A stretch of 35,243 bases of DNA from a virus: IMG/VR virus record IMGVR_UViG_3300032893_000197, positions 1 through 35,243 of that record, one strand, 5' to 3'. Under the pieces are notes generated by a model, which had not been told where the DNA came from, ran no database searches, and saw only the letters and a program-made list of their open reading frames with translations. The translations under genes and the position numbers were made by a program. Positions 1 to 35,243 of the stretch are shown piece after piece (the first letter of the stretch is position 1; each line of letters starts with the position of its first letter).

Positions 1-138
1 CACTTTAGGTACAAAACCATCTCCAACGTCTTTGGAGTCTTTGTCCTGGATCCAGAATTTGATGTCATGTCCGGCCCCCTCGCACTCCATCGCTAAAGGA
101 ACTGCCGATCCCCAACCCGATATGAATAGAATTTTCAT
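1..138 (-). CDS. ATP-grasp / PurD-like N-terminal domain (partial, runs off left edge)
   Basis: Only the first 46 residues are inside the window. They start MKILFISGWGSAVPLAMECE and continue with a GHDIKFWIQD stretch and a DVGDGFVPKV stretch. The alternation of a hydrophobic strand, a Gly-rich turn, an ALA/PLA helix and a 'GHDI' strand resembles the N-terminal PreATP-grasp domain of phosphoribosylamine-glycine ligase (PurD/GARS). Phages are known to carry PurD-like ATP-grasp proteins near structural genes. The start codon overlaps the stop of the giant internal-protein gene (ATGA), so it is translationally coupled at the end of the virion operon. The catalytic ATP-grasp domain lies outside the window, so the assignment rests on a short N-terminus. 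Confidence 0.5.
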   Translation of the reverse strand, partial: MKILFISGWGSAVPLAMECEGAGHDIKFWIQDKDSKDVGDGFVPKV

Positions 139-3100
139 TTGAACATCGCCTTATTCTCTTGGCGTGATTTGGCGGAGCGAACCATATTATCCAGCGTGAA
201 GAAATCAAACCCCTGCTCGTCGCTGATTTGGTTCGCGCGCTTGTAGAGCTTGCTGTCCTTTTCTCCTCCAGAATAATATCGGTCCAGCATTTCCATGATG
301 TAGGTTTTGGAAGGTCCGCGGCGAACTGGGAGCCCCCCATACGCGCTCTGGCCGGTTTCAAACATTGGGGTGTAGGCCGCCTTTAAGACATCGATAGGGC
401 CTACGGGCTTTTCGTAGGGGTTCATGTAGTACGACTTTGACGCGCCCCACTCCATGAGCTTTACGGCCGATTGGACCGCCGGACTCGTCTTATGAACAAA
501 TGTTTTGGCCGGATGAATGTAATCCGCAATCTCGGTTAAAGCCTTGGAAAGCTGATAATAGGTCGTTCCCTTTTCGTCTTTGCTTCGGATGACCTGATCG
601 CGGTATCCTTCCGGGTTGTCCTTGAGCCACCGGCCCTTCCCTAAAAGCCTCTTGGAGTTGTAGTAATTCATCACGTTTGAAATTGTGTACCAACCAATAA
701 AAAGCTTGGCCATCTGCTTCCGGGCCATCATTCCCTGGGGGCCTTTAAGAAGCGTGGATCCGGCCATCATCGGTCGGCCGAGTGTCCATTCCGGGGCCAG
801 CATTACCCATTGAAGCGCGCGTTGCGTGCTGGGATGGGCCATGAACTGAGCATAGGTAATGCCACCCATACCATTTGAAACCTGCGCGACGATCTGGCGC
901 TCAATTTCGGGGATAGCCATTTTCTGTCCGGCTGGAGCCTCGATGTTAAATTTCTTAATGGCCAGGGCCAGGTTGTCCTCGTAAACCAGCATCGAGCCGA
1001 TCACGCGCATATAGTCGAAGATGCTCTTATTCAGAACATCGACCGCATGTCGCGGGAGAGAAGCAAGGCCCTTTATCGGCGCGCTCTTTATCTTGGAATC
1101 CAGCATCTTCTCTAAAGACATGAGATCTCGGGACAAAATGCTGTGGATGTCTGCATCGACCGACCCAACTTTAAAGTTTCTCTCGGCCATCGTGAGCGCC
1201 AGCGGCCGGTTGGCCAAAGCGCCATGTCCACGGATAAAGGATTGGTAGAGCTGCCCGACCGCCTTGACCGGGTTCTTGCTCAAGGTTTCGCCTTCCATAT
1301 CAGCCGTGATTGCCTTCGCCAGATACCGTAATCCTCGGAACATGGTATTTCTATCTCTGTTAAAGCTGAACACGTTTCGGTAGTTAATCCCGGAAAGGAT
1401 CATCTCGCCTTCGGTGAAGCCGTGGAAGAAGCCGATCAGCTTGGCGGCCTTACTCAAGGCCATCGCGTGATTGATGTATTCGTTCTCAAGGAACTTGGCT
1501 GGCCGGGCCAGCATATACTCCGCGACCTCTTTGTAGTACGGGTTTATGGCGATACCGTCAAGCAGCGGGACTCCGCGAATCCGGATCCAGCTCTTTGGGG
1601 CTTGGCCGGTATGGGGGGTTAGCTTGGCGTTTCTGGCCATGTTCTTAGCGCCTTCGGCCGCTTCGTTAATCATGGCCGGGCCATCCGGAGCCATCGAGGC
1701 CCCAAGCTTCTGCCATGCGTGGATGCGCGAAAGAATCCCGGTCCGCGTCCGATCCATCGCCCGGATCTCGTCTTTAATGTCCATGCTGACGGGCTTAAAC
1801 CCAGCCTCGATGCCTTCGGCGCGGGTAACAAATTTTCGATTCTTTGCGAACACCGGATTGTTCCCAAGTTTCTTTCCTTCCCAATCCAGGTATTGTTCCG
1901 GTCTTTCCCACCGGCGCGTCACATGGTTTTCGACGTAGCCCATCTCGTCGTAATACTGGCTGATCAAATCGTAGGCTTCGTCCTCGCGCGCCTGGAGAGC
2001 TTTCTTGGCCTCGACCATCTGAGGAGTTGGATTCTTTGATAAGGCGACCCACCGCTTCGCGTCCTCTTCGGAGTACCCCAGGGCGGTCAAGGATTCTACG
2101 CTTGGCGCTTTGCCTTCCTGGTAGAACATCTGCGCGGCCAACTCGTCCTTGCTGAATTTTCGGAAATTGTCATGTATGAAGAAGTCGGACTCCAGCTTCA
2201 TCACTCCCTCGTCGCCATCTTTGAACAAAGCAATCTGTTGATTGGCCTTGAATTTCTTGTAGGTCCCCTTGATCATCTCGGCCTTTTTCTGTAGGTAGCT
2301 CCGCTCCGCTCGATCCGCTAAAGACTTCTGCGCGACCGGGTTCCCCTTCTTAGCCTCGTCGATTTCTTTGTAAGCATGATCGTCAAACGCGGAAAGGGTC
2401 GGCGCGATGTCCTTCCGCATGGAGTCCTGGAGTTCTTTCGGAGCGTTCCGGGCGATATAGAGCATCACATCTTCGGTGGTCTGATAGCCGATCTTCATGG
2501 CCCGGTCGGTCAATTCTTTAATGATCGCCTGTTGCCGGGCCTTCTTTACAGGATCAATTTCATTCCCGCCAGTTCCCCCAAGGCTAACCTGACCGCCTTC
2601 TCCAAGGGTATCGAAAAGGTCCCATCCAAGATCGAATGAGCTTTTCCCAAAAAGATCGTTTGGAGTCCCTTCCGGGGCCTTCTCCGCGCTTGTCTCATAG
2701 CCAGTAACGAACTTGTCCGGGAACTGCGCTTGGGGCATGTCGGGAAGTGTTTGATCTTTCGGTTTGACTTTTGGTGTCTTGGCTTCCTGTGATTCGAGGC
2801 TAAACCCGGCATCCGATTTCATCTGTGATTCGATATTATGTTCGGCCTCATCGAGGAAAGATTTAGTAGACCGTGGCCTTTCCAGATCAATGAATTTACG
2901 CGTGTAATCAAATAAGGCATTGATGTCTGGGCTGGCGATTAGTCCGGCATCGTAGGCCATCTTCGCGGCCTCATCGGGCTTGGTTTCTCCTCGGAGGTAA
3001 TCCGGGACGTTCCTCAAAACTTCCTCTTGCTCCGGAATCTTGCCGGTCATCGGGTCCGGATCGTTAAACCCTATCCCGCCGGTCGCGAACTTTAATTCGG

Positions 3101-4835
3101 CCCTGGCCTCGTTGGCTGTCTTGACATTAAAATCATGCTCCAGTTTCAATCTTTGGGCTTCGGCCTTTATCTCCAATGGATCCAATCCCTTTTGCTTGTA
3201 TTTCGCTTCGGGTAGAGCTTCTTCTATGGGGACCTTCGAATCTTTGATGATCTTTTGTCTTTGCGCTTCTTTTATGACCGCATCGATAAAGCTTTTGGAT
3301 TGAGGATTCAATTCTTCCGATCCTAAAAATCCCTGTTCTCTAAAACTACTCATCAAAGCGCCGACCGTAACCCTTCTGGCTTGTTTGGGCTCATCCGGGT
3401 GGATGTAATCAATCATCTCCTGGAGGTACTGTTTGAAGGTCTTTCCAGCTCCTTCGGAGGGCTTTACGGGGGCGGCCGTTGGCTGCTCCGGGGGAGGAGT
3501 CTTAGGCTGGGCTGGCCGCCCCGGTGAAGTCCTTGTGGGAGCTGGGGTTATGGGCTTTGTTTCTGGCGCTGGCAAGGGTTCCGGGATGTTCTCTTTCCCT
3601 GGTTTGAGGAGTCCGGCCGGTTGCGGACCTCCCGCCAAAAGCTTTTGCTCCTCAAGTTCAATGGAAGAAGGAGGGGCCCTGACAACTCCTGGAGCATAGT
3701 CCAGGTAGGCCCTCGCATTTGCGATTCTACGGGTGTAATACTCCTGGAGGAGATCTTCTGACCTGGAAAGGCTATCGGTGCGTACAGGCTCACCCTGGAG
3801 CTTCTGGAGGCGTTCCTTGGCCGCATCCCGAAGTTGGGTGATGTTGGCTTTGGCCTCCGGATAAAGATCGGCCTCCGGACCAGGAAGAGGTATCGGCTTA
3901 CCCTCTTTATAGGACTTTTGCTCTAGCTCAAGGAGATGGTTTTGGTACTGGTCATATTCGGCCTGAGCCTGGACTTTAGCCTCTTCGTGGGCCAAATGCT
4001 CTAAAGGGCGCGGTGGCCCATCGGTCGCCATACGTCCGTTGTTCTCAATGACCTGCCTCTGGATGAGACTTTTCATCTCGTTTCCAATGGTCGGTGTCCC
4101 GGTAGGCTTTGGCTTGGCCCAGGGAAGGTGAATATCGGGGAGGTGACGCTCTTTGGCCAGGAAAGGGAAGGTCACGCCAGCGGCCTTCATAAAGGCATCG
4201 ACCGGGGTAAAGTAGGCGCCGGCTCCTAAAGTGGTTTCGGGTATGGCCCCGGACAAAAGATCGCCAACGTATCGGACGCCGCCGGCCGCGGCCGCGCGCG
4301 CCATCTCAAATTGGGTGACAGGGTTCCAGGATTTGACCGTACCAAACTCTTGACCGATCCTTCCGTAGCCCTCATCCGAGGGCTCGATCATCTGCGCCCC
4401 GGCTTCAAATCCTTCGCTGACGAACTTCTTGGCGGCCTTGGCCCCCGGAATCTCAACTCCAGAGGCTTCGATATCCTCCAGGGTTGATCCGATCTTGGAG
4501 GTATCTACCTGCTCCGAAAGGGCTTTCCCAACCTTCTTGGCCGCCGGGACAACGGCTTCGGCCGCCTTCTTGACGACTGGAGCGACCTCCGAAACAACCT
4601 TCTTTCCCTTTCGAATGAGCTTGTCGGTGGTGGATTCAACCGGGATATTGGTCATCTCATCGAAGCGCTGGCGGACCTTTATGCGTTTGGATTCGGGGAG
4701 GCCAAGGTATCGGCTATCGGTCTGGACGTACTGATCCCAAAGCCGTTGCCGGACCTTCTCCTTCTTCTCCTGGGGAAGGTCTATGAACCTTTCATCCCCG
4801 GAAACCTCGTTCCAATGGTCTTGAAGCGTTGCCAT
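135..4835 (-). CDS. Giant internal virion / ejected polyvalent protein (1566 aa)
   Basis: This is the longest gene in the window and sits at the promoter-distal end of the structural operon, where short-tailed phages keep internal core or ejection proteins (T7 gp16-like position). The N-terminus holds two similar charged segments (IDLPQEKKEKVRQRLWDQY and LGLPESKRIKVRQRF, about residues 20-60). An Ala-rich amphipathic stretch and a Gly/Ala segment follow to about 220. A Pro-rich linker lies at about 398-452, and a small helical domain beginning TFKQYLQEMIDYIHPDEP at about 464. A long C-terminal region contains a GYVENHVTRRW segment (about 965) and several hydrophobic helices (about 1190, 1350-1390). 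The C-terminal half resembles the large polyvalent-protein-associated domains of phage mega-proteins. No peptidase, transglycosylase or polymerase motif was recognised. Ejection into the host is inferred from position and size. Confidence 0.6.
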   Translation of the reverse strand: MATLQDHWNEVSGDERFIDLPQEKKEKVRQRLWDQYVQTDSRYLGLPESKRIKVRQRFDEMTNIPVESTTDKLIRKGKKVVSEVAPVVKKAAEAVVPAAKKVGKALSEQVDTSKIGSTLEDIEASGVEIPGAKAAKKFVSEGFEAGAQMIEPSDEGYGRIGQEFGTVKSWNPVTQFEMARAAAAGGVRYVGDLLSGAIPETTLGAGAYFTPVDAFMKAAGVTFPFLAKERHLPDIHLPWAKPKPTGTPTIGNEMKSLIQRQVIENNGRMATDGPPRPLEHLAHEEAKVQAQAEYDQYQNHLLELEQKSYKEGKPIPLPGPEADLYPEAKANITQLRDAAKERLQKLQGEPVRTDSLSRSEDLLQEYYTRRIANARAYLDYAPGVVRAPPSSIELEEQKLLAGGPQPAGLLKPGKENIPEPLPAPETKPITPAPTRTSPGRPAQPKTPPPEQPTAAPVKPSEGAGKTFKQYLQEMIDYIHPDEPKQARRVTVGALMSSFREQGFLGSEELNPQSKSFIDAVIKEAQRQKIIKDSKVPIEEALPEAKYKQKGLDPLEIKAEAQRLKLEHDFNVKTANEARAELKFATGGIGFNDPDPMTGKIPEQEEVLRNVPDYLRGETKPDEAAKMAYDAGLIASPDINALFDYTRKFIDLERPRSTKSFLDEAEHNIESQMKSDAGFSLESQEAKTPKVKPKDQTLPDMPQAQFPDKFVTGYETSAEKAPEGTPNDLFGKSSFDLGWDLFDTLGEGGQVSLGGTGGNEIDPVKKARQQAIIKELTDRAMKIGYQTTEDVMLYIARNAPKELQDSMRKDIAPTLSAFDDHAYKEIDEAKKGNPVAQKSLADRAERSYLQKKAEMIKGTYKKFKANQQIALFKDGDEGVMKLESDFFIHDNFRKFSKDELAAQMFYQEGKAPSVESLTALGYSEEDAKRWVALSKNPTPQMVEAKKALQAREDEAYDLISQYYDEMGYVENHVTRRWERPEQYLDWEGKKLGNNPVFAKNRKFVTRAEGIEAGFKPVSMDIKDEIRAMDRTRTGILSRIHAWQKLGASMAPDGPAMINEAAEGAKNMARNAKLTPHTGQAPKSWIRIRGVPLLDGIAINPYYKEVAEYMLARPAKFLENEYINHAMALSKAAKLIGFFHGFTEGEMILSGINYRNVFSFNRDRNTMFRGLRYLAKAITADMEGETLSKNPVKAVGQLYQSFIRGHGALANRPLALTMAERNFKVGSVDADIHSILSRDLMSLEKMLDSKIKSAPIKGLASLPRHAVDVLNKSIFDYMRVIGSMLVYEDNLALAIKKFNIEAPAGQKMAIPEIERQIVAQVSNGMGGITYAQFMAHPSTQRALQWVMLAPEWTLGRPMMAGSTLLKGPQGMMARKQMAKLFIGWYTISNVMNYYNSKRLLGKGRWLKDNPEGYRDQVIRSKDEKGTTYYQLSKALTEIADYIHPAKTFVHKTSPAVQSAVKLMEWGASKSYYMNPYEKPVGPIDVLKAAYTPMFETGQSAYGGLPVRRGPSKTYIMEMLDRYYSGGEKDSKLYKRANQISDEQGFDFFTLDNMVRSAKSRQENKAMFK

Positions 4836-5624
4836 TTAGAGATCCTTGAAGAGAGCGTCCTTATCTATAACTCCGCCATCCTGGCCCTGGGGAACTGCGC
4901 CTCCGGCCGGAGCCGGGGATCCTCCACCCGCGGTGGCTTGCTTTTTAATAATCGCATCGTACTGGTCTCGGTAATCTGCTAATTTCTGCTTCATTATTTT
5001 GGCCTGTTCCGGGTCCGACTTTTCCAGCCGACTCATTTTTACGGGATCGTTGGCCGTGGCCAGCCACTTCTCGTAGGAGGCCTTGAAAGCTTGATCGCTA
5101 CGGAACTCCTGGGGGATCCCGCCGCCTCCCTTTCCTCCACCCGACGGCTTGTAATGAAAGCCATAATCCTCCAGATTGGTCATAACCTCGTCGCCATTTT
5201 CATCTTCGGTGATCATCATGTTTCCCGAGAACCGAGGCTGTTTCTGCTTCGTATTAAAGGCGTGCGCTATGTAGGCGGCCAGGATATCGTTGCTCATAGG
5301 CTGACCGGCCAGCTTTAAGAACTCCGGGCTCTTGAACCGCTTAGAAAGATAGATCGCCATGCCTTCCGGGAACTTGGTTTCGCCCATCTTCGCTTTCAGA
5401 AGTTCCAGGCGGATCTGTCCGGCTTGTGTTTCTTTGAGTCTCTTCATGGCCTCCTTATCACCAGAGGCGACCGCTAGGCGGTTATCTATCTCTTGAGTAG
5501 TCCCAAGGGTCGACTTGCTTTGTTCGGCCTGGCGCTCCGTCTTGGCTCTTTCGCCGGCAATCGCCGTGTTCCCGGCTTGCGCGAAGTTTTGACCTGCCGC
5601 TTCCAACAATCCTTCTCCAGCCAT
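4836..5624 (-). CDS. Putative internal virion protein (262 aa)
   Basis: The protein is helical and Ala/Gln/Lys-rich, with a Gly-rich hinge (KPSGGGKGGGGIPQEF, about 160-176) and a Gly/Pro tail ending DKDALFKDL. It starts MAGEGLLEAAGQNFAQAGN. It ends one base before the giant internal-protein gene and begins 9 bases after the preceding gene, so it lies in the same operon. The composition and place match the small ejection/core proteins that accompany a giant internal protein in podoviruses, but no family was recognised. An SD-like GGAGGACGTT stretch precedes the ATG. Confidence 0.5.
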   Translation of the reverse strand: MAGEGLLEAAGQNFAQAGNTAIAGERAKTERQAEQSKSTLGTTQEIDNRLAVASGDKEAMKRLKETQAGQIRLELLKAKMGETKFPEGMAIYLSKRFKSPEFLKLAGQPMSNDILAAYIAHAFNTKQKQPRFSGNMMITEDENGDEVMTNLEDYGFHYKPSGGGKGGGGIPQEFRSDQAFKASYEKWLATANDPVKMSRLEKSDPEQAKIMKQKLADYRDQYDAIIKKQATAGGGSPAPAGGAVPQGQDGGVIDKDALFKDL

Positions 5625-5633
5625 AACGTCCTC

Positions 5634-6560
5634 CTATTCGAACAACGACCCTGTGCTTTGGAATCTTGACGCATCATATCCTGGAACATTTAATGGAGAT
5701 CCCTGAAATCCCATAGGGGTTGAAGTTGAAGATCCGCCAGGACTAACCCCGGAAGCATTTATCAAATCCTTTGGAGTGCTAACAATGCTGGAAGCTAAAT
5801 TCTTTCCCGTACTGAAAATGTCGCTGGCATACTGGAGCTTTGATAGGAAGCCGCCTTGGTTAGCTTTGTCTGCAGCGATCTTTGCGTTTGCCTCTTCGGT
5901 GCCTGAGCTTCGCAGGAAATACGGCAGGGAGGCGATGAGATTCGATTGTCCGAGATCTTGGGCTGAGCGCTGGCCAGCTGCCGCCCCGGCGCGCGCCTCT
6001 GCTCCCGTAGAGATCCCCAAAAGGTTATTGATTTGATCTTGGATTGATTTGGCCTTGTTCTGCTGTTGAGTCATCCCAACCTGGAGGCCGGTAGACAACA
6101 CGTTTTCCTGAAACTGTTGGTTCGTTTGAGCAAGAGCGTTGGCCTCTGTTGAGGAAGCCCCAAGGCCACGGCTGGCCAATGATCCCTGGACCTCGGCCAG
6201 GGATGACTTAAATGATGTGGCCAGTGGAGCCAGATACGATTGAATCTGGTCTGGAGTTAAAGACCCAAAGAGCTGAGGGGCGGAACTCTGGAGATAAGAA
6301 AGCTGACTGTAAAGATTCTGCGCCTTGTCGTAGGTATCTTTGGCGTAGTTCTGCTCAAGGGTTTGGTAAGCCAACAAGGGATCGGAGGCTTGCCGTTCTT
6401 GCTCCGCTTTCTTGTAGTTGGCATACTCGGCCATCGCCGCGTTGGCCGCGCCCCCGATAACATCCATGCCAGCAAAGAGGCCCTCCTCCTCCGGTGTTGG
6501 ATTAACGACGCCATACATTTGCAACCATTGTCCTACGTCATTCGCTGAAATTTGCGGCAT
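5634..6560 (-). CDS. Putative DNA-ejection / internal core protein (308 aa)
   Basis: The product is Ala/Gln/Ser-rich and mostly helical. It contains an early GMDVIGGAANAAMAEY segment, a central SLASRGLGASSTEANALAQ segment and a low-complexity Gly/Ser/Pro tail. The 'RGLGxSS' segment followed by Gln-rich helices is typical of phage virion-assembly or ejection proteins that pack inside the head (T7 gp14 or P22 gp7/gp16-type roles). It is preceded by an AGGAGGA ribosome site, and no signal peptide is present, unlike the tail genes upstream. The function is inferred from composition and from the position between the tail and giant internal-protein genes. Confidence 0.5.
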   Translation of the reverse strand: MPQISANDVGQWLQMYGVVNPTPEEEGLFAGMDVIGGAANAAMAEYANYKKAEQERQASDPLLAYQTLEQNYAKDTYDKAQNLYSQLSYLQSSAPQLFGSLTPDQIQSYLAPLATSFKSSLAEVQGSLASRGLGASSTEANALAQTNQQFQENVLSTGLQVGMTQQQNKAKSIQDQINNLLGISTGAEARAGAAAGQRSAQDLGQSNLIASLPYFLRSSGTEEANAKIAADKANQGGFLSKLQYASDIFSTGKNLASSIVSTPKDLINASGVSPGGSSTSTPMGFQGSPLNVPGYDASRFQSTGSLFE

Positions 6561-6569
6561 AAAGTCCTC

Positions 6570-7139
6570 CTATCGAATCCTTCTTGCTGAAATTCGCCCG
6601 GAACTTGCGGGCTGCACACTCCAAGCGGATTCCTGCTTAGCGTAAACCGTGGTATTTGATGTTAACGACATCCGATAATTTGCAATCGTCAGAGGACCAA
6701 AGGTGATGATATTGCCAGAAGTGACTCCCCATTCCAAATAATTATCACCGTAAACTAATCCCCCAGAATTATTGCCTGAATTAAGTCCAATGCCACATCT
6801 AAAATCCGTGGCAGTCGCCAATGTATTTACAGCCCAAATCATTGTTACATCCCAATCTCCGGCTGTAAGATTGATGCTCGTCGCATCTCCCCATTGACCT
6901 GATGCAGGGAGATTAACATTAGTCCAATCTTGAGAAATATATTCCCCAACACATCCGGTACAAGCATTACTGCCGTTCGATACGCCGCTCTTATTAGATA
7001 TTTGCTGGCATACATTCTGGAACTCTCTTTGTTCGTCCGCGTCTTGATGAGCCAAGAGGGGACAGCTTCCCCAGGACCATTCCGCTAACCCACAGAGAAG
7101 AAGGACGGCAAACACGATATAGCGATTTCGGATCCTCAT
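6570..7139 (-). CDS. Tail-fibre-like beta protein with N-terminal signal peptide (189 aa)
   Basis: Residues 1-24 form a Sec-type signal peptide: basic MRIRNR, hydrophobic YIVFAVLLLCGLAEWSW, then small residues before SCPLL. The C-terminal part has the pattern common in phage receptor-binding tips. It runs TSINLTAGDWDVTMIW, later a TIANYRMSLTSNTTVYA stretch, and ends SSGRISARRIR. The last segment closely follows the 'G-x-I-x-ARR-[IV]-R' ending seen in many fibre C-termini. Four Cys lie early in the mature chain, with a CTGC pair. The start overlaps the stop of the nozzle-like gene by ATGA. A signal peptide on a virion fibre is unexpected because tails assemble in the cytoplasm. Confidence 0.6.
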   Translation of the reverse strand: MRIRNRYIVFAVLLLCGLAEWSWGSCPLLAHQDADEQREFQNVCQQISNKSGVSNGSNACTGCVGEYISQDWTNVNLPASGQWGDATSINLTAGDWDVTMIWAVNTLATATDFRCGIGLNSGNNSGGLVYGDNYLEWGVTSGNIITFGPLTIANYRMSLTSNTTVYAKQESAWSVQPASSGRISARRIR

Positions 7140-9847
7140 TGCACGGGCCTCTGCTTAAACAATCCTTCTATCCCATAGAGCAAGAAAGAGCATTGAGAAT
7201 CGTTTGTTCCAATCGTAAAGTCGATGGTTTGACCAAAGTCTTGATGCGAAGCGTCGACGGGAAATGGAAGTCGAACGGAGGATAGGGTCGTAAATTCGTT
7301 AAGCGATGTAGATCCAAGAGGATACTGTGCCCCTCCGCCGTCCATGTTATAGGCCAAGGTCATGGTGCAATTTCCCCCTCCAAGGACCGATGGATAGACC
7401 GCATAGAGATAATCGTCGGCCGCAAAGTCTCCAAGACCAAAAGAGCGTGTCCTAATGTGGGAGTCAATCGCTGAACCATTGTCGGACGTTCCCTGATCGT
7501 CAATATAGATATTCCCCGTTGATCGAGAATCGGCATGGTAGAGGCTATTCTTATATTGCGTGAAAGCGCCGGCATGAATGTCGAATGAGGTCCACCGATT
7601 GTCTTTATCGAGAACAATAACAGAGTCATTGGACGTATCGACTGTATTGGTTGTAAGCGAAAGCCAATAGCGGTTGTTCCATACCGTGGAGGCCAAGGGA
7701 GTCGGCTTGCTTCCAGAGAACCATTGGACGGTCCCGCTTTGAAGCGTCGGTGTTTGCGTAGCGGCCGTGACGGTAAAGGTAGCGTACCATTGCACGTAGG
7801 TGCCCGTTGTAGAATTGATTTGAGAATTTGGAGTTTGGTTTGTGCAGGAGACCGGAGCACTCATATTGGAGTTGGTGGAGGAGCAAATCGAGAAGGCTAT
7901 AGCGCCAGAATTTAGAGCCTCCTGGACATTGAAATTTCCCCACGAATTTATTGAACCGACATTGTGAATTTGAGACTTAAATGACCCGGGATTTGCAGTC
8001 GCCAAAATCGATTCTGACGTTACATAAGTCAAAGCCGTGTCTGTATTGGAAATCGTTATGGTCGTAGAATATTTTGAGTATCTATTTCCGGTTGCGTTTG
8101 TTCCTGTCGATGTTTCAAGGATTGACCAAGGACCAGAGGAAGCCGAAGAGGTTTGAAGAGAAAAAGTTGGGCTGGAGCCCGAAGTGATCCATGCCGATGC
8201 TAAAGAATAAGAAGCCGATGAAAAACCGCTGTCAAAAGTCTGAGAAGTAAAAGAGCCTGATGTCAGAGATCTCCCATTCGTGAAGTCATCGATAACGATC
8301 GAACGCAACTGAGGGAAGGAGGATCGTGTTTCATCCGATGCGGTATAGAAAGTGATATCTGTCCCGCTATTTACGAAACACTGGCTAATGGCCACATTAT
8401 ATCCAGAGGTTGCATCATCAACCGATATTCTCACCGACATTCCGTTTAATCCCGATGAACTTAGGGTGCGACTTGTATAGGTGCAGCTATTATCGGCTTC
8501 TACAAATGTGGCGGAATGTAGAGTAGATCCTCCGCAGGTCTGGATAGAAACGCTATAGGTATCGCCAGTGTTTGTGTTCGTATCAAGAAGCATCCCTGAT
8601 CCGGTTCTTGGGTTAAGAGTGCAGTGAACGCCAGACACGGAACCACTAACACTCCCGTTGCTTAACGTCCAATTCGAACTCCCACTTTCAAATCCATTGT
8701 TTGAGATATTTGTATTTCCCGATGTTATAGTCGATGCTGAAAGAGTAAAAGACGATGGAAATATAGTCGTTTGATTTGTTGATCCATTCGTCCATTGCGT
8801 TGAGGAATTTTCAACAACCGAAAAAGATGACACGACTAGATATGGCGGCGATATCGATGCACTCGTGCCACTGCTCGCCCCGGCCTGCCAATCGGACTGC
8901 TGAGACTGAACCCACGATGCCTGAGAAAATCCTCCGACCTGAATCGCCGGATCCACTTTATTCTTTATCGGGTCCGATATCCGAGTACAACTGTATCCAT
9001 TAAAGCTCTCGACGCCTCGAAGAGAAAGAAACTTAAGCCCTGAGTTATAAGTCTGTATGGACCCCCCATCGATACATCCGCACTCCTGGGTGAGCTGGCT
9101 GATCTGAAAGCTCGTCTGATCAAACCCATAGAGAGCAAAAATAGAATAGTGCTTGAAGATGTAAAGCGTATCGATATAAACGTACTCTGCGGTTATATTA
9201 TCGAAATTGTCCTGCAATCCAACCGAAAGCTGAACTGGATCTGTCGCATTTAGACCTGTCGTCCAGGTATTTCCGTCATAATATTTTGATCCATAGAGTT
9301 GATTCCCATTGGGAACCGGAGCGCCCACCACCCACAAGCGATTATGGAACTGAACGATGATCGATCCCGTCGGGCTGCCAGAAACATAGGTCGTTGATGT
9401 TCCATTCCAATAATAGACTCCCGAACTTTGATCTACAAAATAGGCGTTTCCGAAGGCATTGGTCTCGCCAACGGTGTTGTTGACAGAAACAGTCGTAATA
9501 AGGACAACGGACCCTGACAGGTTGGAGGCAATTAACTCATCTGATGATCTGGCGATCTGCCATGTGGTATTGCTCTTATCGGTATAGGTCCACAGGCCGG
9601 TGTATTGATAGGACTTAGTGGACCAGGAAAGAGCGTATCCGTTGCGCTTTGTGACCGGAGCTATTTCTCCAAAGAGAATGTTATTGGCATCCTGAACGTA
9701 TCCCGGCTGAAGGCTTTGAGGGTTGTGGTAAGAATCGAGTCCCTTAGAAAAATCTGTTTCTTGGAAAGTTTTGTTCTTGGTGACAGCAAAGGTCAAGGGC
9801 GACGCGACCGCCACCAGGGTAAAGATTCGGATAATTTTCCTGATCAT
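7136..9847 (-). CDS. Nozzle/tail-stabilisation-type beta-propeller protein with signal peptide (903 aa)
   Basis: Residues 1-21 (MIRKIIRIFTLVAVASPLTF, then A) look like a cleavable signal peptide. Immediately after comes the hallmark N-terminus of podoviral nozzle/packaged-DNA-stabilisation proteins: a TDFSKGLDSYHNP segment, then YVQDANNILFGEIAPVTKRNGY. The rest is rich in Ser/Thr/Asn and beta-strands. It includes a propeller-like first 300 residues (NAYFVDQSSGVYYWNG, RLWVVGAPVPNGNQL), a long central beta-sandwich region (about 340-680), and a C-terminal return to propeller-like strands (WNNRYWLSLTTN, VLDKDNRWTSFDIHAG). At 903 residues it is longer than T7 gp12 or P22 gp10, so the central domain is probably an insertion. 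It overlaps the adaptor gene by ATGA. Confidence 0.65.
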   Translation of the reverse strand: MIRKIIRIFTLVAVASPLTFAVTKNKTFQETDFSKGLDSYHNPQSLQPGYVQDANNILFGEIAPVTKRNGYALSWSTKSYQYTGLWTYTDKSNTTWQIARSSDELIASNLSGSVVLITTVSVNNTVGETNAFGNAYFVDQSSGVYYWNGTSTTYVSGSPTGSIIVQFHNRLWVVGAPVPNGNQLYGSKYYDGNTWTTGLNATDPVQLSVGLQDNFDNITAEYVYIDTLYIFKHYSIFALYGFDQTSFQISQLTQECGCIDGGSIQTYNSGLKFLSLRGVESFNGYSCTRISDPIKNKVDPAIQVGGFSQASWVQSQQSDWQAGASSGTSASISPPYLVVSSFSVVENSSTQWTNGSTNQTTIFPSSFTLSASTITSGNTNISNNGFESGSSNWTLSNGSVSGSVSGVHCTLNPRTGSGMLLDTNTNTGDTYSVSIQTCGGSTLHSATFVEADNSCTYTSRTLSSSGLNGMSVRISVDDATSGYNVAISQCFVNSGTDITFYTASDETRSSFPQLRSIVIDDFTNGRSLTSGSFTSQTFDSGFSSASYSLASAWITSGSSPTFSLQTSSASSGPWSILETSTGTNATGNRYSKYSTTITISNTDTALTYVTSESILATANPGSFKSQIHNVGSINSWGNFNVQEALNSGAIAFSICSSTNSNMSAPVSCTNQTPNSQINSTTGTYVQWYATFTVTAATQTPTLQSGTVQWFSGSKPTPLASTVWNNRYWLSLTTNTVDTSNDSVIVLDKDNRWTSFDIHAGAFTQYKNSLYHADSRSTGNIYIDDQGTSDNGSAIDSHIRTRSFGLGDFAADDYLYAVYPSVLGGGNCTMTLAYNMDGGGAQYPLGSTSLNEFTTLSSVRLPFPVDASHQDFGQTIDFTIGTNDSQCSFLLYGIEGLFKQRPVQ

Positions 9848-10581
9848 GGAGACCCATGCTGGCCAATGAATCCTGGATTAAAGTCTGGAGTCTTGCCTTG
9901 CCCCTGGTGCATGAGCTGTAGGAAGGCAACCCAATACTGGAAATAGACGTTAGCCAGATCCGTTTCTTCTACAGTCATAAATCCCCGATAGGCAACGTAA
10001 TAGGCCAGAGATGAGGCATACGGCTGGAGCGTCAAATTCCCATTGAAAGGAATACAGCTCGTCGTCGTGCAATCGGCTGTCTGCTGGACGTAATAGACAA
10101 CAACGGGGCCTGTCGAGCTTGAGACAGGAGCCGGATAAAAGCCCATGTAGATCGAGGCAAGGCTTTTATCGAGGTAATACTTGGTCGGAGTGCCCGAAGC
10201 GCTCGTCCAGCCGACCGATTGAGCGTCCAGTTGGTCCATCGAGGTTTGATCGATCTTCAGAAGCGCTTGCCCAGGAGCTTGATACCACACCCGGTAAGTC
10301 GCCATGAAGTCGGCCGGCATCACGTATTCGGTCGTCCCTGCCGACAACGTAAAGGTCGTCGAGCTTAGGATCATCCAGTTTTGAGCGTTCGCCTCTCGTT
10401 GTCCGTCCGAGAGGAACTGGAGCAGCGTCGCGTCCGGGAACTGCTGGCGGTTCGCAGCAGTAGATTGATCCCGTAGGTATACGCGCGCGCGAGCCAGGAT
10501 ATCGGAAGCCGTCAGCGTTGTGGCGCTGGCGACGCCTGACAAGAGAACGACAAACGAAAAGACTTTAAGAAGCCTTTTCAT
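9844..10581 (-). CDS. Head-tail adaptor (connector) protein with signal peptide (245 aa)
   Basis: After MKRLLKVFSFVVLLSGVASA, a textbook Sec signal peptide with an ASA cleavage box, the mature protein begins TTLTASDILARARVYLRDQS and continues with FPDATLLQFLSDGQREANAQ. This is the usual beginning of podoviral adaptor proteins (P22 gp4/phage gp6-type ring docking to the portal), which normally start at that 'LTxxDIL' segment with no leader. Later features are YVMPADFM, QTSMDQLDAQ and a YYVAYRGFMTVEETDLANVYFQYW helix pair, also typical. No internal Met lies near the natural start, so the leader cannot be removed by choosing another start codon. The next gene is coupled by ATGA. Confidence 0.75.
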   Translation of the reverse strand: MKRLLKVFSFVVLLSGVASATTLTASDILARARVYLRDQSTAANRQQFPDATLLQFLSDGQREANAQNWMILSSTTFTLSAGTTEYVMPADFMATYRVWYQAPGQALLKIDQTSMDQLDAQSVGWTSASGTPTKYYLDKSLASIYMGFYPAPVSSSTGPVVVYYVQQTADCTTTSCIPFNGNLTLQPYASSLAYYVAYRGFMTVEETDLANVYFQYWVAFLQLMHQGQGKTPDFNPGFIGQHGSP

Positions 10582-10596
10582 TCTGAACCGCCCTGC

Positions 10597-11172
10597 CTAG
10601 TTGTTCCCGTAGAACAATTCAACCCACATGGAAATCGCTGATTCATAAATAAGACCGAGCGTTTTCCCGTAGCTTATCGTTCTTGTTGCGGCTCCCAAAT
10701 CACATCCCGCGGCTGCTGAACTGCTCAGCGTGATGGTGGCCCCGCCAGCAGAAACAGTAGACGTTAGAATTAAGATCTGTCCGTTTGTTGCGGTAGCCGT
10801 AGCAATTTGAACGTAAGGAGCCCCCTGACCCAGAACCACTGGGCCTCCGGTTGAAACAACCGTGATATAGGTTGCCGTCGGAGAGATTGTGCTTTGAGTC
10901 GAAAGAGCCGTTGCCGCTGTCGGAGTATAAATTGTCTTTCCAACGGTCGTTTGACTCCCAGTCAGCGCGACAGACCCCGCAATCGTAGCGCCCCCCGAGG
11001 TTGTCAAATTACCGGATGAATCGACTCTCCAGGGCGTGCTGAGATTTTGCGATGGACCGCTTTCATAGCATTGAAAGTCGGTGTTCGCGCAGGTCTGAGC
11101 GCTGTGAGCCACGGAATAAAATCCCGCGACCACCATCGCCCATAGAGCGAAAAGGCCAACATACTTCTTCAT
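10597..11172 (-). CDS. Beta-rich structural/fibre-like protein with signal peptide (191 aa)
   Basis: The N-terminus MKKYVGLFALWAMVVAGFYS followed by VAHSA forms a signal peptide. The mature part starts with a Cys pair (QTCANTDFQC). It then shows Ser/Thr/Gly-rich repeats (SSGNLTTSGGATIAG) and a C-terminal beta segment with GQILILTSTVSAGG and ends SMWVELFYGNN. The pattern 'NGQ-h-h-h-L ... G ... W-x-E' is common in phage fibre/decoration domains of the kind that follow TxSGxAT repeats. It sits between the coiled-coil gene and the adaptor, with a strong AGGAGGATTTT site before the ATG. Its exact role is unknown. Confidence 0.55.
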   Translation of the reverse strand: MKKYVGLFALWAMVVAGFYSVAHSAQTCANTDFQCYESGPSQNLSTPWRVDSSGNLTTSGGATIAGSVALTGSQTTVGKTIYTPTAATALSTQSTISPTATYITVVSTGGPVVLGQGAPYVQIATATATNGQILILTSTVSAGGATITLSSSAAAGCDLGAATRTISYGKTLGLIYESAISMWVELFYGNN

Positions 11173-11181
11173 AAAATCCTC

Positions 11182-11688
11182 CTAATCAGGTCTTATAAGT
11201 TCAAGGCTCTGAGCATTTGGATCATCCGGATTGAGTTTATTCTGGATGTCCTGCCACTCACGGCATTGTTCGCTGTAGCGTTCCTGGAATTGAAGATTGT
11301 GGCGTACCGCTTGCGCGGCCTCAGACGACCCAGGCTTAGGCCACATCTCTCTCTTGGTCGGCATGTTCTTCTTGAGAACTTCCTCAAGCTCTTTGGCTCT
11401 TGCCGCCAGCCGGTCCACTTGGCTATCGGACTTCGGACGCAGATCGTCGTCACGTTGAAGGATCATTTTTTTATGCTCGATCTCCTTCTTCATTTCCGAA
11501 ACGTCCGCATCAGGATTCATGTCCTTCTTGGCGAGGATCTCCTCTTCCCTCTGCGCGATCTGATCCGCAAGCCCTCTTCGGTCTGCCTCGGTCAATTTCT
11601 GAACCGTTCGGCCGATTTTCTCTTCGCGCGATACCGATTTTGTCGGATCCCGCTTTTCCAGTACGTCAGCGTAACCTTTTCGTGCCAT
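11182..11688 (-). CDS. Charged coiled-coil protein next to the capsid gene (168 aa)
   Basis: The protein is highly charged, predicted helical and lacks Cys. Long heptad-like runs are visible (REEKIGRTVQKLTEADRRGL and later RLAARAKELEEVLKKN). Near the C-terminus are MWPKPGSSEAAQAVRHN and QERYSEQCREWQDIQ segments. It is expressed directly after the capsid gene with an AGGAGGCTATC ribosome site. It may be a head-completion or minor head protein, judged only from place and composition. Confidence 0.45.
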   Translation of the reverse strand: MARKGYADVLEKRDPTKSVSREEKIGRTVQKLTEADRRGLADQIAQREEEILAKKDMNPDADVSEMKKEIEHKKMILQRDDDLRPKSDSQVDRLAARAKELEEVLKKNMPTKREMWPKPGSSEAAQAVRHNLQFQERYSEQCREWQDIQNKLNPDDPNAQSLELIRPD

Positions 11689-11717
11689 GATAGCCTCCTA
11701 GTTTTTAGTTGAAAGAT

Positions 11718-12611
11718 TTAAGCGTTTTCTGCATACACCCAGCGCCAGTCAGACCAGCCATAGCTGTAGCGCATATATCCGGCAAACTTCGCGACGAGTG
11801 TATCGAAGTCGGTATCTTTGTAGAACTGCGGAGTCACGCGGTCAAACCAATTCAAATACATTTTCATGATCTTTGAATCGACCAAGAACCATCGGGTTGC
11901 CGAGGTCAGGTAATTCGGCCACACGACGAGCTTGTATCGGCCGACATGGAAGTTCACGTTGTTCTGCGCCGTGTCCACTTTGCCGCGAGAATTGATGATC
12001 TCGTAGGCATAGGATTCCAGATCGACAGGAACAATGAGCATGTCCGGCTGGACGGTGAGGGGATTTCCGCGGTTCGACTGATACTTCACCATTTTGATTC
12101 TGGCGGTATCGACTTCCGTTGGCGAAAGAGCCGTGGATCCGGTATTGCTTTGGCTGGACCCGCCGTTGTTGGAAGGATGGGCCGAGTTTCCCAAGCATAC
12201 TCCGTCGCCTCCGGTGATGTTCGATACGAAAGCGTTATTGAAAACGCTGGCCGCATCGGTCTCTCTTTTTCGGAACGCCGCAAGACCCAGCTGCTGGGGT
12301 CGGCGCGCGATCACGTTATACAGGTCATCGTCCACCAACTTCCGTTCCACCTTCATGCCGCGTGCAAATTCCTGGTGAATGTAGTTGGTCTTATAACCTT
12401 CTCCGGTGTCGTCGTAGGCGATCTGGCCGGTGAATGGCGCGAAGTCCGCCACATCTCCCATTTCCAGGTCGTGTTCCTGCGCTTTCCGGGATTCTTGGAT
12501 ATTGAATAGGATTTGGGCAATAGATTGTTGCTGTTCCAGGTAAAACGTATCCGCATAAACTTTACGGAGACCTGGTTCCAATAGGTCTGCGTAACTTCCA
12601 GATGTATACAT
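11718..12611 (-). CDS. Major capsid protein, HK97-fold candidate (297 aa)
   Basis: The sequence begins MYTSGSYADLLEPGLRKVYA. Features typical of a group of compact major capsid proteins are an N-terminal helix leading into 'FxLEQQQ', and an acidic/aromatic central part DDTGEGYKTNY followed by FARGMKVERKLVDDDLYNVI (E-loop/spine-helix pattern). Further on are AFRKRETDAASVFNNAF (spine helix), SAHPSNNGGSSQSN, QPDMLIVPVDLESYAYEI and VGRYKLVVWPNYLTSATRWF, then a C-terminal DWRWVYAENA. Size, order (portal, scaffold, decoration, capsid, adaptor) and this 'PDxLxVPxxLExxA' motif all fit. A strong AGGAGGAAACT site lies before the ATG. It would form the icosahedral shell. Confidence 0.75.
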   Translation of the reverse strand: MYTSGSYADLLEPGLRKVYADTFYLEQQQSIAQILFNIQESRKAQEHDLEMGDVADFAPFTGQIAYDDTGEGYKTNYIHQEFARGMKVERKLVDDDLYNVIARRPQQLGLAAFRKRETDAASVFNNAFVSNITGGDGVCLGNSAHPSNNGGSSQSNTGSTALSPTEVDTARIKMVKYQSNRGNPLTVQPDMLIVPVDLESYAYEIINSRGKVDTAQNNVNFHVGRYKLVVWPNYLTSATRWFLVDSKIMKMYLNWFDRVTPQFYKDTDFDTLVAKFAGYMRYSYGWSDWRWVYAENA

Positions 12612-12641
12612 AGTTTCCTCCTGCTGTTGTTTTCATGGCCC

Positions 12642-12680
12642 GACTTGGGGAGGACCTAAGGAGAAGTCCGCCCCCAAGTC
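12642..12680 (-). other. RNA hairpin between decoration-like and capsid genes
   Basis: GACTTGGGG (12642-12650) and CCCCAAGTC (12672-12680) form a perfect 9-bp inverted repeat with a 21-base loop. It lies between the stop of the decoration-like gene and the ribosome site of the capsid gene. No U-tract follows on either strand, so it is not a standard terminator. It may set mRNA processing or stability and thereby raise capsid expression; this is inference. Confidence 0.5.
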
Positions 12681-12691
12681 AGGCAAAAGAT

Positions 12692-13444
12692 TTAGGCGTT
12701 AGTCATCATGTAATGCTGGCTGCTCTTGAGATCCGCATGGATCTGCCCGGTCGATACCGGGAAATACAATCCATCGTGCTTCGTGGGATCAAGAGTGACA
12801 TAATCAAACCCTGGACCCTTTAAGAGAATGTCCAGGACCTTCAATTCGACGGCTCCCTGGGCCGCTGTTCCGCCCGAGAGTTTTTCGTATGTCGCCGCCA
12901 AAGTTACCTTCGGCATGTTCACGTAACCGATTTTCAGAGCCTTGTTGCTGGTCGTTTCTGAGGAGTTCACGGCGCTTTTAAGCGTGTAGGTTCCCGAGGA
13001 GCTAGACAGAACGTAATGCAGATAGCCTGCATCCGTCCAGAGCCAACCGCCGGAAATATCTTCTCCCGAAGAGACCACGATCGACGTACTCGCGCAAGTG
13101 GTCATCGTCAGACCGGTTGTGAAGTTTGACCCCGTCAATGCGCTATTGAATTGAGTTCGATAGACATGGAGAGGACCGACAATGCAATCCGCCAGGATAT
13201 ACTTCGTTCCCGCGTTCGGATCGTTGTCCAAGGTCGCTCCGGCCCAGGCTTGCGCCAGGATTCCAACGAACAACCCAGCTTGACTGGTGTTCACAGGAGC
13301 CGGGATCAAGAAGCCGACGTTGGTCCCCATCGTTGTGCCTTTGACCAGGAAAGCGCCCTGGACAAGATTCGCTCCGGCCGAATAAATCGGTTGAGCCTTT
13401 TTCCATTCCGCGCCACCGCTGGCGTCATAAGCGTATACGGCCAT
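12692..13444 (-). CDS. Putative head decoration / structural protein (250 aa)
   Basis: The protein starts MAVYAYDASGGAEWKKAQPI, is Gly/Ser/Thr-rich and predicted beta. It contains GAFLVKGTTMGTNVGFLIPA, an AGLFVGILAQ segment and a TKYILADCIVGPLHVYRTQF segment, and ends TGQIHADLKSSQHYMMTNA. Its place directly upstream of the capsid gene is that of a lambda gpD-like decoration protein or a minor head protein. The internal arrangement (hydrophobic beta core plus 'GxxVGIL') fits but does not prove this. It has no signal peptide, in contrast to the tail genes. A GAGGTGA ribosome site precedes the start. Confidence 0.5.
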   Translation of the reverse strand: MAVYAYDASGGAEWKKAQPIYSAGANLVQGAFLVKGTTMGTNVGFLIPAPVNTSQAGLFVGILAQAWAGATLDNDPNAGTKYILADCIVGPLHVYRTQFNSALTGSNFTTGLTMTTCASTSIVVSSGEDISGGWLWTDAGYLHYVLSSSSGTYTLKSAVNSSETTSNKALKIGYVNMPKVTLAATYEKLSGGTAAQGAVELKVLDILLKGPGFDYVTLDPTKHDGLYFPVSTGQIHADLKSSQHYMMTNA

Positions 13445-13520
13445 AATTCACCTCATATGTGAAACAATTTGGATTTAGGCAAAAGAGACAGAGGAAAGAG
13501 TTTAGAGGGTACAGCTTAAA

Positions 13521-13874
13521 TCAAAGGTTCTCGACGCTCTTGTGAGGCCGTTCAAAACCTGTTTCGCCCCGGCCAACGGCCCGAGGGTTCATCGTGTTGC
13601 AAAAAGGGCATCCCGATTTTGTATCAACCGGATCCGCGTACTGATCCGTAAAGCTCGCTCCGCGAGGAGGTGTGAAGGTTGAAGAATACTGCGTCGCGCT
13701 TCCCGACGGTATCGCCCCCAGGCTGTCCCCGGTCTCGCGCGTTCTCAGGTTGACCGTAAACCCGCATTGAGCGCACTCGATCATTTTGTCGAGCTGATCG
13801 GATTTTTTGATGTAACGAGATTGATAAATCTCCTTACCATCCGAAGCGTTGGGGCCTGGGTGAACAGCATTCAT
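13521..13874 (-). CDS. Small CxxC zinc-binding protein (117 aa)
   Basis: Two CxxC knuckles, CAQC (about 35) and CPFC (about 89), are separated by about 50 residues of polar, Pro/Gly/Ser-rich sequence. They could fold as one zinc ribbon. A CPFCNTMNPRAVGRG segment follows the second knuckle. The gene is coupled to the scaffold candidate by an ATGA overlap (13871-13874) and is followed by the decoration-like gene. No named family was recognised. It is one of several mini zinc-binding proteins in the window. Confidence 0.5.
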   Translation of the reverse strand: MNAVHPGPNASDGKEIYQSRYIKKSDQLDKMIECAQCGFTVNLRTRETGDSLGAIPSGSATQYSSTFTPPRGASFTDQYADPVDTKSGCPFCNTMNPRAVGRGETGFERPHKSVENL

Positions 13875-14563
13875 CTCTTTGACATCATCCTTTTCAACTC
13901 AACATCAGCCATGCTCGTTACCGGGCGCTCATCGGGAATCCGAAGCTCACGAATCGCCCGTCCGGCGTTCCTCGACTTGGCATAGGCTTTATAGTCTACT
14001 CCGAGCTTATCCGCAACAAATTTCTCGTTGTCATTCAATTCTTCATTCGGAGAATCGCCGCGTTCGTCGCGACCCCCGGAAAGGCTTGGCTCTGATCCGG
14101 TATAGCCGGGACCGCCGCTTACGCGAGTCGACTCCACCTTGGGACTTTTGGGAGTTTCTTTGGGCTTGGCATCACTATGTTTCCCCTTCACGTAGTAATA
14201 AATCTTTTCCATGATCTCCGGAGTCCTTCGCTCTTGAGGATAGATCGACAATTCCTTTTCGATCTCGGCTCGATAGTTCTCAAGATCCGGACGTTTCTCA
14301 AGCGTCGACCATGCGGTTCGCTCAATAACGGGGGCCTGGGCGCGCATGATCATCTCTTCATGGGCGGCCATTTGCTCGTCAGTATAGCCGAGGCTCTTTT
14401 GGAGAACGGCTCTCCGGTCGGCGTAGGTCGGAGCGGACGGGGCCTCGGGCTTTTCTTCCGGCTTCTTCAAGCTCTCCGCGGCGGACTTGAGTTCCTCAAG
14501 CACCTTGGAGACTTCTTCATTCATCGGCTTTTCTTCTGTCTTAGGCTCTTGTTCTGGTGGCAT
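13871..14563 (-). CDS. Putative scaffolding protein (230 aa)
   Basis: The sequence is very hydrophilic and Glu/Lys/Pro-rich. It opens MPPEQEPKTEEKPMNEEVSK, contains a helical, charged core (TYADRRAVLQKSLGYTDEQM), a Ser/Gly/Pro-rich disordered section (VSGGPGYTGSEPSLSGG) and ends in a basic helix (SMADVELKRMMSKR). Scaffolds of P22-like and T7-like phages lie between portal and capsid and are elongated, acidic at the front and basic helical at the C-terminus, as here. The basic tail would bind the inner capsid wall. The assignment comes from composition and gene order. Confidence 0.55.
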   Translation of the reverse strand: MPPEQEPKTEEKPMNEEVSKVLEELKSAAESLKKPEEKPEAPSAPTYADRRAVLQKSLGYTDEQMAAHEEMIMRAQAPVIERTAWSTLEKRPDLENYRAEIEKELSIYPQERRTPEIMEKIYYYVKGKHSDAKPKETPKSPKVESTRVSGGPGYTGSEPSLSGGRDERGDSPNEELNDNEKFVADKLGVDYKAYAKSRNAGRAIRELRIPDERPVTSMADVELKRMMSKR

Positions 14564-14568
14564 TGGTT

Positions 14569-14667
14569 TTAGTCCTCGCTTTCTTCATCTTCTTCTTCAG
14601 TTTCTTCGCGCTGATCCATCGGACAGGGATCGGCCTGCCATAAATCCCATCGCTCACGATTTTCCAT
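14569..14667 (-). CDS. Very acidic 32-residue mini-protein
   Basis: This short frame starts MENRERWDLWQADPCPMDQR and ends in an almost purely Glu/Asp tail. It overlaps the end of the coiled-coil gene by 14 bases and stops 5 bases before the scaffold candidate, filling an otherwise empty gap. The arrangement suggests a real coupled gene. It may be a head-assembly accessory, but short length and low complexity leave doubt. Confidence 0.4.
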   Translation of the reverse strand: MENRERWDLWQADPCPMDQREETEEEDEESED

Positions 14668-15097
14668 TCTCCGATTCGGATCCAACGGTCATCTCCTCCA
14701 ACTGCTTCTTTAAGACGGGGAGTTTTTCCCGGCACGTGGCGGCAAAAGAAATGATTTGATCCGGCTCTCTGGCCCACTTCTCCGCCTCCAGCTTTTGAAT
14801 CTGATGTCGAACAATGAAGTCGACCCAATCCGATTTTGAGGAAACGTATTTCTGCTTGTCAAATTCCGTCATTACATATCCATTGGAAGGAGCATCCACC
14901 AGCATCGCCTGGCCCATTTTAATCTCGCGGTCGTGAAGCTCGGCCAATACTTTCAGATCGGCCATGTATCCCTGCCAATCCTTGTTGTCTTTTAATCGCT
15001 CATACTTCTCGGCCTTGGCAAGGGCTTCCTCGCAAATCCGTATTCCCCGTTCAACCTGATCGATGTTCTGTTTTTCTTTGGCTTTAGGTGTTAGCAT
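14654..15097 (-). CDS. Coiled-coil protein downstream of portal (147 aa)
   Basis: The protein is helical and charged, with a first half (EKQNIDQVERGIRICEEALA) that suggests a coiled coil and a second half containing SSKSDWVDFIVRHQIQKLEA. It begins 4 bases after the portal stop. Genes in this place are often minor head or internal scaffold accessories; no family is recognised. Confidence 0.45.
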   Translation of the reverse strand: MLTPKAKEKQNIDQVERGIRICEEALAKAEKYERLKDNKDWQGYMADLKVLAELHDREIKMGQAMLVDAPSNGYVMTEFDKQKYVSSKSDWVDFIVRHQIQKLEAEKWAREPDQIISFAATCREKLPVLKKQLEEMTVGSESENGKS

Positions 15098-15101
15098 TTA
15101 G

Positions 15102-17228
15102 TCATTGTCCTTTCTGGCTTCGGTCCAACTGCGACGGCCGGTGATCCGGAGATCCCTGCCGTTTCCCGTTGGGTTCTTTTTTCTTCTTTCCCATGCGTTC
15201 CTGGTTCCCCTCAATCATCGCCTGATGTGTGGGTCCGCTGTTCTGCGCTTGCTGATCCTGTTGGTTCATTTCCTGAATGATCTGCTCCAGGGGAGGAAGG
15301 ATCTTCGAAATGTTCTTTTTCTTTTCGGCAAACATCGTATCCCTGGCCAGCTCCCACCGGCGCTTCAAATTCCCGCCCACCAATGGCTCATCCTTCCAAA
15401 CCTGCCAATCGGTGAAGGCCCTCTGAGCAATCGCGTCGGGATTGTCTAGTACGGTGGTCCGGGCCACCTCGATCGTCATGTTCCGGTTTCGAAGCTTCAC
15501 GCGCTGAATTTCATTTCTTTGCCAAGCGTCGGTTGAAGCGTCATAACTTGAAAACTCAAGAACAGAGTCCGGGGCAAATTGGTAATAGAGTTCGATCCCC
15601 TGTGTCGCGGCCTCCCGCATGGAAGGGATCAGCTCCCGGATATACCCATCGATCCTTTGGTTTGATTGCCCAATTTGAGCCTGGGTTTTCTTCCCCGAAG
15701 CCCTGGGGTCTTTCACTTCGGCTTTTCCTGAACGCGCCCCCGAAGAAGCCGTCCCGGTCAACATATCTCCAATAGCAAAAAGGTTCTGTTCTTCCTGGAG
15801 CGTCCCCTGGAAATCCACCTTGGTTTCCAGTTGCTTCATGTTGTTGACGTTCTGAACGATCCATCGCTGGCCAGGGTAGAAATGGCCGTCGCCTCTCTCC
15901 ATGCGCGCCATGAGATCGACTTCGCCGGCCTGGATCAGGAATGTCGGTACAGTCGTAATCGTCCGCGAATCAATTCTCTGGTTGTGCTGGGTATTGATTT
16001 CTTCGTTAAGGTCATAGAGCATATCCATGAAGCAACGGCCGAGCAGACGGTTCGGTTTGCGCCGTATTCGAAAAGGAATGTAATTGGTCCGATTGTGCCA
16101 ATAAGGGAACCTTTCCATCCGGAGGAGTTTGTTGTGTTCGGGGTTGTAGACGACATGGTACATTTCCTCCTCGCCATCGTCGTTTAGATCGATCTTCAGA
16201 TTACCGCGAACGCAATCGTATTCATCGGGCTTACGGCGGTTTGAGGAGATCCCTTCAATGGTATCCAACTGCTGAGAGATGTCATCAATGGGCTCGTTCC
16301 TTGCCCGGCCCTCCAGCATCTTGTCGGTTTCTTCTTTGTAGAACTGATTGGCTTTTGCTTTTTGTCGGAAGAAAGGCTTGCGCTCCCGGAACTGGTCGCC
16401 ATGGAACTGCGTGTATTTAAGGCTCGGGCAAGCGACGGGGTAGCGAACGAGGTCTTTGAGTTCCACCACGCGCGCCTTCGGCCCCCGGTAGCGGACCACC
16501 CTTTCTTCGATCTCAAGCTCCAGAGGCTCATGGAGAATCCCCAACTGCCCCAACCACGTTTCATAGGTCGATTGGCTGACACCAGCCGAATCCGCATCCG
16601 GGAACCGGCGCTGGAAATCCTCGACCGTTTCAAAGACTTGGCAGGAGTATTCCTTTGGAGCCTCGACCACCCAATCCATCACAAGGACTGAGAGCGGATC
16701 CCGGAAGGAGAGATAAATCGCCATGCGGATCTCTTCGTCCAAGTTCAACTGCTTCTTGAATACCCAATTCCACCACGCCTCAACTTTCGGGTCGACGTGT
16801 TCTTCCGGATGATCTTTTCTTGAGGGAACCATTTCCCGGATGAAGAACGTGGGGTCCGAGTCCACCATCGTTGATGATGTGATATCGGAAGCGACAAGGA
16901 TTTGGATTTCGGTGTAGGGGATATTCAAGTTCGAGGAGTTTGGCCAGGGGTAATCCTTGGCCTCTGAGATTCCCTCCATCCTGTCGACCGAGGTCCGCAG
17001 CTTGTTATTCTGATATCGCGTGTTGTCCTTCCATTCCGTCCAGACATCCTTCATCAAAGACTTCACCCGCTCCATTTGTTCGGGAGTGAGTTTTACAAGT
17101 TTGCGATAAGAATTGGAATCGACCTTAGCGAGTTTTATCGCGTGGGTTTCTGGCTCGACTTCCGGAACGCCCGGAGGCGGACCGACAAGGCCAAGAGCCT
17201 TCGATTCCTCAAGTGTGACCGGAGGCAT
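15102..17228 (-). CDS. Portal protein (708 aa, P22-like size)
   Basis: The portal ring is the docking site for the terminase and the adaptor. The sequence contains the marker segment LRTSVDRMEGISEAKDYPWP followed by NSSNLNIPYTEI, the usual 'W/YPWPNxxNxxxPxT' motif of large podovirus portals. Other portal-like parts are FRDPLSVLVMDWVVE (clip/wing), FPYWHNRTNYIPFRIRRKP and GRCFMDMLYDLNEEINTQHN (stem helix region), SSGARSGKAEVKDPRASGKK, and a long helical C-terminus rich in Gln/Asn/Lys (IIQEMNQQDQQAQNSG), which may form a barrel or disordered tail. The length is close to P22 gp1. It is placed after the small accessory genes and before the scaffold. Confidence 0.8.
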   Translation of the reverse strand: MPPVTLEESKALGLVGPPPGVPEVEPETHAIKLAKVDSNSYRKLVKLTPEQMERVKSLMKDVWTEWKDNTRYQNNKLRTSVDRMEGISEAKDYPWPNSSNLNIPYTEIQILVASDITSSTMVDSDPTFFIREMVPSRKDHPEEHVDPKVEAWWNWVFKKQLNLDEEIRMAIYLSFRDPLSVLVMDWVVEAPKEYSCQVFETVEDFQRRFPDADSAGVSQSTYETWLGQLGILHEPLELEIEERVVRYRGPKARVVELKDLVRYPVACPSLKYTQFHGDQFRERKPFFRQKAKANQFYKEETDKMLEGRARNEPIDDISQQLDTIEGISSNRRKPDEYDCVRGNLKIDLNDDGEEEMYHVVYNPEHNKLLRMERFPYWHNRTNYIPFRIRRKPNRLLGRCFMDMLYDLNEEINTQHNQRIDSRTITTVPTFLIQAGEVDLMARMERGDGHFYPGQRWIVQNVNNMKQLETKVDFQGTLQEEQNLFAIGDMLTGTASSGARSGKAEVKDPRASGKKTQAQIGQSNQRIDGYIRELIPSMREAATQGIELYYQFAPDSVLEFSSYDASTDAWQRNEIQRVKLRNRNMTIEVARTTVLDNPDAIAQRAFTDWQVWKDEPLVGGNLKRRWELARDTMFAEKKKNISKILPPLEQIIQEMNQQDQQAQNSGPTHQAMIEGNQERMGKKKKEPNGKRQGSPDHRPSQLDRSQKGQ

Positions 17229-17231
17229 GGA

Positions 17232-17429
17232 TTAGGTCGGTTTCCCTGGGTTTCCTTTGGATCCCGAACCGCCTCGCCCGTAAGCCGGGTTGACCATATG
17301 GGGATCGCCGAACTTCGCGTTCACCCGATCTTTCAAGTCATTCATGTTTAACCGATTGCCAATGGCGTTCGTCCGTCCGGACTGACCGCCACCATCTGCC
17401 GTTCCTTCTTTGGGTTGAAGCTGTCCCAT
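17232..17429 (-). CDS. Small Gly-rich accessory protein (65 aa)
   Basis: A hydrophilic Gly/Asn-rich protein starting MGQLQPKEGTADGGGQSGR, with an NRLNMNDLKDRVNAKFGDPH helix and a disordered AYGRGGSGSKGNPGKPT tail. It is tightly packed between the portal and a basic small protein. No family was recognised; a minor capsid or packaging accessory is possible. Confidence 0.45.
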   Translation of the reverse strand: MGQLQPKEGTADGGGQSGRTNAIGNRLNMNDLKDRVNAKFGDPHMVNPAYGRGGSGSKGNPGKPT

Positions 17430-17430
17430 G

Positions 17431-17700
17431 TTATGAGTACCTCCGCTTGTTTGTGTTTGTATTTTTTATGGCATTAGGTTCACTTCTAAAAACTTCTTTG
17501 GAAACCAACCGGCTCAACTCCCGGTCCGCCGCACTTTCCTTCTGGACAGCGGTTTTCATAATTTCGGATCCCATCGAATCCTGTTTGTAGGCCGAAAGCT
17601 TATCCGAGTGAATGTTGTTCTGGACGAATGACGCTTTGGAGCGCTTGGCTCCGGAGGCTCCCGCTTCTCCGGTTTTTGCTTTTCTAATTTTCTTTCTCAT
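17431..17700 (-). CDS. Small basic accessory protein (89 aa)
   Basis: A Lys/Arg-rich protein beginning MRKKIRKAKTGEAGASGAKR and ending TNTNKRRYS; the middle (AADRELSRLVSKEVFRSE) is helical. It shares one base with its upstream neighbour. The basic ends suggest nucleic-acid contact in the head, which is inference. Confidence 0.4.
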   Translation of the reverse strand: MRKKIRKAKTGEAGASGAKRSKASFVQNNIHSDKLSAYKQDSMGSEIMKTAVQKESAADRELSRLVSKEVFRSEPNAIKNTNTNKRRYS

Positions 17701-17912
17701 TAGTAGCCTCTCAGATTTCGCAAGGCGCTGTCGGCCTCGTTATGTTTTTTGTCCTTGGTGTCTCCCTGGGCCGTGTTGACCACATTGACATGAACGTGAA
17801 CCAAGTGGTGCTTTGGATTACCGGCCGAAAGCTGGTCGTACCGCTTCCCTTTTTTCTTCTTCGGCTTTTTCATTGAAGGGGCCGGCTCGTTCATAATCTC
17901 CGTAGGATCCAT
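17700..17912 (-). CDS. Small basic His-rich accessory protein (70 aa)
   Basis: The sequence contains a poly-Lys stretch (MKKPKKKKGKRYDQL) and an alternating His/Val strand (HHLVHVHVNVV), and ends DSALRNLRGY. Two other small proteins in this cluster end with similar 'EADxALxxLR/K' text (this one NEADSALRNLRGY; its neighbour at 17914 NEADKALGKMKEARRF), so a shared C-terminal peptide may exist. Confidence 0.4.
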   Translation of the reverse strand: MDPTEIMNEPAPSMKKPKKKKGKRYDQLSAGNPKHHLVHVHVNVVNTAQGDTKDKKHNEADSALRNLRGY

Positions 17913-17913
17913 G

Positions 17914-18237
17914 CTAAAACCTCCTGGCCTCTTTCATCTTTCCCAGCGCTTTATCGGCCTCGTTTGGCTGGCCAATCGTGGCGTGGGTGTGATGCGGGAC
18001 GGCCACCGACGTTACTTCAATATCCATAGAATGACAATAGTCATTGTGAGTAATACCGCAAACGCGGCCGCGAAGATGTAGCTCAACAACCTCGTCCACT
18101 TCGGCTTGGAGTCCTGGGAACTGGTCAAGGTCAACGGTGAACCGTGGATAGCTCTTAGTTTCCGGCGCTGCTGGGGCGTCATTTATTTTCCTCCCGGCGT
18201 CCATAAATTTCATTTCGTTATCCACGACCGACTCCAT
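17914..18237 (-). CDS. Small beta-type accessory protein (107 aa)
   Basis: The pattern SYPRFTVDLDQFPGLQAEVD followed by EVVELHLRGRVCGIT looks like the small beta-barrel head accessory proteins often found near phage terminase and portal genes ('Yx-F-xhxxxxhP-x-h ... GxxxxhxhxGxV'). The end (PNEADKALGKMKEARRF) resembles the tail of the adjacent protein. It overlaps the preceding gene by 24 bases. Capsid cementing or stabilising is a guess. Confidence 0.45.
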   Translation of the reverse strand: MESVVDNEMKFMDAGRKINDAPAAPETKSYPRFTVDLDQFPGLQAEVDEVVELHLRGRVCGITHNDYCHSMDIEVTSVAVPHHTHATIGQPNEADKALGKMKEARRF

Positions 18238-18508
18238 TTCCCTGGATTTTTAAAATCCCCTTGGATCGGGCGTCCTTCATGTGCCATACGCTCAGCGTCT
18301 GCTTGACAATATCGGCCGCCACCTGGAGAGTTCCAAGAGCGATAGCCAGATCTTGGGGCTTTCCGCCATCAACGATTTTGACAAGGATTTGTCTTTCTTT
18401 TTCATTGATAAATGTCCCGGACTCCTCGGACGTTTGTCCCTGGGGAACGGGAGGCGTTTGAGGCGCTTGGTACTCCGGTTTTCCGAATCTTGGGATTCTA
18501 AATTTCAT
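18218..18508 (-). CDS. Small unknown protein (96 aa)
   Basis: Starts [20 protein letters not shown] with a Pro/Gln-rich N-terminus, followed by a helical segment [20 protein letters not shown] and [19 protein letters not shown]. It is coupled by ATGA to the upstream 49-residue gene. The family is not recognised. Confidence 0.4.
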
Positions 18509-18654
18509 TTGCCCTTCCTCCTGGATTTAGACGAGGCTTTGCGTGCTTGGCTGTAGGCGATGGCGATGGCTTGCTTTTCCGGATACCCGGAATGGCGAAG
18601 CTCCCGGATATTATCGCTTTTGACTTTGTTCGAACTGCCTTTTTTTAGGGGCAT
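18505..18654 (-). CDS. DUF6496-like basic phage mini-protein (49 aa)
   Basis: [20 protein letters not shown] followed by [20 protein letters not shown] is the characteristic pattern of a very widespread small protein found beside packaging and head genes in many phages ('MPLKKGxSxKxxSxNIxxxxxxGxPxKQAVAIALxxAR'). Its function is unknown. It ends in a basic SSKSRRKGK tail and is coupled by ATGA to the next gene. Confidence 0.6.
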
Positions 18655-18655
18655 A

Positions 18656-18835
18656 TCAATAACCCTTCATTTTTAGTTTCTTCATGCGTCCCCGAAGAAC
18701 CTCTGCGCCGGCCTTGTCCTCGGCCTTCTTCGCCTTGGATGGATCATAGTATCCTGTCTCTCCGCGCTCCATCTTTTTCTTTTTCTTGCGGAGCCCTTTT
18801 TCCAAGAGGTCCGGATAATTGTTTGAGCTTTCCAT
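18656..18835 (-). CDS. Small basic protein after terminase (59 aa)
   Basis: The ATG at 18835 was chosen because it overlaps the terminase stop region; a longer frame begins 48 bases upstream inside the terminase. The product starts [20 protein letters not shown] and ends [14 protein letters not shown], and is extremely Lys-rich. It could bind DNA or RNA or be disordered. Confidence 0.45.
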
Positions 18836-18836
18836 T

Positions 18837-20534
18837 TCAGTATCCCGTCCTTGTTCGCGACATCGCCTGTCGCGCGCTTCCAAGAGAAGGCATGATGCCG
18901 GGGAGCTGGTGCGCGTAGTGCAGCGCGATCGCCAGCGCCATCACGCAATCATCGCGCTTGCCCTCGTCCGCGCCCATCACGACATGGCCCTCGGAATTTA
19001 CTTTTTGAACCACATAGCTCTCAAGTTCTTCGAGAGTCTTTGAATCATGCAGAACCAGCAGTAGCGTTCGGAGAGATGTTTGAAGCTGGTCAATGATAAG
19101 CGGTTTCGTTTTGACGTTGGTATGGAAGCCGTACTCTTCCGTTTCGGTCCATTGTCCATTGTCTGAAACCACCGCCTTCTTCTGCTTGCAGAGGTTCGGG
19201 TAATGCCGGTTGGCCAGGTACGTCAAGGTCACCAAGCCAGGACCGTTTTTCTCGGGAGCCAATAGCGCCCGGTTGTAATAAAGACCCAGAGCAATAAGCC
19301 GTTCGGCAAAATCCTCCGGGTTCATGTGCCCATGCAGGTGAGCGACCTGAGTCCATGTGGATCTCTTGATCACTTGGGCGCAAGCTTCATCGTGCGTCAG
19401 GGCCGACTCGCAGGTGTCCGCGCCGATCACATAGCGCTCCTCCGGCTGTCGTTCCTGGTAGATATGAAGAAATCCTTGGGGATCCGGCATGAAGCTTGCC
19501 CGTCTTTCCACCAGCTCCATCTCTCCGCGCAGCTTGGGGACCTGGATGTTAACGCGTTGGGGACCGAGGAGCTTTTCGGGAAAGACCTGCTTGGCCGTCG
19601 ACTTAAACGCCTCTTTATCGGTGAGGGGGTACTCGACTTCAAATTTTTCATCGTCGCCCTCAAAAGCGTCCTCGACCATGTGCCGCCGCCAATTCAGCTG
19701 CTCAAGCGTCAGGCCATGCTCTTTTTGAATCTTGATCTCTTTCATGGAAAGCGAGTTGGCAAACTTTGCCTTCATCATTTCGTTATGAAACTCGCGCGAA
19801 TACTCCGCGTGTTCTTTCCAGGAGCAGAACATCACGATCCAATCGGTGTTCTCGGGAGAGGATTCATAAGCGGCTTTCATTTTCCAGTAGAAGCTGGAGG
19901 CATCGTTGATGCCGTTGGCGGTCGTTTCCAAAATGACAATCGTATCGGGGGATTGGGAGATCGCGGGGAAAAGCGCCTGGCGCAGCTCCTTGAAATTTTT
20001 ATAGAAGGCGACCTCCGAAAGATGGACATGCTGGAGCGTGAACTTCCGGCCGGCCGTGGCGTTGTTGGCCGTGTCAATCATAATGCGGGAATACGTGTTG
20101 GCAAACTCCAGGCGCTTCTCGTCGGATCTTGCGCGCGCGGGAGTCAAGTGTGGGTGATCGATAAGCATTTGGTCGTAGAACATTTCATTCATTTTGAAAA
20201 TGTAGCTCGACCCATCCATGTCGTCGGCGACATCCAGGGCTGTGATGTTGTTTCTTTGGCTGGTAAAAGCAAACGTGATAGCTTGGGCTAATGTAGAAAC
20301 CCCGAGCTGTCGGGCCTTCAAGATGTAAAGAAAGACCGGCCGGCCGGCTCTTCGCCGTTCCTGGATCTTGTCCAGGATTTTTTTCTGCGTTGAGTTGAGG
20401 ACCAGGGGAACGAGGTTGGCGGACTTGTCCCGGATCTTTAAGTACCCGGCCTTGATGAGGCCGACGGGATCGGCCTGGAAGGCAAACTTTTCTTTGGCGA
20501 TCACTTCGGCGTCGGACAATTCGCTTGCTTTCAT
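18837..20534 (-). CDS. terL: Terminase large subunit (packaging ATPase and nuclease, 565 aa)
   Basis: The ATPase is shown by KARQLGVST (residues 73-81, Walker A variant), VHLSEVAFYKN (Walker B and catalytic Glu174) and ILETTANG (motif III, 201-208). The RNase-H-like headful/cutting nuclease is shown by YVIGADTCE (Asp373), LLAPEKNGPG (Glu428) and GKRDDCVMALAIAL (Asp528/529). Order, spacing and length match the Terminase_6/gp17-like group. It drives DNA into the prohead through the portal. The ATG at 20534 is the only Met near the conserved start (ELSDAEVIAKEKFAFQADP); upstream reading in frame meets the stop of the NFACT-R gene without another Met. Confidence 0.92.
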   Translation of the reverse strand: MKASELSDAEVIAKEKFAFQADPVGLIKAGYLKIRDKSANLVPLVLNSTQKKILDKIQERRRAGRPVFLYILKARQLGVSTLAQAITFAFTSQRNNITALDVADDMDGSSYIFKMNEMFYDQMLIDHPHLTPARARSDEKRLEFANTYSRIMIDTANNATAGRKFTLQHVHLSEVAFYKNFKELRQALFPAISQSPDTIVILETTANGINDASSFYWKMKAAYESSPENTDWIVMFCSWKEHAEYSREFHNEMMKAKFANSLSMKEIKIQKEHGLTLEQLNWRRHMVEDAFEGDDEKFEVEYPLTDKEAFKSTAKQVFPEKLLGPQRVNIQVPKLRGEMELVERRASFMPDPQGFLHIYQERQPEERYVIGADTCESALTHDEACAQVIKRSTWTQVAHLHGHMNPEDFAERLIALGLYYNRALLAPEKNGPGLVTLTYLANRHYPNLCKQKKAVVSDNGQWTETEEYGFHTNVKTKPLIIDQLQTSLRTLLLVLHDSKTLEELESYVVQKVNSEGHVVMGADEGKRDDCVMALAIALHYAHQLPGIMPSLGSARQAMSRTRTGY

Positions 20535-20626
20535 CGCACAGGCACTCGCAAATCGGGATGCAGCAGATGTCGTGAGGCATGATGTCCCAGGCGATTTTTC
20601 GGAGGCATGAGGGGCATATCACTCAT
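20531..20626 (-). CDS. Gap between NFACT-R and terL: 31-residue frame, with a competing Cys-rich frame
   Basis: A frame starting MSDMPLMPPKNRLGHHASRH begins at an ATG overlapping the NFACT-R stop by 8 bases and ends by an ATGA overlap with terL, as most real genes here do. A second frame from a GTG at 20622 encodes MICPSCLRKIAWDIMPHDIC, then C, IPI, CECLCDE. That is seven Cys within 30 residues and looks like a zinc ribbon, but it runs on out of frame inside terL to 20185. Which frame is translated cannot be settled by eye: coupling favours the first, the Cys pattern favours the second. Confidence 0.3.
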   Translation of the reverse strand: MSDMPLMPPKNRLGHHASRHLLHPDLRVPVR

Positions 20627-21008
20627 CGACCTCGACCGACATGGACCTGGCAGTTTTCCAGATGCCGATCCCGGATCCTTCCGGCTTAAAGACGTCCCGC
20701 AAAAGGGAAATGGAGACGGTGCGCGCCTGGGAATGGGAATGTTCCAGGGCCAACCGGGCCGCGAATTGGATGATGTCCTCGGGTGGTTCGGGGCGATCGT
20801 GCAGGCAGAGAATGACGTGGCTCCCGCGCGCGGCCATCGCGTGCATCCACAGACATTCCCGGTGAGGGTGGTCGGCGATGAGGCGTTCGTTGGAAAAGGA
20901 GTTTTTCCCCAGCATCACGATATAACCCTTGTGCTGGAAATTCAATATACGCCGGTCGTCTTTGGTCGGGGTTTGGTCGTAGAGGGACGAAAGAAGGGCG
21001 CTAGACAC
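20619..21008 (-). CDS. Stand-alone NFACT-R (DUF814) domain protein (129 aa)
   Basis: Residues 28-66 carry the core pattern of the NFACT-R RNA-binding domain of RqcH/Tae2/NEMF and FbpA proteins: YIVMLGKNSFSNERL (usual form 'h-x-h-x-GRN-x3-N-[DE]-x-L'), then ECLWMHAMAARGSHVILC (usual 'DxWhHxxxxPGSHVhL'). Residues 75-93 form the helix after it (PPEDIIQFAARLALEHSHS). Residues 98-125, with DVFKPEGSGIGIWKTA, match the closing 'VxVxYTxxKxVxKPxGxxPGxVxY' strand-turn. The NFACT-N, HhH and coiled-coil parts of full RqcH are absent. In RqcH this domain helps bind tRNA and the 50S subunit during Ala-tailing. A role in this phage is unknown. The gene overlaps its upstream neighbour by 8 bases. Confidence 0.8.
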   Translation of the reverse strand: MSSALLSSLYDQTPTKDDRRILNFQHKGYIVMLGKNSFSNERLIADHPHRECLWMHAMAARGSHVILCLHDRPEPPEDIIQFAARLALEHSHSQARTVSISLLRDVFKPEGSGIGIWKTARSMSVEVDE

Positions 21009-21396
21009 TTGACTCTACGGGGCGGTAGAGAAGTGTGAAAGAGACAGAGCCCAAGGATCCGGTCAAGAAGATGCGGTCGACGTAGACGGCTTTAGTCGAA
21101 TACATGAACTTGGGGAGATCCTGGAAAAATTTGTGCGGCTCTCGCCGGAAGGTGGCGAGCTTTTTGGTTGGAGGAAGGGCGGTGGTTTCGCGGTGAAGGG
21201 CGATCGCGGTGACCCAGCCGTTATCTTCGGTGGTGGCGAAATCATCGATGCGGCCGATCGTCGATTCCAGCTCGGCAAGCTTGGCCGCGAACTGGAGGGT
21301 CGGCGAATGGAATCCGGCCAAAGTGACGCCGTATCCTGTCTCCGCTTTTCCGGAGAGAATAAGATCCTGCATCATGCTTCCGCCGGTTCCAGCCAT
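21001..21396 (-). CDS. Unknown structural-operon protein (131 aa)
   Basis: The start at 21396 is chosen because it overlaps the upstream stop by ATGA. The product begins MAGTGGSMMQDLILSGKAET, has a beta-rich C-terminal part (AVYVDRIFLTGSLGSVSFTL) and no Cys. A minor structural protein is possible from context; no family was recognised. Confidence 0.45.
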   Translation of the reverse strand: MAGTGGSMMQDLILSGKAETGYGVTLAGFHSPTLQFAAKLAELESTIGRIDDFATTEDNGWVTAIALHRETTALPPTKKLATFRREPHKFFQDLPKFMYSTKAVYVDRIFLTGSLGSVSFTLLYRPVESSV

Positions 21397-21566
21397 CAGG
21401 CCATCGATCCCGTAAAGTAGCCGTTCCCCAAACACACGTTGCAGACGTAGGGAAGCTGCTGAGTCGGGGCGGTGAAGGTGGTCGAGTTCGGGGCGTTCGT
21501 TTCGTCCGCGTATCCCGCGACCGTGTATTTGATGCCGTTGCATTGGGGACAAACAATCATGCTCAT
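21396..21566 (-). CDS. Mini zinc-ribbon protein (56 aa)
   Basis: MSMIVCPQCNGIKYTVAGYA begins with a CPQC knuckle, and a second, CNVCLGNGYF, follows about 35 residues later. The CxxCxGxGx form is DnaJ-like. Both ends are coupled to neighbours by ATGA overlaps (21563-21566 and 21394-21396), which strongly supports a real gene although it is short. Confidence 0.55.
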   Translation of the reverse strand: MSMIVCPQCNGIKYTVAGYADETNAPNSTTFTAPTQQLPYVCNVCLGNGYFTGSMA

Positions 21567-22159
21567 AAATTATCTTCCCTCCAGAGGATATGCGCCTGTA
21601 AATTGGCGGCGCTTGAGCTTTGAAGCGAGATCATGGCTCCGGGAGGAATAACGACCTTGCCGTTAGTGTTGTCAGTAAAGACAGCGCCTCCGATGGCCGA
21701 GGCTCCAGTCGTTCCTCCCAAAAAGCGGAAGTTCACCGGCAAGGAGGGAAGGATTCCCTTGAGCCAGCAGACTCCGGAATTGCCTCCGGCGAGCGTCACC
21801 GAGGAAGTGGACTTGGCGATAAGCGCCGGGATGACAACTCCCGCAGCCCCCGTATTGGTCGAAATAGCGATGGTCCCCGTCGTATAGGCCAGCGTGAACT
21901 GGGCAGAGGCGGACGGAGAGGCCATGACGTTAATTCCGACATCAAGTACGGTTAAGTTCTTCCCCGAGTTCCAGGGGTTGTAGAGCGATATCGTGGGGCT
22001 GGAAAGAGACACGCCGGCCTGCGTAGTGACGGTTCCTGTAGAGGCGCAGTAGAACATATTTCCGGCGTTATTCGAATAATCCGGCGAACCCCCGGAGGAA
22101 AATAGACCGGCAAAAGATACCGAAGGCAAAAGAGCGAGGAGCCACAGAATCTTTTTCAT
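21563..22159 (-). CDS. Signal-peptide-bearing beta structural protein (198 aa)
   Basis: The start at 22159 gives MKKILWLLALLPSVSFAGLF, a clear Sec signal peptide (cleavage after SFA). It also overlaps the upstream mini zinc-ribbon stop by ATGA, whereas the longer frame start does not. The mature chain has SPTISLYNPWNSGKNLTVLD (a pattern seen in minor virion proteins), is Ser/Thr/Ala/Gly-rich, and ends SSAANLQAHILWREDNL. A minor capsid or fibre-like virion protein is likely, but export would be at odds with cytoplasmic assembly. Confidence 0.55.
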   Translation of the reverse strand: MKKILWLLALLPSVSFAGLFSSGGSPDYSNNAGNMFYCASTGTVTTQAGVSLSSPTISLYNPWNSGKNLTVLDVGINVMASPSASAQFTLAYTTGTIAISTNTGAAGVVIPALIAKSTSSVTLAGGNSGVCWLKGILPSLPVNFRFLGGTTGASAIGGAVFTDNTNGKVVIPPGAMISLQSSSAANLQAHILWREDNL

Positions 22160-22308
22160 GATGTTTGCTGATAGCCTTTCCCGCCGCACTGAGTGCAGGG
22201 CTGGGCGTCCTGAAGCGGATAGTCGGTGTTGGATTGAATGTCTTGGAGAGGATTGGAAACCTGGTTGGACGCGCCCTTGCCCATGCACTGCGGACAGATG
22301 ATCGCCAT
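22156..22308 (-). CDS. DnaJ-type mini zinc-ribbon protein (50 aa)
   Basis: The protein reads MAIICPQCMGKGASNQVSNP and ends with QPCTQCGGKGYQQTS. Two CxxCxGKG knuckles separated by about 30 residues match the repeat of the DnaJ Cys-rich domain. It starts directly after the co-chaperonin stop and ends by ATGA overlap with the next gene. Proximity to the GroES-like gene suggests a folding-related role, which is only inference. Confidence 0.55.
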   Translation of the reverse strand: MAIICPQCMGKGASNQVSNPLQDIQSNTDYPLQDAQPCTQCGGKGYQQTS

Positions 22309-22635
22309 TTACGCCACCTCCTGCATCGCTTTGGATTCAGGCTCTAGGACGGCCAGGCAATCGCTTTCTTTCAGCCAGCGGTAGGAATGCTCATCAAGGT
22401 TTACTTTCGAATCCGGATCATAGTCGAGAGAATATCCGGCGTCTCCCCGAAACAAAACTTCATCGCCGGCCTTCACCAGGTTCACGAACTTCCCAACGGA
22501 CTCCACAATCCCCCGCCTGGACTTATGATCGAAGTGTTTTTTTCCATCGACAAGAACCAAATCTAAACTATTTTGAAAATCCGCCGTCACGGGGAGCATC
22601 TTGACCAGGATCCGGTTTCGGTAGGCTTTGATCAC
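22309..22635 (-). CDS. GroES-like co-chaperonin (Cpn10, 108 aa)
   Basis: The start MIKAYRNRILVKMLP is followed by RRGIVESVGKFVNLVKAGDE, then VLFRGDAGYSLDYD and a C-terminal YRWLKESDCLAVLEPE strand. This follows the Cpn10 beta-barrel order ('DRVLVK ... GxVxxVGxG ... VKxGDxVLF ... LxExDhLAVhE'). The segment around QNSLDLVLVD is in the place of the mobile loop that binds GroEL, but it is not a close match. Phage co-chaperonins (such as T4 gp31) assist capsid folding with host GroEL. The start must be the GTG at 22635 because an in-frame TAG lies three codons upstream. Confidence 0.75.
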   Translation of the reverse strand: MIKAYRNRILVKMLPVTADFQNSLDLVLVDGKKHFDHKSRRGIVESVGKFVNLVKAGDEVLFRGDAGYSLDYDPDSKVNLDEHSYRWLKESDCLAVLEPESKAMQEVA

Positions 22636-22644
22636 CTTGGGCTA

Positions 22645-22673
22645 TATTTAGTCCATTTCTACGGGATTGTCAA
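22645..22673 (-). promoter_or_regulatory. Sigma70-type leftward promoter for the groES-structural operon
   Basis: Read on the minus strand: TTGACA (22668-22673), 17-base spacer, TAAATA (22645-22650). The expected start site is near 22638, only about 3 bases before the GTG of the co-chaperonin, so this transcript would be practically leaderless. Confidence 0.55.
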
Positions 22674-22681
22674 GACGAATC

Positions 22682-22900
22682 TTATAAGGGCCTTTTGGAG
22701 TGGCGCCACCCTATCGTCTTAAAATGAGCGTCCAAACTTTTTTCCACCTGACCGCTGGGGATCCGGTTGGGGCCTTTCATGTTCACATTCCGGGGTTCAA
22801 TTCTTTTAAAGCTCGTCCGGCCAAACTTATTGCCTTTGTTCAGCAAAGACTCGCAGCAATCCACGCAATCGCAGTAGACGTTAAAGGGGTGAGGGATCAT
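22682..22900 (-). CDS. Cys-rich small protein (72 aa)
   Basis: Starts MIPHPFNVYCDCVDCCESLL: four Cys in seven residues (CDCVDCC) form a possible metal-binding knot. The remainder is basic. It overlaps its upstream neighbour by 20 bases. No family was recognised. Confidence 0.4.
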   Translation of the reverse strand: MIPHPFNVYCDCVDCCESLLNKGNKFGRTSFKRIEPRNVNMKGPNRIPSGQVEKSLDAHFKTIGWRHSKRPL

Positions 22901-23117
22901 GTTTCCAGAGATTCTTGTTTAGAAAATTAGCGGCGGCGATTTCAATTCTTCGGAGATCTTGCAAATCTTCGGCTGTTATTGCATTGTAACCTGCAAAATG
23001 AACGAGATCGCCTTTTGGAAATTGTGGCGACATTTTTTTGGGTTTGGTGGGTATAGAGAATTTTCCGTTTGGGCTTTTGCGGCGACGCTTGGTTCCGGCC
23101 TTGGTCTTGCCTTTCAC
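22881..23117 (-). CDS. Small basic protein (78 aa)
   Basis: A Lys/Arg-rich N-terminus (MKGKTKAGTKRRRKSPNGKF) precedes a short hydrophobic/acidic helix (NAITAEDLQDLRRIEIAAAN). It is coupled by ATGA to the small-terminase-like gene. It could be a DNA-binding packaging accessory by charge, but this is weak evidence. Confidence 0.4.
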   Translation of the reverse strand: MKGKTKAGTKRRRKSPNGKFSIPTKPKKMSPQFPKGDLVHFAGYNAITAEDLQDLRRIEIAAANFLNKNLWKHDPSPL

Positions 23118-23692
23118 TTCGTCCCCCCCGTCCCTTGTCCCTCTGCGCCGTCCTTCCCACTCTCAAGCCTCTGCTGTTGTCGGTGTTTGATCTGCTCTTG
23201 CCGGTCCATGTACGTTTTGACTATCTCGGCATCGATCACGGTCTCCACCACCCCAAGCCGTTTCGCTTTCTCCCCGTCCCCCAGTTTGTACCCTTCGACC
23301 TTAACGACCTTTGCAGGGTTGTAAAGGTTCGGTCTATGCGCTCTCAGATAAGCTATGCGGTCATTGAAATTGAAAGAGGACTTCTGCTTGCCAAGCTCTA
23401 GCATGGTGGCCTCTAGGTCATCACAATGCGCCTCTTCGATCTCCTGGACGGCTGCGGCAAAGTCGGGGTCCGTTCGGATGTGGTATTCCCAAGTGTTGCG
23501 ATGGATTCCCATGGTGCGGCAGATGTGCGCTACGTTTTTCGGGTACTCGATCAATAGATTTAAAGCTTTCTCTTTATCAAAGACCACATAGGGCCGGGGC
23601 TTAGACCCCATGCCATTTTCTTGTGCTTGCAGGGCTATCTTATCTTCTAACCGCTCTGATTTAATTACAGGATTAAAAGCCTCTTCACTCAC
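23114..23692 (-). CDS. Terminase small subunit-like HTH protein (192 aa)
   Basis: Residues 44-75 form a helix-turn-helix (LNLLIEYPKNVAHICRTMGI followed by HRNTWEYHIRTDPDF), the pattern of terminase small subunits that recognise the packaging start. The following AAAVQEIEEAHCDDLEATML is the helical oligomerisation part. It starts with GTG at 23692, since an in-frame TGA blocks upstream extension. It lies at the start of the packaging operon, about 2.6 kb upstream of the large subunit. Confidence 0.65.
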   Translation of the reverse strand: MSEEAFNPVIKSERLEDKIALQAQENGMGSKPRPYVVFDKEKALNLLIEYPKNVAHICRTMGIHRNTWEYHIRTDPDFAAAVQEIEEAHCDDLEATMLELGKQKSSFNFNDRIAYLRAHRPNLYNPAKVVKVEGYKLGDGEKAKRLGVVETVIDAEIVKTYMDRQEQIKHRQQQRLESGKDGAEGQGTGGTK

Positions 23693-23724
23693 TGTAATAC
23701 ACCATCATATTTTGACCTATACCC

Positions 23725-23994
23725 TTACCCTCTTCCGTTCTCTTTCTTCCACACTTCGACCGAACACCCGGCCCGGCGCAAAATATCGGCGATCTTGGCC
23801 TGATGGCTTTTTACATGACCGTGGGGCCCTTTCATCTCAATGAATCTGATTTGATCGCCTTTAACGGCGGCAAAGTCCGGCCAGCCTCGTTTGTAGACCT
23901 CGTATCCTTCCTCGATCAACTGGCGCATGGCGGCGTACTCGTTAACATCCCCGGTCCTCAAAACCGTGTCCCGATGATGGAGCCGATATCTCAT
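23725..23994 (-). CDS. VRR-NUC-type PD-(D/E)XK nuclease (89 aa)
   Basis: The ATG at 23994 gives MRYRLHHRDT at the start, then NEYAAMRQLIEEGYEV (helix with Glu19), KRGWPDFAAV (Asp40 in 'G-x-PDF') and RFIEMKG (Glu53-x-Lys55). These are the catalytic residues of the VRR-NUC endonuclease family, used by phages in packaging or Holliday-junction/branch processing. It is the first gene of the leftward operon, directly behind a leader terminator. A longer TTG-started frame through the terminator hairpin exists but is unlikely. Confidence 0.65.
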   Translation of the reverse strand: MRYRLHHRDTVLRTGDVNEYAAMRQLIEEGYEVYKRGWPDFAAVKGDQIRFIEMKGPHGHVKSHQAKIADILRRAGCSVEVWKKENGRG

Positions 23995-24041
23995 AAAAAA
24001 GAAAAGCCCCAGGCTCGATCCCGACCGAAGTTCCCAGGGCT
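23995..24041 (-). terminator. Leader terminator / attenuator before the leftward operon
   Basis: On the minus strand a 9-bp stem (24033-24041 with 24005-24013, two G.U pairs) is followed by TTTTCTTTTTT ending at the ATG of the VRR-NUC gene. It lies only about 30-75 bases downstream of the leftward promoter at 24078-24106, the geometry of an attenuator or an antitermination-controlled late promoter. Confidence 0.55.
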
Positions 24042-24077
24042 CCCCTTGCGACAAAGGCGTGGCGCATCCACGGCCTA

Positions 24078-24106
24078 AGTCTAGCAGATCGCCGCCGCCG
24101 TTTCAA
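24078..24106 (-). promoter_or_regulatory. Leftward promoter of the late operon
   Basis: Read on the minus strand: TTGAAA (24101-24106), 17-base spacer, TAGACT (24078-24083). The transcript would begin near 24071 with a hairpin (GGCGTGG / CCACGGCC, about 24058-24075) and then meet the terminator at 23995-24041. Confidence 0.45.
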
Positions 24107-24132
24107 TCCCCTCTTATCATACATCTATATAT

Positions 24133-24234
24133 TTTACCGTCTACAAGTATCTACAGACGTTGATAAATCAATATGAATCGACATTTCGTTTTTTACTGCG
24201 ATTTACCGTCGACAACTATTTTTTTACCGTCGAT
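24133..24234. repeat. Three operator-like direct repeats TTTACCGTC[TG]A[CT]
   Basis: TTTACCGTCTAC (24133-24144), TTTACCGTCGAC (24202-24213) and TTTACCGTCGAT (24223-24234) lie in the AT-rich divergent intergenic region between the two promoters. Their conservation amid otherwise unlike sequence suggests binding sites for a regulator or replication initiator. No gene of more than a few codons is visible between 23995 and 24304. Confidence 0.5.
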
Positions 24235-24243
24235 CTCTTCCCC

Positions 24244-24272
24244 TTGAATCATCTTATGATATATGATATCCT
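24244..24272 (+). promoter_or_regulatory. Rightward early promoter
   Basis: TTGAAT (24244-24249), 17-base spacer, TATCCT (24267-24272), directly downstream of the third TTTACCGTC repeat and 32 bases before the first rightward gene, which has an AGGGAGGTGAT ribosome site. Confidence 0.45.
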
Positions 24273-24304
24273 TCCATTGTCCGACGGAAGGGAGGTGATT
24301 TCAA

Positions 24305-24523
24305 ATGGAAAAGACTTACACGCTTACCGCCATAAGGATTGAGGACTTGCCAAATATCCTCACCAGGCAAGTAGAACATAAGCCAGGCCGAGCAAACCAT
24401 GAGGGCGCCGACGGTTTTTGTTTTGAATATGAGGGGAGCGACGGGAAAGCCTATTCGGCCTTCCAGGCCGACCTCAATAAAGCTCATGTCCAATGGTTCA
24501 GATACGACGAAATCGACGCTTAA
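24305..24523 (+). CDS. Unknown early protein (72 aa)
   Basis: First gene of the rightward operon, with a near-ideal ribosome site. It begins MEKTYTLTAIRIEDLPNILT and contains GADGFCFEYEGSDGKAYSAF; the pattern is an alpha/beta small domain. No family was recognised. As first early gene it could be a host-takeover or regulatory protein. Confidence 0.5.
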   Translation: MEKTYTLTAIRIEDLPNILTRQVEHKPGRANHEGADGFCFEYEGSDGKAYSAFQADLNKAHVQWFRYDEIDA

Positions 24524-24545
24524 ACTCCTGAAAGGAGCCACTAAC

Positions 24546-24704
24546 GTGACCAAGCCAGAACTGAAAGAAAGACTTACCGACGCAATCACCAATCTGCAAA
24601 CTGCCAAAGAGCAAGACGAACGGATGTACTGGGAGGCCGTGATAGATTCGCTCTGCTGGAATCTCGACCGCTTCCACTTATCTTATAAGGAGGCCGCGCT
24701 GTGA
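24546..24704 (+). CDS. Small helical early protein (52 aa, GTG start)
   Basis: The GTG at 24546 follows an AAGGAG site. The product MTKPELKERLTDAITNLQTA, later MYWEAVIDSLCWNLDRF, is helical and acidic. It overlaps the next gene by GTGA. Confidence 0.45.
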   Translation: MTKPELKERLTDAITNLQTAKEQDERMYWEAVIDSLCWNLDRFHLSYKEAAL

Positions 24705-24871
24705 CCATCGAAAAATCGCTTCAAATCCTCAAAGATCCATCCGTCCACCAATGGGTGAAAGACCAGTATCACGCCGCCTTTGACCGTGATCCTTGCGACG
24801 CACTCAACGATGCGGAACTGCTGACCGAGCTTTTGAGGACTCGATTAAATTCGATCCTCGGAAGCTATTAG
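24701..24871 (+). CDS. Small helical early protein (56 aa, GTG start)
   Basis: MTIEKSLQILKDPSVHQWVK with a C-terminal NDAELLTELLRTRLNSILGS helix. AAGGAGG precedes the GTG by 8 bases, and the start overlaps the upstream stop by GTGA. No family was recognised. Confidence 0.45.
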   Translation: MTIEKSLQILKDPSVHQWVKDQYHAAFDRDPCDALNDAELLTELLRTRLNSILGSY

Positions 24872-24924
24872 CCCTAGAGCTTGCCCCTAGGTCTAGGGCC
24901 TGGGGGCGAGCATGTAGGACTAAA
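24871..24924 (+). promoter_or_regulatory. Bistable leader hairpins plus ATGTAGGACTAAA
   Basis: GCCCTAGA (24871-24878) pairs with TCTAGGGC (24892-24899), while GCTTGCCCC (24879-24887) pairs with GGGGCGAGC (24903-24911). The two stems interleave with loops too short for a pseudoknot, so they exclude one another. Directly after is ATGTAGGACTAAA (24912-24924), then the ribosome site of the next gene. The same motif recurs at 26287. Confidence 0.4.
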
Positions 24925-24941
24925 CGAAAGGAGCACCAATC

Positions 24942-25226
24942 ATGCGAATGACCCCCAAAACACCGACGCACACGCCGACGTTGCCGTGCACGCCGTATTG
25001 TATCTGCAATCAATATTATCGGGATTGCGCCGTTGATCAATGTGATAGGGCTATCCGCGCCGTGAATAGTCACCTGGAGCTGGTCGAAGCAGTAAAGCAA
25101 GCTATGACGGCATTACAGTATTGGGGCGACATAGCAAAAAGTTATGAAGAGGCGAACAACCCCATAAGACTCGAAGCACACGCCAAACTGGTGCAAGCCC
25201 TCGCCCGTGCCGAGAAAGGGGAATGA
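24942..25226 (+). CDS. Cys-rich early protein (94 aa)
   Basis: The Thr/Pro/Cys-rich start (MRMTPKTPTHTPTLPCTPYC, then ICNQYYRDCAVDQCD) holds five Cys in the first 34 residues, after which the chain is helical (HLELVEAVKQAMTALQYWGD). The ATG has a GGAGCACC ribosome site. The N-terminus may bind metal. No family was recognised. Confidence 0.45.
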   Translation: MRMTPKTPTHTPTLPCTPYCICNQYYRDCAVDQCDRAIRAVNSHLELVEAVKQAMTALQYWGDIAKSYEEANNPIRLEAHAKLVQALARAEKGE

Positions 25227-25354
25227 CGATGATCCTAACAGCCGCCCTTGTCTTAGCCTTGCCCTGGTATCAGGCCGACGTTATTAGCGCGCCGCAACCG
25301 AGCGCCCCGGTCTGCATAGAATTTTGCACGAACGACACAACCCAAGGAGACTAA
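25223..25354 (+). CDS. Small exported-like protein (43 aa)
   Basis: MTMILTAALVLALPWYQADV looks like a short membrane-targeting leader, followed by SAPQPSAPVCIEFCTN with a Cys pair. The start overlaps the previous stop by ATGA. It could be secreted or membrane-anchored. Confidence 0.4.
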   Translation: MTMILTAALVLALPWYQADVISAPQPSAPVCIEFCTNDTTQGD

Positions 25355-25357
25355 AAA

Positions 25358-25543
25358 ATGCCAACAGAAAAACAGTCTAGCGAAGTATTAGAGGGAGCGT
25401 ACAACGGTATGCCGATGCTCATTATCAGGCAGACACCACAGGATAAATTCCCGTTTCAATTCGGACTTAAAAAAGCCCGTTTGATCGTGGAGCATATCGA
25501 AGAGATCCGGGAGTTTGTCGAAAAACATTCGGAGGGAAAATAA
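25358..25543 (+). CDS. Conserved-type phage small protein (61 aa)
   Basis: VLEGAYNGMPMLIIRQTPQD, then FGLKKARLIVEHIEEIREFV, is the pattern of a common small phage protein of unknown function ('YNGxPhhxhxxxxxDKxPFxFGxxKAxLIhExIExIxxF'). AAGGAG ribosome site 8 bases upstream. Confidence 0.5.
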   Translation: MPTEKQSSEVLEGAYNGMPMLIIRQTPQDKFPFQFGLKKARLIVEHIEEIREFVEKHSEGK

Positions 25544-25545
25544 CC

Positions 25546-25890
25546 ATGAGAGAATCACGCAGCCGGGAAATCGAAGCGATACCGACGGGAAATCCGGGGG
25601 AGTTTATCGCCGTTTCGATCTCGTACAACGAAGGCGGAATAAACTACTTCAATTACAAAGAAGAACGGCGGGGATTTTACCTGCACGTTACGGTGGAGGA
25701 GCGGAAAGACGGGTGGAGGTCTTGCATCATTGGCAACGGGATCAAAGCAATGCTTGCCCCGGCGGAACGGTTCAGCCGTAAAATCCTAAATTCTCTTGTA
25801 CCTGATCCGCACCTCGAAGCCCTGCTTATCAATCACGTGTTGAGCAAAAACGGAGCCCGGCTGCAAAGCCGGGAGGCGGTGCCAGCGTGA
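25546..25890 (+). CDS. Unknown early protein (114 aa)
   Basis: A beta-rich first half (GEFIAVSISYNEGGINYFNY, RRGFYLHVTVEERKDGW) and a helical end. It is coupled by ATGA to the DUF2958 gene. The family is not recognised. Confidence 0.45.
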   Translation: MRESRSREIEAIPTGNPGEFIAVSISYNEGGINYFNYKEERRGFYLHVTVEERKDGWRSCIIGNGIKAMLAPAERFSRKILNSLVPDPHLEALLINHVLSKNGARLQSREAVPA

Positions 25891-26243
25891 AACTCTTAAC
25901 CAAGGAAATCTTAGAGAAATTGCCGCCGCTGTATTCCCAGGAGGCCAAGGGAGACGAGGCCCTAGCCATGGTCAAGTTCTTTAATCCGACCGGCGCCGGG
26001 ACCTGGTACGCAACGGAAGGGAGCCGGGTTTGTCCGGGCCATGCGGTCTACGATTGCAAAGAGCCAGAGTGCGGAGAGCCGCAAACGTGGAGCGAGTTCT
26101 TATTTTTTGGGCTCGTCGATCTACTTGAAAAGGAGGTGGGCTATTTCAGCCTTACCGAGCTATCCGAGTACCGCGGCCGCTTTGGCTTAGGCATTGAGAG
26201 AGACAGATACTTTACCCCGAAGCCAATCAAGGCTTTGCGGTAG
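25887..26243 (+). CDS. DUF2958 protein (118 aa)
   Basis: The start MKLLTKEILEKLPPLYSQEA, then GDEALAMVKFFNPTGAGTWY, FFGLVDLLEKEVGYFSLTEL and FGLGIERDRYFTPKPI, matches the DUF2958 family, common on plasmids, integrative elements and phages, with unknown function. Two Cys-containing turns (VCPGHAVYDCKEPECG) are inserted in the middle and are not usual, and may bind zinc. It is followed by a leader hairpin. Confidence 0.7.
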   Translation: MKLLTKEILEKLPPLYSQEAKGDEALAMVKFFNPTGAGTWYATEGSRVCPGHAVYDCKEPECGEPQTWSEFLFFGLVDLLEKEVGYFSLTELSEYRGRFGLGIERDRYFTPKPIKALR

Positions 26244-26251
26244 GTTCCTAT

Positions 26252-26308
26252 CCCCTGGCGGTCACGGAGGCCCGAGGCCGCCGGGGATGTAGGAATTAAA
26301 ACCAGGGG
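26252..26308 (+). promoter_or_regulatory. Switch-like leader hairpin plus ATGTAGGAATTAAA
   Basis: CCCCTGGCGG (26252-26261) can pair with CCGCCGGGG (26278-26286), or its CCCCTGG (26252-26258) with CCAGGGG (26302-26308), which overlaps the AGGGGGA ribosome site of the gene at 26314. ATGTAGGAATTAAA (26287-26300) lies between. The same hairpin-plus-motif order occurs at 24871-24924. Confidence 0.4.
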
Positions 26309-26313
26309 GATCA

Positions 26314-26481
26314 ATGGTCAAATACAAGGAGCAAAGAGAAAAGCCGAGCTATTGGGAAGTGATCGACGTTGAACAGGCCCACGTCTTTTATTGCGAGAGC
26401 CAGAGCGAAGCGGACTTTTATCGACTCGCTGTAGAGACTATGGGCCACCGAGCCATCGTCAAGGAGGTTACACGGAAATGA
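26314..26481 (+). CDS. Small unknown protein (55 aa)
   Basis: MVKYKEQREKPSYWEVIDVE continues with an alpha/beta pattern (FYCESQSEADFYRLAVETMG) typical of small phage regulators. Translation would be controlled by the preceding hairpin. It is coupled to the next gene by ATGA. Confidence 0.45.
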   Translation: MVKYKEQREKPSYWEVIDVEQAHVFYCESQSEADFYRLAVETMGHRAIVKEVTRK

Positions 26482-26675
26482 ATAGGCTATCAATGTATTT
26501 TGAAAACGCCAAGCTCGCGAAGGCGTGTTATATCCAGGCCCAGGAAGAAGCCGCCAAAGGGGAGCTATGGAAAGCGGTCAGGGATCTTTCAAAAGGCATG
26601 GAGTATTTGCAAGCCGCCATGAATAACGTGGCCTCGATTGGATTCAATACCAAGCCGAAGGCGAGGAAGAAATGA
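26478..26675 (+). CDS. Small helical protein (65 aa)
   Basis: The ATG at 26478 overlaps the previous stop. MNRLSMYFENAKLAKACYIQ and AVRDLSKGMEYLQAAMNNVA form two amphipathic helices in a TPR-like spacing; the end is basic (TKPKARKK). It overlaps the sigma-factor gene by ATGA, so it could be its partner (anti-sigma or stabiliser). That is an unproven inference. Confidence 0.45.
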   Translation: MNRLSMYFENAKLAKACYIQAQEEAAKGELWKAVRDLSKGMEYLQAAMNNVASIGFNTKPKARKK

Positions 26676-27154
26676 CCGCCGCCGAGTTCGCCAGAGAGTA
26701 CCAGGAGAATTACGGCAAGCTGTTTTATTACGTCATGGGCCTTGCCAAGAATACCGCCATCGCCGAGGACGTTGTGAGCCAAACATTCCTAAGCGCGTGG
26801 GAACACCGGGGCCAACTCCGGGGCGAGTTCAAGCCGTGGCTGTATCAGATCGCCACCAACGCCATGAATAAATCCTGGCGGCGAGACTCGTATTTGCACA
26901 TGGAGCCCCTGGAAGGTCACGAAGAACGCCCGGAGCCCAAGGACTTTGGCGTAGAGCTTGAAAGGTTCATGGAATGGCAACGAGCAGCCCAGGCCGCCAT
27001 GATCTTGTCCCATGAGATGCGCCGGGCCTTGGCCTTGCACTTGAAGGGCTTGACCGTGACCCAAGCTGCCCGTCAAATGCGAGTCGCTCCGGGAACCGCC
27101 GGCACAAGGCTATGGAACGCCAAAAAGATTGTGAGGGAATTATGCCAACTTTAG
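26672..27154 (+). CDS. ECF-like sigma-70 family factor (160 aa)
   Basis: Region 2 (about residues 5-65) has YGKLFYYVMGLAKNTAIAED (helix 2.1/2.2), VVSQTFLSAWEHRGQL (2.2/2.3) and FKPWLYQIATNAMNKSWRR (2.4, DNA-facing). Region 4 (about 110-158) has SHEMRRALALHLKGLTVTQA, then ARQMRVAPGTAGTRLWNAKK, the helix-turn-helix that binds the -35. Such two-domain ECF-type factors recruit RNA polymerase to special promoters. Phage sigma factors normally turn on middle or late genes. The gene is translated in a chain of coupled early genes. Confidence 0.75.
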   Translation: MTAAEFAREYQENYGKLFYYVMGLAKNTAIAEDVVSQTFLSAWEHRGQLRGEFKPWLYQIATNAMNKSWRRDSYLHMEPLEGHEERPEPKDFGVELERFMEWQRAAQAAMILSHEMRRALALHLKGLTVTQAARQMRVAPGTAGTRLWNAKKIVRELCQL

Positions 27155-27300
27155 ATTGCGAGATTCTTTGCCAGAGGTGCGGAGCGATTGAATGGGCCAG
27201 AGATCATTGTTCCGAAGGCCATCACATGATTATCTGTAAATTCTGCCGTGAGCAAGACGCTTACGACCGATCCGAGGAGGCTAGGAATGTCAGCTATTAA
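27142..27300 (+). CDS. Small zinc-ribbon protein (52 aa)
   Basis: The ATG at 27142 lies inside the sigma-factor end. MPTLDCEILCQRCGAIEWAR contains CQRC; CSEGHH and CKFCRE follow. Together they could bind one or two zinc ions. The sequence is similar in type to phage zinc-ribbon proteins of unknown function. Confidence 0.5.
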   Translation: MPTLDCEILCQRCGAIEWARDHCSEGHHMIICKFCREQDAYDRSEEARNVSY

Positions 27301-27433
27301 ATGCCCAATATGCGGCACTATGGACATACAAGACCTTGTGGAAATGGCGGTGCATCTGATGGACAAACATTCCTGGAGCTATGAAAAGGCCGGGGATTGG
27401 ATTGTGGAACAGGAGGAACTATGCAGACAATAA
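27287..27433 (+). CDS. Small C2H2-like zinc finger protein (48 aa)
   Basis: MSAIKCPICGTMDIQDLVEM followed by VHLMDKHSW has the C-x2-C ... H-x4-H form of a zinc finger. A GGAGGCTAGGA ribosome site precedes the ATG. It overlaps the i-spanin-like start. Confidence 0.5.
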   Translation: MSAIKCPICGTMDIQDLVEMAVHLMDKHSWSYEKAGDWIVEQEELCRQ

Positions 27434-27660
27434 CGGTTTGCGTTTGGATTGCCTTTGCAACGCTGGTTACTTTTTGCATCGGGGCTGGCCTGGGAGAACG
27501 CCAGGGATACCGGGCCGGGTGGAGGGCTGCCGACGCTCATTATGCCCGGATCATGTCGGAGCGAGTCGAGGAACAGATTAAGGATTCTCGCCGAGTCATG
27601 GCGTTGCGTGAGAAATCGGCCGAGAAAAGAGGATGGGACAAATGTCAAGAACAATTCTAA
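27421..27660 (+). CDS. i-spanin-like inner-membrane protein (79 aa)
   Basis: The ATG at 27421 follows an AGGAGGAACT site. Residues 3-24 (TITVCVWIAFATLVTFCIGA) form a single membrane segment, and the remaining 55 residues are a charged helix suited to a periplasmic coiled coil (HYARIMSERVEEQIKDSRRV, then ALREKSAEKRG). A lipoprotein gene starts in another frame inside its 3' end, the classical Rz/Rz1 layout. It is shorter than usual i-spanins. The proposed role is to fuse inner and outer membranes at lysis. Confidence 0.55.
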   Translation: MQTITVCVWIAFATLVTFCIGAGLGERQGYRAGWRAADAHYARIMSERVEEQIKDSRRVMALREKSAEKRGWDKCQEQF

Positions 27661-27773
27661 TTATTGCGATCGGTTTTTTTGTCTTTTCGGGATGCAAGCA
27701 AGATTCGGGAGAGCCTCCGCGCGAGCCCGGAATTGCGCTTCGCCCCGGAGGAGACGTGGTTATAGGAAAATAA
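27642..27773 (+). CDS. o-spanin-like lipoprotein (43 aa)
   Basis: MSRTILIIAIGFFVFSGCKQ has a lipobox (VFSG followed by Cys18), and the mature chain is only about 26 residues and Pro/Gly-rich (DSGEPPREPGIALRPGGD). It starts 19 bases before the end of the i-spanin-like gene in a different frame. The match to Rz1-type o-spanins is in size, lipobox and overlap; the membrane-fusion role is inferred. Confidence 0.55.
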   Translation: MSRTILIIAIGFFVFSGCKQDSGEPPREPGIALRPGGDVVIGK

Positions 27774-27782
27774 CAAGGAGAA

Positions 27783-27947
27783 ATGAAAATGAAAATCATC
27801 ATGATCGTTGCGGCGTTGTCTTTTGTTTCGGGTTCCGGGCCCTGGTGCGGCGCGGACGAAGCCGGGAATCTCTACTGTTATTTCTGGAGCTATTCGGCTT
27901 GCCAAAGTTCGGGCTATGCGGCTTGCGTGGCGAACCCTCGTCAGTAG
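27783..27947 (+). CDS. Small secreted Cys-rich protein, DUF3551-like (54 aa)
   Basis: MKMKIIMIVAALSFVSGSGP looks like a signal peptide. The mature part runs ADEAGNLYCYFWSYSACQSS then GYAACVANPRQ. Its 'CxFxSxxxCxxxxxxxxxCxxNP' spacing resembles DUF3551, a family of small exported proteins mainly in Alphaproteobacteria. Function unknown. It directly follows the spanin pair, so it may act in the periplasm. Confidence 0.45.
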   Translation: MKMKIIMIVAALSFVSGSGPWCGADEAGNLYCYFWSYSACQSSGYAACVANPRQ

Positions 27948-28268
27948 AGTTGACACGCTTGCAAATAATTGCTTCACTTGCGCCATGCTCGCCAAAGTTG
28001 ATAGGATATCACAGCCCTTTTTACCGGCCTGCGAACCATTTTCCTATGAACTTGGCGAGCCGCAGGTCGGTTGAAAGGGTTTCTTCTTTTCATCCTGCCG
28101 CCGGTCAAACGTTCCCGATCAAAGAGTCGAATAACAGAGATCACCGGGCTTTGCCGACTTTCTCCCGAATCTCGACCCGGATAAAACCGTACTCGGAATT
28201 TTCGCCGAGCCATCAATCAAAATTCTTTTTTCTCCGAACATCCGGGGAAGAGAAGAAAGTCGGAGAAC
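27948..28268 (+). ncRNA. Structured non-coding gap of about 320 bases
   Basis: No convincing gene is present. A 17-bp interrupted stem (27988-28006 with 28042-28059; one bulge, one mismatch) starts the region, and a small CTCGG/CCGAG hairpin (28192-28209) lies in the middle. CCGACTTTCT (28154-28163) is complementary to AGAAAGTCGG (28254-28263) immediately before the ATG of the next gene, and so could block its ribosome site. The sequence may encode a small RNA or a long 5' leader; no known family was recognised. Confidence 0.4.
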
Positions 28269-28592
28269 ATGGATTTTAATTATTTGCCTCGATTCAAAAA
28301 TGACCAATTTGAAATCATAACCCGCATACCGGAATGGGCCAGGGCCTTCCAGGTGGAGCCGAGGGAGATCGAGCGTCAAATCGGGATTGCTCATGCCTGG
28401 ATAAACAACAACCCGAAGAAAGGGCCGAAGAAAAGCGTGATGCGATTCCTGAATAACTGGATGTCGATCGCCGACCGGAAGCAATCGCTTAGAAGAAATT
28501 ACCGGGAGGCCCCGAAGATTGTGGACGTTGAGCCCGACATGACGTTTGAGGAAATGGTCGAGATCAGAAGGCGAAATATGGGGGTGATATGA
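28269..28592 (+). CDS. Small replication-type protein (107 aa)
   Basis: The pattern WARAFQVEPREIERQIGIAH followed by AWINNNPKKGPKKSVMRFLN and NWMSIADRKQ resembles the C-terminal 'A-x-WhxxNPxxxKKxxxRFLxNWL' tail common in phage replication initiators and helicase-loader genes, here as a stand-alone protein. The start ATG lies 5 bases after the hairpin arm of the leader. Function inferred only from this tail motif. Confidence 0.5.
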   Translation: MDFNYLPRFKNDQFEIITRIPEWARAFQVEPREIERQIGIAHAWINNNPKKGPKKSVMRFLNNWMSIADRKQSLRRNYREAPKIVDVEPDMTFEEMVEIRRRNMGVI

Positions 28593-28870
28593 GTACAAAA
28601 CAACAGATTGAAAGTTTGGACAAAACCAATACAGAGCTTGGGCCAAGGCAAGAAGAGGTTTTGAAGTTGATCCGTAGCCACCCGGAGGGCCTTGGAGCGT
28701 GGCAAATCGCGGCCATGACCCGCCGCTATGTCCATGCGGTAAGGCCTCGGATCAATGAGCTTGTCGCGCGCGGCCTGGTGGAGCAACGAGGAGAGCGCTG
28801 GGAGGAGTCGACCAAACGCCATGAGGCTATTTGGGTGATCCGGGAAAGCGGTCAAATGACTTTTGCCTAA
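28589..28870 (+). CDS. Winged-helix DNA-binding protein (93 aa)
   Basis: Residues about 18-70 form a winged helix (ELGPRQEEVLKLIRSHPEGL, then AWQIAAMTRRYVHAVRPRIN and ELVARGLVEQRGERWEEST). This resembles phage MarR-like regulators that control gene modules. It is coupled by ATGA to the upstream gene. Confidence 0.6.
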   Translation: MSTKQQIESLDKTNTELGPRQEEVLKLIRSHPEGLGAWQIAAMTRRYVHAVRPRINELVARGLVEQRGERWEESTKRHEAIWVIRESGQMTFA

Positions 28871-28902
28871 ATGAATAAAACCCGCCGTCGAGACTCTTAT
28901 TT

Positions 28903-29073
28903 ATGACCATGCTTCCCTGCCGCCAATGCCACGAGATGCGCCCAAAGGATGAAGTTGTCACGCGCTTCAAGGCGTATGGCAAGGACCGGTGGCGGTTCAA
29001 GATGTGCCGGGAGTGCCGGCGGCTGGCGAAGAAAGTCTATCGAGAACGACGGAAGGAGAAAGTTAATGCCTGA
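28903..29073 (+). CDS. Basic zinc-ribbon protein (56 aa)
   Basis: MTMLPCRQCHEMRPKDEVVT followed by FKMCRECRRLAKKVYRERRK: two CxxC knuckles (CRQC, CREC) about 25 residues apart and a strongly basic end, so nucleic-acid binding is likely. The shape matches the 'HNH-associated' or stand-alone zinc ribbon often seen in phages. It overlaps the next gene by 8 bases. Confidence 0.5.
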   Translation: MTMLPCRQCHEMRPKDEVVTRFKAYGKDRWRFKMCRECRRLAKKVYRERRKEKVNA

Positions 29074-29209
29074 TCTATTGAGCGGAATAAAGGGCCAACT
29101 GGACGCGATGAATGATATGTACCGGGCCGGGTATGAGGCCGGGATTATCGAGGGAAAGAGACAGGTTTACGAAGAAATGAAAAAGGAATTGGAGAAGATC
29201 CATCCATGA
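29066..29209 (+). CDS. Small helical protein (47 aa)
   Basis: The ATG at 29066 lies inside the preceding end. MPDLLSGIKGQLDAMNDMYR, then AGYEAGIIEGKRQVYEEMKK, is a helical hairpin. The 'Y-x-AG-Y-x-AG-h-x-EGK' motif is common in small phage proteins. It is coupled by ATGA to the RHH gene. Confidence 0.45.
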   Translation: MPDLLSGIKGQLDAMNDMYRAGYEAGIIEGKRQVYEEMKKELEKIHP

Positions 29210-29358
29210 GCGTGTCGGTCACTTTCACGATTCCCGGAGGCGAAGAGGCCGCCAAGTTCAAAGAGAAGATCCGGGAAGAGGCTACCAAGCGAGGCCAAGC
29301 GATGTCGGAATTGATAGTAGACGCAATAGCCGAGTTCTTGAGGAAGCAAAATGATTGA
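29206..29358 (+). CDS. Ribbon-helix-helix regulator (50 aa)
   Basis: A beta-strand (MSVSVTFTIPGG) followed by two helices (EEAAKFKEKIREEATKRG and AMSELIVDAIAEFLRKQ) fits the Arc/CopG-type ribbon-helix-helix DNA-binding fold. It is likely to work as a dimer, possibly repressing early genes. It overlaps the next gene by 8 bases. Confidence 0.55.
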   Translation: MSVSVTFTIPGGEEAAKFKEKIREEATKRGQAMSELIVDAIAEFLRKQND

Positions 29359-29530
29359 CCGGGAACCGCTGCTGTTTTGGTTGGCGCGGTGGAAAGCCGC
29401 AAAGATGATGATGAACGCGCTTCCCTTTGTTTCGATGGGACTCCAGCGCCTAGCCGCCATGAACCAAATGGCGTATCTCTGTGAAGTGTTCAGCTATATG
29501 GCTGAGCGAAAGGAAAGACAAAATGTCTGA
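29351..29530 (+). CDS. Small unknown protein (59 aa)
   Basis: MIDREPLLFWLARWKAAKMM with a Met-rich amphipathic middle (ALPFVSMGLQRLAAMNQMAY). It starts in the RHH-gene end and overlaps the annealing-protein gene by 8 bases. No family was recognised. Confidence 0.4.
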   Translation: MIDREPLLFWLARWKAAKMMMNALPFVSMGLQRLAAMNQMAYLCEVFSYMAERKERQNV

Positions 29531-30404
29531 GGAAACTCAAGCCTTGCAGGAAATCACAAAACTGGCCCCCATGACACTTATGGGCGTAAAGCATCAAGTC
29601 AATCTCATTCAACAGATCATGCGCGAGGAGATGAAAGACGGAGAGCATTATGGGGTGATACCCGGATGCCCGAAGCCTTCACTCTGGAAGCCCGGAGCGG
29701 AAAAGCTCTGCCTGACCTTCCGCATGGCCCCCCGGCTTAAGGTCCAGCGCCTAGACCTTCCCAATGGCCACCGGGAAATCACGGTGACAACCGAGTTGCA
29801 TCACATCAACTCTGAGCAGTTCCTTGGGGAGGGCGTTGGATCATGTTCGACGATGGAATCCAAATACCGATACCGGGATGAGAAGCGCAAATGCCCGAAG
29901 TGCGGCAAGGAAGCGATCATAAAGGGCAAGGCTGAGTATGGCGGGGGGTGGGTTTGCTTCACGAAGAAGGATGGCTGCGGGGCGAAGTTCGCCGATTCGG
30001 ACAAGGCTATCACGGACCAGAAGGGCGGCAAGACCGAGAACCCGGACATCGCCGACGTTTACAATACGGTTCTCAAGATCGCCAAGAAGCGCTCCCTGGT
30101 GGATGCGGTCCTGACCGTGACGGCCGCTTCCGACATCTTCACGCAAGACCTGGAGGACTTGCCAGAGGAAATGCTCCCGGCCGCGGCCAAGGTTAAGCCG
30201 GCCGATAAGCCGTCCGGGGCCGACAAGACCATCAACGAAGATCAGCAGAAGCTTCTCTTTGCCCGAATCACCGCATCAGGCATTGACAAGGAAGAGGTCA
30301 AGCTCTACATCAAAACGACCTTCGGCAAGGATCATTCCAAAGACCTGACCATGACGGAGCTGGCCCAGGTCATTAAATGGTTGGAGCAGGAGCCCGTATC
30401 GTGA
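29523..30404 (+). CDS. Putative single-strand annealing/recombination protein with zinc ribbon (293 aa)
   Basis: The start at 29523 overlaps the upstream stop. The block EEMKDGEHYGVIPGCPKPSL then WKPGAEKLCLTF (residues 35-66) is the signature of a widespread phage family that is encoded beside a Cas4/RecB-like exonuclease. A zinc ribbon follows (CPKC at 124, C145 and C152). Then comes VYNTVLKIAKKRSLVDAVLT, ending ASDIFTQDLEDLPEE, a typical helix-plus-acidic segment of such proteins. This gene order suggests recombination by annealing (Rad52/RecT type), but the fold is not recognised for certain. Confidence 0.55.
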   Translation: MSEETQALQEITKLAPMTLMGVKHQVNLIQQIMREEMKDGEHYGVIPGCPKPSLWKPGAEKLCLTFRMAPRLKVQRLDLPNGHREITVTTELHHINSEQFLGEGVGSCSTMESKYRYRDEKRKCPKCGKEAIIKGKAEYGGGWVCFTKKDGCGAKFADSDKAITDQKGGKTENPDIADVYNTVLKIAKKRSLVDAVLTVTAASDIFTQDLEDLPEEMLPAAAKVKPADKPSGADKTINEDQQKLLFARITASGIDKEEVKLYIKTTFGKDHSKDLTMTELAQVIKWLEQEPVS

Positions 30405-30565
30405 CGCCCCGACTTACGAACAGGGAATACTTTGCAGGGCTGGCGATGCAAGCGATGGCAAGGTTCTATGACATTGGACACAAACATATTTACGAGGATC
30501 TAGCTGTCGATGCCGTCAAGGCCGCCGACGCGCTTATCGAAGAATTGAACAAGGAGAAATCATGA
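30401..30565 (+). CDS. Small helical phage protein (54 aa, GTG start)
   Basis: The GTG at 30401 overlaps the previous stop by GTGA. MTPRLTNREYFAGLAMQAMA, then YEDLAVDAVKAADALIEELN, matches a common small phage protein of unknown function ('DYFAAxALxxh ... AYxxADAhLxx'). It ends by ATGA overlap with the nuclease gene. Confidence 0.5.
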   Translation: MTPRLTNREYFAGLAMQAMARFYDIGHKHIYEDLAVDAVKAADALIEELNKEKS

Positions 30566-31704
30566 CCACCGAAACCCTAAAGCCTATGGCCCATAGCCAT
30601 TCCCGACTCGTTACATTCAGCCAATGTCCCTTGAGTTACAAGCTTCAATACCTCGACCACGCGCCGATAGAATCCTCGGACGCTCTGGAGATCGGATCCG
30701 CCGCCCATGAGTTCTTTGATCGCTGGGTAACGCTTTCCAAGGGATTCAAGGATTGGTCGGGTGGCGATCTAAAAATGGCCCCTGGATTTGAAAAGATCGC
30801 CGCCGAAGCCTTCCAATCAGAAGCCCGGAACCAGGACAACTACAAGGACTATCTGGAGATCTGCAAGACCTTTGCCGCCGCCTACAAGCCTGACCCGGCC
30901 TACCCGATTGTTAAGCCCGAGCGCCAAGTGGCCTTCAAGGCCCATTGGATCCCCTGCTCCTGGAATGATCCCCAGGTCATGTTCCGGGCCAAGATCGACC
31001 TGATTGAGGAGCCGGCCGCGCAGCCGGTCAAGAAAATCCGCATCACGGACTACAAGACCGGGTTTTCCGGGCAAGTCAATTCCTTCCAACTGGACGTTTA
31101 TGCTTTCGTGGCAAGCCTTTTGTATGGGGCGCTGGAGCAGGTAGAAATCCAGTTCTACTACATCAAAAGCGGATTCAAGCAGGTGAAGCTCCTGGAGGTC
31201 AAAGACCTGGACGTGACCCGGATCCAGCTTGAAGCCCTCATGGAAAGGATCGAGGGGGAAACCAAATGGAAGGCCAAACCCGGCCAAAGGTGCCTGAATT
31301 GCTCCGTAGCAGCTAGCTGTAGCGAAAAGCCTAGCGGTTTAAGGGCCATATCCTCACCGGAGGAGGCAATCAGCCTTGGGACCGAAATAGCCCTATTGGA
31401 TGCCCAGGCAAAGGCCAAAAAGAAGGCCCTCAATTCGTATTGCCGGGAGCATGGGGCGGTGGAGGCCGGGGGCCTGGTCTACAATCACTATCCCCAGGAA
31501 AACATGGTTGTCGACATGGGACCGTTTCTTTCAGCCTTGGTGAGCTATCAGATAGACCCGGCTGCGGTACTCAACCCCGACTCCAGGGCCATCAAGAAGG
31601 CCATGAAGGACACGCCGGGATTCCAGGAAGCGGTGACGCCCTACATTGGATACGACGTGACGACCCGGTTCTACAGCAAGAAGGCCGAAGAATCTGATGA
31701 ATGA
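30562..31704 (+). CDS. Cas4/AddB-like Fe-S PD-(D/E)XK exonuclease (380 aa)
   Basis: The core is GSAAHEFF (45-52), FRAKIDLIE (Asp146), IRITDYKTGFSG (Asp163-x-Lys165) and the QLDVYAF helix (Gln176/Tyr180), the RecB-type nuclease motifs. Cys22 (FSQCPLSYKLQY) with Cys244, Cys247 and Cys253 (RCLNCSVAASC) has the spacing of an AddB/Cas4 4Fe-4S cluster. This nuclease would produce single strands for the annealing protein encoded next to it. The C-terminal about 120 residues have no clear homology to my eye (helical KAKKKALNSYCREHG). It starts by ATGA coupling. Confidence 0.75.
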   Translation: MTTETLKPMAHSHSRLVTFSQCPLSYKLQYLDHAPIESSDALEIGSAAHEFFDRWVTLSKGFKDWSGGDLKMAPGFEKIAAEAFQSEARNQDNYKDYLEICKTFAAAYKPDPAYPIVKPERQVAFKAHWIPCSWNDPQVMFRAKIDLIEEPAAQPVKKIRITDYKTGFSGQVNSFQLDVYAFVASLLYGALEQVEIQFYYIKSGFKQVKLLEVKDLDVTRIQLEALMERIEGETKWKAKPGQRCLNCSVAASCSEKPSGLRAISSPEEAISLGTEIALLDAQAKAKKKALNSYCREHGAVEAGGLVYNHYPQENMVVDMGPFLSALVSYQIDPAAVLNPDSRAIKKAMKDTPGFQEAVTPYIGYDVTTRFYSKKAEESDE

Positions 31705-31765
31705 TACGGTGCTGTGCTTGTTGGCCGGCATTGTTTTGTTCATCATTCTTTGGGTGATTGATTGA
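31697..31765 (+). CDS. Single-pass membrane micro-protein (22 aa)
   Basis: MNDTVLCLLAGIVLFIILWV followed by ID is one membrane helix. It overlaps the nuclease end by 8 bases and the next start by one base (TGATG). Such micro-proteins are typical of tightly packed phage operons; function unknown. Confidence 0.4.
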   Translation: MNDTVLCLLAGIVLFIILWVID

Positions 31766-32073
31766 TGTTCGATTTAATATGGAGTCCCTATGGTCTTAAA
31801 GAGCCAGAAAAAGAGTACCGATTCCACCCCAAAAGACGTTGGCGTTTTGACTATGCTTACCCCGACTCCAGAATTGCTGTTGAGATTGAAGGAGGAATTT
31901 GGGTACATGGCCGGCACAATCGCGCTGCCGGGTTCCTGGGTGATCTCGAAAAGTACAATCAGGCGGCGAAAGATGGCTGGCGGATATTCCGTTTTACTCC
32001 GCATCAACTTAAAACCGGTGAAGCCCAAAGTTTTATGAAAGGGGTTTTAGATGTGCCGCACCATCAACCCTAG
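31765..32073 (+). CDS. Small PD-(D/E)XK endonuclease (DUF559/Vsr-like, 102 aa)
   Basis: KEYRFHPKRRWRFDYAYPDS, then RIAVEIEGGIWVHGRHNRAA and DLEKYNQAAKDGWRIFRFTP, shows Glu17, Asp29 and Glu40-x-Glu42 and an 'E-K-x-N ... GWRhhRhTP' tail. This is the layout of a phage nuclease family often labelled endonuclease or Holliday-junction resolvase. The usual Lys of ExK is Glu here, as in many members. It may resolve branches during recombination or packaging. Confidence 0.65.
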   Translation: MFDLIWSPYGLKEPEKEYRFHPKRRWRFDYAYPDSRIAVEIEGGIWVHGRHNRAAGFLGDLEKYNQAAKDGWRIFRFTPHQLKTGEAQSFMKGVLDVPHHQP

Positions 32074-32281
32074 AGTCAGAACTTGCTCGAAATGCAAAAG
32101 GAGAAGCTACAAGCGAATCTGCTGGAAATGCTTTAAGAAATCCCCCGCAGGGCTGAAAAAAAGTCGAGAGGCATTAAGAGCTTGGCGCAAAATCGACAAG
32201 AATCGGATACGGGAGCCGAAAGAAAAAGGTCTATCGCCAGAAGAATTTGCGAAGTACCTCGTTCCACCCTCTTATGTGTAA
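32051..32281 (+). CDS. Basic zinc-ribbon protein (76 aa)
   Basis: MCRTINPRVRTCSKCKRRSY followed by KRICWKCFKKSPAGLKKSRE has a CSKC/CWKC zinc ribbon and a long basic helix. The first eight residues MCRTINPR resemble those of the next protein (MCKTINPK). It begins inside the nuclease end; nucleic-acid binding is likely. Confidence 0.5.
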   Translation: MCRTINPRVRTCSKCKRRSYKRICWKCFKKSPAGLKKSREALRAWRKIDKNRIREPKEKGLSPEEFAKYLVPPSYV

Positions 32282-32501
32282 GACGATCAACCCTAAAAGC
32301 ATCGCCTACGATCAGCTTGCTGGCTGGCGTAAGGGCACGAGGGAATATAAAGAAATGCGCGTCACTATCGGCGTCTGTTCCTGCCGCGATCTTGTGATCT
32401 GGGCCTGGTTGCCTGGGTACGAAAAGCAGAAAGTGGAGTGCGAAATCAAACCGGATTGGAGCGTGGCCACCAATGACGACAGATACCGTAAATATGGTTG
32501 A
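32274..32501 (+). CDS. Unknown protein with MCKTINPK start (75 aa)
   Basis: The ATG at 32274 lies in the end of the preceding gene. It starts MCKTINPKSIAYDQLAGWRK, then IGVCSCRDLVIWAWLPGYEK. Two clustered Cys (CSC) and Trp-rich strands are visible. Family not recognised. Confidence 0.45.
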   Translation: MCKTINPKSIAYDQLAGWRKGTREYKEMRVTIGVCSCRDLVIWAWLPGYEKQKVECEIKPDWSVATNDDRYRKYG

Positions 32502-32604
32502 GGTTCTTAGGCTTCTGGAGAAAGCCCTGAACTTGGCAAAAGCCGTCGGTTATACGCAAGTGTTTCAAGAAGAGCTTACAGCCATGATCGAGAAATTAAA
32601 GTGA
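32473..32604 (+). CDS. Small helical protein (43 aa)
   Basis: MTTDTVNMVEVLRLLEKALN, later GYTQVFQEELTAMIEKLK, is two helices. It starts inside the previous gene and ends by GTGA overlap with the membrane-protein gene. Confidence 0.4.
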   Translation: MTTDTVNMVEVLRLLEKALNLAKAVGYTQVFQEELTAMIEKLK

Positions 32605-33512
32605 CGCCTAAGAAGGCCATGTTTTTTCTGTTGAGCGTGTTTGTCTGGTGGGGTCTTACTTTCACCTACCATGAAAGGGGACATTGGCTTCATCATTGCG
32701 CGGCCCTGGCGGGAAAAGTGCCCTTTGATCCTGGCGATCCTTGGCATCCTTGGTGGAACCTGGCGTGGTTGTGTCACTTCGGCAAGTACATGGTTTGGGT
32801 GAGCGCGAGCGTGACGGCTTTGGCTTTCCTTATCCTGGCACTGGCCGTTCCCGAAACGCCTCTTGTTTGGACCGCACTCTTTTTCATCCCCTGGCTTCCT
32901 GAGTTGTTCTACCCGATGCGCTGGATGCGGCCAGAGGCCTACACATTCTTTGCGGTTGTTCTGGCTTCCGCCTTTATTCATTTGATGGACATTCCCGCGA
33001 TTGCGATTCTAGTAGGAGCTGTTTGTATCGGGGCTTTTGACATTCATCCCCAAGGAGCTTTTGTTTTTCCTGCGGTCCTTGTGGCCGTAAAGGGAGCCAA
33101 AGCAAGGCTCTGGTGGATCGCCGTATGCCTGGGAGCTTTTATCTTTATTGAGCGTAATGTGCCCTGGCAGGAAATGTATGTCTGGCTAAAAGTCAATCAC
33201 TATCTCCATGCCGATACATTCTTTTCCTTGCCGTATCCAGACAACTTCAAATGGTTGGGCCCCGCTCTTTTCGGAGCTGGCGGCCATCACATGTTCCTGA
33301 TCCACATAGCAATCAAGATATTTCTCTTCGGGGCGATGGGATACGCTCTCACACAGAAAAAGAGCCTTCCCTATGCCACATACCGCTTCATTCTCTTTTC
33401 CTTCGCCTATTGCCTGTCCGTAGGGCTGTTCTCAGGGCAACAGTATCCCGCACTCACCGAGCCGTTCATATTCCTTGGAGGTCTTGCCTCATGCGACGCA
33501 TTGTTGGCGTAA
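32601..33512 (+). CDS. Polytopic membrane protein, GT-C-like (303 aa)
   Basis: About eight hydrophobic segments are visible (for example FFLLSVFVWWGLTFTY, SVTALAFLILALAVPE, ILVGAVCIGAFDIHP). The first extramembrane loop carries YHERGHWLHHCA, an acidic residue where GT-C glycosyltransferases have a catalytic Asp/Glu. The last part (SVGLFSGQQYPALTEPFIFL) resembles the end of such enzymes. A phage GT-C could modify host surface glycans to block superinfection. Sequence identity to a known family is not shown, so this is tentative; it could also be a different polytopic protein. Confidence 0.4.
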   Translation: MTPKKAMFFLLSVFVWWGLTFTYHERGHWLHHCAALAGKVPFDPGDPWHPWWNLAWLCHFGKYMVWVSASVTALAFLILALAVPETPLVWTALFFIPWLPELFYPMRWMRPEAYTFFAVVLASAFIHLMDIPAIAILVGAVCIGAFDIHPQGAFVFPAVLVAVKGAKARLWWIAVCLGAFIFIERNVPWQEMYVWLKVNHYLHADTFFSLPYPDNFKWLGPALFGAGGHHMFLIHIAIKIFLFGAMGYALTQKKSLPYATYRFILFSFAYCLSVGLFSGQQYPALTEPFIFLGGLASCDALLA

Positions 33513-33637
33513 TCGTCTTGGTGAATTTCATCTTTATGACCTTGGTCACGCTCCACGGCCTCGCCTATCAAATGGGATGGGCTAAAGCCTGGGGCCATTG
33601 GGGATTTCTGACAAGGAATTTTTTATGGGGAAGATAA
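33491..33637 (+). CDS. Membrane mini-protein (48 aa)
   Basis: MRRIVGVIVLVNFIFMTLVT has one membrane segment, followed by an aromatic, Gly-rich tail (GWAKAWGHWGFLTRNF). It overlaps the polytopic gene by 22 bases and the next gene by 13, consistent with a coupled membrane set. Confidence 0.45.
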   Translation: MRRIVGVIVLVNFIFMTLVTLHGLAYQMGWAKAWGHWGFLTRNFLWGR

Positions 33638-33834
33638 CAGCCGTCAGCTACATCATCCTGATTCTTTTGATCCTCTCCATTTGCGTGATGATCGCCGCCC
33701 TGGGCATTACCGGTTGCGCCCATGAGCGGCCTTCTTCCTATCGAAACGATGGGTTTGTAGGGAGCTGTCATGTTCATCAAGAATCCATGCAAAACGTAAA
33801 AATCTCGGATGAAATGCCCAACGATCATGCTTAA
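33625..33834 (+). CDS. Lipoprotein-like small protein (69 aa)
   Basis: The ATG at 33625 gives MGKITAVSYIILILLILSIC and a possible lipobox ITGC (Cys31), then a polar tail HERPSSYRNDGFVG. It could alternatively be a simple membrane-anchored protein. Confidence 0.45.
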   Translation: MGKITAVSYIILILLILSICVMIAALGITGCAHERPSSYRNDGFVGSCHVHQESMQNVKISDEMPNDHA

Positions 33835-33928
33835 AATTGTACTTGTAGTTCTCGTCATTCCAGTTGTTTTGATAGTTCTCTTAGTCGGGTCTTTGGGTCT
33901 TTACTGGAAGTTGAATGGGAAGCTGTGA
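33827..33928 (+). CDS. Single-pass membrane micro-protein (33 aa)
   Basis: MLKIVLVVLVIPVVLIVLLV is one membrane helix followed by a short basic tail (WKLNGKL). It starts inside the preceding gene. Confidence 0.4.
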   Translation: MLKIVLVVLVIPVVLIVLLVGSLGLYWKLNGKL

Positions 33929-33946
33929 TGAGGAGGGGGCTTGACT

Positions 33947-34123
33947 ATGTTTGACAATTCAAAGTGCGGGTATTGCGCCTTGACGGCAGATGAAGATCCT
34001 GCAAAGCGCGTCGCGAACATCATCTGTCATTGGTTTTCCGATTGTCCTTTGGGAGTTCCTGATCCAAATATTCTGGCGGAAGCTCTTAATGCTTTCAAAA
34101 AAGGATCTTGCATTGAAATTTAA
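33947..34123 (+). CDS. Cys-rich small protein (58 aa)
   Basis: MFDNSKCGYCALTADEDPAK and ICHWFSDCPLGVPDP: CxxC plus C..C, a probable metal site. A GAGGAGGGGG ribosome site precedes the ATG. Confidence 0.45.
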   Translation: MFDNSKCGYCALTADEDPAKRVANIICHWFSDCPLGVPDPNILAEALNAFKKGSCIEI

Positions 34124-34262
34124 GTGGCTGATATTTCCCTGGATAGCGATATGCGTCTTGGCCTTTCTGCCAGCGTTGCTGGTGATCTGGCTTTCGAATT
34201 TGATGGGCTTGGATTTTTTCAAGGACTGCACGGAAGAGCCCGAATTGACTTGGAAGAAATGA
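34089..34262 (+). CDS. Single-pass membrane protein (57 aa)
   Basis: The frame contains WLIFPWIAICVLAFLPALLV, one membrane helix, and an acidic-tailed end (KDCTEEPELTWKK). It overlaps the end of the Cys-rich gene. An ATG at 34089 is used here; a TTG at 34113 with a closer AAAGGATC site is an alternative start. Confidence 0.4.
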   Translation: MLSKKDLALKFKWLIFPWIAICVLAFLPALLVIWLSNLMGLDFFKDCTEEPELTWKK

Positions 34263-34640
34263 CGAAAGGGGTGTTATGAAACGATTGATCTGGCTGTTGG
34301 CGTTGCCGTATGTGGTGAGAATGTCTAGCGAGTCGCCACGGTGCGAAGGTTATATCGCCGATTGCAAAGAGAAAATCTGCATGACCGTGACATGCTCAGA
34401 ATGGAGCAACGCGCGTTATTGGTACAGCATCCAAGTAGATACCGAGACGACGTACACGTTCGCCAATGAAGAGTTTGCGCGGGATGTTGCAGAGAGTCTC
34501 AACGAGGCGCATGAGCGACGGAAACGCCCGCCAATGTGGTACGTGCTTCCGCCTGACGTAATCAAGCGGTCATCGACGACGTTTCACCTTTACGACGATA
34601 TGTTACCAGCAGGCGGCTTCTACAAATGACGAAAGGGGTG
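34257..34640 (+). repeat. 17-base direct repeat AAATGACGAAAGGGGTG flanking one gene
   Basis: Exact copies at 34257-34273 and 34624-34640, each covering a stop codon and the following AAAGGGG ribosome site. The gene at 34276-34629 is thus bounded by identical junctions and could have been inserted or duplicated as a cassette. Confidence 0.5.
34276..34629 (+). CDS. Unknown protein with possible leader (117 aa)
   Basis: MKRLIWLLALPYVVRMSSES starts with a basic-hydrophobic stretch that may be a short leader. Then follow RCEGYIADCKEKICMTVTCS (four Cys) and beta-rich WYSIQVDTETTYTFANEEF. The end (VLPPDVIKRSSTTFHLYDDM) is polar. Function unknown; flanked by the direct repeat. Confidence 0.45.
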   Translation: MKRLIWLLALPYVVRMSSESPRCEGYIADCKEKICMTVTCSEWSNARYWYSIQVDTETTYTFANEEFARDVAESLNEAHERRKRPPMWYVLPPDVIKRSSTTFHLYDDMLPAGGFYK

Positions 34641-34648
34641 CGAGGGCG

Positions 34649-34882
34649 GTGAAAGATCAATTCACATTTAACATTCCAATTCCTAGTCCCTGTTGTGGCA
34701 GGGATTGCTTGTGTTGGGCGTACTATCCAGAGGATTACAAGGTCTATATTTGCAGGAATTGTTTAAAGATTATTCCAAGAAAAGAAGCGCTACCCTGTAT
34801 TCGTTTTGCGCGCAGGCAATTTAAAGACGCAATTAAAGACGGGCTAGATGCTTTTCGATACGGCTTGCGCCCCGTCGAATGA
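34649..34882 (+). CDS. Zinc-ribbon protein (77 aa, GTG start)
   Basis: MKDQFTFNIPIPSPCCGRDC continues LCWAYYPEDYKVYICRNC: C-rich pairs CCGRDC and CRNC form a probable ribbon, then a basic helix (CIRFARRQFKDAIKDGLD). The GTG start fits the AGGGCG spacing. Confidence 0.45.
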   Translation: MKDQFTFNIPIPSPCCGRDCLCWAYYPEDYKVYICRNCLKIIPRKEALPCIRFARRQFKDAIKDGLDAFRYGLRPVE

Positions 34883-34884
34883 TT

Positions 34885-34925
34885 TGCGGGTGGTGCGCGT
34901 GAAAACGCCAAACTGGCCACCCGCA
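34885..34925 (+). promoter_or_regulatory. Leader hairpin before the last full gene
   Basis: TGCGGGTGG (34885-34893) and CCACCCGCA (34917-34925) form a perfect 9-bp stem with a 23-base loop. It lies between genes and just upstream of a GGAGG ribosome site; no U-tract follows. This is the third intergenic stem in the right arm. Confidence 0.45.
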
Positions 34926-34942
34926 CCAATTGGAGGAACGAA

Positions 34943-35164
34943 ATGAGAAAAACCTACAAGCACTACACGGTATTAACTACGGAAAGGCTCAATGAAATTC
35001 GCAATTCCATCGAGCAAGAACATAAAACTCCTCAATTCGTTTCTCGAAACTGGCTAATAGAATCCTTGTCTCAATGCGTTTGTTACCTAGAGGGAATCGG
35101 TTGTTTAGAATCCATCCCGAAGATGGCCTTTCCTGAATCCAAAGGAGCCCCCGGCGATGAGTGA
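34943..35164 (+). CDS. Unknown small protein (73 aa)
   Basis: MRKTYKHYTVLTTERLNEIR, then SRNWLIESLSQCVCYLEGIG, is helical with a C-x-C pair. GGAGGAACG site. It overlaps the next gene by 8 bases (ATGAGTGA). Confidence 0.45.
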   Translation: MRKTYKHYTVLTTERLNEIRNSIEQEHKTPQFVSRNWLIESLSQCVCYLEGIGCLESIPKMAFPESKGAPGDE

Positions 35165-35243
35165 AATTAAGATGATCTCCATTCCGATAGAAAAGTTCAA
35201 TGCTCTTGAATCCGAGAACGCCTCCCTTCGGGCTTTGGCGGGG
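35157..35243 (+). CDS. Partial CDS at right edge
   Basis: The first 29 residues (MSEIKMISIPIEKFNALESE, then NASLRALAG) look like the start of a small coiled-coil or 'I-P-x-x-x-Y-x-x-L' phage protein. It runs off the window. Confidence 0.4.
   Translation, partial: MSEIKMISIPIEKFNALESENASLRALAG

Follow-up and report, generated by a model that had tools for sequence, protein, structure and literature searches.

In the window, i.e., the entire 35,243-base viral record analysed here, the order of transcription on the minus strand is terminase, portal, scaffold-like protein, capsid, a 168-aa protein, four genes whose products begin with predicted Sec leaders, and three internal-type proteins, the last of which is 1566 aa long. 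With a terminase, a portal, and an HK97-type capsid, the window belongs among the Caudoviricetes. An inovirus-like membrane assembly, that is, a filamentous virion without portal and terminase, was considered and ruled out, since portal, terminase, and capsid are all present. The features are listed below in order of transcription, with one further leader-bearing gene placed first.

21563-22159, minus strand: fifth leader-bearing protein, predicted leader MKKILWLLALLPSVSFA followed by GLF (from the sequence; leader-bearing relatives in G001, G002, and G003)
18837-20534, minus strand: terminase large subunit, no leader (PHROG 2, E=5e-18; tblastn matches to phage terminases)
15102-17228, minus strand: portal, no leader (PHROG 332, E=5e-9; leader absent in 4 members)
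13871-14563, minus strand: scaffold-like acidic protein, no leader (position and composition)
11718-12611, minus strand: major capsid protein, no leader (Pfam PF25209, E=8e-18; leader absent in 7 members)
10597-11172, minus strand: outer protein, conjecturally fibre-like, with predicted Sec leader at about 11098-11172 (leader score 13.2)
9844-10581, minus strand: SU10-type head-to-tail adaptor with predicted Sec leader at 10522-10581 and mature part at 9844-10521 (PF24175, AlphaFold2 model, leader score 13.5)
9844-9847, minus strand: ATGA overlap of nozzle start and adaptor stop (from the sequence)
7136-9847, minus strand: putative nozzle (tail hub) protein with predicted Sec leader at 9785-9847 and mature part at 7136-9784 (weak matches, position, leader score 11.0)
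7136-7139, minus strand: ATGA overlap of small fibre gene start and nozzle stop (from the sequence)
6570-7139, minus strand: tail-fibre-like protein with predicted Sec leader at about 7068-7139 (PHROG 11393, tail fibre, E=3e-8; leader score 13.9)
135-6560, minus strand: three internal/ejection-type proteins (135-4835, 4836-5624, and 5634-6560), no leader (leader score; sampled members)

The four adjoining genes at positions 6570-11172 encode an SU10-type head-tail adaptor, its putative nozzle partner, and two proteins termed fibre-like, each beginning with a canonical Sec leader. Sequence and predicted structure firmly identify 9844-10581 as the adaptor. Its leader, MKRLLKVFSFVVLLSGVASA, has its predicted cut between residues 20 and 21, followed by TTLTASDIL, and the match to the Pfam family SU10_adaptor (PF24175; E=4e-23, 83.3 bits against a cut-off of 27; residues 24-226 aligned to profile positions 2-183) begins just past this cut, precursor residue 24 corresponding to profile position 2. 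The AlphaFold2 model (pLDDT 75) resembles the virion adaptors of GP4, VP1, Pa223, SU10, N4, and crAss001, with Foldseek E-values from 3e-10 to 1e-6 for the first five. The protein encoded at 7136-9847, with the leader MIRKIIRIFTLVAVASPLTFA followed after the predicted cut by VTKNKTFQETDFSKGLD, is assigned provisionally as the nozzle from weak sequence matches (PHROG 511, E=4e-8; weak tblastn matches to stabilisation/tail proteins of HMO-2011-like and other podophages) together with its place in the gene order after the adaptor; PDB sequence searches with it matched nothing, and its structure model, with a pLDDT of 43, is too poor for judging a beta-propeller nozzle fold. In 6570-7139 the leader MRIRNRYIVFAVLLLCGLAEWSWG precedes SC at the cut, and in 10597-11172 the leader MKKYVGLFALWAMVVAGFYSVAHSA precedes QTC; in the family of the latter a leader is present in nine of nine members by eye and in eight of nine by score. 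The original prediction that these four open reading frames begin with leaders is thus borne out for all of them, the two it called fibre-like included; that name is backed by the PHROG 11393 match for 6570-7139 only, as 10597-11172 matches no Pfam or PHROG family and its label is a guess. The fifth leader-bearing protein likely starts at an ATG inside the listed ORF 21563-22288.

Leaders were judged with a home-made signal-peptide score based on the n-region charge, the hydrophobic core, and the -3/-1 rule, with a value of at least 9 taken as a pass. Scores of 11-15 are reached by each of the 12 known E. coli leaders, random internal windows pass in 9 of 8000 cases (0.1%), and shuffled N-termini in 2%. 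Of the outer proteins of the clade 30 of 33 pass, showing the anatomy of Sec/signal peptidase I substrates (positive n-region, uncharged hydrophobic core, small residues at -3/-1) with conserved sites; the misses are a fibre homologue whose n-region carries no net charge, a nozzle with no usable start codon, and a fibre homologue scoring 8.99. None of the 40 head and internal proteins passes, in keeping with the prediction that capsid, portal, scaffold, and internal proteins are leaderless, and the five control phages (SU10, HMO-2011, CRP-7, Amaethon, and a Manatee Spring podophage) contribute a single pass, the SU10 holin, out of 74 genes of the structural region. Across ten clade loci leaders occur in 0 of 75 genes up to and including the capsid and in 32 of 64 genes after it (Fisher 6e-14, with kinship ignored). 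In L085 they are present on six of the seven tail-side genes, from 9492 to 16292, comprising the adaptor, the nozzle, and four neighbouring tail genes, and the relatives read at greatest length encode further large fibre-like proteins with leaders (G001, 37135-44187; G002, 8415-16717; G004, 410-5855). Ejection-type proteins travel inside the head, by analogy, and none of those scored in clade members has a leader. Since outer proteins carry leaders and head and ejection proteins do not, the divide follows what ends up outside the head. A DUF5675 protein of G002, possibly a lysis enzyme, is leaderless, so a general tendency of these genomes is not enough to account for the leaders. Taken from the sequences, a function of these N-terminal segments as Sec leaders is strongly supported.

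Relatives were gathered from viral contigs by capsid, portal, adaptor, and nozzle searches; a single-sequence adaptor scan of the viral contigs returned nothing, whereas alignment scans did find relatives. Adaptors with leaders are encoded in L006, L007, L008, L010, L012, L013, L014, L052, L058, L061, L075, and L085, and the nozzles of these loci, where present, also have leaders, that of L014 by eye only; every clade member checked carries them on adaptor, nozzle, and fibre. Pairs of relatives share 15-22% identity in the leaders and 41-57% in the mature parts, with the leader score retained, so that the leader sequence drifts and a function-like pattern stays; residue -1 at the aligned cut is A, G, or S in nearly all members. 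The leaderless outgroup adaptors of L016, L018, and L022 start at the column right after the cut, exactly as had been proposed when the sequence past the cut was taken for the normal start of the homologous virion protein, so the leader appears to have been added to a protein that already existed. The comparison of homologues with and without leaders thus upholds the notion that Sec leaders have been joined to virion N-termini of otherwise normal form, and that they are confined to the outer proteins of the virion. In the capsid tree the loci with tail leaders form two groups, that of the window (11 rows, 100/99) and that of L075 and L085 (100/99), and leader presence needs 2 changes versus 6.8 in shuffles; the tail leaders may have had a single origin.

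Several other features of the window and its relatives are also worth mentioning. The remote relative L053 (7803-12289; nozzle 26% identical) may represent an intermediate state: leaders are found on its nozzle and on a gene upstream of the adaptor, and the adaptor itself (9052-9768) is leaderless. Of the leaders on adaptor, nozzle, and small fibre proteins, about one in three has Trp at -2 of the cut (SWA, CWG, AWG, SWG), possibly a fingerprint of the host's signal peptides. In L078, a related phage, a leader-bearing protein of the tail region (11125-11646) carries a PEP-CTERM-like sorting signal at its end (VTPEPMGIILYGLGGLPLVAWLRRKRV), which as a sequence motif points to a host with exosortase. 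Neither the capsid nor the nozzle alignment retrieved a relative from bacterial and archaeal genomes, so no host is assigned. In the relatives L036 (15594-16880), L038 (16714-18060), and L043 (6457-7773) the gene next after that of the largest ejection protein encodes 428-448 aa; the L036 copy matches the phosphoribosylglycinamide synthetase ATP-grasp domain (E=4e-10), the other two looking alike by N-terminus and position, and an enzyme of this type is odd for a place beside an ejection protein. The early region of the window encodes a 303-aa hydrophobic protein (32601-33512), apparently spanning the membrane several times, with no Pfam or PHROG match. Searches for tRNAs and Rfam families gave no match. 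A pooled Pfam scan of early genes of relatives (L035 and L041, the early regions of G001 and G003) gave one match each to GATase_4, a glutamine amidotransferase family, and to the amidoligase family Amidoligase_2.

The cysteines of the tail proteins bear on the compartment in which these proteins would fold. In 12 nozzles the cysteines of the pairs 256/287, 655/668, 827/886, and 74/112 (numbered by the window protein, the last pair by the alignment columns of those residues) are jointly present or absent; a fifth pair, 2/804, which falls in part within the leader, is probably due to chance. Five perfect pairs were seen versus 0.44 expected from column shuffling, and one of 2000 shuffles was as high, a figure inflated by the kinship that the shuffling ignores. 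These cysteines thus appear to have been gained and lost together, as the partners of disulfides would be. Cysteine density is 9.8 per 1000 residues in leader proteins, 2.3 in virion proteins without leaders, and 4.2 in control tails, and no sampled member of the internal proteins has any cysteine. Higher density was nevertheless dropped as proof of export, for it does not appear in like-for-like comparisons of nozzles and adaptors: nozzles with leaders have 10.6 cysteines per 1000, not clearly more than the 8.3 of leaderless homologues, and adaptors with leaders have fewer than leaderless ones. As leaderless nozzles are nearly as cysteine-rich, only the co-varying pairs are kept as support. 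Of the three ways out first proposed for tail parts with leaders, namely processing, retention at the membrane, and assembly outside the cytosol, they favour, together with the conserved cut sites and at the level of sequence patterns, processing outside the cytosol. A Pfam scan of 68 mostly non-virion proteins from three relatives revealed no phage-encoded signal peptidase or disulfide enzyme.

The presence of predicted leaders on the tail and their absence from the head in this family of uncultured phages suggest that the heads are made inside the cell and the tails outside the inner membrane. The outer tail module of a podovirus-like tailed phage, i.e., adaptor, nozzle, and fibres, would have acquired functional Sec signal peptides. 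In the cytoplasm, head and ejection proteins would be made and the heads filled with DNA; the tail proteins would cross via SecYEG, a periplasm being assumed. Host signal peptidase I would cut them to the N-terminus at which leaderless relatives begin, and they would fold beyond the inner membrane, the nozzle with disulfides. Heads and tails would meet once lysis breaks the inner membrane, so that the virion would be complete at or after lysis; the benefit may be disulfide stability, avoidance of premature assembly, or concealment of tail proteins from cytoplasmic sensors. We consider it rather probable that tail parts of a podovirus-like phage are exported by Sec, trimmed, folded with disulfides, and joined at lysis to filled cytoplasmic heads, and give slightly better than even chances to the statement that the virion of this lineage as such is built in two compartments, its exported disulfide-bonded tail meeting the heads only at lysis. 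Known podoviruses attach the tail to the packaged head within the cytoplasm, which counts against assembly in two compartments, as does the combination of a nozzle leader and a leaderless adaptor in L053. Separately made heads and tail parts join in extracts, a classical result for T4 and P22. As, moreover, the tail of known podoviruses joins the portal after genome packaging (PMC6702177), late joining would be feasible. The G002 DUF5675 protein adjoins small proteins that look membrane-spanning, a neighbourhood consistent with a holin-dependent lysis step.

Other explanations of the N-terminal segments have to be weighed. Metagenomic gene calls can err, and the starts of the L006 adaptor and the L014 nozzle are uncertain, so the segments might be products of wrong start codons or chance hydrophobic N-termini. 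For the genes of the window, however, this is contradicted by conservation in many genomes, by the low pass rate of random windows, by the two ATGA overlaps, and by ribosome-binding sites, with an AGGAGG-type site upstream of the 10597-11172 gene and of most of its relatives; the overlaps and binding sites make the starts of these genes sound, and the relatives compared share no start codon at the position of the mature N-terminus. An error of this kind thus seems extremely improbable, and neither of the results that could have overturned the original prediction appeared: the homologues give no sign of a start-site artefact, and the leader scores lie well above background. The segments could also be virion propeptides, or membrane-active segments for assembly or DNA ejection, unrelated to Sec, given that the 'signal peptides' on the capsid of Porphyromonas gingivalis phages are thought to be removed by a prohead protease (PMC10367356). 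Here, however, the capsid has no such segment, and the full anatomy of a signal peptide recurs on unrelated proteins that share only their location outside the head, which makes this explanation improbable, though less so than wrong starts.

The least unlikely of the alternatives, yet still an unlikely one, is that the leaders are anchors, cleaved slowly or not at all, that keep tail parts at the inner membrane, the site at which heads would dock and the virion would be completed. Their hydrophobic cores could sit in the membrane, and the tail parts would stay in one place; but a pure anchor has no need of the small residue at -1, which is kept in nearly all members despite the low identity of the leaders, leaderless homologues begin right at the cut, and the mature domain would still lie on the far side of the membrane from the portal. 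Phage proteins exported to block superinfection exist, and export might serve some such non-virion purpose, e.g., receptor blocking against a second infection, with the virion built from unexported or downstream-start copies. Adaptor and nozzle are not receptor binders, however, the genomes read show no further copy lacking a leader, and the mature N-terminus lacks a conserved internal start, so we regard this as doubtful, by a small degree more so than anchoring.

One of the closest known systems is the tail of Escherichia phage SU10 (Kuravirus), which consists of the adaptor gp11, the nozzle gp17, and fibres, with ejection proteins inside the head (PMC9509320). The window resembles it in adaptor family and fold, in the set of adaptor and putative nozzle with fibres, and in the presumably head-internal ejection proteins, but the adaptor, nozzle, and fibres of SU10 have no Sec leader, its holin being the sole match by score. 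Of the cultured phages, Dickeya phage Amaethon and Puniceispirillum phage HMO-2011 give some of the nearest matches to adaptor and nozzle, and none of their structural-region genes scores as having a leader. In tailed phages of P. gingivalis, the nearest published case, signal peptides are predicted both on proteins of unknown function and on the capsid, those of the capsid being attributed to the prohead protease (PMC10367356), whereas in the window they are on the tail and not on the capsid. No report of a tailed phage with leaders on adaptor or nozzle was found in the open-licence literature. Inovirus coat proteins have cleaved Sec leaders and membrane-linked assembly, and inoviruses have no icosahedral head, portal, or terminase. 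The likeness lies in virion proteins with Sec leaders; in the window, in contrast, the leaders are on the tail only, the fold is that of a tailed-phage adaptor, and portal and terminase are present. The parts of the window thus belong to known families, and it is the predicted leaders on the tail that set it apart from SU10, Amaethon, and HMO-2011.

According to current teaching, tailed phages assemble wholly in the cytoplasm. If the proposed export of the tail is true, the split of head and tail between two compartments changes this picture, and rings of adaptor and nozzle are able to assemble once these proteins have passed through Sec. The possible reasons would be stabilisation by disulfides or the hiding of tail proteins from cytoplasmic immune sensors, and the timing of tail attachment would become directly testable.
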